DNA of 43,390 nucleotides from contig JAIOXO010000014.1 of the NCBI GenBank assembly GCA_022396035.1, positions 1 to 43,390 of the forward strand, in the 5' to 3' direction. The notes below the pieces were generated by a model. The model saw nothing but the letters and a program-made list of their open reading frames with translations. It was not told the origin of the DNA and ran no database searches. Position 1 is the stretch's first letter; each line of letters opens with the position of its first letter. Of the stretch, positions 1-43,390 are shown in pieces. Both the position numbers and the translations under genes were made by a program. The stretch comes from Actinomycetes bacterium (GTDB lineage Bacteria > Actinomycetota > Humimicrobiia > Humimicrobiales > Humimicrobiaceae).

Positions 1-195
1 GGCACCCCAAAACACAAAAATTGCCCGAATTTTTACCTCCAAAACTTCTACATGGAAAATGTTCTGTAAAGCTAATGTTAAAATGTTCCCATTTTTGCAG
101 GCGTTTGGGGTAAAATTGATAGAAGATGATTAATCGCTGGGTAAATTATTAGTTAATTTATTTTCACAGGTTATTAGTATAGAATAAAAATACAA

Positions 196-218
196 TTACT
201 GCTTATATAAGGCAGTAA
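196..218 (+). promoter_or_regulatory. Palindromic operator-like site upstream of blaI-like gene
   Basis: A 23-bp element has perfect 7-bp arms (TTACTGC and GCAGTAA) around a centre that is itself nearly palindromic (CTTATATAAG). It lies about 20 bp before the start codon of the BlaI-family gene, just ahead of its purine-rich ribosome binding site. BlaI/MecI dimers bind dyad operators and usually repress their own gene, so autoregulation is a reasonable inference. The arms differ from the classical TACA/TGTA BlaI half-site. The rest of bases 1-239 is AT-rich with no gene seen; a distant inverted pair ACCCCAAA (4-11) / TTTGGGGT (104-111) has no clear role. Confidence 0.45.
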
Positions 219-239
219 AAATAAAGGGGGCCCTGAGCT

Positions 240-626
240 ATGGAGAAAAAGGTTTCTAGAAAGAAATCACAGGAAATAGGCATAAGCGGCCTAAACAGCA
301 TAAGCAACCTTGAAGCCGGTATAATGAAGGTAGTCTGGGAGAAAGAAAAAGCCACAGTAAGGGAAGTACACGAACTGATGCTGAGAAAGGAAATGGGAAA
401 AAAGCAGAACGGGTTTATCCCCTACACCACGGTTATGTCTACCATGAACACCCTGGCCGATAAAGGGCTGCTGAAGCAAGATAATTCAGCCAAGACCTAT
501 ATTTATTCACCGGCAGTAACTAAAACCCAGCTGGCAAAGAGTATCTTTCAGTCAGTGGCAGACAAGATTCTTGATGGTACCAACCAGCTGACCAGAGTAA
601 ATCAATTCTTAAAAAACATGAAATAG
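240..626 (+). CDS. BlaI/MecI-family winged-helix transcriptional repressor
   Basis: The 128-residue protein has the size and layout of BlaI/MecI/CopY repressors: a winged-helix domain (roughly residues 20-90) containing the family-like stretches EAGIMKVVWEKEKATVREV and TVMSTMNTLADKGLL, then a short helical C-terminal dimerisation segment. Family members bind dyad operators as dimers and are often released by proteolysis through a BlaR1-type membrane sensor. No such sensor lies beside it here. The gene is convergent with the BMC vertex genes, with only four bases between the two stop codons. Its promoter region carries a palindrome that suits self-repression. The target regulon cannot be read from the window. 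The position next to the carbon-fixation operon makes that operon a candidate but does not prove it. Confidence 0.85.
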   Translation: MEKKVSRKKSQEIGISGLNSISNLEAGIMKVVWEKEKATVREVHELMLRKEMGKKQNGFIPYTTVMSTMNTLADKGLLKQDNSAKTYIYSPAVTKTQLAKSIFQSVADKILDGTNQLTRVNQFLKNMK

Positions 627-630
627 CCAG

Positions 631-900
631 TTATTGCTGGATCTTTATGCTATCCACCTTGGCTACTATGACCGAATCGATACTTTTGTCTCTGGTCCGG
701 TCGGTCATGCGTGCAGAACTGCCGTTTACTACCAGAACCTTCTCTCCTATCCCAACCCCTACCAGATCAACTGCCACCACAAAGGGTTCCAATAATTTAC
801 CGTCAAGGTCTATCGCTTTTACCACCATAAGTTTTTTGCTATCCAGGCTGCTATCTTTCTGGGTGCAAACCACATTTCCAATTACCTGCCCTAAAACCAT
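631..900 (-). CDS. EutN/CcmL-family BMC vertex protein (second copy)
   Basis: This protein of about 89 residues has the hallmarks of BMC-P (EutN/CcmL/Pfam EutN_CcmL) proteins: an N-terminal MVLGQVIGNVVCTQKD followed by KLMVVKAIDLDG, a VAVDLVGVGIGEKVLVV core, and the GSSAR segment. Five such subunits form the pentamer that caps vertices of a microcompartment shell. I place the start at the ATG at 900 rather than at a TTG eight codons upstream, because the family begins M-x-L/A-x-V-x-G. A GGAAG lies upstream inside the end of the preceding gene. It is the last gene of the operon, ten bases after the other vertex gene. No BMC-H or BMC-T hexamer gene is present in the window. The two vertex proteins are clearly diverged paralogues, so a heteropentamer or two different vertices are both possible. 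Confidence 0.9.
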   Translation of the reverse strand: MVLGQVIGNVVCTQKDSSLDSKKLMVVKAIDLDGKLLEPFVVAVDLVGVGIGEKVLVVNGSSARMTDRTRDKSIDSVIVAKVDSIKIQQ

Positions 901-910
901 AATTAGCCAA

Positions 911-1186
911 TCACTTCCTGCCAATATTTACTTTATCTATTAAGGCTACAATGGTAGCATCAGTGGGCACATTTTCTTCATCAAAAGCCCATGAAGCCTC
1001 AGAACCATCCTCATAGCCCACTATATCTCCCATGCCTGAAGAAGTTACATCCAAAGCCACCAGAAACTGCCCCTCTTCTTCTCCGGTTTCCAGGTCCAAG
1101 GGCTGTATCACCTGTAACTTTTTTCCTGTCAGGCCTTCATACTTGATGGTAGCCACCACATTGCCTATAACTTTAGCATAATACAA
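911..1186 (-). CDS. EutN/CcmL-family BMC vertex protein (first copy)
   Basis: The 91-residue BMC-P family protein starts YYAKVIGNVVATIKYEGLTG, continues KKLQVIQPLDL, and has the conserved FLVALDVTSSGMGDIVGYEDGSEAS core; the C-terminus (TIVALIDKVNIG) matches the usual family ending. The start is a TTG with GGAG ten bases upstream, and an in-frame stop just before it leaves no other choice. It follows folD by 36 bases on the same strand and is probably co-transcribed with the Wood-Ljungdahl genes. The fold is well known as a pentameric shell vertex. What it would enclose here is unknown, and a non-shell role is possible if the genome lacks hexamers. Confidence 0.9.
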   Translation of the reverse strand: MYYAKVIGNVVATIKYEGLTGKKLQVIQPLDLETGEEEGQFLVALDVTSSGMGDIVGYEDGSEASWAFDEENVPTDATIVALIDKVNIGRK

Positions 1187-1222
1187 ACTGCATCATCTCC
1201 AACCATGATGATAGCATACCGC

Positions 1223-2146
1223 TCAACTTTGACCAATAGCCAGTTTGGCTGCTTTTACTGTGTTCTTAAGCAGCATGGCAATAGTCATGGGACCCACCCC
1301 TCCGGGTACCGGAGTTATATATCCTGCCTTAGGCTCGACATTCAAAAAATCCACATCCCCTATAAGGGTAGCGCCCTTTTTCTGGAAATCCTCTTTTCTC
1401 CACTCCAGCAAATCGGGACCGGCCTTATCCCTGGTAATCCGGTTTATGCCCACATCAATAACCACTGCCCCCTGTTTTACCATATCCTCCTTTATAAGGT
1501 AGGGCACCCCGGTAGCCACAATCAGGATATCGGCATCCCGGGTATGGAGGGAAAGGTCTCTGGTCTCTATATGGCAGACAGTAACCGTAGCCCATTCATT
1601 TAAAAGAAGTAAAGTAGTGGGTTTACCCACAATTTCGCTGTGTCCCACCATGGTTGCATTCTTACCCTTTATGGTAATGTCCTCTCTTTTCAGCATTTCG
1701 ATTATTCCCGAAGGTGTTGCCGGAACCAGGCAATCCTGCTGGGCCACCAGCTTGCCCATATTAACCGGATGAAAGCCATCCACATCCTTTGCCGGGTCTA
1801 TGGCCATTAAAACCTTTCCGCTGTCTACCTGTTTGGGCAGGGGGAGCTGCACCAGTATGCCGTGGATATCCAGCCGTTGATTTAACTGTCCTATCTGGGC
1901 CAGTACATCCTCGGTACTCACCGTATCATCCATGTTTATAGTTTCGGATTTGATACCTACCTGATTGCAGCCTTTTTCCTTACTGGCCACATAAACCTTG
2001 GAAGCAGGGTTATCCCCCACCAGTATTACCGCCAGACCAGGTACTACACCCTTGCTTTCCTTCATCTGGTTTATTTCCGCTTCTACCTCTTGTTTTATCT
2101 GGGCAGATATGTCTGTCCCGCTTATTAATTTAGCTATTTTAATCAC
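1223..2146 (-). CDS. folD: Bifunctional methylene-THF dehydrogenase/methenyl-THF cyclohydrolase
   Basis: FolD interconverts 10-formyl-, methenyl- and methylene-tetrahydrofolate with NAD(P), the second and third steps of the methyl branch. The protein of about 300 residues is full length. It contains the YVASKEKGC segment with the catalytic lysine, ILVQLPLP, DVDGFHPVNMG, the Rossmann-domain GHSEIVGKP stretch, and the PGGVGPMTIAMLL signature. It sits directly downstream of fhs and upstream of the vertex genes. The start is odd: the GTG at 2146 is part of the extended Shine-Dalgarno match (AAGGGGTGAT), so it is too close to act as a normal start. The ATA at 2137 is optimally spaced and would give the family-typical beginning M-AKLISG. 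The function is certain; the exact start is not. Confidence 0.97.
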   Translation of the reverse strand: MIKIAKLISGTDISAQIKQEVEAEINQMKESKGVVPGLAVILVGDNPASKVYVASKEKGCNQVGIKSETINMDDTVSTEDVLAQIGQLNQRLDIHGILVQLPLPKQVDSGKVLMAIDPAKDVDGFHPVNMGKLVAQQDCLVPATPSGIIEMLKREDITIKGKNATMVGHSEIVGKPTTLLLLNEWATVTVCHIETRDLSLHTRDADILIVATGVPYLIKEDMVKQGAVVIDVGINRITRDKAGPDLLEWRKEDFQKKGATLIGDVDFLNVEPKAGYITPVPGGVGPMTIAMLLKNTVKAAKLAIGQS

Positions 2147-2179
2147 CCCTTGAAAATAGGAATATTTAATAAAACTTAT

Positions 2180-3877
2180 CTAGAACAGGCCAACAATATT
2201 GCCCTGATCATCAAGATCCACCTTGGTGCCTGCGGGAACCTTGGGCAGGCCGGGCATGGTTCTCATCTCTCCCAGAAGAGGGTAGAGAAAACCGGCCCCG
2301 GCCGAAGCCCGGATATCCCTTATGGGAACCGTAAACCCTGTTGGCCTTCCCTTGAGATTAGGATCATGGCTTAAAGATAAATGAGTCTTGGCCATACATA
2401 TTGGAAGACCGGCAAATCCCTGCCTGGTATATATATCTATTTTTTCCTGGGCCGCGGGCAGGAAGTTAACCCCGTCAGCACCGTATATTTTGGTAGCTAT
2501 AGTTTCAATTTTTTTATCAATAGGCCAGTCCAGAGGATAAAGGAACTTAAACTCGGATTTCTTTTCTGCTGCCTTTGCCACTGCCTCTGCCAGCTCTGTA
2601 CCGCCTTCTCCTCCTTTAAGCCAGACCTTGCTCACTACCGCATCTTCAGCTCCGGCGGCTATGGCCTTTTCCCTTATCACATCTATCTCCTGCTGGGTAT
2701 CGGTATCAAAATGGTTGATAGCTACAACTACAGGAACCCCATGCATTTTCACATTTTCAATCATCTTCTCCAGATTCTGGCATCCATGGGCTACTGCCTC
2801 CACATTGGGGGTGTTCATAAGTTCTTTGTCTACCCCCTGCCCGGGTATAAACTTAAAACCTCCGCCATGCATTTTAAGGGCCCTTACCGTAGCAACTATA
2901 ACTGCCGCATCCGGTTTGAGGCCGGAGTACCTGCACTTTATATTAAAGAACTTCTCAGCACCAATATCGGCGCCAAATCCGCTTTCAGTAACCACATAGT
3001 CGCCCAGCTTTATAGCCAGCCGATCAGCTAAAATGGAGCTGTTTCCATGGGCAATATTGGCAAAGGGACCGGCATGAACAAAACAGGGTGTATGCTCAAT
3101 GGTCTGCAATAGATTGGGCTTAACCGCATCCTTTAAAAGCACCGCCATAGCTCCCGCGCACTTTAAATCTTCAGCAGTAACCGGGTCTCCGTCCCGGGTG
3201 GAGCCTACAGTCATCTTGGCCAGTTTCTCTCTCAGGTCCTTCAGGCTGGTAGTTAAAGCCAGTATGGCCATTACTTCACTGGCCACCGTAATATCATAAC
3301 CGGTTTCTCTGGGCACACCATTAAGCGGGCCTCCCAGACCCACAACTATATTCCTTAGAGCCCGGTCACTTACATCCACTACCCGGTTAAGGGTTATGCT
3401 AAAGGGATCGATATTTAAGTCATTCCCCTTCATTATATGGGTATCCAGGAAAGCTGCCAGCAGATTATGGGCAATTCCTACCGCATGTATATCCCCGGTA
3501 AGATGGAGATTAAAATCCTCCATGGGCAGCACCTGTGAATACCCTCCACCGGCTGCGCCTCCCTTAATTCCAAAAACCGGACCCAGTGAAGGCTGCCTGA
3601 TACAGGTAATGGTCTTTTTACCTATCTTGTTTAAGGCCATACTTAACCCGATGGTGGTTACCGTTTTGCCTTCCCCCAGAGGGGTGGGAGTTATGGCTGT
3701 AACATCTATATACTTGCCGTTTGGCCTGTCTCCCAAGCTGTCCAGTGCATCCAGCTTAACTTTAGCCTTGTAGTTACCATACAATTCCAGATACTGCTGG
3801 TCCAGGCCCACAGTGTCTGCTATTTCATAAATATGTTCCATATGGGCAGCTTGGGCTATCTCTATGTCGCTTTTCAA
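2180..3877 (-). CDS. fhs: Formate-tetrahydrofolate ligase
   Basis: This enzyme catalyses ATP-dependent ligation of formate to tetrahydrofolate, giving 10-formyl-THF, the entry of formate into the methyl branch. The protein of about 565 residues has the usual family length, the P-loop PTPLGEGKT (about residues 64-72), and family blocks such as RQPSLGPVFGIKGGAAGGGY, the FNLHLTGDIHA region and a C-terminal MRTMPGLPKVPAG. I place the start at the TTG at 3877, giving MKSDIEIAQAA, the usual N-terminus. An in-frame TTG five codons earlier lies before the AAAGGAG ribosome binding site and would place that site inside the coding region. It lies between acsC and folD on the same strand, so the operon joins the folate and carbonyl branches. 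No formate dehydrogenase gene is in the window. Confidence 0.98.
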   Translation of the reverse strand: MKSDIEIAQAAHMEHIYEIADTVGLDQQYLELYGNYKAKVKLDALDSLGDRPNGKYIDVTAITPTPLGEGKTVTTIGLSMALNKIGKKTITCIRQPSLGPVFGIKGGAAGGGYSQVLPMEDFNLHLTGDIHAVGIAHNLLAAFLDTHIMKGNDLNIDPFSITLNRVVDVSDRALRNIVVGLGGPLNGVPRETGYDITVASEVMAILALTTSLKDLREKLAKMTVGSTRDGDPVTAEDLKCAGAMAVLLKDAVKPNLLQTIEHTPCFVHAGPFANIAHGNSSILADRLAIKLGDYVVTESGFGADIGAEKFFNIKCRYSGLKPDAAVIVATVRALKMHGGGFKFIPGQGVDKELMNTPNVEAVAHGCQNLEKMIENVKMHGVPVVVAINHFDTDTQQEIDVIREKAIAAGAEDAVVSKVWLKGGEGGTELAEAVAKAAEKKSEFKFLYPLDWPIDKKIETIATKIYGADGVNFLPAAQEKIDIYTRQGFAGLPICMAKTHLSLSHDPNLKGRPTGFTVPIRDIRASAGAGFLYPLLGEMRTMPGLPKVPAGTKVDLDDQGNIVGLF

Positions 3878-3977
3878 GTTGGCTCCTTTCAAAATTTGGC
3901 AATAGCTAATATAAGGTGTGGCTTAAATTATATATAAATTAATACCCTGTTACAAACTTATTAGCATACAATTCAGA

Positions 3978-5336
3978 TCAGGAACTACTAACAGAATATT
4001 CCTTGAGGTATTTGGGGACTTCCCCCGCTTCCCGGGGCCCTACCACCACTTTCCATTCATCTCCCAACTCTTCTTCCAGCTCGCCCTGCAGTTGGGCCAC
4101 ATAACCAGGAATAATAAGTTCCCTGGTCTTGGCCTTATCCTCTATGCCGCTTTTCTTGACAAACTGGGCTATAAGTTCGGGTATAAATTTGCCTGCTGCC
4201 CAGGCGGTCAGAACCGACTGGCCTTCAACATTCATTACCAGCACCCAGCAGGGTACCTTGCTGTTTTCCACCTCTCCTGAAATTATGAAATAGGTAAGGG
4301 AAAAGTTGGTGGTTATAAGCACCGGAGAATCAGGACCGGGATTGCCAATTTCATATATCTTCTGTTCAACCTGCATGGGCTGACGGGGATCGGTGTATAT
4401 ATTTTGCCGGTAAACCAGCAAAGGATAAATATTCTGGTATCTGGCATTGGAAAGTACAATTATAGAAGCATATTTAGCTACAAATACAGAAGCAATAACT
4501 GTCTCCGTGGCCTCATCCTGGCCCAATTCATCTGCAAATACTATGGTAGGATAACCAAACAGCCGGTTCTTCTTTTTAATAGCTGCCGTACGCAGGGTTA
4601 TCTGGTTGAATAAATCTTCCTTAATATCTCTGTTGCCTATATCTATAACCATGTTTTTAATGCCTGCAGACCTCAATTTATCGGTAACCTGGGCAATATC
4701 ATCAAAGGTTTTACCCCTGACTGCTATGGGACAGCCGGTTTTCTTGCCGATTTCTATAAACTGGTCCGCATTGTCAACAGTAGCTGCATGCAGAAGCGGC
4801 TTCCTGTCTGAGAGTTGTTCGGCCAGCTGCCCTAAAACTTGTGCATCTTCGCTTACCAGTATCAGTGCTCTGGAAGTAGCGGAAGCTACATTTTGTACCA
4901 CCTGCTTAAATTTCTGGCCATCCCCGGATTTATTCTTAATGCATACCGCATCCAGGGTCAATACCTGGCCTACCCGTTCATACTGGATACTGTCTATCTG
5001 TTTTACCTTCTCTTCTATCTCTTTTGCATCCATAGTGTCTTCGATGGTTACCGCAAACCCGTTCTGATTGATAAAGGTACGGTCATGCCTGAACAAGACA
5101 TTCTCTTCACCAACCGTAAAAGAGTTATCTCCTTCTCCAATCTGTACTTTGAGTATGGGGGGCTGGGAAGCCTCTGCCAGCTCGCTTTTTGCCTCCTCTG
5201 AAACATGAGGGCATTTTTCTAGCTCTACCTTGCCTGCTGCCAGCTGCATAGCAAAAGCAAGACAGGTTGGAAACCCGCAGTCCTTACAATTAGTTTTAGG
5301 AAGTTTTTTAAATATTTCCAGACCACTTAAAGCCAT
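3978..5336 (-). CDS. acsC: Corrinoid iron-sulfur protein large subunit
   Basis: AcsC is the iron-sulfur subunit of the corrinoid iron-sulfur protein (CFeSP), which carries the methyl group on cobalt from methyl-THF to the A-cluster of acetyl-CoA synthase. The 452-residue protein has the N-terminal [4Fe-4S] motif with Cys17, Cys20, Cys25 and Cys42 (CKDCGFPTC...KCP), a central TIM-barrel-like domain, and a C-terminal cobalamin-binding domain. The start ATG has a good AAAGGAG ahead of it. It lies 39 bases downstream of acsB and 100 bases upstream of fhs. The partner small subunit AcsD is encoded upstream in the same operon. Confidence 0.97.
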   Translation of the reverse strand: MALSGLEIFKKLPKTNCKDCGFPTCLAFAMQLAAGKVELEKCPHVSEEAKSELAEASQPPILKVQIGEGDNSFTVGEENVLFRHDRTFINQNGFAVTIEDTMDAKEIEEKVKQIDSIQYERVGQVLTLDAVCIKNKSGDGQKFKQVVQNVASATSRALILVSEDAQVLGQLAEQLSDRKPLLHAATVDNADQFIEIGKKTGCPIAVRGKTFDDIAQVTDKLRSAGIKNMVIDIGNRDIKEDLFNQITLRTAAIKKKNRLFGYPTIVFADELGQDEATETVIASVFVAKYASIIVLSNARYQNIYPLLVYRQNIYTDPRQPMQVEQKIYEIGNPGPDSPVLITTNFSLTYFIISGEVENSKVPCWVLVMNVEGQSVLTAWAAGKFIPELIAQFVKKSGIEDKAKTRELIIPGYVAQLQGELEEELGDEWKVVVGPREAGEVPKYLKEYSVSSS

Positions 5337-5375
5337 GTTATTACTCCTTTAGTATTAAAATTTTTTCCATTTTAT

Positions 5376-7556
5376 TTACATCATAGGTTCCATTTCCAGT
5401 ACAGGGTGCCCCACTTTTTCAATCCACTGGGCCACCTCTTCTTCGGTAACCGCCTCTTCTTCGGTAGCTATTTTATCTATAAAATTGTCCAGGTTAAGTT
5501 CCTGGGCCCTGGCCTCTATAAGATCCCTTATCTCTTCCTTAAGCTCTTTGGGTATCCACACCAGCCTCTCCAATCCCCCGTCAGCTTTTATAAACTTCTT
5601 GGATCCTATAAAGAACTTGCTTATGCCTATAAACCCGGGGGTTTGAATACCCCCGCCAACCATACCCGCTATGGTGGAAAACTTCATCCCGCAGGGGGTT
5701 ATACTTGAAAATTCCCGGTTTACGGCCATTACTCCATTAGTGGACGGCAGAATGGTACAGATGACCTCAAAACACCCGCAGGAAGTCATGGGGTCAACAA
5801 TCATGGAGTAAGCAGAAAATGATTCCAGGCTCTGATTGCTGGTTTTAAACACAAAATCATTTACTCCCCTCCATATACCCAGATTCTCATCCACCGTTTC
5901 TCCCTTCTTTACCGGCTGGTTGGGGCCGGTGGGGCTAATCTCATAAGCCGCCCTGCAATCCAGCCAGTTATAAGCCCCGCAGAGTCCAGGCCTCTCAGGA
6001 GATACCACACATACATGATTGGGGGCAAATGACTGGCACAGGGTACAGGAATAGAAAATATCCACACTTTCATCGGTAAGTGAGCCCATTCTCTCATCCC
6101 TGGTTTTAAATATTTTTCTGGCCTTATCCCTTAAAGCCAGAACATCCTCGGTATTGGTGTATATCTTAATCTGCACCTTATCCATTATATTGCCGAAATC
6201 TGAATGCATCTTGGCATGAAGGATAGTGCCTATATGCCTTATCTTAAATCCGCTTTTTACTGCATCCTTGGAAAACCTCACCCAGGATATATCCCTCTGG
6301 CCCATATGGAAAATCCCGGAAGGATAATTCAGGAAATAGTGTATCTGTCTTTCCATAACCGGCTCAAAATCCTGCTGCATCTTTCTTCCTGATACCTCTA
6401 CCAGTATGCCTAAGGGAAGGACACTGTCATCCTCAACTTCATCTACTTCCGGCCCAATGACCTCTATTTTACCATCTTCCACCTCTGAGGAATCAGCCAT
6501 AAGCAAAAGCTCAACCGCCGGGCTTTTATTTCCTCCGAACTCCAGGTAAGTATTTTCTTTTCTAACCCTTTCCCCCTCAAAAGCAGGACCGAAGGGTACC
6601 GGTACATCAACCTTGTCTACCGTAATCTTAAGTCCCCTTACCTCTATAGCCCTGCTAACTATGTCCTGTTCGGGGATATTGGATACCACATGCTCATAGG
6701 TGCAGACACCCCGGGGCAGTATCTCCGGTATATCGGTATTGGCTATGGTGGGAAAACCAAAATTTATCGCTCCTGCCGCATTGGCGTATTTGTAGTCATC
6801 AACCTGGCCCAGGGCCAGTACAAAAGCAAAAACCCGGTTTTTATTATACATAAGCATACGCCGGTAATCTCCCGGCTGTACACCCCCAAAACTCATAGCT
6901 GCCCTGGCCGCAAATCCCAGTGAGTAAACAGTGGCAGTTATATCTTTCCCAAAGGGAACCAGCCGGGTATCCCAGCCCAGCTCTACCCCTTCCTGGTCCA
7001 GCTGCTCAGCCATGGTTACCCCGTCAGTAGAGCCGCTCATAAACACATAGATATTTTTCTCCTGCAGCTCCCTGGCTATCTTAACCGCCATCTTACTGTC
7101 GGTAGCAGCTCCAACACAGGCAGCAAAGCCGGGAGCGGTACCATCAACAAACTCAATTCCTCTCTCCCTGATTATTACATCAGTAGCGGCTCCCAGCCAT
7201 ATACCCTCTACCGGGGTGGGTTCCTCCAGGTATTTTATGGCCTCTATAATTTCTTCCACCCACAGGGTAGCTATACCTGCATCCAGGGTACCCCCCAGAT
7301 AGGGTATCCACACCTGCTGGCTGGGCACCGCGGGCAGTAGCTTTTTTGCCTCTTCTATAACCTGCCAGCAATCCCCCAGCTTCTCTACTTTGATACCAGC
7401 CATGCTGTATATAACAGGTAAAAAGTAACCGGTATTGGGAAATTCCAGTACCTGGTCTTCCCCTTTGCTTTCAATTGCTTCTTTTAACTTCTCTTCCGCC
7501 TGGTTTACTATGCTGTAGGCACCGTTAATTGCACTGGTAGCTATAATCTTAGACAT
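5376..7556 (-). CDS. acsB: Acetyl-CoA synthase (CODH/ACS alpha subunit)
   Basis: AcsB joins CO, a methyl group from CFeSP and CoA into acetyl-CoA at the nickel-containing A-cluster. The 726-residue protein is the full-length bacterial form, including the N-terminal CODH-interacting domain that archaeal CdhC lacks. All six A-cluster cysteines are present at 504, 507, 516, 526, 593 and 595, a constant offset of two from the well-known Moorella residues 506, 509, 518, 528, 595 and 597. The Cys-Gly-Cys that holds the distal nickel is intact (TSCGCFEV). The gene overlaps the end of cooS by eight bases, which points to translational coupling of the two complex subunits. Confidence 0.98.
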   Translation of the reverse strand: MSKIIATSAINGAYSIVNQAEEKLKEAIESKGEDQVLEFPNTGYFLPVIYSMAGIKVEKLGDCWQVIEEAKKLLPAVPSQQVWIPYLGGTLDAGIATLWVEEIIEAIKYLEEPTPVEGIWLGAATDVIIRERGIEFVDGTAPGFAACVGAATDSKMAVKIARELQEKNIYVFMSGSTDGVTMAEQLDQEGVELGWDTRLVPFGKDITATVYSLGFAARAAMSFGGVQPGDYRRMLMYNKNRVFAFVLALGQVDDYKYANAAGAINFGFPTIANTDIPEILPRGVCTYEHVVSNIPEQDIVSRAIEVRGLKITVDKVDVPVPFGPAFEGERVRKENTYLEFGGNKSPAVELLLMADSSEVEDGKIEVIGPEVDEVEDDSVLPLGILVEVSGRKMQQDFEPVMERQIHYFLNYPSGIFHMGQRDISWVRFSKDAVKSGFKIRHIGTILHAKMHSDFGNIMDKVQIKIYTNTEDVLALRDKARKIFKTRDERMGSLTDESVDIFYSCTLCQSFAPNHVCVVSPERPGLCGAYNWLDCRAAYEISPTGPNQPVKKGETVDENLGIWRGVNDFVFKTSNQSLESFSAYSMIVDPMTSCGCFEVICTILPSTNGVMAVNREFSSITPCGMKFSTIAGMVGGGIQTPGFIGISKFFIGSKKFIKADGGLERLVWIPKELKEEIRDLIEARAQELNLDNFIDKIATEEEAVTEEEVAQWIEKVGHPVLEMEPMM

Positions 7557-9495
7557 TTCCTAACCCCCTTCTTGCTTCCATATCAAACAGTACCCGTTCC
7601 TTCTTAACATCAATTTTTAGCGCTTTCCTTTTATCCTGAATATGGGAAATTACATTCTTTAACACCTGGTCAATATCTTGGACATACTCCAGCTTGCCTC
7701 CATATTTCTTTTCCCATACATTGGTCATTATATCTACTACTTCCTGGCTGGACATCACCGGTATGGGTTCACCGCTGAATACCACATAAACACCGCTGGC
7801 TACAAAGTAGCTTCCAATGGATAAAGCCTTTTCGCTCATCCATTCTGGGGCTATTCCCGCTACCGGTAAATCACTTATATCTTCTCCCAGGCCTCCTTCC
7901 GCTACCACCTCGGACAATATGGTCAGAATCCTGGAATTATCCACGCAGGAGCCCAGATGCAGAACCGGAGGTATACCCACTGCTTCACATATGGATTTAA
8001 GTCCGTCCCCGGCCTGGCTGTAAGATTCAGGCATCATCAGTCCGCATTTTGCCGATGCCAGGGCCCCGCAGCCGGTCTGCACCACCAGATAATCCCTTTT
8101 AATCAGTTCGGTAGTAAGGTAATTATGGTATTTATCCTGGACATGCCTGGCATTATTGCAGCCCACTATTGCCACTACCCCCTGGATCCTGCCATCAATT
8201 ATTCCGTCATTTAATGGCCTGAAAGATTCCCTGAATTTCCCCCCCAGCATATACCTTATATACTCATGGGAAAATCCCGCTACAAGGTCAGAAGTAATCT
8301 TGGGAATATTCAGCTTTTTATTGCGGTTGGGGTAATTATCAACGGCCATGGTTATTATCTCCCTGGCCGTCTCCAGAACCTTTCTTTCATCAAACTGTAT
8401 ATGGGTTGCTCCCGGAATCTTGCACTTTGCTGAAGAAGTTATCAGCTTGGTATGATATTTTTTGGCCAGTGGTCCCAGAGATTGCATAATGCACTGTATA
8501 TCCACCACCATTACATCCACAGCAGCAGTCAGTATGGCTAATTCCTGGGAAAGGAAATTACCAATGGGAGCCACTCCCTGCCTCATCAATACTTCATTGG
8601 CAGTACAGCAAATACCTACCACATTAATACCCTTGGCCCCTTTGGTTTTAGCATATTCTAAAAGCTCCTTATCATCAGCCAGCTCTGCTATTACCTCGGA
8701 CAGGGTAGGTTCATGCCCATGTACTACCAGGTTTACCTCATCCTCTTTTAGCATTCCCATATTGGTTTTTGCCGACAATGCCTGGGGGGTGGTAAACAGT
8801 ATATCCGTAATTTCGGTACCAATCATGGAACCGCCCCAGCCATCAGACAAGGCATTCCTTAAAGCATGATCCAGTATATGTTCAGCCTCCTGGTCCACTC
8901 CCATATGGGTACGATGCATGGTTTCCACCACTTCCCGGTCAATTCCCCGGGGCATTATATTGTTTTTGCGCCATATTTCCTGCCTCTTTTCGGGCGCAAT
9001 CCTGGTAAGATCAATTTCTCCTTCCTGCTGGCCAAACAAGGCCAGTGACTTATTTGCAGCATCCAGTGCTATCTCCTTAATCTCTCTGTCCTTGATTTCA
9101 ATACCCAGGTTACGGGCATAACTCAATAATTTCATTTCATCCTTTATTTTCAGCCCTTCAGCCTTGCCCTCAGCCACATCCTTAAGCAGCAAAGCCAGAT
9201 CCCGGCCATGGTCAGAATGCGCAGCTGCGCCGGCAGCTATATGCCGGGCCAGGTTTCTGGCGGCAATGGTTCCCATGGTTGCCCCGCACAGCCCGGTTTT
9301 TCCTTCCTTTACCCTGCAGGGGCCCATGGAACAATTCTTACAGCAAATCCCTGCCGTGCCCGCGCCGATAGGACAGCACTTCATGCTGCTGGCCCGGTCA
9401 AAAACAGTTTCCACTGTTTCATCTAAATTATTGATTATCTCCAGAATAGCCTTATCTTCACTGTATACTTTATCTTTTTTATCTTTGGAATTCAT
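7549..9495 (-). CDS. cooS: Ni-dependent carbon monoxide dehydrogenase catalytic subunit
   Basis: This subunit reduces CO2 to CO (or oxidises CO) at the NiFeS C-cluster and feeds CO through a channel to AcsB. The 648-residue protein carries the clustered N-terminal cysteines for the D- and B-clusters (Cys40/41, Cys51/52, Cys55, Cys60, Cys70) and, further on, VVHGHEP (C-cluster histidine region), VGICCTANE, VVAIVGCNNA and VQTGCGALASAKCG. These are hallmarks of the bifunctional CODH partner of ACS (also called acsA). It starts at an ATG 15 bases after acsD and overlaps acsB. The neighbouring cooC supplies a nickel-insertion ATPase. It is not fused to or paired with a hydrogenase in this window. 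Confidence 0.98.
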   Translation of the reverse strand: MNSKDKKDKVYSEDKAILEIINNLDETVETVFDRASSMKCCPIGAGTAGICCKNCSMGPCRVKEGKTGLCGATMGTIAARNLARHIAAGAAAHSDHGRDLALLLKDVAEGKAEGLKIKDEMKLLSYARNLGIEIKDREIKEIALDAANKSLALFGQQEGEIDLTRIAPEKRQEIWRKNNIMPRGIDREVVETMHRTHMGVDQEAEHILDHALRNALSDGWGGSMIGTEITDILFTTPQALSAKTNMGMLKEDEVNLVVHGHEPTLSEVIAELADDKELLEYAKTKGAKGINVVGICCTANEVLMRQGVAPIGNFLSQELAILTAAVDVMVVDIQCIMQSLGPLAKKYHTKLITSSAKCKIPGATHIQFDERKVLETAREIITMAVDNYPNRNKKLNIPKITSDLVAGFSHEYIRYMLGGKFRESFRPLNDGIIDGRIQGVVAIVGCNNARHVQDKYHNYLTTELIKRDYLVVQTGCGALASAKCGLMMPESYSQAGDGLKSICEAVGIPPVLHLGSCVDNSRILTILSEVVAEGGLGEDISDLPVAGIAPEWMSEKALSIGSYFVASGVYVVFSGEPIPVMSSQEVVDIMTNVWEKKYGGKLEYVQDIDQVLKNVISHIQDKRKALKIDVKKERVLFDMEARRGLGNV

Positions 9496-9510
9496 TTACC
9501 GCACCATCCT

Positions 9511-10452
9511 TTACAGTAACTTTCCTATACAATCTTTTATTATTTCCACTGCCTTGGGGTGACGCATAACTACAATATTTGCCCCTGCCATCAACATACT
9601 CATAACTGATATGGTTTCCCAGTTAATACCCCTTGGTTCCCTCTCGCCCCACTGGGGGTAATCCTCCTGGCTTCCCTTTACTTCCTTTACCTTCCAGACT
9701 TCGGGAGCTATATTGCAAATCATGGGCATCTGGGTCATTTTGTCATCCTGAAGCAATGCCGCTATTTTAAGCCTTTCCATACAGGAATAGCAGTATTCTA
9801 TGCCATAACCCAGCCCGGAAGTGGAAGGATCCATTACTATCCTTTCCGGTGACAGGCCCAGCTGGGTTAGAAGTATATTTAGTTGTTTGGCAATGTTTAC
9901 ATCCAGGGGATTAAGTGAAACTATATTATGGTTGTAACCCATGCAGGCGGCAGCAATGGTCTTATAATTATCTTCCTCTACCCAGCCAATAAGCAGATCG
10001 GTATTCTGGTTAACCTCGGCAACTTTTTTCATAACCTCGGCCACCCTTTCCAGGGGCCCGTCCCCGTAAATTATGACTGGCACCTTTATGGCTTCCCTTA
10101 CCTGCTTAACCATTTCTGCTGCATCATCTGCAGACATATTGCCTGAATCAGGATTAATGCTTGTCATCTGCAGACAGATGGCATCTGCACCATAGTCAGT
10201 CACACATTTCTGGGCCCATTTAACCGGATCCTCCCATACGGATGAAAAATAAGCAGCCACATCTTCCGGCCAGCCCTCAGGTTTGCTGTCGTATACCTCC
10301 ATGGCTACTATTGGCCGGTTTGGCATCTCTCCTTCAAAGGTATAAAAAGGCAGCGTCTTATCTCCCCCCACTATTACCTCCGATGAATCACTGCCCAGGG
10401 TTACATTGCAAATTTCCCCGGCGTACTCGTTTTTTGGAATCTGGAAGCTCAA
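9511..10452 (-). CDS. acsD: Corrinoid iron-sulfur protein small subunit
   Basis: AcsD pairs with AcsC and helps hold and shield the corrinoid that shuttles the methyl group. The 313-residue length is typical, as are the TIM-barrel blocks CLQMTSINPDSG, VIIYGDGPLE, DLLIGWVEEDNYKTIAAA and IVMDPSTSGLGYGIEY, and the C-terminal MLMAGANIVVMRHPKAVE. The start is a TTG with a strong AGGAGGGG eight bases or so ahead. It is the first gene after a 126-bp gap carrying inverted and direct repeats, and is probably the first cistron of the main CODH/ACS transcript. No methyl-THF:CFeSP methyltransferase (acsE) lies beside it, unlike in the Moorella cluster. Confidence 0.97.
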   Translation of the reverse strand: MSFQIPKNEYAGEICNVTLGSDSSEVIVGGDKTLPFYTFEGEMPNRPIVAMEVYDSKPEGWPEDVAAYFSSVWEDPVKWAQKCVTDYGADAICLQMTSINPDSGNMSADDAAEMVKQVREAIKVPVIIYGDGPLERVAEVMKKVAEVNQNTDLLIGWVEEDNYKTIAAACMGYNHNIVSLNPLDVNIAKQLNILLTQLGLSPERIVMDPSTSGLGYGIEYCYSCMERLKIAALLQDDKMTQMPMICNIAPEVWKVKEVKGSQEDYPQWGEREPRGINWETISVMSMLMAGANIVVMRHPKAVEIIKDCIGKLL

Positions 10453-10578
10453 TTTTCCCCTCCTATCCTATTTATAATTGTTACTTAATTGTTACTAAAT
10501 ATACAACCTTATGTAAAAAAATTTACAAATCATATTATTTTACCATTTATCTTTAAAAACTTCAGTTAATTGATTGAT
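10453..10578 (-). promoter_or_regulatory. Probable promoter/operator region of the acsD-cooS-acsB-acsC operon
   Basis: This AT-rich 126-bp gap separates cooC from acsD. It contains a perfect inverted repeat, TGTAAA-N4-TTTACA (10512-10527), and two exact copies of AGTAACAATT on the minus strand (10476-10485 and 10487-10496). The copies are 11 bp apart, that is one helical turn, and lie between the palindrome and the AGGAGGGG ribosome binding site. A TATATT that could serve as a -10 lies between the palindrome and the repeats, but no well-spaced -35 could be fixed. The layout suits a regulator-controlled promoter. No regulator can be named from the sequence. Confidence 0.5.
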
Positions 10579-11343
10579 TTATTTTGAAAAAATAGGTAAT
10601 TGCTCTAATAAACTTCTGACTTGCTTTAAAGGTAAATTATCCTTGCTTAAATCAAAAATGGATTGGCCGGATATATCCATATCCATTATTTCCTCATCCT
10701 GTCCTATGACCGCAGCCAGTTTAAGGCTGCTGTCCTCAACCTGTTTAATAAGCCTGGGGTCCAAATCGCCGTTCACCCGGTTGACCACCAGAAGCTCCTC
10801 TGAGGCTTTTAGTTCCAGCTGGCCGGCCAGATCCCTGATCCTGGCAGCAGTCATTATCCCCCGGGGAGAAGGATCGGACACTATTACCAGGTAATCAATG
10901 CCCTGAGTAGTTCTGCGGCTTAAGTGCTCCATACCCGCTTCATTATCCATAACCACATAACTGTAGTTATCCTGCAGTATATCAATATATTTTCTGAACA
11001 GGTTATTGGCATAACAATAGCATCCCGGTCCCTCGCCGCGGCCCATAACCAGTAAATCAAACTTATCATTTTCGGCCAGGGCCTGCTGCAGGTTCATTTC
11101 CACCACCTGGTCCTTGTACATGCCCTTATCCATCCGGGGTGCTTCTTTTTTAAACTGTTCCCTCAGCATCCCCACCGTATTTATCGAATCTACGCCCAGC
11201 ACCTGGTTCAGATTGGAATTAGAGTCCGCGTCCAGGGCCAGCACCGGGTGCTTGCCCCCTTCTATCAGGCCCCTTATAATCAGGCCGCATAAAGTGGTTT
11301 TTCCCGTGCCGCCTTTTCCTGCTACCGCAATATTTATCCCCAT
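10579..11343 (-). CDS. cooC: CooC/AcsF-type nickel-insertion ATPase for CODH/ACS
   Basis: This P-loop ATPase of the MinD/SIMIBI class matures CODH or ACS by nickel delivery. The 254-residue protein has the deviant Walker A GKGGTGKTT at residues 9-17, an ALDADSNSNL switch region, the metal-binding C-x-C pair (Cys108 and Cys110 in GCYCYANN), and YVVMDNEAGMEHLSRRT, which is characteristic of this family. Whether it serves CooS or AcsB (the CooC and AcsF roles) cannot be told from the sequence alone. It lies three bases after the activator gene, and the 126-bp gap before acsD suggests these two accessory genes can be expressed separately from the structural genes. Confidence 0.93.
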   Translation of the reverse strand: MGINIAVAGKGGTGKTTLCGLIIRGLIEGGKHPVLALDADSNSNLNQVLGVDSINTVGMLREQFKKEAPRMDKGMYKDQVVEMNLQQALAENDKFDLLVMGRGEGPGCYCYANNLFRKYIDILQDNYSYVVMDNEAGMEHLSRRTTQGIDYLVIVSDPSPRGIMTAARIRDLAGQLELKASEELLVVNRVNGDLDPRLIKQVEDSSLKLAAVIGQDEEIMDMDISGQSIFDLSKDNLPLKQVRSLLEQLPIFSK

Positions 11344-11346
11344 CAG

Positions 11347-13290
11347 CTAACCTTTCTTATATTTATTATCCAATGACAGTATGAGCTGTTCAACAGTAGG
11401 AAAATCCTTTAGATCAGTATAGGGCAGAAAAAGTCCCGCCACATACCTGTCCATGAACTTCATATTAACGCTAAGCTCCACATAGGTAAGGGCATCAGCA
11501 ATGCTTACCGACTGCTCATATCTTGACTGGGAAAGCAAGCTTATGTATGCTCCGGTAACCGAGGTATTTCCGAGAAAGAAATACTTGTTTATATCAATGT
11601 CCGGCAGCATGCCTATGACTATTGCATTATCAATATTTAGATTCTTGCCCAGCCCGCCGGCAATATATACCTTGTCCAGATCATAAACACTTAAATCTAC
11701 CTCTTCCAGCAAAGTTTTAATGCCTGCATATACGGCAGCCTTGGCCCTCATAAGATTGTCTATATCCACTTCACTTATATATATCTTTTTTCCGTCTGCT
11801 GAAGCTTCCCTGCCGGCAATTATATACCGGTATTCCCCCTCTTCCTGCTCCAGATAGCTGTTGCCTATATCCTGGTTAAATTTACCCTTCCTGTCTATCA
11901 CCCCTTTAAGATACATCTCTCCTATAACATCAATTAAACCGGAACCGCATATGCCCCTGGGCTTTCCTCCTCCAATTACTTCCACCCTGCATCCGTAATG
12001 CTCCTGGTCTATATATACCTTCTCTATTGCTCCCTCAATGGCCCTTATTCCGCATTTGACTCCCCCGCCTTCAAAAGCAGGACCAGCGGAACAGGAACAG
12101 CCCATCATCCATTCATTATTTCCCACTACCAGTTCCCCGTTGGTGCCCAGATCAATAAACAGGGTTAAATCCTGTTTATGGTTCATTCCGGTAGCCAGCA
12201 GGCCCGAGGTTATGTCCCCGCCCAGATAGCTGGCCACCCCCTGTATACAGTAAGTAAATGCATTTTTGATATGCTTTATTCCAATATCTGAAGCCCTGCA
12301 GTCCGAGAAACGATTGGCTACGGTTACATAAGGCTCCTCCCTGATGTATTTTGGTGAAACCTCGTAAAACAGGTGCATCATAGTAGAATTTCCTGAAATC
12401 ATCAGAGACACTATGCTTTCAGAATCTATCTGACATTTTAGCAGCAGCCTCCAGATAAGGTTATTTACAGAATCGGTAACCACTTCCTTTAATTTTTTCA
12501 AACCGCCTTTTTTACCGGCAAATACAATCCTGTTTATTATATCTTCACCGAATCTAATCTGCGGATTATACTCAGATTCCGTTGCCAGTATCTTTCCACT
12601 CTGTAAGTCCACCAGATACATCACCAGAGTAGTGGTACCGATATCCAGGGCTAGGCCGTAAAGCTGAGGGTCCTTTTGCCGGGTATCAACATCTATGACC
12701 AGGTTTTTGCGGGTTTCAATCAAGGCCATTACTTTCCAGTCATTTTCTCTGAGCACCCAGGGAAGTTTCTTCAGTACATCTATGGGAATCTCAATATCTT
12801 TTATACCCAGTTTGTCCTTCACCACTTTTTTAAACCGGTAAAGGTCACTGGTCCCGAAAGTTAATGATGGCTTTTCCACCTCAACTTCTATGTTTTTAAT
12901 CCAGGGTTCCGGTTTTACTGTTTCAAATTCCTGGCTGCTTACTCCGGCATAAGCCTTGGAAACCTGTACAAACTGTCCCTTTTCAATTATGGCCTTCACC
13001 GTCCTGGTTTCAGGAATTGCCACCACCAGATCACCGGTTACCCTGGCCATACAGGACAGCACAAAACCTTCATTTACTTTCTCATCGGATAAGTATTTAG
13101 TCCTTTTGGCATCAACTTTGCCTTCTTTTACCTGTACCACACATCTTCCACAGGTCCCCACCCCTCCACATGATGAATCTATATGGATCCCGCAATCCAG
13201 TATTGCCTGGCGCAGGTTATAGTTTTTGGAAACATCGATTTGTTTATTGCTGGGAAGAAACTGGATATGATATTTGTTTTGGCTTACCAT
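11347..13290 (-). CDS. RACo-type reductive activator of the corrinoid protein (2Fe-2S + ASKHA)
   Basis: This family reactivates CFeSP by ATP-driven reduction of accidentally oxidised cob(II)alamin to cob(I)alamin. The 647-residue protein begins with a plant-type [2Fe-2S] ferredoxin domain with ligands Cys41, Cys47, Cys50 and Cys80 (SSCGGVGTCGRC...SC). A linker follows, then the ASKHA-type domain starting near residue 212 (GLALDIGTTT), with further nucleotide-site stretches LFIDLGTNGE and VYIAGGLGKN (DUF4445 family). It heads the cooC transcript, with a TATAAT-type promoter just upstream. The family also includes activators of other corrinoid methyltransferase systems, so it might in addition serve methyltransferases elsewhere. 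Its place in the CODH/ACS cluster makes CFeSP the likely client. Confidence 0.93.
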   Translation of the reverse strand: MVSQNKYHIQFLPSNKQIDVSKNYNLRQAILDCGIHIDSSCGGVGTCGRCVVQVKEGKVDAKRTKYLSDEKVNEGFVLSCMARVTGDLVVAIPETRTVKAIIEKGQFVQVSKAYAGVSSQEFETVKPEPWIKNIEVEVEKPSLTFGTSDLYRFKKVVKDKLGIKDIEIPIDVLKKLPWVLRENDWKVMALIETRKNLVIDVDTRQKDPQLYGLALDIGTTTLVMYLVDLQSGKILATESEYNPQIRFGEDIINRIVFAGKKGGLKKLKEVVTDSVNNLIWRLLLKCQIDSESIVSLMISGNSTMMHLFYEVSPKYIREEPYVTVANRFSDCRASDIGIKHIKNAFTYCIQGVASYLGGDITSGLLATGMNHKQDLTLFIDLGTNGELVVGNNEWMMGCSCSAGPAFEGGGVKCGIRAIEGAIEKVYIDQEHYGCRVEVIGGGKPRGICGSGLIDVIGEMYLKGVIDRKGKFNQDIGNSYLEQEEGEYRYIIAGREASADGKKIYISEVDIDNLMRAKAAVYAGIKTLLEEVDLSVYDLDKVYIAGGLGKNLNIDNAIVIGMLPDIDINKYFFLGNTSVTGAYISLLSQSRYEQSVSIADALTYVELSVNMKFMDRYVAGLFLPYTDLKDFPTVEQLILSLDNKYKKG

Positions 13291-13340
13291 TATTTAAAAA
13301 ATTATATGAATAAATTATAGCCAAGCATCACTTTTAAAAA

Positions 13341-13369
13341 ATTATAGTATAAGGGATACCAAAAAGCAA
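13341..13369 (-). promoter_or_regulatory. Predicted sigma-70 promoter for the activator-cooC transcript
   Basis: On the minus strand a perfect TATAAT (13341-13346) lies 17 bp after TTGCTT (13364-13369), about 50 bp upstream of the activator ATG. A second TATAAT occurs at 13314-13319 without a convincing -35. The -35 overlaps the U-rich tail of the upstream terminator. This is a sequence-only prediction. Confidence 0.5.
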
Positions 13370-13398
13370 AAGAGAAAGAGGTACCTGGACCCTCTTTC
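13355..13398 (-). terminator. Rho-independent terminator of the lipoprotein gene
   Basis: Thirty-two bases past the lipoprotein stop codon, the minus strand has an 8-bp perfect stem (GAAAGAGG paired with CCTCTTTC, 13374-13381 and 13391-13398) with a 9-base loop. It is followed by the T-rich tract TCTCTTTTGCTTTTTGG. This separates the lipoprotein unit from the carbon-fixation cluster downstream. Confidence 0.7.
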
Positions 13399-13429
13399 CC
13401 TTACTGGTAAAAGTCTATATCTGAAATCG

Positions 13430-14011
13430 CTACATTTCCGAAACCTGCAAACTCAGATTTACCCCGTCTTCAGATTCAAAGATAAATATGTTTACCTCAT
13501 AGCTGCCCTGATTGGCAACAATATTATAATTAGCACCATCTTCTGCTTCAAAAGTCTGCTCGCTTTCAATCTCCCAGCCGGACAGCTGGCTCTTATACCA
13601 GTCAAATAGTTCAGCGCCGGTGCCGCCCTCATAACCGGACATTATGGCATACTGCTGTTTGCCGCCATCCTGGGTGGATGAGCTGGTAAAAATGTTTAAA
13701 TCTGACGGCAGGGGAACTTCATTGGGAAAACCATCAGGAACATCCAGAGATTCCCCGGAAGTTATCTTGGTTCCCCCCTCATCAGTGGTTATGGTAGCCC
13801 CTTCATCATCTGAGCTGATACTGAATTCCTCGCCATCATCACCCTTTATTTTTACCTCTCCGCCGCTTATATCCACATCAACATCATCCCCTTCAGAAGC
13901 TGCCGCCCGTTCAATCATCCTTTCAGTTATGTTTTCTGCCGCACGGCTGCAGCCGGTAAATAAAAAAACAGTCATGGATATAGCTATAATGATTATAAAT
14001 AACCTTTTCAT
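13430..14011 (-). CDS. Putative lipoprotein of unknown function
   Basis: The 193-residue protein starts with a short basic-hydrophobic signal (MKRLFIIIIAISMTVFLF) and a lipobox ending at Cys21 (FTGC), so it should be lipid-anchored on the outer face of the membrane. The middle (about residues 40-85) is rich in Asp, Glu, Gly and Ser and reads like repeated short beta strands (VKIKGDDGEEFSISSDDEGA). The C-terminal half resembles small sensor or adhesion-type alpha/beta domains seen in envelope lipoproteins, but I recognise no named family. It forms its own transcription unit, with a promoter upstream and a terminator downstream. No function is assigned. Confidence 0.8.
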   Translation of the reverse strand: MKRLFIIIIAISMTVFLFTGCSRAAENITERMIERAAASEGDDVDVDISGGEVKIKGDDGEEFSISSDDEGATITTDEGGTKITSGESLDVPDGFPNEVPLPSDLNIFTSSSTQDGGKQQYAIMSGYEGGTGAELFDWYKSQLSGWEIESEQTFEAEDGANYNIVANQGSYEVNIFIFESEDGVNLSLQVSEM

Positions 14012-14057
14012 TTTTGCTCCTTTTTGTGGATATTATTAATAGGCTTCCCCTGTAATT

Positions 14058-14086
14058 AATATAGTTTCTTTTAAGCTAAATAACAA
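14058..14086 (-). promoter_or_regulatory. Predicted promoter of the lipoprotein gene
   Basis: On the minus strand, TTGTTA (14081-14086) and TATATT (14058-14063) are separated by 17 bp, about 45 bp before the lipoprotein ATG, which has a clear AAAAAGGAG ribosome binding site. It lies in the 102-bp gap after lepA. Confidence 0.5.
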
Positions 14087-14113
14087 CATCTATGCTTTAA
14101 TTTTCCCAGGCGT

Positions 14114-15931
14114 TTATTCCTTATTTGGAGAATCTATTTTATAAAAACTCATAAAAGCATCATCAGGGATCTCTACCCGGCCAATTTTTTTAAGCCTTTT
14201 CTTACCTTCCTTCTGCTTTTCCAGCACCTTCCTTTTTCTGGTTATATCCCCTCCATACAATCCGGAGGTCACATCTTTACGGTATGGAGCTATCCTTTCT
14301 TTGGCAATAATCCTTTTGCCGATAGAGGCCTGGATGGCCACCTCAAAATTCTGCCTGGGTATAATCTTTCTTAACTTCTGTGCCAGCTCTCTTCCCAGGT
14401 AATAAGCCTTATCCCGGTGGGTAATGGTAGAAAGCTCATCCACCATATCCCCCGCAATCAGCATATCCAGCTTAACCAGATCAGATGCCCGGTAATCCAA
14501 AAGCTCATACTCCAGAGAGGCAAACCCGCTGGTGGCCGACTTGAGCATATTGAAAAAATCTACAATTATTTCTGATAGAGGAAGGCGGTATTTTATCTCC
14601 ACCCTTTCCATGGATAGATACTGCATGTCCACATATTCACCCCTTTTGGCATTGCACAGCTTCATCACTTCCCCAATATAGTCTTTGGGGGTTAAAACCG
14701 TTGCATTTACAAAAGGTTCTTTAATGGTCTCTATCTTCTCCAGGGGCGGAAAATCAGAAGGCCTGGTTACCTCCACTTCCTCCCCATCGGTAAGCTCTAC
14801 CCGGTAGGCCACATTGGGGGAAGTGGTAATAAGCCTTAAACCATACTCCCTTTCCAGCCTTTCCTTGACTATCTCCATATGCAGCAGGCCCAAAAATCCG
14901 CACCGGAATCCAAATCCCAGGGCCTGCGAAGACTCAGGCATAAAATCCAGTGAAGCATCGTTTAAGGCCAGCTTGTTTAAGGCATCCCTCAAATCTTCGT
15001 AGTCTCCCCCTTCTAGAGGAAACAGCCCGCAGTATACCATGGGCTTGGGCTTCTTGTATCCGGGCAGGCTTCTGGCTGCCGGCTGGGAAACCGAAGTTAT
15101 GGTGTCCCCCACAGTTATATGCTCCACTTCTTTTACCCCGGTTATAATATAGCCCACTTCTCCCGGCCCCAGTACCGGCTTGGGTATCATCTTGGGAGCA
15201 AGTAACCCTACTTCCTCCACTTCTGAAGTAACTTTTTCCCCCATAAACCGTACTTTCATACCTTTTTGCATGGTTCCATTAACCACCCTTATAAGGGCAA
15301 TCACTCCCCGGTAGGTATTGTACTGGGAATCAAAAATTAAGGCCTGCAGGGGCTCCTCTCCTGCTCCGCTGGGAGCAGGAATCCTTTCCACGATAGCTTC
15401 CAGTATCTGCTCTACACCTTCCCCGGTTTTAGCGCTTACCCTGATTATCTGGCCGGCATCCACTCCCAGAATCTTGGACAGTTCCTGCTCTACCTCATCT
15501 ATGCGGGCACTATTTAGGTCTATCTTGTTTACTACCGGGATTATCTCCAGGTCATTATCTATGGCCAGGTAAATATTGGCCAGGGTCTGGGCCTGTATGC
15601 CCTGGGCGGCATCAACCAGCAGAATTGCGCCCTCGCAGGCAGCCAAACTCCTGGAAACCTCATAACTGAAATCAACATGTCCGGGGGTATCTATAAGGTT
15701 TAGGGTATATTGATTGCCATCAGACTTGCTGTTATACAGCACCCTGACTGCATGAGACTTAATGGTGATGCCCCTTTCCCTTTCAAGGTCCATATCATCC
15801 AGGTACTGGTCCAGCATATCCCTGGCGCTGACTGTATCCGTGACTTCCAGTATTCTGTCAGCCAGAGTAGACTTGCCGTGGTCGATATGGGCAATTATGG
15901 AAAAATTCCTTATTAATCTGTTTTCAACCAT
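14114..15931 (-). CDS. lepA: Elongation factor 4 (ribosomal back-translocase GTPase)
   Basis: LepA/EF4 is a ribosome-associated translational GTPase that acts on stalled or mistranslocated ribosomes and in initiation. The 605-residue protein has the typical length and domain order. It has G1 AHIDHGKST near residues 14-22, a [17 protein letters not shown]3 region and NKIDL G4, then EF-G-like domains and the LepA-specific C-terminal domain ([15 protein letters not shown]...KMKK-like basic tail). It is immediately downstream of murJ with no gap, on the same strand. Genes downstream of it are a separate unit with their own promoter. Confidence 0.98.
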
Positions 15932-17515
15932 TTATGTTCTAAAACCCCTGTCCTTAAATTTTTTAACCAAATCCAATGCAAATTTTATCTCATCCATCTT
16001 AAATATATAGGTTAATGCAATATAAACTGCCGCCGCTGCCCCGATGGTAAGAGCCAGGCTGCCTATCAGCTGGCCCAGACCCTGGAAGGCATAACCCTCT
16101 AACAGTCTCCATAAACCAAATACACAAAGTCCCATTATAACTGAAGCAAAAAACATCTTAACATAGGACCTGGCTATCCTCTTTCCTCCCAGGTTGCCTA
16201 CCCTCTTTCTCAATATAATTAAGAGAGCCACCGTATTAAATAATGCAACAAGCGAGGTGGATAATGCAAGCCCTCCCACATCCATAAATTTTATAAGCAG
16301 CCAGTCTAAAAAAAAGTTTACCACAATAGAGACAGCAGCCACTTTTAAAGGAGTCCTGACATCCTTAAAAGCATAAAATACCCGGTTTAGTATCATCAGC
16401 AGGCCGAAAAATACCAGTCCCAGGCTATGGAAGATAAGAATATAGGCCACCTTCTGGGTATCCTGGGCCGAAAAATTATAATGCTCAAAGAGAACCTTTA
16501 TAATGGGCTGGCTCATCAATACCAGTCCTACTGTAGCCGGCAGCATTATATAGCCTATCTCTCTTACCCCCAGAGAGAAACTCTCCTTTAGGCCCCTGGC
16601 GTCATCAGCGGCTGCCTGCCTGGAAAACAGGGGGTAGAGCACAGTTATAACTGCTACTGAAAAAACACCCAGCGGCAGGTTGGCCACCCTCCAGGACAGG
16701 GTAAGGGCGGTAGTATTTCCGGCGCCCAGGCCCAGGGCAAAAAAATTATCCACACTATTATTTAACTGCACCGCTCCCAGGCTGAGTAATATGGGCAGCA
16801 TCAGCCCAAAAATCTCCTTTACCGCCGGATGCCTTAAATTAAGATCAAATCCATACCTTAATTTAGATACCTTCAGCCGGGGAAGCTGTATGGCCAGATG
16901 TAAAATTGATCCCGCCATAACTCCTACCGCCATGGAAACAATCCCCAGCTGGCCCGATATCAATACCACTGCCAGGATAGTGGCTATATTCATAACCAGC
17001 GGAGCAATAGAGGGGAGCGCAAATAAATTATGGGAGTTAAGTATACCGGTAACCAGGCCGGATAACCCCAGCGACAGCAGGGAAAAGATCATTATCCGGC
17101 TCATAACCACAAACTTGCCTATATCCATCTGGTTATCAGCAATATTGGAAAGCAGCAGACCAATCTGGGGAGAAAATATAAATATCAATATGGATATAAT
17201 CAGGAAAGCTATTACCATTATATTGGCCACCGAATTTACAAACACTTTTACCCCTTTTTTGTCCGGTGAAGACAGATAGGAAGAATATATGGGTATAAAA
17301 GCAGCCACAATCAGGGACTCCGCAATCAATACCTTAAACAGGTTGGGTATAAAATAAGCCCAGGTAAAAGCATCGGTATCATAGCTGATCCCAAAATAAC
17401 CGGCCATTATCTGGTCCCTGACCAGGCCGCTTATCTTGGATAACAGTATCGCCAGAATCACTATCACCGTAGCATTAAATATCTTCCTGCGGGAGATAAA
17501 ACTGTCCTGCTGCAT
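15932..17515 (-). CDS. murJ: Lipid II flippase MurJ
   Basis: MurJ flips the peptidoglycan precursor lipid II across the cytoplasmic membrane (MOP superfamily, MviN family). The 527-residue hydrophobic protein shows about 14 predicted membrane segments. It has the family stretch SGLVRDQIMAGYFG in the first helical hairpin and RVFYAFKDVRTPLKV in the second half, both typical of MurJ. The start ATG has AGAGG upstream. It abuts lepA, and a 9-bp perfect inverted repeat lies directly before the ribosome binding site, so regulation there is possible. Function by family is secure. Confidence 0.95.
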   Translation of the reverse strand: MQQDSFISRRKIFNATVIVILAILLSKISGLVRDQIMAGYFGISYDTDAFTWAYFIPNLFKVLIAESLIVAAFIPIYSSYLSSPDKKGVKVFVNSVANIMVIAFLIISILIFIFSPQIGLLLSNIADNQMDIGKFVVMSRIMIFSLLSLGLSGLVTGILNSHNLFALPSIAPLVMNIATILAVVLISGQLGIVSMAVGVMAGSILHLAIQLPRLKVSKLRYGFDLNLRHPAVKEIFGLMLPILLSLGAVQLNNSVDNFFALGLGAGNTTALTLSWRVANLPLGVFSVAVITVLYPLFSRQAAADDARGLKESFSLGVREIGYIMLPATVGLVLMSQPIIKVLFEHYNFSAQDTQKVAYILIFHSLGLVFFGLLMILNRVFYAFKDVRTPLKVAAVSIVVNFFLDWLLIKFMDVGGLALSTSLVALFNTVALLIILRKRVGNLGGKRIARSYVKMFFASVIMGLCVFGLWRLLEGYAFQGLGQLIGSLALTIGAAAAVYIALTYIFKMDEIKFALDLVKKFKDRGFRT

Positions 17516-17527
17516 ACAATTACCTCT

Positions 17528-17554
17528 TGATATAATGAAAAAAGAATTATATCA
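17528..17554 (-). promoter_or_regulatory. Perfect inverted repeat in the murJ leader
   Basis: TGATATAAT and ATTATATCA form perfect 9-bp arms around a 9-base purine/pyrimidine-biased centre, directly before the murJ ribosome binding site. On the minus strand one arm also contains TATAAT-like hexamers, so the site could be an operator over a promoter or an RNA hairpin in the leader. It lies in the 130-bp region between the divergent murJ and rpsT genes. Confidence 0.4.
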
Positions 17555-17578
17555 TTTAAGTTCTTTAAATTATAATAT

Positions 17579-17607
17579 TTTTCAATTTTAGTAAAAAGTG
17601 CTAAAAT
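17579..17607 (+). promoter_or_regulatory. Predicted extended -10 promoter of rpsT
   Basis: TTTTCA (17579-17584) lies 17 bp before TAAAAT (17602-17607), and the -10 is preceded by TGC, an extended -10 motif. The predicted start of transcription is about 30 bases before the rpsT ATG, leaving a short leader with the AAAGGATAAG ribosome binding site. Confidence 0.45.
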
Positions 17608-17645
17608 TGGTGTCCGTAATTGGAATTGAAAGGATAAGATAGGAT

Positions 17646-17912
17646 ATGCCAAATATCAAGTCTCAGGAAAAAAGAGATAGACAGAACATAAAAAGAAGAC
17701 TTAAGAATAAAGCTCTGAAAACCAGGATTAAAAGTGTAAACAAGAGTTTTCTGGCAGCTGTAGAGCAAAAAGATGTTGAAGCTGCCAAGAAAAACCTGAG
17801 CATGCTGTACAAAGCCCTGGATAAAGCAGCCAAAAAAAGTGCAGTAAATGAAAATTTTGTGGCCAACAATAAGTCCAAAGCTGCCAAAAAGATGGCTTCG
17901 CTTAATGCTTAA
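17646..17912 (+). CDS. rpsT: 30S ribosomal protein S20
   Basis: S20 binds 16S rRNA early in small-subunit assembly. The 88-residue, very basic, all-helical protein starts MPNIKSQEKRDRQNIKRR and has the family ALDKAAKKSAVNENFVANNKSKA region. It stands alone on the plus strand inside a minus-strand housekeeping block and has its own promoter. It ends tail-to-tail with holA: the bases TTAA at 17909-17912 supply the TAA stop of both genes. The rpsT-holA-comEC neighbourhood is common in bacteria. Confidence 0.97.
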   Translation: MPNIKSQEKRDRQNIKRRLKNKALKTRIKSVNKSFLAAVEQKDVEAAKKNLSMLYKALDKAAKKSAVNENFVANNKSKAAKKMASLNA

Positions 17913-18901
17913 GCTTCTATAATTTCCATTATCATTTTACACATATGATCGGTAGTTTTCTGCGTATCGCGGAATATCCGGTCATATTTGTTTAATATGC
18001 ACATTATTTTGCCAATTGCCTCCGGCTGGTAGTAATCAGCGAACTTTTTATACTTGGCTATAATCCGGTTCTGCATATAGCTGGAAGCCCTGATATTGCC
18101 CTGGATGTATTCCTGGGCCTCCTGGTCCAGGTTATATTTAAAATAAGCCAGGGATTTAAACATCCGGTGCAGAAGGGTTATAGCACCCATGGAAACTCCT
18201 CTGATATCTTCATTTAATTTAATCATGGAATCCAGGGCGCTTAAGGCGCCGTTTTTATCCTTTGACCCTATGGAGTCTACCAGATCAAAAATCTGCAAAC
18301 TGTACACCCTAGTCACCAGGCGGTTAACCGCCTCCCGGGTTATAGCCTCTTTCCGGGGCCCGGACCCATAGGCATATATTTTCTCATATTCGTGTTTTAA
18401 GGTCTCCAGCCTGTAATCCACATTTTCTAAAAATATTTCCATAGCTTTACCGCTGAACTTTAGCTCATCCAGCTCTGCTTTTTCCTTCAGCCATTTTCTG
18501 GCATTTTCTGCAGTAGGTTCCTGAATATTTTTAACCGTACCTGTATCCTTTACCGCTGCCATCAGCTTTGCATTAAGTTTCCTGCTGGTAGCAGTCATCA
18601 CCAGAAATACCCCGCCGGCAGCCAGACCGGGTATTTGGGCAGCCAGGCTTTTTTGCAGGGAAGCCGGGCTGGTCTGAATATCCTTTAATATCAACACTTT
18701 ATTATCGGAAAAAAAAGAAGGAGTAGATAAAAAAGTAGCAATATCCGCTTCATCTGCAGTTTCATAGCTGTCATAAAACTTATAATCGGTGTCCAGATTT
18801 ATCTTCTTCTTTATTCCCTTTCTCACCGCTGCTATTCTTTCATCTAATATAGCGCTGCTTCTGCTTATATAAAGAATTACCGGTTTACCCTTTTGGGCCA
18901 T
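17909..18901 (-). CDS. holA: DNA polymerase III delta subunit
   Basis: HolA is the clamp-loader subunit that opens the sliding clamp ring. The 330-residue protein has the family length and a layout of an AAA+-like N-terminal half (STPSFFSDNKVLILKDI is the typical segment), a lid domain, and a helical C-terminal collar domain (residues about 215-330) with NEDIRGVSMGAITLLHRMFK. It overlaps the end of comEC by 17 bases and converges on rpsT, the usual comEA-comEC-holA-rpsT grouping. Identification rests on context plus these stretches, since the family is weakly conserved. Confidence 0.92.
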   Translation of the reverse strand: MAQKGKPVILYISRSSAILDERIAAVRKGIKKKINLDTDYKFYDSYETADEADIATFLSTPSFFSDNKVLILKDIQTSPASLQKSLAAQIPGLAAGGVFLVMTATSRKLNAKLMAAVKDTGTVKNIQEPTAENARKWLKEKAELDELKFSGKAMEIFLENVDYRLETLKHEYEKIYAYGSGPRKEAITREAVNRLVTRVYSLQIFDLVDSIGSKDKNGALSALDSMIKLNEDIRGVSMGAITLLHRMFKSLAYFKYNLDQEAQEYIQGNIRASSYMQNRIIAKYKKFADYYQPEAIGKIMCILNKYDRIFRDTQKTTDHMCKMIMEIIEA

Positions 18902-20216
18902 GTTTGTCCTTTTCTATCAGGTATTTGTATAATAATAACAATAAAAAAAACAAAAGCACATAATAGATTGTTATCCAGAACCGGGGAAAGTCAGCAAATT
19001 CCCATTTTAAGACACTTATCCGGCCCACATAATAGGCAACCTTTTCCATATAATATAGAAGCGGCTTGGCCATGATCAACAGGGGGCCTCCCAGCGGCGG
19101 CCAGATTAAAATTATAAAAGAAACCAATAGAAGCACTATCATGAGCAGGTAAAAAATGGGCAGTATCAATATATTGGAAATCAGGCTGGTCCAGGTAACC
19201 AGGCCAAAAAAGTAAGCATTTAAGGGAAAGGTGGCCACCACTATCGAAAAGGATAAAATCACTGCCTTGATCAGGTAGTTTCGGGATAAAGGGCACAGCT
19301 GTAACAGCAACGGAAAGATAAACAGGATAGCCGCTATACATATAAAGGAAAGCCAGAAACCAAGGTCGGTAAAAAAGGAAGGCACCACCAGCAGCAGAAC
19401 CGAATAAGCGGTAAAGAAAACACCGGTTTTACTGTAAGGCCGGCCCCATGACTGCGACATAGCAGCCGAAACCATCATTACCGATGCCCGGAGCAGGGTT
19501 GCTTTTAATCCCACCAGGAAATTAAAGAAGGCCAGTATGAGCATAACCAGGATCAGCATCCACCTGGTTCTTCTAAACAGGAATAAAAAAATATACAAAA
19601 GAACTGATATATGTAAACCGGAAATGGCCAGTATGTGATATATTCCTGAATCACTGAAGATTTGTTTAATATTGTCTCCAATGTGGCTCCGGTTACCCAG
19701 TATAAAAGCCTCGCACATAGCCCCGTATTTGTAATCCAGGTAAGTATAATAAGTTGAGCTCAAGCAGCTATAGGTCCTCTTCCTTATCCCGTACAGGTCA
19801 AAGCAATCACCCTTTACCGCCACTTTTTGGGCCAGAAACTGGCCCTGGGTGTACTGGCCGGATACCTGTATGAAATCATCTCTGGCCAGCTCTACATCAG
19901 AGCTGGCTTTTACCGGTAACTCTTGCCCCTTCAGTCTCTGGCTGCCGGCAATCAATCTGTCTGCATCCAGATTGAAATAATAAAAACCATATTTTTTTTC
20001 CGGATGGCTGGCTATCCTTCCCCCGGCCTCAAAGCCAGCTTTATCCCCGATATTAAATTCAGCTGGTCCCGGGTGCAGCTGAAAGCTTATCCACCCTAAA
20101 AGAACAAACACCACCAAATTCAGGATATAAAATGCTGCCCTGAATCTGTATGCTGCCAGAAACAGGCAAAATATAAACCCCAGCAGGGGTACCAAAACAT
20201 GAATCTTTAGTTCCAT
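18885..20216 (-). CDS. comEC: ComEC-type DNA uptake channel, membrane domain only
   Basis: ComEC forms the inner-membrane channel for single-stranded DNA in natural transformation. The 443-residue product has an OB-like N-terminal domain (about residues 50-150) and the Competence domain, with the signature HILAISGLHISVLLY and many membrane helices. It ends after the last helix, so the C-terminal metallo-beta-lactamase domain present in longer ComEC proteins is absent. No such domain is encoded next to it. The first canonical ATG (20216) has no ribosome binding site. In the same frame the DNA upstream encodes a good family-like first helix (PACWAAGITAGLLLARS) overlapping the comEA stop, so the true protein probably starts near 20279 at a non-canonical codon. 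The function may be DNA uptake, or the gene may be partly decayed. Confidence 0.88.
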   Translation of the reverse strand: MELKIHVLVPLLGFIFCLFLAAYRFRAAFYILNLVVFVLLGWISFQLHPGPAEFNIGDKAGFEAGGRIASHPEKKYGFYYFNLDADRLIAGSQRLKGQELPVKASSDVELARDDFIQVSGQYTQGQFLAQKVAVKGDCFDLYGIRKRTYSCLSSTYYTYLDYKYGAMCEAFILGNRSHIGDNIKQIFSDSGIYHILAISGLHISVLLYIFLFLFRRTRWMLILVMLILAFFNFLVGLKATLLRASVMMVSAAMSQSWGRPYSKTGVFFTAYSVLLLVVPSFFTDLGFWLSFICIAAILFIFPLLLQLCPLSRNYLIKAVILSFSIVVATFPLNAYFFGLVTWTSLISNILILPIFYLLMIVLLLVSFIILIWPPLGGPLLIMAKPLLYYMEKVAYYVGRISVLKWEFADFPRFWITIYYVLLFFLLLLLYKYLIEKDKHGPKG

Positions 20217-20275
20217 TGAACGGGCCAGCAGCAGCCCAGCAGTTATTCCTGCAGCCCAGCAGGCAGGATAGCCGC

Positions 20276-20866
20276 CTATATGGATATTAAGTCTTTTATC
20301 TCTTGAAATTTTTTATCCCCTATTCCATCAACCTCTTTTAGGTCTTCCTTGCTTTTAAAAGGCCCGTTGGTGTTACGGTATTCAACCATATTCCGGGCTA
20401 TAGCCGGTCCGATACCGGGAAGGCTCTGCAGCAGCTGGCTGGAAGCAGCATTAATATTTAGGAGGCTGCCATCTTCCTGGCCTGCTTTTGGGATCAGTAT
20501 TTTTTCCTCATCGGATACTTTCCTGGCCAGGTTCACTGAATCCAGGGCTGCATCCCCGGTCGGTCCACCAGCCATTTCCAGCACATCGCAAACCCGGTCG
20601 CCCGGACTTACATCATATACACCCGGATCGAGCACCTGGCCGCAGATATAGACGGAGATGGCGGAAAGCTGGGTAGAATCAGCCTGTCCGTAATAGCTTT
20701 TTAAAACATTGTCCTTAACCTGAAGATCTGACTTCATTTTCAGATAAATCCCGGAAAAAACGGTTAGAAGAACCATAACCAAAGCAGCCATCATTGCATA
20801 GAAATGCTTCTGCCTGCAGTATCTTAGCCGGTCTATAAATAATTTGAGCCTGAATAGCTTTTCCAT
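20276..20866 (-). CDS. comEA: ComEA-like DNA-binding protein (SLBB + helix-hairpin-helix)
   Basis: ComEA is the membrane-anchored DNA receptor that delivers DNA to ComEC. The protein of about 196 residues has one N-terminal membrane helix (FYAMMAALVMVLLTVFSGIY), an SLBB domain (ISVYICGQVLDPGVYDV...), and a C-terminal helix-hairpin-helix pair (LLNINAASSQLLQSLPGIG and LKEVDGIG). I choose the ATG at 20866. An in-frame ATG eight codons upstream (20890) directly abuts a TATAAT-like -10 and would lie at or before the start of transcription. Neither start has a clear ribosome binding site. It is followed by comEC and is divergent from the PfpI-family gene. Confidence 0.9.
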   Translation of the reverse strand: MEKLFRLKLFIDRLRYCRQKHFYAMMAALVMVLLTVFSGIYLKMKSDLQVKDNVLKSYYGQADSTQLSAISVYICGQVLDPGVYDVSPGDRVCDVLEMAGGPTGDAALDSVNLARKVSDEEKILIPKAGQEDGSLLNINAASSQLLQSLPGIGPAIARNMVEYRNTNGPFKSKEDLKEVDGIGDKKFQEIKDLISI

Positions 20867-20914
20867 AATTATGCAAATACATATTAGCATAATTATATAA
20901 AATTAAAAATATGC

Positions 20915-20932
20915 AATGCTTGATTAAGCATT
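20915..20932. promoter_or_regulatory. Perfect 7-bp dyad between divergent comEA and the PfpI-family gene
   Basis: AATGCTT and AAGCATT face each other across GATT in the 104-bp divergent spacer, within an AT-rich run. The sequence TTAGCATAAT occurs twice, at about 20884 and 20940. The site could be an operator shared by both genes; no regulator is identified. Confidence 0.35.
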
Positions 20933-20970
20933 AAATTATTAGCATAATAATTAGCAGGGAGGTAGATATT

Positions 20971-21480
20971 ATGAATAAAATATTAATGCTGGTTGAAGAC
21001 TATTTCAGGGATGAGGAAGTAATTTATCCCTATTACCGTTTTCAGGAAGCCGGCTATGAAGTGATTACCGTAGGTCCGGAGAAAGAAAAAGAGTATTATG
21101 GAAAATTTGGTATACCCATAACCGCAGATATATCACCGCAGGAAGCTGATTTAAGCCAGGTGGCTGCCGTAATAATTCCCGGCGGCAATGCTCCGGATAA
21201 AATGAGGATCAATAAAGGCATGGTTAATCTAATAAAAGAGGCCTACCGGAAGAAGAAAATAATTGCTGCCATATGCCATGGCGGCTGGATGCTGGTAGAA
21301 GCAGATATCATTAAGGGCATAAAAGTAACCGGGTATATAGCTATAGCCACCGATCTTAAGAATGCCGGGGGCCAGTACCTGGACCAGGAAGTGGTAGTAG
21401 ATGATAATATTATAACTTCCAGAAAGCCAGCCGATTTACCGGCATTCTGCAAATCAATACTCCAGCGCATACAATCTTGA
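20971..21480 (+). CDS. PfpI/DJ-1-family protein (class I glutamine amidotransferase-like)
   Basis: The 169-residue single-domain protein has the DJ-1/PfpI fold signature. It has an N-terminal ILMLVEDYFRDEEVIYPYY with the acidic residue that polarises the nucleophile, VIIPGGNAPDKMR, and the nucleophile elbow AAICHGGWML with Cys102-His103. Family members act as glyoxalase/deglycase-like, protease-like or redox-protective proteins, and the exact substrate cannot be predicted. The gene has a strong GGGAGG ribosome binding site, is divergent from comEA, and ends 12 bases before the end of the convergent leuS. Confidence 0.9.
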   Translation: MNKILMLVEDYFRDEEVIYPYYRFQEAGYEVITVGPEKEKEYYGKFGIPITADISPQEADLSQVAAVIIPGGNAPDKMRINKGMVNLIKEAYRKKKIIAAICHGGWMLVEADIIKGIKVTGYIAIATDLKNAGGQYLDQEVVVDDNIITSRKPADLPAFCKSILQRIQS

Positions 21481-21492
21481 TTCAGGCCGGAG

Positions 21493-23997
21493 TTATTTGG
21501 CTACCAGGTTTATAAGTTTGTCCGGGACCACGATAGTTTTAACTATCCGCTTGCCCGATAGAAAACGCTGTACATTATCCGAAGCAAGGGCTTCTTCCTT
21601 TACTTTGTCCTGGGACAATCCCGCAGGCAGGTCAGCCTTGTCCCTGACCTTTCCATTAACCTGGAACACAATGGTAACCGTTTCTTCCCTGGCTGCCTGC
21701 TCATTATACCGGGGCCAGGGGATGCGGTGTATGCTTCCCTTCTGTTCCATTATTTCCCACAATTCTTCAGTCACAAATGGGGCCATGGGCGAAAGCAGTA
21801 TAAGAAGATTTTTAATGAGCTCAGAAACCAGCACCCTGTTTTTCTGGCCATCGGGCATCTGTTCATCATACCTGTAAAGCAGGTTCACATATTCCATAAG
21901 TGCACTTATGGCGGTATTAAAGTTAAACCTCTGGAGAATATCCTCACTTACTTTTTTAATAGTCTGGTGAAGCTTTTTGTAAGCCTCTTTTTCCAAACCC
22001 TTCAGCCGGTCCTGGTCTATGCTGCCCTGGCCATTTAAACCCTTTATCAAACAGGCTTTAGAGCTGGCCAGCCTCCATACCCTGAGCAGGAAACGATTGG
22101 AGCCTTCCACCCCGCTGTCACTCCAGTCTACCGCTGAATCAGCCGGTCCCATAAACAGGATATAAAGTCTCAGGGTATCAGATCCGTAGCGGTTATAAAT
22201 TTCTGACGGCCTCACCAGATTTCCCCTGGACTTGGACATCCTTTTTCCCCCCAGGTTTACCACCCCATGGGGAAAATATTTAGTAAACGGCTCCTTGAAC
22301 CCTACCATGCCGGCATCATATAAAACCTTGGTAAAGAACCGGGAGTATATAAGATGCATGGTAGCATGCTCGATACCCCCGATATACTGGTCAACCGGCA
22401 TCCAGTAATCAACTTCATCCTGATTAAAGGGCTGCCTGCTGTCATCAGGGCTGCAATACCTTAAAAAGTACCAGGATGAGCATACAAAAGTGTCCATGGT
22501 ATCTGTTTCTCTTTTAGCTTTTCCCCCACATACCGGACAGACAGTATTTACAAACTCATCACAGTAAGCCAGCGGTGACAGGCCGGTAGGTTTAAAATCA
22601 ACATCGTAGGGTAGTCTTACCGGAAGATCCTGTTCGGGTACAGGAACTGTGCCACACTTTTCGCAGTAAATTATGGGTATGGGCGCACCCCAGTACCTCT
22701 GCCTGCTTATCAACCAGTCCTTTAACTTGTAATTTATTTCAAATTTTCCTATTTTCTTCTCTTCCAGAAACCTGGTAATTTCCTTCTTTCCCTGTTCTGA
22801 ATCCATATCGGTATAAGGTCCGGAATTAACCATAATACCTTTTCCCTCATAAGCGGAATTCAGCAGCCCGGAAGTTTTTCCGGTTTCTGATATAACCTCC
22901 CTGATGGGTATATCGTATTTTCTGGCAAAGTCAAAATCCCTCTGGTCATGGGCAGGTACAGCCATTATGGCTCCGGTGCCATACTCAATAAGTACATAAT
23001 TGGCTATCCATACCGGCACCCTTTCGCCATTAAGGGGGTTTATGACATGCCTGCCGGTAAAACACCCTATCTTTTCGGTCTCTGCAGATCCTCTCTCAAT
23101 GTCGGTCTGCTTGGATATTATATTTTTTACCTTTTCTACTTCTTTTTTGTATTCACTGTCAGTTACAATCTGGTCCACCAGCTTATGCTCGGGAGACAGT
23201 ATAAAAAAGGTCACTCCATACAATGTATCCGGTCTGGTGGTAAACACCGGTATAGAAGTGTCTTCTTTCTCTAATTTAAAATTAACCACTGCCCCCTCGC
23301 TCCTGCCTATCCAGTTCTTTTGTATGGTTAGGACCCTTTCCGGCCATCCCTGCTCAATAAGTTTCATATCATCAATCAGCCTCTGGGCATATTTGGTGAT
23401 CTTGAAAAACCATTGGGACAGAGTCTTCTTGACTACCGGGCTGTCACAGCGCTCACATTTTCCGGTCACCACCTGTTCATTGGCCAGTACCGTCTGGCAG
23501 GAATTGCACCAGTTGACCCCCGCTTCCTTCTTTTCAGCCAGCCCCATTTTATGCAGCAGTAAAAACAGCCACTGGGTCCACTTGTAATAGGCGGGATCGG
23601 AAGTAATTATTTCATCCTCAAAATTATAAGTCATTCCCATCCTTTTTAGAGCCACCCTCATCTTCTCTATATTGGCCATGGTGCTTTCCCTGGGATGTAT
23701 GCCGCTTTTTATGGCCGCATTCTCTGCGGGAAGGCCAAAGGCATCAAAACCTATAGGATGAAGGACATTATGGCCTTTACGGTTTAATATTCTGGCTGCA
23801 ACATCCCCGATGGTATAATTTCTGGCATGCCCCATATGAGGCTCACCTGAAGGATAAGGAAACATTTCCAGCATATAATACTTGGGATCATCTTTGCTGG
23901 TTTCTAACCAATATATTCGGTCACTGTTCCATTTTTTAATCCATTTTTTCTCAATTTTTTGGGCATTATAGTTTTTATGGTTGGTTGATTTGTCCAA
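21493..23997 (-). CDS. leuS: Leucyl-tRNA synthetase
   Basis: LeuS charges tRNA-Leu. The 834-residue class Ia synthetase has the HIGH region PYPSGEPHMGHARNYT (about residues 47-62) and an inserted CP1 editing domain with the threonine-rich TTRPDTLYGVTF segment. It also has zinc-type cysteine pairs (NWCNSCQ...CERC and YCEKCG), the KMSKS loop GGKRMSKSRGN, and the C-terminal anticodon and tail domains. The start is a TTG with GAGG upstream. It is downstream of rsfS on the same strand. Confidence 0.98.
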   Translation of the reverse strand: MDKSTNHKNYNAQKIEKKWIKKWNSDRIYWLETSKDDPKYYMLEMFPYPSGEPHMGHARNYTIGDVAARILNRKGHNVLHPIGFDAFGLPAENAAIKSGIHPRESTMANIEKMRVALKRMGMTYNFEDEIITSDPAYYKWTQWLFLLLHKMGLAEKKEAGVNWCNSCQTVLANEQVVTGKCERCDSPVVKKTLSQWFFKITKYAQRLIDDMKLIEQGWPERVLTIQKNWIGRSEGAVVNFKLEKEDTSIPVFTTRPDTLYGVTFFILSPEHKLVDQIVTDSEYKKEVEKVKNIISKQTDIERGSAETEKIGCFTGRHVINPLNGERVPVWIANYVLIEYGTGAIMAVPAHDQRDFDFARKYDIPIREVISETGKTSGLLNSAYEGKGIMVNSGPYTDMDSEQGKKEITRFLEEKKIGKFEINYKLKDWLISRQRYWGAPIPIIYCEKCGTVPVPEQDLPVRLPYDVDFKPTGLSPLAYCDEFVNTVCPVCGGKAKRETDTMDTFVCSSWYFLRYCSPDDSRQPFNQDEVDYWMPVDQYIGGIEHATMHLIYSRFFTKVLYDAGMVGFKEPFTKYFPHGVVNLGGKRMSKSRGNLVRPSEIYNRYGSDTLRLYILFMGPADSAVDWSDSGVEGSNRFLLRVWRLASSKACLIKGLNGQGSIDQDRLKGLEKEAYKKLHQTIKKVSEDILQRFNFNTAISALMEYVNLLYRYDEQMPDGQKNRVLVSELIKNLLILLSPMAPFVTEELWEIMEQKGSIHRIPWPRYNEQAAREETVTIVFQVNGKVRDKADLPAGLSQDKVKEEALASDNVQRFLSGKRIVKTIVVPDKLINLVAK

Positions 23998-24019
23998 TCG
24001 GGGATCCTCTCTAACTGTT

Positions 24020-24400
24020 TTAGCTATTCCAATCTATAACCTTGGAATCTTTCCATAATCTTTCAAGCTCATAATACTGGGCAACTTCATTGGTGAATAT
24101 GTGGACCACAAAGTCATCATAATCAGCCAGTATCCACTTTCCTTCCTGCAGCCCGCTTACGGTTACCGGCCTTATCTGCTTTTGTTTTAGGGCTTTGTTT
24201 ATATCTTCATATATCCTAGCCGTAAGCCGGATATTCTTGGCACTGATTATTAAAAAATAATCAGTAATAACTAGCCTCTGACGCATGTCCAGTATACTGA
24301 TATAATCTGCCTGTTTCTCATCTGCAATCCTGGCAGCTAATTTTACTGATTCTATAATTTTATTGGCTCTGCTTTCTTTATTACTGATTGGTGTAATCAC
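24020..24400 (-). CDS. rsfS: Ribosomal silencing factor RsfS
   Basis: RsfS (Iojap/DUF143 family) binds ribosomal protein L14 and blocks subunit joining when nutrients are low. The 126-residue protein has the family blocks ADYISILDMR, TDYFLIISAKN and EGKWILADYDDFVVHIF. The start is a GTG that overlaps the end of the upstream LytR_C gene by 20 bases. The order nadD-yqeK-(LCP)-rsfS-leuS on one strand is a common bacterial housekeeping arrangement. Confidence 0.95.
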   Translation of the reverse strand: MITPISNKESRANKIIESVKLAARIADEKQADYISILDMRQRLVITDYFLIISAKNIRLTARIYEDINKALKQKQIRPVTVSGLQEGKWILADYDDFVVHIFTNEVAQYYELERLWKDSKVIDWNS

Positions 24401-26138
24401 TCCCCAATATTACGCTGATATCTACATTATCAACATTGCTGTCCGATGATTCAATAACTCCCACTCCCAGTTGCTGCTGTATGCTCTGGGCAAGTTCCGG
24501 TACCCCGGCCCCGGAAGTAAATACCATAATCTTGGTCTGGGTGTAATCCCAGTTATCTGCATTTTTGGTCTCTACAATTTCCATTATCTGGGAATCCGCA
24601 TTGATATTATCATTGAGGATACCCTCCACCGTAGTTGCCAGGCCGGTAGTTCCTTCCCCGTTGAGTATATTTACTTTTATAAGTTCTGAAGTTTGTGGTG
24701 CCTCTTCGGCTTCCTGCTCCCCTTCAGTTTCCTGGACAGTAGTGCTTCCAACCGAGGCTGCATCAAAATCCTTGCCCAGTATTACCGTTATCTGGGCCTG
24801 GCCAGAGCCTTCATTGGTAATTATGCTCCCGGCATTCAAGAAACTGAGAAGATCCTCTGCTGCACTCATAACATGGCTTTCAGCAGAAGCTACAATTATC
24901 TCTGTAGAAGCATAATCAAAATTATCTGCATTGCCTACCTCTCCCACATTAAATTTTGGGTTTCCGTTTTCATAAGCCAGGCTCTCAATCAAGTCCCCGG
25001 CCTGTCCGGCTATTCCCGGAGTGCCTGCTCCATTTAAGACATTTACCGTAACCGCCTCGAAGCTCTGCATCTCCTCTACTTCCGCTATCTGCTGGTCGGA
25101 GAATATATCACTTATCCTGGAAATATCAGGCACATAATAGGTTTCTCCTTCCAGCTCTACCGAGGAAATATCCAAACCATATACCATATCATTGGTACTC
25201 TCTATCTTGGCAAAGGTAGCCAGTGTTCTGGAAAGATCTTCCAGACTCAGGTCAGTATCTATATAGTCGCTGATTGCCGACAAATTCTCAGCCAGCCGCT
25301 CGGAGCCTTCCCCATTTATCTTTATAAGCAGAGCATTGAACACAGATTTCTGTTTCTTGGTATCCTCCGTGCTTATCTCTCCTTCCTGGCCGCTGAATTT
25401 CTCCAGATAATTTACGGCGGTAACCCCATCCATGTTATTGGGCCCAGCTTCCAAAGTCACCTCAGTACCATCGTCAAGGGTAAGAGTAACCGCATTATCC
25501 AAAGGCACACTAATGCCTCCCAGGGTGTTTACCACGTTTATAATGTCCATGAGCAGGTAATGATCTGATTCTACTCCCAGGCCATTTTTCATAGTCAGGC
25601 TCAAAAGATCCATTCCTCCATACTCTACTGACTTATCCATGCTTTCCAGCCCGAAACCCGGGATCTCCATTAAGGTTTTTACCGGCATGCACAGAGAGGT
25701 TAATCTGCTATCGGAACTGTTAAAGCTTGAAAAAATTATGGAATTCATCTGGGGCTCCAGCAAATTCTCTCTTGCCCCCGCCAATATTACATTAATATCC
25801 TGGTCAAGCAACAGGTCTTCGGGTATGGCAATACTCTCCTCTTCAGCAGTTTCATCTCCGGAAAAGAACCTGTTCCTTATAAACCGGTAGCCAAACACTA
25901 TTCCTGCAGCCACCACCACCAGTATCAACAATATGGCTATTGTGGATACTATGGCTCTGTTTCTTCTCCTTTTGTCCTTTACCCTTCTGGACCGGTAACC
26001 GGCTTTCTCAAAATCTTCCTCTTCTTCATCTTCAGATTCTGAACCCAGTTCAAAATCATCATCCTTGAAAAAGTCTTCCAGGTCACGATCTTTTCTACCA
26101 TTATGGCTATATTTGTTGTCATCATCATTGGAAGTCAT
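24381..26138 (-). CDS. LCP-like membrane protein with tandem LytR_C domains, probably inactive LCP domain
   Basis: The 585-residue protein has a long acidic and then basic cytoplasmic N-terminus, one membrane helix (about residues 62-83), an LCP (LytR-CpsA-Psr)-like domain (about 110-350), and two C-terminal LytR_C domains (about 362-458 and 486-582). Each LytR_C opens with V-x-V/I-LNG-x-GT and contains NADN-Y-x-x-T-x-I. LCP enzymes attach wall polymers to peptidoglycan using conserved Asp and Arg residues. Here the SIPRD-type motif reads CMPVKT (150-155), and the preceding R-x-D-T region reads PQMNSII, so the usual catalytic residues appear lost. A role as an envelope-binding or scaffolding protein is more likely than ligase activity. 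It overlaps yqeK and rsfS. Confidence 0.8.
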   Translation of the reverse strand: MTSNDDDNKYSHNGRKDRDLEDFFKDDDFELGSESEDEEEEDFEKAGYRSRRVKDKRRRNRAIVSTIAILLILVVVAAGIVFGYRFIRNRFFSGDETAEEESIAIPEDLLLDQDINVILAGARENLLEPQMNSIIFSSFNSSDSRLTSLCMPVKTLMEIPGFGLESMDKSVEYGGMDLLSLTMKNGLGVESDHYLLMDIINVVNTLGGISVPLDNAVTLTLDDGTEVTLEAGPNNMDGVTAVNYLEKFSGQEGEISTEDTKKQKSVFNALLIKINGEGSERLAENLSAISDYIDTDLSLEDLSRTLATFAKIESTNDMVYGLDISSVELEGETYYVPDISRISDIFSDQQIAEVEEMQSFEAVTVNVLNGAGTPGIAGQAGDLIESLAYENGNPKFNVGEVGNADNFDYASTEIIVASAESHVMSAAEDLLSFLNAGSIITNEGSGQAQITVILGKDFDAASVGSTTVQETEGEQEAEEAPQTSELIKVNILNGEGTTGLATTVEGILNDNINADSQIMEIVETKNADNWDYTQTKIMVFTSGAGVPELAQSIQQQLGVGVIESSDSNVDNVDISVILGSDYTNQ

Positions 26139-26769
26139 TTTTTTTACCTCCGCATATATTATTCCAAATTAAGCTTGTATCAGGGTGCAGCATATGCTCC
26201 CTGCTTACATTATAAATTATATTATTTTTATAAACCTCCAGCAGGCACAGGTCAAGGTCCTCAAAGGCTAAATCCCTGAGCCGGTCAATACCATCATAAT
26301 TTCTGGTTTCTTCTATTTTATCAGAAATAAACAAAATTTTTTCCAAAATACTCATATTCATGCATCCAATAGTATGGTACTTTATTGCCCTCAAAATTTC
26401 ATGGTCATTAATATTATAATCCCTGGCCACTAAATAATCACCTACAAAACTATGAACTATGGGTTTACAGCCCATTTCAAAATCTGTTAAGCCCAGATTA
26501 TTTTCTCTTGCTGCTGTCACCAATTGCTCATATGTAAACATTTTACCATAATCATGCAGAATACTGGAAACACAAAGCTTAAAAAAAGTATTAATTTTAG
26601 ATTTCCCCGCTTCCAGAAGATGCCTGTCTGCCAATTTACATGAAAATTTCAAGGTGCCCAGGGTGTGGGCAAATAAGGATGGGGGCATAACTGATTTTAT
26701 ACGGTCAATTAACTGCTCCAGATAACGGTTTTGTTTTTCCGTAAATAGGCTTTTATTTATATAATCCAT
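26125..26769 (-). CDS. yqeK: YqeK-family HD-domain diadenosine tetraphosphatase-like hydrolase
   Basis: YqeK proteins hydrolyse Ap4A symmetrically using a metal-bound HD domain. The 214-residue protein has the first metal histidine in SLFAH (His35), the HD pair in SSILHDYGK (His72-Asp73), a KYHTIG segment, and the SDKIEETR motif, in the order expected for the family. It overlaps nadD upstream and the LytR_C gene downstream, and the nadD-yqeK-rsfS linkage is classic. The C-terminus (about the last 15 residues) is a short unremarkable tail. Confidence 0.92.
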   Translation of the reverse strand: MDYINKSLFTEKQNRYLEQLIDRIKSVMPPSLFAHTLGTLKFSCKLADRHLLEAGKSKINTFFKLCVSSILHDYGKMFTYEQLVTAARENNLGLTDFEMGCKPIVHSFVGDYLVARDYNINDHEILRAIKYHTIGCMNMSILEKILFISDKIEETRNYDGIDRLRDLAFEDLDLCLLEVYKNNIIYNVSREHMLHPDTSLIWNNICGGKKNDFQ

Positions 26770-27415
26770 GCTTAATTATGTAATGGCTTATCCCCTCCGG
26801 AACCAGGTAATCAATGGGCCGGTTCTGTTTGATGCGATTTCTGATATCGGTTGAAGAAATGGCCAGGGCAGGAACCTCCATTACAAAAATCTTACTGCCG
26901 CCTTCCTGCTTATTTTTAAACAGCTTTTCCTTCAAGTCATCAATCTTGGCCAGGTTGTAGCCGGGCCGGGTGGCAGCAATAAATTTGGCCAGGGAAATTA
27001 TCTCTTCCGTATCCTTCCATGACAGTATCTCCAGTATGGCATCGGCACCGGTGATGAAGAAAAGAGAAACCTTGCTTCCATAGATTTCCCTGAGCCTCCT
27101 TACCGTATCAATGGTATAGGATTTGCCCTTGCGGCCAATTTCTATCCTGGATACAAAAAAATCATTATTGGAAGCAGTGGCTATAACCGTCATCAGGTAC
27201 CGGTCCTCTGCACTGGCTATTTCATTTTTAACCTTGTGGGGAGGATCGCAGGTGGGTATAAATATGACCTGGTCCAGATTAAACTGGCTTAAAGCTTCCT
27301 GCGCAGTTACCAGGTGGCCATGGTGTATGGGATTAAAAGTGCCACCCATAATGCCTATTCTGGTAAGCCCGTCTTTCGCCTTATAAACACTATTTTCGTA
27401 TTTGTCCATTACCAT
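26753..27415 (-). CDS. nadD: Nicotinate-nucleotide adenylyltransferase
   Basis: NadD converts nicotinate mononucleotide to deamido-NAD. The 220-residue protein has the nucleotidyltransferase motif GGTFNPIHHGHL (about residues 24-35) and the C-terminal ISSTDIRNRI motif. The N-terminus is about 15 residues longer than usual; it overlaps the end of proA by 26 bases, with an ATG at 27415 and another at 27409. It overlaps yqeK by 17 bases, so the three genes are probably translationally coupled. Confidence 0.96.
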   Translation of the reverse strand: MVMDKYENSVYKAKDGLTRIGIMGGTFNPIHHGHLVTAQEALSQFNLDQVIFIPTCDPPHKVKNEIASAEDRYLMTVIATASNNDFFVSRIEIGRKGKSYTIDTVRRLREIYGSKVSLFFITGADAILEILSWKDTEEIISLAKFIAATRPGYNLAKIDDLKEKLFKNKQEGGSKIFVMEVPALAISSTDIRNRIKQNRPIDYLVPEGISHYIIKHGLYK

Positions 27416-28649
27416 ATATTAGAAACTTGTTGGTAGTTATTTCTCTAAGTCCCATGGGACCCCGATGGTGTAATTTCTGGGTGCTTATGCCTACTTCTGC
27501 ACCCATGCCGAACTCTCCCCCATCGGTAAACCGGGTAGATGCATTTATATTAACCGTGGATGAATCAACGGCTTTAGCAAAATAGCTTGAATTATTATAG
27601 CTGGAAGTTATGATGGCATCAGTATGATGTGACCCATATTGGTTTATATGGTTTACCGCCTCCTCAAGGCTGTCTACCACCTTTATGCCCATCTTTAGCT
27701 CCAGGTATTCAGTATACCAGTCCTGCTGATCAGCCAGAGTTAATGAAGGATAGATCTGCCTGGCCTTATCACAGCCCACCAGCTCTACCTTAAGGTCTTC
27801 CAGCCTGGAAGCCAGCCTGGGAAGCAAGTCGCCGGCTATCCTGCTGTGTATCAGCAGTTTCTCGGCAGCATTGCACACGCTGGGCCTCTGGGTTTTGGAA
27901 TTAACCACAATATCTTCAATGGTTTTATACTCAATGCCTTCCAGCTGGCTGTCCACATAAATATGGCAATTGCCTACACCGGTTTCTATCACCGGCACTT
28001 TGGAGTTGGCCACCACACTGTCTATAAGCTGCTTGCCGCCCCGGGGTATAAGGACATCAACATATTCTCTTGCCTGCATCAGCTTTACTGCATCCTCTCT
28101 ATGGGAAGTAGGGATTATCTGAATTATATCCGGGGGGAAATCATTTTTTGCCAGCACTCCTCTCATGATTTCTACCAGGGCCATATTGGTGTCTATGGCC
28201 GAGGAACTGCCCCTCAATATTACACAGCTGCCTGCCTTCAGGCATAAAACTGCAGCATCTACAGTAACATTGGGCCTGGCTTCATAAATAATTCCTATTA
28301 CTCCCAGAGGCACCCTGATATTATTTAAAGTAAGCCCGTTGGGAAGATTATATCCAAATATCACTTCTCCCACCGGGTCATTGTAATCTATTACCTGGTT
28401 TATGCTGCCGGCAATCTTGGCTATCCGCCCCTGGTCCAGCATAAGGCGGTCCAGCAGGCTATCAGAAATCCCTTCTTTCTTAGACCGGCTAACATCCTGG
28501 CGGTTTTTCTCTACAATAAAATCAGATTCTGTTACCAGAGCCTGGGCTATATCCCTTAGTACCTTGTTTTTTTGCTCGGTTGGCGCTGTTGCAATAAAAG
28601 AAGAAGCCTTCCTGGCCTTTCTGGCAATATCTAGAACCACATCACTCAT
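27390..28649 (-). CDS. proA: Gamma-glutamyl phosphate reductase
   Basis: ProA reduces gamma-glutamyl phosphate to glutamate semialdehyde in proline synthesis. The 419-residue aldehyde-dehydrogenase-fold protein has the catalytic cysteine Cys259 in QRPSVCNAAEKLL, the LKAGSCVILRGSSSA cofactor-site segment, and the C-terminal RFTDGGEFGMGAEVGIST block. It follows proB by 48 bases. Part of the proB-proA pair downstream of obgE. Confidence 0.98.
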   Translation of the reverse strand: MSDVVLDIARKARKASSFIATAPTEQKNKVLRDIAQALVTESDFIVEKNRQDVSRSKKEGISDSLLDRLMLDQGRIAKIAGSINQVIDYNDPVGEVIFGYNLPNGLTLNNIRVPLGVIGIIYEARPNVTVDAAVLCLKAGSCVILRGSSSAIDTNMALVEIMRGVLAKNDFPPDIIQIIPTSHREDAVKLMQAREYVDVLIPRGGKQLIDSVVANSKVPVIETGVGNCHIYVDSQLEGIEYKTIEDIVVNSKTQRPSVCNAAEKLLIHSRIAGDLLPRLASRLEDLKVELVGCDKARQIYPSLTLADQQDWYTEYLELKMGIKVVDSLEEAVNHINQYGSHHTDAIITSSYNNSSYFAKAVDSSTVNINASTRFTDGGEFGMGAEVGISTQKLHHRGPMGLREITTNKFLIYGNGQIRK

Positions 28650-28697
28650 AATGCCCCCATCAATTTTTCATTAATATAATATAAAGGTTATAAACAA

Positions 28698-29834
28698 TCA
28701 ACTTTTAAACACCGCCAGGCAATCCCGGTGGACAATCTCACCACAAAGCTCGGATCCAAACTCCGTGCTTATCTGTTGATGGTTTTTTCCCATAATATCC
28801 TTAAGCTGCTTATCGGAAAAATTACTTATGCCTTTAGCTATAAGCTGGCCGTCATCGGAATAAACCCTGAGGGTATCTCCCTGGTTAAACCTCCCCCTTA
28901 CCTCCACCACTCCTACCGGCAGCAGGCTCTTGCCCTGATTGGTAATGGCCTCTCTGGCTCCCTGGTCAATTACTATTGAACCTTTGGTCCTCATGCCAAA
29001 GGCAATCCACCTTTTTACACTTTTTACCCTTTTTTGCCTGCCGGGCACAAAAAAAGTCCCCACCTGTTTTCCTTCAATTATATCCTTTAACACCCGGGGC
29101 TTTCTGCTGTTGGCGATAACCATGCCCACATTGGAAAAATTGCATATCTTGGCCGCCTTAATTTTAGAGACCATTCCCCCCAGGCCGTATATAGATCCGG
29201 CGCCGCCGGCCAGTTCCTCAATTTCCGGGGTTATCTTTTCAACCGTACTTATAATCCGGGCATCTTTATGCCGGCCGGGATGTTTATCATAAAGCCCGTC
29301 AATATCAGAAAGCAGAACCAGCAGTCCGGATTCGGTAAGGCTGGCTACCAGGGCAGCCAGCTGGTCATTGTCTCCAAACTTAATCTCGTCTACGGCCACA
29401 CTGTCATTTTCATTTATAACCGGTATTATATTCATGTCCAGCAATGTATTTATAGTAGCCCTGATATTAAGGTACTGTTCCCTTCCGGTAGTATCTTCAT
29501 GGGTCAGCAGAATCTGGCCTACTTTTATATTTTTTCTGGCCATGTAGTCCCGGTATATCCTCATAAGCTCAACCTGTCCTACCGATGCTGCCGCCTGGAG
29601 CTTGGAAATCTGGCCGGGCCTGCCTTTAATGTTTAAATACTGAAGGCCGGCAGCAATGGCTCCGCTGGTTACCACTATCACCTGTATGCCATGGTTTACC
29701 AAACCTGAGACTTCCAGGCAAAATTTTTCCATATTTTCCACGTCTATATTATTATCCGGGGTGGTCAGACTGCTGGAACCAATTTTTACCACTATTCTAT
29801 TTAAATCTTTTAAGTATTTTTCCCTGCCAGCCAT
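28698..29834 (-). CDS. proB: Glutamate 5-kinase with PUA domain
   Basis: ProB phosphorylates glutamate, the first step of proline synthesis, and is usually feedback-inhibited by proline. The 378-residue protein has the amino-acid-kinase N-terminal domain (VVKIGSSSLT, VTSGAIAAG, NENDSVAVDEIKFGDND) and a C-terminal PUA domain from about residue 280. The start ATG is one base after the obgE stop and has AAAGGA upstream, so translation is coupled to obgE. Confidence 0.98.
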   Translation of the reverse strand: MAGREKYLKDLNRIVVKIGSSSLTTPDNNIDVENMEKFCLEVSGLVNHGIQVIVVTSGAIAAGLQYLNIKGRPGQISKLQAAASVGQVELMRIYRDYMARKNIKVGQILLTHEDTTGREQYLNIRATINTLLDMNIIPVINENDSVAVDEIKFGDNDQLAALVASLTESGLLVLLSDIDGLYDKHPGRHKDARIISTVEKITPEIEELAGGAGSIYGLGGMVSKIKAAKICNFSNVGMVIANSRKPRVLKDIIEGKQVGTFFVPGRQKRVKSVKRWIAFGMRTKGSIVIDQGAREAITNQGKSLLPVGVVEVRGRFNQGDTLRVYSDDGQLIAKGISNFSDKQLKDIMGKNHQQISTEFGSELCGEIVHRDCLAVFKS

Positions 29835-29835
29835 C

Positions 29836-31131
29836 TCAATCCTTTAATTCAAATACCAGTTTGCCAATAATTACCGTAGCTCCTGTCTCTACCCCCAGCT
29901 CTTTTAACCTATCCCCTGTATGCATCTTTTGAAGCCTCTGTCTGAGATAGGCCAGTGCCTCCCCGTTTCCCAGATCGGTCATCTGAACCATGCGTTCCAG
30001 TTCCCTGTTTTTTACCACATATTCTTCGCCCAGCTTTTCTACTTTAATTCTATCACTTGCTGCCCGGGTGGTGTATATATCATATACCTTGTATTGCTGT
30101 TCTTCGCCTTCACCTTCTTCTGGTTTAGCTCTATGCCTGTCTGTCAAGTCATTCATGGTTCTTACCAGCTGATCCAGGCCCTGGCCGGTAACAGCCGAAA
30201 CCAGCATAATCGGATTTTCAGTATGCCTGGCAATATCTTCTTTAATTTCCTCCAGTTTCTGTGGACTGCTGATTAAATCCACTTTATTAACTGCTACCAC
30301 ATATTCCTTTTCAGCCAGTTTTGCGCTGTACAGGCTTAATTCTTTTTTGAGGGTTAAAAAATCCTCACCCAGGCCGGACTGTTCATATACCAGTTTGGCT
30401 GCATCCAGCACATATACTATTACCGAGGTACGCATAACATGTTTTAAAAACTTGTCCCCCAGGCCCGTGCCCTGATGGGCACCCTCAATCAGCCCCGGGA
30501 TATCAGCTATTACAAAACTGTTATCTCCGGCAGAAACCACTCCCAGATTAGGTACCAGGGTGGTAAAAGGGTAATCAGCAATCTTGGGTTTAGCCGAAGT
30601 AACCCGGCTAATAATGGTTGACTTGCCGGCATTGGGAAAGCCTACCAGGCCTACATCAGCTAACAGACTGAGCTCAAGCTTAATCCACTTATCCTCAACC
30701 TTTTCCCCGTATTCAGCAAAACCCGGAAACCTCCTGGCCTGGGAAGTAAAGCTGGCATTTCCCCTTCCCCCTATTCCTCCCCTGGCCATCAGGACTTCTT
30801 TGCCCTCCTGGTCCAGGTCGGCTATCAGCTTGCCGTCAGCCTCTTTAACCATGGTTCCCGCCGGGACATCTACAATCAAGTCATTGCCATCTTTACCGTT
30901 CCGGTTATTGGGCTGTCCCGATCCTCCATCCGGTGCCTTAAAATGAACCTTTTTCTTAAATCTATAAAGGGTGCTCTGGCTGGAGCTGGCCCTTATAATA
31001 AGGCCTCCGCCTTTTCCTCCACTACCGCCGCTGGCAATTTTCTTCCTTCTGGCTTTCAGATTAAAAAAACTAACCATGCCATTGCCGCCGTCTCCGGCCT
31101 TTATATTTATTTTTGCTTCATCTAAAAACAT
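29836..31131 (-). CDS. obgE: GTPase Obg (ribosome assembly, stress)
   Basis: Obg is an essential ribosome-associated GTPase. The 431-residue protein has the glycine-rich Obg fold at the N-terminus (MFLDEAKINIKAGDGGNGM), the G domain with GFPNAGKST at 164-172, DIPGLIEGAHQGTGLG and NKVDL, and a C-terminal OCT domain. In the Obg fold the usual REK-V-KGGPDGGDGG stretch is replaced by a shorter basic version (KARRKKIASGGSGGKGG). The start matches the family, but there is no ribosome binding site. A TATTAT element sits about nine bases upstream, so the message could be nearly leaderless. The usual upstream neighbours rplU and rpmA are missing. Confidence 0.97.
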   Translation of the reverse strand: MFLDEAKINIKAGDGGNGMVSFFNLKARRKKIASGGSGGKGGGLIIRASSSQSTLYRFKKKVHFKAPDGGSGQPNNRNGKDGNDLIVDVPAGTMVKEADGKLIADLDQEGKEVLMARGGIGGRGNASFTSQARRFPGFAEYGEKVEDKWIKLELSLLADVGLVGFPNAGKSTIISRVTSAKPKIADYPFTTLVPNLGVVSAGDNSFVIADIPGLIEGAHQGTGLGDKFLKHVMRTSVIVYVLDAAKLVYEQSGLGEDFLTLKKELSLYSAKLAEKEYVVAVNKVDLISSPQKLEEIKEDIARHTENPIMLVSAVTGQGLDQLVRTMNDLTDRHRAKPEEGEGEEQQYKVYDIYTTRAASDRIKVEKLGEEYVVKNRELERMVQMTDLGNGEALAYLRQRLQKMHTGDRLKELGVETGATVIIGKLVFELKD

Positions 31132-31256
31132 ATTGTTATAATATTTTGATAATTATGGTTATAGGTTAATTATTATATTAAATGATAGGTATAATTGCTA
31201 TTGGCTTTAATGGAACCATATACAGTACGGGTATTCAGGTATTATATGGATGAAAA
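31132..31256 (-). other. AT-rich spacer between housekeeping and accessory regions
   Basis: This 125-bp spacer lies between the last accessory gene and obgE, all read on the minus strand. It contains an inverted pair CCATATA/TATATGG (31216-31222 and 31243-31249) with a 20-base loop and no T-run, so it is not a convincing terminator. TATTAT/TATAAC elements next to the obgE ATG could be its promoter. Confidence 0.4.
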
Positions 31257-32300
31257 TTATATCTTGACCTGTTTGGAATAATCAAAAAAAGTTTCAATTT
31301 TTTCCATGGATGTATCATTCTGGATATTATGGGTAGGACCCAGAATTAAACCCCCGTTATAGCCCACTGTTTGAATTCTGGTTAATATCTCTTCTTTTAG
31401 AGCTTCTATAGTGGCAAAAGGCAGAGTCTCCTGCTCATCTATAGTACCCATAAAGCAAAGATGCTTTCCAAATCTTTCCTTTATCTGTGCAGGATCCATG
31501 CACTTGGGCTGTACAGGATTTAATATATCCACACCTACTTCAATTAAATCATCAATGATGGGCATAATATAACCATCGCTATGAAAAGCAATTTTGACCC
31601 GGCTGTTTATGCTTTTAATTTCTTTAATAAGCAGCCTGTATCTTTCTTTTAAGAATTCCCTGAACATTGCAGGTGAAATAATCATTCCGTTCTGCATCCC
31701 TACATCGTCACCTATCCAGATTATATCCACCCCTATTGATGCCAGCTTCTTACCGGCAGGTATATAGAATTGCAGCAGCTTATCCATTAGTATATTAACA
31801 AATTCTTTGTTTACCATCATATCCATGAGCAAATTATCCATACCCCTCAAATACCAGGATAGTTCAAATATGGTACAGGTAAGGTCTACCATGATAGCAT
31901 ACCGGGCATCGAACTCCTGCTTCATTTCCATAACTTCATAGTATCTTGATTCCTTATCGGGATCCGGGATCTTATAACCTTTTAAATCTTCAAGGGAAGC
32001 CTTTTCCAGAGGCTTAAAAATTATCTCAGCATAAGAGCCCTTGCCATGCTTGACTGTTCCAAAACCTATTCCCCACTCATCCAATTCCTGTTCATTCCGG
32101 TATATCTTGCCCCAGGAATCAGCCACGCCTACCGGACAATTGACTATATCATTGCCCAGAAAGGTAAGCAGATTATTACCTTTTAACTCATATTTTCGGT
32201 AAAGCTTTTCTTCAACCTCAGGCACTAATTCTGCAAACAGGGGGGTACGGTCAGGTTTTTGTAAATTTATTGCTTTAAATACTCTCTCTTTTGAATTCAT
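31257..32300 (-). CDS. UroD/MtaA-fold putative methyltransferase (first)
   Basis: The 347-residue protein belongs to the uroporphyrinogen decarboxylase superfamily, on the branch that includes corrinoid/cobamide-linked methyltransferases such as MtaA and CmuA. True HemE signatures are not seen. Family-like stretches are MNSKERVFKAINLQKPDRTP, the WIGDDVGMQNGMIISP segment, AFHSDGYIMPIIDDLIEVG and VDILNPVQP. The zinc-type H-x-C motif reads H-S-D (His240, Asp242), while GPTHNIQ supplies another histidine. The start is the ATG at 32300 with GGGAGG five bases upstream; a TTG further up would include that site. It is 18 bases after the second UroD-like gene and last in the transporter operon. The substrate is unknown; methyl transfer is an inference. 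Confidence 0.8.
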   Translation of the reverse strand: MNSKERVFKAINLQKPDRTPLFAELVPEVEEKLYRKYELKGNNLLTFLGNDIVNCPVGVADSWGKIYRNEQELDEWGIGFGTVKHGKGSYAEIIFKPLEKASLEDLKGYKIPDPDKESRYYEVMEMKQEFDARYAIMVDLTCTIFELSWYLRGMDNLLMDMMVNKEFVNILMDKLLQFYIPAGKKLASIGVDIIWIGDDVGMQNGMIISPAMFREFLKERYRLLIKEIKSINSRVKIAFHSDGYIMPIIDDLIEVGVDILNPVQPKCMDPAQIKERFGKHLCFMGTIDEQETLPFATIEALKEEILTRIQTVGYNGGLILGPTHNIQNDTSMEKIETFFDYSKQVKI

Positions 32301-32318
32301 CCAAGCCTCCCGCAAGGA

Positions 32319-33350
32319 CTAAGATAATAATTTATTATCCCTGTATTTTTGTAAAGTGTCCACTAGGGCCAAAAAATTCTCAGGTTTACAGTCGGAAGTG
32401 ACTTCATGGGAAGGAGAAATTATATAGCCGTTATTTTTACCCAGTGTTTCTATACAATCTATAACTTCCTGTTTTACCTGTTCAGGGGTGCCAAAAGGGA
32501 GGGTCCTCTGAGTGCTTATGCCGCCAAAAAAAGATAATTCTTTTCCAAATCTATTGGATAGCTCTTCAAGATCCATCGCTTCCGGTTGAATAGGGTTAAG
32601 CACATCCAGACCGATATCTATTAAATCCGGAATTATTTCCATTATATTGCCACAGGAATGGTGGAATACCGAAAGGCCATTTTCTTTGTATATACCCCAT
32701 ATTTTCTTGTATCCCGGTTTAAAATATTTTCTCCAGGTATCAGGTGACATAACCATACCCATCTGGGTTCCCACATCACTGCCGGTAAATATACCATCAA
32801 TTACCTTATGTTTAACCAATTTTCTGGCAATCTCTACATGAAACTCAATAATACCATCAAGTAAATAATTAACTAACTTCTGGTTAATGTGTAAATCCAT
32901 CAATGTTTTCTCGTATCCTCTTAAAAGCCAGAGTCTTTCAAAAAGAGTCCAGTCCTGCAGGGACAGGATATAGTGTTGTTCTCTTTGTAGACTGCCTGTA
33001 TTATGGATTGTGGACAGCAAATCATCCTTGGGCTCAGGGAATTTGTATTTTAGAGCCTTTTCATCGTCGGTTAAGGGATGATGCCTTATATGGAAACCCT
33101 CGGTTAAAACCAGATCCCAGCCAACCCCCCCAATGTCGTACTGGATACCATTTTTTTCATCTACACTGACTTTATCATCCAGAGGCAGGTATTTAAGATG
33201 GTTATTTAAGGCTTCATCTATGTCTTCCGGCTTGATCTGCAATAAATTACCTATGATGGTCTTCATTTCGGGAGTTGCATCTATCTGCGTAGGAAAACAG
33301 TCTATATTTGTCCTGCTAACTATCTTTTTGACTTTTTCTTTTTTATTCAA
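32319..33350 (-). CDS. UroD/MtaA-fold putative methyltransferase (second)
   Basis: The 343-residue member of the same superfamily is clearly related to its neighbour but diverged. It shows IFTGSDVGTQMGMVMSP, VFHHSCGNIMEIIPDLIDIG and LDVLNPIQPEAMD. Unlike its partner it keeps the H-x-C pair (His231, Cys233) used for zinc in MtaA-type methyltransferases; ISPSHEV follows later. The start is a TTG with AAGG upstream, 10 bases after the permease stop. Placement directly behind a carbohydrate-type importer suggests the imported compound, or a product of it, is the methyl donor or acceptor. No corrinoid-binding protein gene is in this neighbourhood, so a decarboxylase-like or other lyase function cannot be excluded. 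Confidence 0.8.
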   Translation of the reverse strand: MNKKEKVKKIVSRTNIDCFPTQIDATPEMKTIIGNLLQIKPEDIDEALNNHLKYLPLDDKVSVDEKNGIQYDIGGVGWDLVLTEGFHIRHHPLTDDEKALKYKFPEPKDDLLSTIHNTGSLQREQHYILSLQDWTLFERLWLLRGYEKTLMDLHINQKLVNYLLDGIIEFHVEIARKLVKHKVIDGIFTGSDVGTQMGMVMSPDTWRKYFKPGYKKIWGIYKENGLSVFHHSCGNIMEIIPDLIDIGLDVLNPIQPEAMDLEELSNRFGKELSFFGGISTQRTLPFGTPEQVKQEVIDCIETLGKNNGYIISPSHEVTSDCKPENFLALVDTLQKYRDNKLLS

Positions 33351-33360
33351 TTTAGATGCC

Positions 33361-34227
33361 TTATTCTTTTACTCCGCCAGCAGTTAAGCCTTGTATAATA
33401 TATTTTTGGAAAAACAGTGCCAGTGCTATAGGTATTATGCTGGCCAAAACTCCTGCTGTAGCCATCATGCTAAAATCAGTAGTAAACTTACTCGAAAACT
33501 CACCCACCAATACCGGTAAAGTCTTGGAGGCCATGGTGGTTGTATATAATAAAGCAAAAAAGAATTCATTCCATGAAATTACAAAAATAAAGATTGCTGT
33601 AGAAGCAATACCGGGAGCACTTAAAGGCATCACTATTTTCCATAAACTTTTCAGCCTGGAACAGCCATCTATCTGGGCAGCCTCTTCCAGATCCACCGGT
33701 ATGCCATCAAAAAATTCTTTCATAAACCAGGTGGCCAGGGGAAGATTAAATGAGCAGTATACAAATACAAGGGTTCCTATATTATCTAATATCTGCAGCT
33801 TGGATAGTAAAATATATAAAGGAATAGCTAACGATATTGGCGGTAACATATAAGATAGCATCATTATAGTAAAGGTTAACCGCATTCCCCTGGACCTGAG
33901 CCTGGAAAATGAATAAGCGGCCATAGATCCAAATCCGATGCTTATAAGTGTAGCAAAAACACTTACCAGAAAACTGTTGAATGCAGTACCTTTAAATTCT
34001 CTGGCTGCTCTTGTGGCCATAGAACCACCCAATATTATTTTTTTATAGCCATCCAGATTAATTTTTTCAGGGATCCAGCCCAAAGGTTTCTCTAAAAGAT
34101 CCGCCCTGGTAGATATGCTGGAAATAACCATCCAGGCAAATGGCGCTAATACCCATAAAACTATAATTGCTATTAATACATACAATAATATTCTAAATCC
34201 GATATATCTTGCTTTTAAATTTGTCAC
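33361..34227 (-). CDS. ABC transporter permease, MalG type (system 1)
   Basis: The 288-residue inner-membrane permease of a carbohydrate-type (CUT1) importer has six predicted helices. The EAA loop reads EEAAQIDGCSRLKSLWKIVMP, the site where the ATPase docks. It ends with the MalG-like FQKYIIQGLTAGGVKE. The start is a GTG with GAGGG upstream. It follows the MalF-type gene by 53 bases and precedes the second UroD-like gene. No ATPase gene lies in the window, so a shared MsmX/MsiK-type ATPase elsewhere is expected. A decayed copy of its 3-prime end lies at 37014-37086. Confidence 0.93.
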   Translation of the reverse strand: MTNLKARYIGFRILLYVLIAIIVLWVLAPFAWMVISSISTRADLLEKPLGWIPEKINLDGYKKIILGGSMATRAAREFKGTAFNSFLVSVFATLISIGFGSMAAYSFSRLRSRGMRLTFTIMMLSYMLPPISLAIPLYILLSKLQILDNIGTLVFVYCSFNLPLATWFMKEFFDGIPVDLEEAAQIDGCSRLKSLWKIVMPLSAPGIASTAIFIFVISWNEFFFALLYTTTMASKTLPVLVGEFSSKFTTDFSMMATAGVLASIIPIALALFFQKYIIQGLTAGGVKE

Positions 34228-34280
34228 TTAACCCTCTTCTTACTCTTTGTTTATTAATAAATTTAACATTCTAGGGTTCT

Positions 34281-35177
34281 CTAGCTTACCGAACTTAATA
34301 TATTTCTTCTTATAAAAATAACTGCCAGTATCGCAGTTAGTATAGTCACTATATAAGCTATAGCTGAACCATAACCAAAATTTAAGAATTTAAAAGTTTG
34401 TTGATATATATAGTAATTAACCAGCGTCGTACCAGCCTGAGGACCGCCTTTGGTTATTATATATATAAGTTCAAATTCTCTAATCGCCCAGACCGCCTTG
34501 ATTATAAAAGTGGTTACTAAGACTGGTACTACCAATGGCAAAGTAACCCACCTGAACTTTGAAAAAGGAGATGCCCCATCGATGCTTGCCGCTTCATAAA
34601 GCTGTGAAGGTATAGTCTGAAAGAATGCAAGCACCATTATAATTACTACCGGAGTTTCCTTCCACACATTAGCCAGCATTATCAGATTAAGAGCTATGAA
34701 GGGATTCTGAAGCCAGACCTGATATGAGTCTATAATATGTAACTGGTGTAAAAAAGCATTAAGTGCACCGTAATTAGCATTAAAAATCCATTTCCACATA
34801 ACACCATTTACTACTCCGGGGATGACCCATGGCAACAAAACCAATCCCCTCAATACTGTTCTTCCTTTAAACTTCTGATTAAGAACCAGACTTATAAGTA
34901 TTCCTATTACAATTTCTGCAGATACAGTACCCATCACAAAATAAATAGTTCTCCACATTGACCCCCAGAAGTACTTATCTTTTAGTACTTCCAGGTAATT
35001 TTTCAAACCAATAAATTGCTGGGCATTAGGTTTATATAACACCAGGTCAGTAAAGCTTACATATAAAGAATATGCTATGGGAATTATCAAAACCAACAAT
35101 ATGATTATAGAAGCAGGTAGAATCAATGCATAGAAAAATGTTTTTTTGGAAGCAAATGTCGAAATTCTGTTTCCCAA
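34281..35177 (-). CDS. ABC transporter permease, MalF type (system 1)
   Basis: The 298-residue permease has six helices, an N-terminal FFYALILPASIIILLVLIIP helix, and the EAA loop YEAASIDGASPFSKFRWVTLP. It is the partner of the MalG-type permease. The start is a TTG with AAGGAG about eight bases upstream. It is separated from the binding-protein gene by a 110-bp spacer with a very stable hairpin, which may lower permease relative to binding-protein expression. The substrate is not predictable from the permease. Confidence 0.93.
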   Translation of the reverse strand: MGNRISTFASKKTFFYALILPASIIILLVLIIPIAYSLYVSFTDLVLYKPNAQQFIGLKNYLEVLKDKYFWGSMWRTIYFVMGTVSAEIVIGILISLVLNQKFKGRTVLRGLVLLPWVIPGVVNGVMWKWIFNANYGALNAFLHQLHIIDSYQVWLQNPFIALNLIMLANVWKETPVVIIMVLAFFQTIPSQLYEAASIDGASPFSKFRWVTLPLVVPVLVTTFIIKAVWAIREFELIYIITKGGPQAGTTLVNYYIYQQTFKFLNFGYGSAIAYIVTILTAILAVIFIRRNILSSVS

Positions 35178-35246
35178 CCCGTACTCCTTGTACTCTTTAT
35201 ATAAACAATTATAAACTATATATTTGTAAATATAGAATTATTTTTT

Positions 35247-35272
35247 GTAGGCCAGCGGGTTAGCTGGCCTAC
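35247..35272 (-). promoter_or_regulatory. Intercistronic hairpin between binding protein and permease genes (system 1)
   Basis: GTAGGCCAGC and GCTGGCCTAC form a perfect 10-bp GC-rich stem with a 6-base loop, 15 bases past the binding-protein stop codon. Downstream on the minus strand the sequence is A-rich, not a T-run. It therefore looks like an mRNA-stabilising or partial-termination element, as known between malE and malF, rather than a full terminator. Confidence 0.7.
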
Positions 35273-35287
35273 ATTCTTTTCGCCTAA

Positions 35288-36682
35288 TTATTGTAGGTTA
35301 CCCTGTATTTCCGCGTTCAAGTCTTCTAATGCCTGCTCTGTAGTTTTCTCATCAGTAAGCACAGATTGTACCTGAATTTCTACAGAATTAACCCATTCTC
35401 CTACCCAGTCAATTCTTGGATATGCCCTTGCATAGGGAAGAACATCCTGAAGGTTGGACCAGTAAGGATATATTTCAGTAAGCTCTTCATCTCCAAAACT
35501 TTCTGTCCACACTGGCAATGATCCTATCTCTAAGCTTCTTTCCTTATCTTTTTCCTTGCCGGTTATGAACTTTATATACTCCCAAGCAGCTTCTTTGTTC
35601 TGTGAAGTCTTAGGTATGGCAAGAGCTTCTGGTAAGGACATGGTTGCCTGGGTTTCCTCAGTTTTTCCTAAAACCCAGGAAGCAACTTCAACTTGTCCTA
35701 CTATTGCCGAGCTGTCCGGGTTATTAGACTCGCTTACCAGTCCTGGCCATGCCTGTGGGAAAAATGCTGTTCTGCCTGATATAAATACATTCATTGAGTC
35801 TTCCTGAACATAGGTCAGTGAGGCAGGATCAGCAATTTCATCTACATTTAATATATTGTACATGTAGTCTAGCCCCTCAGCAACAGCTGGGTCTTCAAGA
35901 AAGGTAGGATTTCCTTCTTCATTAAAGAAATTACCGCCATGAGCCCAAACGTTACCATGAGTTGCATTAGAAAGATGCATTCCTCTTGACCAGAAGCCGG
36001 CAATCCCATATTCTGCAAGTCCTGCATCCATTATAGTTTTAGATTGCTCTATCATCTCATCAAAAGTTCTTGGCGGTTCAGCTATTCCTGCATCATCTAA
36101 CATTTGCCTGTTGTATATGAAAAATCTAATGTCATGGTTCCAGGGGATACCATAAAGATCATCCTGTACAGAGAATATGCCTACTGCTCCTTCGGCCAAA
36201 CCGGAAATCCATTCTTCTGAGGCATATTCATTTAAGGGAACTACCCAATCAGCATTTACAAATTGGGTAACCCAGGAATTATCTAGTTCAATGACATCAT
36301 AGGCAGAACCACTCGCAGCCATTTCGGGTATTACCTTATCTTTTACTCTATCCCATTCTGCTTGAATTAATTCTACCTCAATTCCGGTTAATTCTGTAAA
36401 TTCCCTGGTCTGTTGCTCAAATATCCCCACAGTATCCATCTCATGTTTGGGAAATATGACTGTAATTTGCGTACCAGCCAGATCGCTGGCAGGTTCTTCT
36501 TCTGCAGGTTCTCCCGCAGGTTCTTCTGCTGGTTCTTCGCCTGCAGGCTCTTCAGCCGGGGCCTCTTCAGCAGATTCTTCGGCAGGAGTAACTTCCTGGG
36601 CGCAACCGGCAAAAACGGTTACTACCATTGCTACTGCCACTATTAATGCGATTATTGTGCTCAATTTTCTAAATATTGACAT
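35288..36682 (-). CDS. Carbohydrate-type ABC substrate-binding lipoprotein (system 1)
   Basis: The 464-residue protein has a signal peptide with lipobox (VFAGC, Cys27), an Ala/Glu/Pro/Gly linker (about residues 30-68), and a family-1 extracellular solute-binding domain (MalE-like). The domain opens TQITVIFPKHEMD and contains AAWEYIKFITG. The ATG has AGAGGAGG upstream. It leads the operon binding protein - MalF - MalG - UroD-like - UroD-like. The bound compound is unknown. The linker probably spaces the domain from the membrane. Confidence 0.93.
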   Translation of the reverse strand: MSIFRKLSTIIALIVAVAMVVTVFAGCAQEVTPAEESAEEAPAEEPAGEEPAEEPAGEPAEEEPASDLAGTQITVIFPKHEMDTVGIFEQQTREFTELTGIEVELIQAEWDRVKDKVIPEMAASGSAYDVIELDNSWVTQFVNADWVVPLNEYASEEWISGLAEGAVGIFSVQDDLYGIPWNHDIRFFIYNRQMLDDAGIAEPPRTFDEMIEQSKTIMDAGLAEYGIAGFWSRGMHLSNATHGNVWAHGGNFFNEEGNPTFLEDPAVAEGLDYMYNILNVDEIADPASLTYVQEDSMNVFISGRTAFFPQAWPGLVSESNNPDSSAIVGQVEVASWVLGKTEETQATMSLPEALAIPKTSQNKEAAWEYIKFITGKEKDKERSLEIGSLPVWTESFGDEELTEIYPYWSNLQDVLPYARAYPRIDWVGEWVNSVEIQVQSVLTDEKTTEQALEDLNAEIQGNLQ

Positions 36683-36753
36683 TTATCCTCCTCTAAGTAA
36701 TTAAATTCGATACAATATTATTTTATTTTTTTATAGGAACCTCCTTTCTGATA

Positions 36754-36984
36754 TGAATCCCCCCGATCCTGGACACCAAGCTAACTTATCAGAACCAGCT
36801 GATAGGACTCATTTCCTTTTATATTTTTATTATTTATATTTTCAAATTCCTCCGGAGGCATATACCCCATTGAAGAATGCAACCTCTTTCTATTGTAGAC
36901 TTCTTCAATAAAATAGGGAGTCCTTTCAAGGACCTCTGTGTATGTCTCGTATTCAAACATATAGATCTCTCCAACTTTTAATCC
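36754..36984 (-). pseudogene. IS3-family transposase (OrfB) C-terminal remnant
   Basis: A 67-codon open stretch encodes the last part of an IS3-type integrase-core transposase: FIEEVYNRKRLHSSMGYMPP followed by EEFENI, ending at a TAG at 36781. The upstream part, including the DDE catalytic residues, is gone. Just past the stop is a terminal-repeat-like end (36754-36775, TGAATCCCCC...GGACA) with the 5-prime TG expected of IS3 elements. The other end is not found. The remnant lies between system 1 and the isomerase-like gene and marks an old insertion or deletion. Confidence 0.8.
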
Positions 36985-37013
36985 TTACCTGTCCAAACTT
37001 ATGCTGCGCCAGT

Positions 37014-37086
37014 TATTCAATTCAGATGCCTTATTCCTATATTCCACCACCAATGAGACCCGATAATGATATATTTGTGACTAAAG
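37014..37086 (-). pseudogene. Degenerate copy of a MalG-type permease 3-prime end
   Basis: This stretch aligns over roughly 70 bases with 33343-33412, the end of the system 1 MalG gene and the start of the next gene. It shares TATTCAATT-AGATGCCTTATTC and further matches through the permease C-terminus. Translated on the minus strand it gives ISLSGLIGGGI then a stop, a decayed version of YIIQGLTAGGVKE. It adjoins the IS3 remnant, so a second permease/UroD-like junction once lay here. The bases 36985-37013 between the two remnants hold nothing recognisable, nor does 36683-36753 apart from the binding-protein leader. Confidence 0.6.
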
Positions 37087-38469
37087 TTAAGGTAAAATTA
37101 CTTTGATACCCATCATCCCGCAAAAATCGATTAGGGATTTGTACATTTCCTGGCCATAGCCGAGACATGCATACTCATTTTTCCAATTCTCCAGCAGACT
37201 CTCTATATCGCCTTCCACCTTTATAAAAGCATGCGGCCATGACGGTATTCCGCATTCCTTCCTTCTCTTTTCTATTTCATCAGCCGGTGGTTCAAAAATA
37301 GAGCATTTTACGATAACCATCTCAAATTTGCCATTATTTCTGCCAAGTCTTGCCAGCACTCCCTGTCCGGGCTTACATACAAGACTAACCGATAAGCCTC
37401 CAGCCTTGCCTTCGGTGGGTACACCATGCTCGGCAAATTTAGCTTCTCCTACACTACCCGCAAGCGATGGGGGTATAGCTCCATCCCCTATTATCTTTAT
37501 TTCATTATTGTCCTTATCTATATGCTGCAGGTCCCCATAGTATACTCTCTCCCTGCTTAGCTTGGTTAGAAGCACCACGGTCATAAGCGTATTGAAATCT
37601 GACAGCGTGGACGTAGGTATACCATCTTCAAGCATCATGCTTTGAGCAAAACAAGTGGCAGCATAGTCATCTGCCATACCGGGAAATGACTGAATGGTAT
37701 AAAAATCAAAGCCCTCTTTCTTAAGTATTTCTTTGAGGGCAAGATACAGCCGGATTGACCTTTGAGCAACTTCATCCAGCTCTGGAACTTCTCCAAAGAA
37801 TTCTTTAAGCCTGGGTAAAAATTCTGAGATTTGACTATCACTAATGCTTTTTGCTAATTCTATCAGCTGGGTTGTATCCCTTGAATCGATATCTACTCCA
37901 AAAACCCGCATCCATTGCGAAGGATCTGCCACCCCGCATGTTTGACCCATTCCTCTTCCTCCAAAAACACCGGCAGTAGTCATATTCAGATAATTTTTCA
38001 AGCCGGCTGCTTTACAGTAGCTTATTATGGTGTCAATATCTTTCTTACTATCTGAAGAGCCATAAACAAATTTATGCTTTAATCCAATCTCCTTTAAGGC
38101 CGCACTCATAACCAGGCCCCCTACAGGTCTCCATCCCTGTGAACCAGGATGGGTCCAGATAAGTATTTCCTTTCCTGAATTTACATAATCCCTTACTGCT
38201 GCAATCAGATTTGCAGCCCAGACCCAAGTTCCGGAAAAAAGTATTACACAGTCAATAGTTTCATCATTCTTCATCTTCCTGAATGCTTCCCTGGCTTCCT
38301 TTTTGGTAGCTATAATGGTATCATAATCAACTATTTCCATGCCCTCTTTTTTAAGTGAATCTTTTGAGTTATTGATAATTTCTTCATCAATAAATTCCGT
38401 GCCCATTGGATCCTTTAGGCCATCCTTGTGAACACCATAGACAATGAATCCTACTTTTGGTTTTAACAT
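37087..38469 (-). CDS. L-fucose/L-arabinose isomerase-family protein
   Basis: The 460-residue protein resembles the L-fucose/L-arabinose isomerase superfamily, which interconverts aldoses and ketoses using a divalent metal. Visible blocks are PKVGFIVYGVHKDG, VILFSGTWVWAANLIAA, the GVFGGRGMGQTCGVADPSQW region, QSFPGMADDYAATCFAQS and GDGAIPPSLAG. The ATG has GAGGGG upstream. It lies downstream of transporter system 2, separated by the IS1595 element, and the ancestral operon may have been continuous. Many such distant homologues have unproven substrates (fucose, rhamnose-like or sulfo-sugars), so none is assigned. Confidence 0.8.
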   Translation of the reverse strand: MLKPKVGFIVYGVHKDGLKDPMGTEFIDEEIINNSKDSLKKEGMEIVDYDTIIATKKEAREAFRKMKNDETIDCVILFSGTWVWAANLIAAVRDYVNSGKEILIWTHPGSQGWRPVGGLVMSAALKEIGLKHKFVYGSSDSKKDIDTIISYCKAAGLKNYLNMTTAGVFGGRGMGQTCGVADPSQWMRVFGVDIDSRDTTQLIELAKSISDSQISEFLPRLKEFFGEVPELDEVAQRSIRLYLALKEILKKEGFDFYTIQSFPGMADDYAATCFAQSMMLEDGIPTSTLSDFNTLMTVVLLTKLSRERVYYGDLQHIDKDNNEIKIIGDGAIPPSLAGSVGEAKFAEHGVPTEGKAGGLSVSLVCKPGQGVLARLGRNNGKFEMVIVKCSIFEPPADEIEKRRKECGIPSWPHAFIKVEGDIESLLENWKNEYACLGYGQEMYKSLIDFCGMMGIKVILP

Positions 38470-38497
38470 TAGCTACCCCTCTCTAAAATATTAATTT

Positions 38498-38516
38498 AGA
38501 ATAGAAAAACTATTCT
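38498..38516 (-). promoter_or_regulatory. Perfect inverted repeat in leader of the isomerase-like gene
   Basis: AGAATAG and CTATTCT (7-bp arms, 5-base A/T loop) lie about 30 bases before the start codon and would form a short RNA hairpin just upstream of the ribosome binding site. It may alternatively be an operator. Confidence 0.4.
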
Positions 38517-38579
38517 CAAGCCAACTAATTTATGGCATCTACATTTATATATATATCTTACTTGTTAACATATTATCAT

Positions 38580-38589
38580 AACCATGGTT
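38580..38589. promoter_or_regulatory. Operator-like palindrome upstream of the isomerase-like gene
   Basis: AACCATGGTT is a perfect 10-bp palindrome about 110 bp upstream of the start. On the minus strand it lies between two near-repeats, AATATGTAAAC and AATATGTTAAC. Sugar operons often carry such sites for LacI-type regulators, but the class here is a guess. The rest of 38470-38713 is AT-rich with no gene seen. Confidence 0.3.
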
Positions 38590-38713
38590 TACATATTACG
38601 TTATATGGAAACCAAACAATCTTATTCAGAACTAAATTATGTCCAAGTTTAATACTTCTAAAATGAAAGTAATAATATTTACCTTCCTGGGTTACCATCT
38701 GAAATTATTTTTT

Positions 38714-39725
38714 TGGGCTATGCACTTGATTCAAGTACCCACTACATATAGTAGTATAAAAACCCATAATCTCATCCTTAAAAATCTTTTCCCGGTAAAG
38801 GATCAAGGGCAACAGCCTGTTGTACAAGACGGAAAAAGAGCTTGCCCCGGGATTTAGATGTTCTCCGGTTAAAACGGAACGTAAATTCATCGAGATAATA
38901 GTCAAGGTGAGAAGTTTGCACTGCTCCCTGGTGAGTCCCCAGAAGCCAGCGCTTTAGCAAACTTGCTACCCTATTGCACCTGGGCAGCAGATTTTCCCCT
39001 ACCTCAGCCTCTTTGCGGACTATTTCATGGACATAGCCTGCTGTATTCAGCCCCCTATACCCATTCCATCCATCTGTATATACAAAGCTTCCCGGCTCTA
39101 CAGCTTTGTCTATAGCCTCCTCCAAACTCTCTCCGGATGCATCGGGCACCCTCTGAAGCCTGATTCTTCCTATTCTGGGTCCGTCAATTTGTGCAATAAT
39201 TACCACCAGTGCTTTTCTGCCGGCACCCCGGCCACGTTTGCCCTTTCTTTGTCCACCGATATAGGTTTCATCCACTTCCACTACACCGGATAATCTATCA
39301 CGGCCAGGCCTTACCATGGCACGGCGCAGTTTATGAAGCCACTTCCAGGCAGTCCGGTAACTTCCAAGTTCTAAAGCACGCTGCAAGCCCAGTGCACTAA
39401 CCCCCTGTTTCTGGTTGGTAGCATACCACATCGCCCTAAACCACAGCAGCAGCGGCTTCTTGGTATCTTGAAATATTGTCCCTGCTGTTAATGCAGTCTG
39501 ATGGCCGCAGTTTGCACAGTGATACAATTTATTGCCGGTCAACCAGGCTTTTTCTCCCTGGCAGCTGGGACATTTAAACCCATCAGGCCAGCGGACCTTA
39601 AATAGGTACTCCCTGCAAGCATCTTCGGTTGCAAATTTTTTCTCAAACTCCATAATTGTCCGTGGAAAATCTTCCATGAGCCATATACTATATGTTGTAC
39701 CTACTTGAGTCAAGTGCATAGCCCA
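38714..39725 (-). mobile_element. Intact IS1595-family insertion sequence
   Basis: The 1012-bp element has imperfect terminal inverted repeats of about 40 bp (38714-38753 and 39686-39725). They share TGGGCTATGCACTTGA, then one mismatch and TCAAGTA, and later ACATATAGTA. The same 10 bases, ATTATTTTTT, flank both sides (38704-38713 and 39726-39735) as a target duplication. It contains a single full-length transposase gene. It inserted 25 bp after the stop of the system 2 MalG gene. The intact repeats and duplication suggest a fairly recent insertion. Confidence 0.9.
38778..39677 (-). CDS. IS1595-family (ISXO2-like) transposase
   Basis: The transposase of about 299 residues starts MEDFPRTIMEFEKKF. 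It has an N-terminal zinc ribbon (KCPSCQGEK...HCANCG) and a DDE/DDN-type core with VVEVDETYIGG, VYTDGWNGY and LKRWLLGTHQG, and ends with the family-typical YLDEFTFRFNRRTS. A longer reading frame reaches into the terminal repeat, so the internal ATG at 39677 is the better start. No frameshift or internal stop is seen, so it is probably functional. Confidence 0.93.
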   Translation of the reverse strand: MEDFPRTIMEFEKKFATEDACREYLFKVRWPDGFKCPSCQGEKAWLTGNKLYHCANCGHQTALTAGTIFQDTKKPLLLWFRAMWYATNQKQGVSALGLQRALELGSYRTAWKWLHKLRRAMVRPGRDRLSGVVEVDETYIGGQRKGKRGRGAGRKALVVIIAQIDGPRIGRIRLQRVPDASGESLEEAIDKAVEPGSFVYTDGWNGYRGLNTAGYVHEIVRKEAEVGENLLPRCNRVASLLKRWLLGTHQGAVQTSHLDYYLDEFTFRFNRRTSKSRGKLFFRLVQQAVALDPLPGKDF

Positions 39726-39750
39726 ATTATTTTTTATCAGTTTTTTGACA

Positions 39751-40602
39751 CTATTCTTTTACCGCTCCTGCTGTAAGCCCCTTAATTATGTAACGCTGGA
39801 ATATCAGAACAAAAAGTACAGGGAAAATAATTGCCAGAATAGCTGAAGCAGTAATATTGCCATATTCTATCTGGTATTTAGTGACAAACTGTGCCAGTGC
39901 CAATGGTAGGGTCTGCGTCCTCTCAACATTAACCAAAGCCATTGCACCCATAAACTCACCCATGGAAAAAACAAAACATATGACTCCTGCTGAAACAATT
40001 CCGGGTAAGGAGAGCGGTACGATTACTCTCATAAGCGCTCCAACCTTAGATGCTCCATCTATTCGTGCTGAATCTTCAAGGTCCCTGGGAATTGTCTTAA
40101 AATAACTGTATAATATCCAGGTTACTATAGGCAATAGCCAGGATATTTGAAGAATTATCAGACCTTGAAGTGTATTGGTAAGCCTGAGTTGTTTAAATAT
40201 CAAATAAAAAGGTATAAGGAGGGCAACCGGCGGCAACATTTCTACAAATATAAGTGCAATAAACATAATATTTGACCCTTTGAACTTCAACCTGGCGAAA
40301 GCATATGCAGCAAAAATCCCGAATATAATACAGGCACCGGTAGTGACTATAGCTACTATCAAACTATTTTTCAATGCTATGGCAATATTTACCCTCCCCC
40401 CGCCAAGAACACTGATGAAATTTTGCAAGGTTATATTTCTAGGTATAAAATTCGGAGTTGGCAGATAAAGCTGCCCCGAGGGTTGAATGCTGGTCGCTAA
40501 AATCCAGTAAAAGGGAAACAAAAAGAAAATCATAACTGCTATAACAGCAAGATAGAGCATTAATCTTTTTAATCTTTTGACGTTTACCCATCTTTTTTTC
40601 AT
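39751..40602 (-). CDS. ABC transporter permease, MalG type (system 2)
   Basis: The permease of about 283 residues has six helices, the EAA loop EDSARIDGASKVGALMRVIVP and the C-terminal FQRYIIKGLTAGAVKE, both MalG-like. I take the ATG at 40602, one base after the MalF stop with GAGG upstream; a GTG five codons earlier would overlap the previous gene. It is paired with the MalF-type gene. The IS element lies directly downstream. No ATPase gene accompanies it. Confidence 0.92.
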   Translation of the reverse strand: MKKRWVNVKRLKRLMLYLAVIAVMIFFLFPFYWILATSIQPSGQLYLPTPNFIPRNITLQNFISVLGGGRVNIAIALKNSLIVAIVTTGACIIFGIFAAYAFARLKFKGSNIMFIALIFVEMLPPVALLIPFYLIFKQLRLTNTLQGLIILQISWLLPIVTWILYSYFKTIPRDLEDSARIDGASKVGALMRVIVPLSLPGIVSAGVICFVFSMGEFMGAMALVNVERTQTLPLALAQFVTKYQIEYGNITASAILAIIFPVLFVLIFQRYIIKGLTAGAVKE

Positions 40603-40603
40603 C

Positions 40604-41515
40604 TTATTGTGCCTCACCGGTCCTTCTTAAAATAATTACATAAACAACGGTTATAGTCATGGATATGGATAGGATTATATATGATATTGCTGATGCGTAT
40701 GATAGATGATAGAACTTGAAGGCATTATACCAGTCAAATAAAGTTGCATTAGTAGTTATATTTCCTGGTCCACCTCTGGTAAGCACAAAAAATAGGTCAA
40801 AAGCATTAATAGCAAAAATTGTCCCTAGAATGGTTGAAATAAAGATTGGGAACTTTACCATAGGTAAGGTTATATAGAAAAAATTCTTTATAGCTCCGCC
40901 CCCATCTATTCGTGCAGCTTCATAAATGTCATCAGGAATTGTCTGTAGGCCTGCAAGTATAATAATTACAAAAAAAGGAGTACCTTGCCAGACATCTGCC
41001 AGGATAACACAGGGCATGGCAAAAGTCCGGGTGGACAGAAAAGGAATATATGATTCTATTATACCAACTTTATCCAGGAGGAAGTTGATAACTCCGACCT
41101 TTGAATGCAGCATCCATTTCCACATAAGTCCAACCACTATAAAAGGTGTGGCCCAGGGAATTATTATTAAAGCTCTAGCCAAACTTCTTCCAACGAAATT
41201 TTCTTTCAACATCAATGCTATAAGTATTCCCAGTATAAGTTTTACAAGAACTGCAAAAAAAACAAATGTGGCGGAAACTTTTAAAGAATTAATAAAGGCT
41301 GAATCAGTAAACGCTCTAACATATTGAAAAATCCCAACGAAATTATAATCATGTATGTTGGCGAATTTTACATCACCAAAACTCATAACAAATGAATATA
41401 TAAGCGGATACAAAACAACACCTACGACCAGTATCAGAGTTGGAATAACAAGAACCGCTACTAACTTTCTATTGCTATGTTCAAAATTGAATAGTTTTAA
41501 AAAAAACCTTTTCAC
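40604..41515 (-). CDS. ABC transporter permease, MalF type (system 2)
   Basis: The 303-residue permease has six predicted helices and the EAA loop YEAARIDGGGAIKNFFYITLP. The start is a GTG with CAGGAG about ten bases upstream. It is preceded by a 104-bp spacer with a 16-bp perfect hairpin that parallels system 1. It is diverged from the system 1 MalF, so the two systems are probably old paralogues or separate acquisitions rather than a recent duplication. Confidence 0.93.
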   Translation of the reverse strand: MKRFFLKLFNFEHSNRKLVAVLVIPTLILVVGVVLYPLIYSFVMSFGDVKFANIHDYNFVGIFQYVRAFTDSAFINSLKVSATFVFFAVLVKLILGILIALMLKENFVGRSLARALIIIPWATPFIVVGLMWKWMLHSKVGVINFLLDKVGIIESYIPFLSTRTFAMPCVILADVWQGTPFFVIIILAGLQTIPDDIYEAARIDGGGAIKNFFYITLPMVKFPIFISTILGTIFAINAFDLFFVLTRGGPGNITTNATLFDWYNAFKFYHLSYASAISYIILSISMTITVVYVIILRRTGEAQ

Positions 41516-41553
41516 TGTATTAAACTCCTGCCCATATATTACAGTTTATTTAA

Positions 41554-41588
41554 GTTGGTACCTTCTTAAGACTTAAGAAGGTACCAAC
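41554..41588 (-). promoter_or_regulatory. Intercistronic 16-bp hairpin between binding protein and permease genes (system 2)
   Basis: GTTGGTACCTTCTTAA and TTAAGAAGGTACCAAC form a perfect 16-bp stem with a 3-base loop, 31 bases after the binding-protein stop. The minus-strand sequence that follows (TTAAATAAACTG) is not a T-run. As in system 1, mRNA 3-prime protection or partial termination is the likely role. Confidence 0.75.
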
Positions 41589-41619
41589 CCGTGGCTTAAA
41601 GTACTAATTTTTTGTTAAA

Positions 41620-42987
41620 TTATCCTTGTGGCACCGGTGTAAGCTGGTCAGCAAATTCCTGAAGTGCAGCACAAGCGTCTTCAGCACTCATCTCACCTAA
41701 TAATGCCGGATGGATCCTGTTAGCTGTTTCTATCCTTAACTCATACGTAGATTCAACTGGCGGGAATTGATCAGCTAGATTACCTTTAACCATTTCGATG
41801 ACGTCTAGATACGGAAGAGCTTCTGCTATTTCAGGGTCATCATACTGTTCACTATAAACAGGCATAGATTTATCAACCAGCGATCTTGTTTTTGTGTTTT
41901 CATAGGTTGCTATAAATCTAATATACTCTGCTGCCAGTTCTGGATTTTCTGCTGATTCAGGAATTAATAGATACTCGTGTCCGTCTAGCGTTCCTGTCAT
42001 ACCTTGCTCTCTTCCCGGGAAAGCAAAATAACCAGTGTTATTAAACTGCTCCTCGGTTAAGAAACCGGAATACATCTCCCACATGGACATCATAGCAATA
42101 TCGCCCTGGTCAAACAGGGATGAAACTTCCTGCTGGATCTGAACCAGTACTCCAGGATCTATCAGATCTTCCTCTAGTAAAGATCTCATAAATTCTACAG
42201 TCATAACAGTTTCTGGAGCATCAAAATTAAATTTTAAGTCTCCATCAACCCATTCATATTCCTCTACGCCTGAAGACTGCATCATCAATATGAAATTAAG
42301 GAAGAAATTCTCTGTTGTCCAGTCAGCTACATAGTTATAATTACCATTGAACTCATTCAATAATGCAATGGTATCCTTAAACTCATCCCATGTTTCCGGA
42401 ATAGTGGCCCCTGCTTCCTCAAATATTGTTTTATTATAGAACATTATCTGATAGCTGGGTAAAAATGGTACACCCATTATATTGTCTCCCAGAGTGGAGT
42501 ATTCAACAAGTTCCGGTACCATTTGGTCAAATATTTCCGGGAAATAGTCATTAAGTGGTTTGAGTTTGTTGGGAAATTCTATCCATGCATTCTTTCCATT
42601 ACCCATTACGTCCAGAGGTTCATCGGTAGCAAGAATCTGGGCACTCTGCTGGAACCAGACATCCCAGCCTATCTCATTATAATCAACTGTTACCCCGTAT
42701 AATTCTTCAAATTCACGAGTTTTCCCCTCCAGGCCGGACATTGCAATATCCGGGGATAATTTAACCACTATGCTCTGTCCCTCAAATTCACTAGTCACCT
42801 CTCCGGCAGGCTCTTCAGCTTCTGCAGCCGGTTCTTCAGCTTCTGCAGCAGGCTCTTCAGCTGGAGCTTCTGCAGCAGGCTCTTCGGCTGGAGCTTCTGC
42901 AGCAGGAGCGCACCCGGTTAAGGAAAAAGTCGCTATCATTGAAACAGTCACTGCTACTGCTACTAACCATAATAATAATTTCTTCAT
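41620..42987 (-). CDS. Carbohydrate-type ABC substrate-binding lipoprotein (system 2)
   Basis: The lipoprotein of about 455 residues has a signal and lipobox (SLTGC, Cys26 from this start), a long Ala/Glu/Pro linker, and a family-1 solute-binding domain (opening SIVVKLSPDIAMSG, later LAAEYIRFIATYENTKTRS). I choose the ATG at 42987 because AAAGGA precedes it. An ATG eight codons earlier is possible and is one base after the stop of a small upstream open frame. It heads the system 2 operon with a strong promoter about 310 bp upstream. The ligand is unknown. Confidence 0.92.
   Translation of the reverse strand: MKKLLLWLVAVAVTVSMIATFSLTGCAPAAEAPAEEPAAEAPAEEPAAEAEEPAAEAEEPAGEVTSEFEGQSIVVKLSPDIAMSGLEGKTREFEELYGVTVDYNEIGWDVWFQQSAQILATDEPLDVMGNGKNAWIEFPNKLKPLNDYFPEIFDQMVPELVEYSTLGDNIMGVPFLPSYQIMFYNKTIFEEAGATIPETWDEFKDTIALLNEFNGNYNYVADWTTENFFLNFILMMQSSGVEEYEWVDGDLKFNFDAPETVMTVEFMRSLLEEDLIDPGVLVQIQQEVSSLFDQGDIAMMSMWEMYSGFLTEEQFNNTGYFAFPGREQGMTGTLDGHEYLLIPESAENPELAAEYIRFIATYENTKTRSLVDKSMPVYSEQYDDPEIAEALPYLDVIEMVKGNLADQFPPVESTYELRIETANRIHPALLGEMSAEDACAALQEFADQLTPVPQG
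42809..42904. repeat. Coding minisatellite in the lipoprotein linker (2 x 21 bp + 2 x 27 bp)
   Basis: Four tandem units beginning GGCTCTTCAGCT or a close variant lie at 42809-42829, 42830-42850, 42851-42877 and 42878-42904. The longer units carry a 6-bp insertion. They encode Ala-Glu-Glu-Pro-type linker repeats. Unit lengths are multiples of three, so copy number can change without breaking the frame. A looser version occurs in the system 1 lipoprotein linker at about 36480-36590. Confidence 0.75.
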
Positions 42988-43011
42988 TTGATTTCCTTTC
43001 GCTTCACTCAT

Positions 43012-43390
43012 GTTATTGTGAGCTTTTTGAGTTTACTTCTCTGCTACTGGTTCTGCAATGAATACTAAACTCACCCATTATCTCTCTAACTATAAATAGT
43101 CACCTCCTTCCTACAAGGATATAGTGTCAAGATATATAAAGTAGAAAATATCCTTTCTGTAATAATAAATACAGTATTTATTTTTATCGCATTCATTGGG
43201 TAGATAATGAATTGTTTGATTATCCATACTGTTTTTACCAGGCATTCCCCAAGAAACAGAGCACTTCCTTTTAGTGTAAATCTAATGCCTTTATCTATAA
43301 AATAGTATAGGCAATTATTACAGTTGCTGTCAATAGATATGCTTTGAGATAGTCTGCATACCGCAATAAAAAGATAGGTAGATAAAGCAG
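43012..43390 (-). other. Long leader region of system 2 with no protein gene of normal size
   Basis: This 379-bp region holds the predicted promoter and about 300 bases of leader. It contains a possible structured element: a 7-bp pair AGGCATT/AATGCCT (43240-43246 with 43284-43290) around about 37 bases. It also has an extended Shine-Dalgarno match (AAGGAGGTGA, around 43100-43111) whose AAGGA could pair with TCCTT five bases upstream, hiding the site. A short open frame of about 21 codons (from an ATG near 43078) ends in TAA one base before the ATG at 43011. I do not recognise a known riboswitch class. Confidence 0.4.
43304..43333 (-). promoter_or_regulatory. Predicted strong sigma-70 promoter of transporter system 2
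   Basis: On the minus strand a consensus TTGACA (43328-43333) lies 18 bp before TATACT (43304-43309). It is the best promoter match seen in the window. Transcription would begin near 43297, giving a leader of roughly 300 bases before the binding-protein gene. Confidence 0.65.

Follow-up and report, generated by a model that had tools for sequence, protein, structure and literature searches.

Introduction

O-methyl sugars are present in plant, algal and microbial polymers. In the literature searched, one route for their demethylation was found, namely the aerobic P450 reaction on 6-O-methyl-D-galactose from porphyran, which is reported to be oxidative and to yield formaldehyde (PMC10033563), while no paper on a corrinoid-dependent demethylation of sugars was found there. 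Acetogens and methanogens have corrinoid-dependent O-demethylase systems with members of the UroD superfamily (MtvB, OdmB, VdmB and MtoB), whose known substrates, according to PMC13222342, are methoxylated aromatics.

The genome investigated here likewise encodes a UroD candidate for methyltransferase I, an MtaC-type protein, a PF00809 methyltransferase II and the activator RACo, and relatives carry UroD, MtaC and RACo in one operon and UroD, MtaC and a PF00809 methyltransferase in another. Whereas the described systems act on methoxylated aromatics, the genes linked to UroD here encode sugar importers and enzymes of sugar catabolism. With the porphyran route (PMC10033563) the proposed pathway would have in common that a methoxy sugar loses its O-methyl group before it is catabolised in the normal way, but with different, non-oxidative enzymes. 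Compared to the methylcobamide:CoM methyltransferases MtaA and MtbA and the MtaA-like proteins (Mlp; PMC10418091), the two UroD proteins described below are alike in fold, nearest solved structure and position of the metal-ligand motif, whereas they score far below the family cut-offs and have Asp or His in place of Cys ligands. Altogether, the superfamily is known, while the substrate class is apparently new. A sugar-import operon with a UroD pair, together with operons of relatives for rhamnose-type and other sugars in which UroD and B12 proteins are encoded side by side, suggests an oxygen-free removal of methyl groups from sugars.

Organization of the locus

The window, i.e. the whole stretch of 43,390 nucleotides that was analysed, originates from an uncultured, probably anaerobic bacterium. 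The following features are considered (bit scores, with the cut-off after the slash):

11347..13290, minus strand: RACo-type corrinoid protein reactivator (PF14574, 335.9/27), the sole PF14574 match in the genome
31257..32315, minus strand: UroD1, UroD-fold protein with predicted metal site H245-x-D247...H329 (PF01208, 94.2/23.9)
32319..33350, minus strand: UroD2, UroD-fold protein with predicted metal site H231-x-C233...H315 (PF01208, 83.4/23.9)
33361..34227, minus strand: system 1 MalG-like permease (PF00528, 71.2/26.4)
34281..35177, minus strand: system 1 MalF-like permease (PF00528, 66.6/26.4)
35288..36682, minus strand: system 1 solute-binding lipoprotein, SBP_bac_1 (PF01547, 129.3/26)
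37087..38469, minus strand: divergent L-fucose-isomerase-family protein (PF02952, Fucose_iso_C, 37.7/29.3)
38713..39726, minus strand: IS1595-family element bounded by imperfect inverted repeats of 41 nt (transposase 38778-39719, NF033547, 210.5/75)
39751..40617, minus strand: system 2 MalG-like permease, BPD_transp_1 (PF00528, 68.7/26.4), overlapping the MalF-like gene by 14 bp
40604..41515, minus strand: system 2 MalF-like permease, BPD_transp_1 (PF00528, 61.3/26.4)
41620..43011, minus strand: system 2 solute-binding lipoprotein, SBP_bac_1 (PF01547, 102.7/26)

The two importer sets of the original prediction are present, each of the CUT1 type with one binding protein and two permeases above the Pfam cut-offs, and the importer genes and the UroD pair all lie on the minus strand where they had been placed. 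The genes of system 1 and the UroD pair are closely spaced, with 53 bp between MalF and MalG, 10 bp between MalG and UroD2 and 3 bp between UroD2 and UroD1. System 1 and the UroD pair would form one transcription unit for the uptake and demethylation of an O-methyl carbohydrate, an explanation which as a whole we favour by a narrow measure. An ATPase gene adjoining either set was not found in the window, in which the contig stops shortly upstream of system 2, at position 43390. The same genome encodes an ATPase of the UgpC/MsmX type on contig C8 (PRK11650, 492.6 bits, cut-off 432), which is a putative partner.

The expected insertion behind system 2 was confirmed, since an IS1595 transposase lies within inverted repeats of 41 nt (38713-38753 and 39686-39726, 88% complementary), and the element lies 24 bp beyond the end of the last system 2 permease gene. 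The gene expected to encode a fucose/arabinose-isomerase-like enzyme does belong to the L-fucose isomerase family by its Fucose_iso_C domain, but its product remains below the Fucose_iso_N1 cut-off (22 versus 28) and has lost two conserved residues. L289 and Y433 replace a Glu and a His, presumably metal ligands of the family, which 17 of the 19 proteins in the alignment retain. Its best NCBIfam match is the sulfoquinovose isomerase SftI, with 94.9 bits far below the cut-off of 700. Its assignment to system 2 is tentative, since in one relative (L022) a homologue of this gene is located directly upstream of UroD2-UroD1 and therefore with the system 1 genes.

Assignment of UroD1 and UroD2

Both proteins comprise the UroD TIM-barrel fold, as indicated by PF01208 and by Z-scores of 25.6 to 31.1 of the predicted structures (pLDDT 90.5 for UroD1 and 88.6 for UroD2) to HemE and MtaA chains. 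By sequence and Foldseek, the nearest solved structure is MtaA (4ay7; E 8.5e-17 as best Foldseek match of UroD1). The UroD2 model also showed its best structural match to 4ay7 (Z 27.8), tied with HemE, while for the UroD1 model the best HemE (Z 31.1, rmsd 2.9, 311 aligned) was slightly ahead of MtaA (Z 29.9, rmsd 3.2, 316 aligned). As judged from the models, the fold gives no preference for MtaA over HemE.

The description of both genes as MtaA-like is too loose, as the scores in the MtaA/CmuA families lie far below the cut-offs: 70.4 and 62.7 for UroD1 and UroD2 with PRK06252 (cut-off 244), 61.4 and 54.3 with TIGR01463 (235.4), and 56.6 and 52.3 with NF040654 (400). A separate MtaA-like protein encoded on contig C8 passes PRK06252 (251.7 versus 244). 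In the alignment to 4ay7, the H-x-C...C site, which we take to be the zinc ligand set of MtaA and CmuA, is absent from both proteins, UroD1 having H-x-D...H and UroD2 H-x-C...H. Neither protein matched the HemE family TIGR01464 at E <= 0.001 (cut-off 302.95), and the N-terminal MRQAG-type motif, which we assume to be typical of HemE and which is present in E. coli HemE, occurred in 0 of 103 UroD rows. A PDB profile search gave only a weak match to CdmB (E 0.031), comprising profile positions 273-348 only. In a tree of 45 rows, UroD1 and UroD2 fell into a group of 27 rows that also holds UroDs adjacent to corrinoid proteins, and a split with support of 93/97 parts this group from E. coli HemE, CmuA and the MtaA-like proteins of the genome itself. 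The grouping with HemE that would have spoken against a methyl-transfer role was thus not observed.

Corrinoid and one-carbon enzymes in the genome

The statement that an MtaC-like gene is lacking holds true for the window, including the system 1/UroD operon, but not for the genome, in which two MtaC-like corrinoid proteins are encoded on contigs C5 and C1, the former stand-alone and conserved. The suggested search for corrinoid partners further yielded one MttB homologue on C1 and a methyl-THF:corrinoid methyltransferase of the PF00809 type on C8 (PRK07535, 287.3 versus 259), and the predicted reactivator in the window was confirmed as RACo. Corrinoid protein, methyltransferase II and activator of an O-demethylase system are accordingly all encoded in the same genome, with UroD1/UroD2 and the corrinoid proteins on different contigs. 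Genes for CODH/ACS, assigned by eye, lie in the window.

Linkage of UroD, MtaC and sugar genes in relatives

Of the 89 MtaC genes in the class, 42 lie within 5 kb of a UroD gene, compared to 6.6 expected, and for 32 of the 89 a UroD on the same strand lies within 400 bp. In 24 of the 42 loci an MttB is missing within 5 kb, which leaves UroD as the sole neighbouring candidate for charging MtaC. In the UroD1 clade (13 rows, SH-aLRT 99), three members adjoin MtaC and MttB, two of them in operons that also carry a CUT1 importer, while the UroD2 clade was found beside MtaC in none of its nine rows in the loci examined. Of the UroDs with H-x-D...H, the motif of UroD1, 20 of 33 are near MtaC, but only 2 of 20 with H-x-C...H, the type of UroD2. 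As some MtaC-adjacent UroDs show no metal-like motif (YxE..A, MxW..S, AxE..A), a single mechanism cannot fit all. Outside the class, relatives adjoin MtaC, or lie one gene away, in five of nine loci, and a UroD1 relative is found together with MtaC and a PF00809 methyltransferase. MtaC was found in 34 of 36 UroD-bearing genomes, the exceptions being G011 (82% complete) and G017 (89% complete). Both UroD and MtaC counts increase with genome size. One 2.2-Mb genome has at least 39 UroDs, against at most six MtaC-type matches in any genome.

The sugar genes linked to UroDs differ between operons and comprise rhaM, rhamnulokinase-like, L-ribulokinase, AraD, FucI and, assigned by eye, GalK/GalT-like genes. 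A rhamnose-type operon (L150) combines an ABC importer, a rhamnulokinase-like kinase and a TIM-barrel isomerase-like protein with UroD, MtaC and rhaM, and in L176 importer, rhaM, UroD, MtaC, two MttB and RACo follow one another on a single strand. A rhaM-like (rhamnose-mutarotase-like) gene occurs together with UroD and MtaC in 11 loci of 11 genomes, a count based on script labels; for L150 and L176, the rhaM assignment was verified with Pfam. An operon of the arabinose type encodes L-ribulokinase (PRK04123, 529.5 versus 428) and AraD (PRK08193, 340.7 versus 257) as well as UroD384, a homologue of UroD1 and an orthologue of UroD2.

Proposed pathway and alternative explanations

Gene order, predicted fold, the presence of all component families, and the statistical and operon-level linkage of UroD and MtaC in relatives are directly established. 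Based on these observations, system 1 would import a carbohydrate with O-methyl groups, and UroD1, possibly also UroD2, would act as methyltransferase I, in which a metal bound at the H-x-D...H (or H-x-C...H) site may activate the ether oxygen. The acceptor of the methyl group would be Co(I) of a small MtaC-like corrinoid protein whose gene lies elsewhere in the genome, the stand-alone protein on C5 being the most likely one; from there, the methyl group would reach tetrahydrofolate via the methyltransferase on C8 and acetyl-CoA via CODH/ACS. RACo would reactivate oxidised corrinoid, and the demethylated sugar would enter ordinary sugar catabolism. That enzymes of the UroD1 type work along this route and remove O-methyl groups from sugars in a corrinoid-dependent manner seems to us slightly more probable than the opposite. 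The originally proposed uptake and O-demethylation feeding acetyl-CoA synthesis gains from the separation of the UroDs from HemE and from the corrinoid partners in the genome, and is stronger than could be known at the time. It is nevertheless only partly supported, because the operon contains no partner gene, the isomerase-like protein has lost conserved residues and the UroD2 clade was never seen beside MtaC in the loci examined; the identity of the metal, methyl transfer, the substrate and the role of the C5 protein are inferred.

The same behaviour of the UroD2 clade could be explained by sugar-pathway enzymes that no longer use corrinoid, e.g. a lyase, an epimerase or a decarboxylase for a sugar acid; in so large and fast-diverging a superfamily, this might apply to many members. 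The excess of UroDs over MtaC-type matches points in this direction, as does a UroD2 relative in G017, which adjoins Gfo/Idh-type oxidoreductase genes (by eye) in a genome where MtaC was not found. However, many methyltransferase I enzymes could share one corrinoid protein, MtaC accompanies UroD in nearly all genomes, and the MtaC neighbours of the UroD1 clade and of relatives outside the class argue for a corrinoid role, so that we regard this explanation as unlikely, though deserving serious consideration. MtaA as the nearest solved structure, the UroD-MtaC-MttB trios and the H-x-C kept in UroD2 would also be consistent with UroDs as methyltransferase II, which like MtaA and MtbA pass the methyl group to a thiol or other acceptor after MttB has loaded MtaC with a methyl group of an N- or O-methylated compound taken up by the cell. 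Considering the MtaC loci without MttB, the third metal ligand being His and not Cys, and the PF00809 methyltransferase that already fits this role, such a function is distinctly improbable.

The characterised O-demethylases of the superfamily, which use methoxylated aromatics (PMC13222342), raise the question of whether the true substrate is a sugar-conjugated methoxy-aromatic such as a lignin-type glycoside, whose sugar part would explain the importer and whose aromatic part the O-demethylase. We give this little credence, since the linked sugar genes vary from operon to operon, which would fit a separate demethylase for every sugar, and no aromatic-degradation genes were noticed by eye in the loci read. 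Finally, the rearrangement of operons between relatives would allow for UroDs with an unrelated task that chance or operon shuffling has placed next to sugar importers. This is very improbable, as several genomes show UroDs in such company, with importers of more than one type and with different sugars, and the adjacency of UroD and MtaC is far above expectation.

Implications

On the level of the family, the preferred reading of UroDs as sugar demethylases extends to the proposal, on which we consider the chances evenly balanced, that this Actinomycetota family uses its expanded UroD set for a corrinoid-dependent O-demethylation with enzymes specific to particular sugars. Rhamnose, fucose, arabinose, galactose and similar sugars in methylated form would be imported and demethylated without oxygen via a few shared MtaC proteins, the methyl groups entering the Wood-Ljungdahl pathway and the sugars their usual routes; the pair in the window would be one such unit, in which H-x-D...H replaces the H-x-C...C of MtaA. 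If this holds true, a corrinoid route would explain the use of O-methyl sugars without oxygen, and sugars would join the substrates of corrinoid methyltransferases. Dozens of genes liable to be named "uroporphyrinogen decarboxylase" would gain a testable function, and sugar fermentation would be directly tied to methyl-derived acetyl-CoA synthesis in one organism.

Gene order of the region and its counterparts in relatives

The importers, the UroD pair, the isomerase-like gene and the insertion sequence recognised in the original prediction are real, with corrections. In the order of transcription, the region reads as follows:

Minus strand: binding protein 2
Minus strand: two permeases
Minus strand: IS1595 element with inverted ends (41 nt)
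37087-38469, minus strand: gene of the L-fucose isomerase family
Minus strand: binding protein 1
Minus strand: two permeases
32319-33350, minus strand: UroD2
31257-32315, minus strand: UroD1

Since the gaps amount to only 10 and 3 bp, the UroD pair is tied to importer 1. A scan of the region for promoters and terminators showed no excess over shuffled sequences (38 compared to 39.1 and 10 compared to 10.6). The window is contig C14 of a genome that comprises 1.6 Mb in 40 contigs and is 98% complete, and its named relatives are metagenome-assembled Actinomycetes/Actinobacteria, possibly of the class Humimicrobiia. In the closest named relative (locus L022), UroD2 is 67% and UroD1 77% identical and an isomerase-like gene precedes the pair. 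In another one (L024), one sugar operon encodes a further UroD (UroD384) along with a homologue of UroD1 and an orthologue of UroD2. Genome G019 contains another IS1595-type transposase with 66% identity (L091, 4192-5175), located upstream of a UroD2-UroD1 pair whose UroD1 copy shows two in-frame stops.

The gene at 37087-38469 had been taken for a fucose/arabinose-isomerase-like enzyme. Membership in the L-fucose isomerase family holds according to Pfam. When 19 members of the family, the window protein among them, were aligned across these genomes, 17 retained a Glu and a His, which are replaced by Leu289 and Tyr433 in the window protein; the other exception is its counterpart in L090, an operon of the L022 kind. 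Due to these replacements, no aldose-ketose isomerase step was deduced for the operon from this protein. The top NCBIfam match was the sulfoquinovose isomerase SftI, an assignment that was rejected with 94.9 bits compared to the 700 bits needed. The window gene and its L090 counterpart (2617-4047) have lost the same two residues, and both operons hold the UroD2-UroD1 pair. Perhaps these two proteins have a new activity or are non-catalytic.

Family assignment of UroD1 and UroD2

UroD folds were predicted with confidence for both proteins (pLDDT of 90.5 for UroD1 and 88.6 for UroD2). MtaA of Methanosarcina (4ay7) was the top sequence match of both and, for UroD1, also the top Foldseek match. 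Since the Z-scores place the best HemE chain slightly ahead of MtaA for UroD1 (31.1 vs 29.9) and tie the two for UroD2 (27.2 vs 27.8), the function cannot be read from the fold. The top 50 matches of the structure comparison did not include CdmB, an absence that carries no weight as evidence.

Candidate metal sites were located via the metal-binding positions of MtaA. Aligned to these, UroD1 comprises H-x-D...H and UroD2 H-x-C...H. Among 103 UroDs of the class with at least 300 aa (4 of 107 ORFs were shorter and dropped from motif table and trees), H-x-D...H was the commonest motif with 33, followed by H-x-C...H with 20 and H-x-C...C with 5, which is no census because the loci were mostly picked around MtaC genes and one clade contributes 19 rows. 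According to the literature, some enzymes contain zinc; CdmB and the Moorella enzyme do not. A clade of MtaC-adjacent UroDs (L146, L158, L159, L163, L179) showed Y-x-E..A and no metal motif; judged from its sequences, it is possibly a group of metal-free corrinoid methyltransferases.

A HemE function was rejected based on the lacking family score, the absent motif and the separate tree position, and a canonical MtaA was ruled out by family score and metal ligands. Grouping with HemE, which would have spoken against a role in methyl transfer, was not found: in the tree with references, UroD1 and UroD2 fall into a 27-row group together with MtaC-adjacent UroDs and CmuC. HemE, CmuA and the MtaA-like proteins of this genome lie on the other side of a split with a support of 93/97, just below the usual 95. 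On contig C8 (L016, 403-3579), genes for UPF0261, a PEP_hydrolase-like TIM barrel and an MtaA-type protein that passes the PRK06252 cut-off (251.7 vs 244) follow each other on the same strand.

Candidate corrinoid partners in the genome

The original prediction was weakened by the lack of a corrinoid-binding gene. This holds true for the operon itself, which contains none; for the genome as a whole it does not. Two small MtaC-type proteins were found, one of 225 aa on contig C5 and one of 214 aa on C1, the latter directly followed by the single MttB homologue of the genome, and the one RACo is located in the window. Known MttB relatives are reported to demethylate methylamines and quaternary amines. 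Two PF00809 proteins are present, one of which, beside folate genes, is of the dihydropteroate synthase type (by position and by eye). The second, on C8, passes the methyl-THF:corrinoid methyltransferase model and is the sole PF00809 gene not of that type. It is followed after 56 bp by a gene for a UgpC/MsmX-type ABC ATPase, the kind that CUT1 importers share; the two genes lie at 5976-7978 of L187.

The C5 gene (L020, 9090-9767) stands alone, flanked by riboflavin genes and by a gene that, by eye, resembles that of a uracil-DNA glycosylase. Of the 35 genomes encoding MtaC, 19 show this synteny; 17 of their proteins had the length needed for the tree, where a branch supported by 96/99 has all of them on one side. 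A conserved stand-alone corrinoid protein with no methyltransferase neighbour would be expected of a shared partner. On C1 (L021, 266-11170), the MtaC-MttB pair is separated by approximately 400 bp from a GlcD-like gene and by a few kb from a cluster of FucI-like, DeoC-type aldolase, FGGY kinase and DUF4432 genes, a layout also observed in the sister species G007 (L162).

Linkage of UroD and MtaC across the class

Of the 40 class genomes, 36 encode PF01208 proteins, which number at least 440 in total and reach 39 or more in a single genome; MtaC-type proteins (PF02607) occur in 35. Both occur in 34 genomes, UroD alone in two (G011, G017), MtaC alone in one and neither in three. The two counts correlate with a Spearman coefficient of 0.67 over the 40 genomes and 0.55 when restricted to the 35 genomes of the family, and genome size correlates with each at about 0.61. 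For G023 and G024, the scoring covered 39 of 51 and 39 of 42 candidates, so that their UroD numbers are minimum values. Expansion to between 25 and at least 39 UroDs was observed in five genomes of about 1.8-2.2 Mb (G023, G024, G004, G025, G034); the four genomes of family f3, also in this class, have none.

The surroundings of 92 of the 95 MtaC matches were covered, the other three being the long ORFs G002:C45 and G007:C7 and the match G024:C18 below the cut-off. In the covered stretches, 89 MtaC genes were recognised by script, 87 of which entered the MtaC tree. A UroD lies within 5 kb of 42 of the 89, compared to 6.6 expected from UroD density, a value calculated with genome sizes to the nearest 0.1 Mb and slightly low because of the minimum counts for G023 and G024. 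For 32 of the 89, a UroD on the same strand follows or precedes within 400 bp. MttB is absent from the 5 kb around 24 of the 42 UroD-linked genes. Another 25 of the 89, mostly of the stand-alone kind, have no UroD, MttB, importer or sugar gene, as labelled, within this distance.

Sugar genes in UroD operons

A gene similar to that of L-rhamnose mutarotase (rhaM) occurs together with UroD and MtaC at 11 loci in 11 genomes:

L102, L103, L126, L129, L138, L147, L148, L150, L151, L153: rhaM-like gene, UroD and MtaC (script labels)
L176: rhaM, UroD and MtaC (Pfam)

The script labels derive from our own HMMs with few seeds, which overlooked the rhaM of L176. Pfam backs the gene in L150 and L176, and the other nine carry the script label alone; with the NCBIfam model, that of L103 reached 26.7 bits and thereby fell short of the 99.6 required. 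L150 comprises, in order, an ABC importer, a rhamnulokinase-like kinase (364.5 bits, below the equivalog cut-off of 527.95), a xylose-isomerase-like TIM barrel, UroD, MtaC and L-rhamnose mutarotase. In L176, importer, rhaM, UroD, MtaC, two MttBs and RACo follow each other on one strand.

Other operons hold other sugar genes. The L024/L088 operon encodes an L-ribulokinase passing PRK04123 and under TIGR01234 (the ORF as read is truncated by the locus end), an L-ribulose-5-phosphate 4-epimerase passing PRK08193 and under TIGR00760, and three UroDs, including the UroD1 homologue and the UroD2 orthologue; the only MtaC in its genome (G012, complete to 95%) is of the stand-alone kind. On C9 of the window's own genome, a true L-fucose isomerase (1061.9 vs 775) adjoins two UroDs, an aldehyde:ferredoxin oxidoreductase and a ribose-type importer. 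In L085, L086 and L087, MtaC and MttB come after a member of the UroD1 clade; L086 and L087 have CUT1 importers, and L085, on a 9.9-kb contig, has a FucI-like gene and no importer there. The UroD2 clade never adjoins MtaC in the loci examined. Since the sugar genes vary by operon while UroD stays, this is the pattern expected if UroD demethylates ahead of the normal pathway of each sugar.

Relatives outside the class

UroD1 relatives occur in 45 of 396 genomes of the phylum, 12 of the 45 outside the class. Nine loci from eight of these 12 genomes were examined, and in five (L216, L218, L220, L222, L224) MtaC lies beside UroD or one gene away. L217, L219, L221 and L223 have no such MtaC, and L221 has a different UroD-MtaC pair. 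L216 combines UroD and MtaC with a methyl-THF:corrinoid methyltransferase (325.1 vs 259), which corresponds to the classical set of MT-I, corrinoid protein and MT-II, and also has parts of a tripartite transporter. A plasmid search for named relatives gave 3 matches in 72,556 records, all below 30% identity. On a Subdoligranulum variabile plasmid (L195), three UroD genes were observed together with, by eye, glycoside-hydrolase-like genes and the gene of a ROK-type kinase; a RACo-like gene lies at a distance of 9 kb.

Proposed mechanism

UroD1 would act as methyltransferase I on an O-methyl sugar, its metal polarising the ether oxygen. The methyl group would be taken by MtaC, passed to THF by the C8 protein and used by CODH/ACS. 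On chemical grounds, a site of two His and one Asp, harder than the thiolate-rich site of MtaA, would suit an oxygen leaving group. UroD2 could be a second demethylase, an MT-II or a partner subunit.

The literature tentatively places MtaA-like bacterial proteins in methyl-sulfur or methyl-selenide metabolism (PMC10418091), describes growth on methoxy-aromatics via Mto-type proteins (PMC8359953, PMC10477458) and attributes the demethylation of 6-O-methyl-D-galactose to oxidation by a P450 (PMC10033563). Among the best matches in the open-access literature, outside which most subscription papers fall, no report of corrinoid-dependent sugar demethylation was found.

Altogether, the genome and its relatives, with the corrinoid partners and the UroD-MtaC linkage, support the proposed O-demethylation of a methylated sugar feeding acetogenesis better than the sequence of the window alone could tell. 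As a candidate function based on sequence comparison, the system is probably a variant of the corrinoid methyltransferase systems with a new class of substrates, the sugars.
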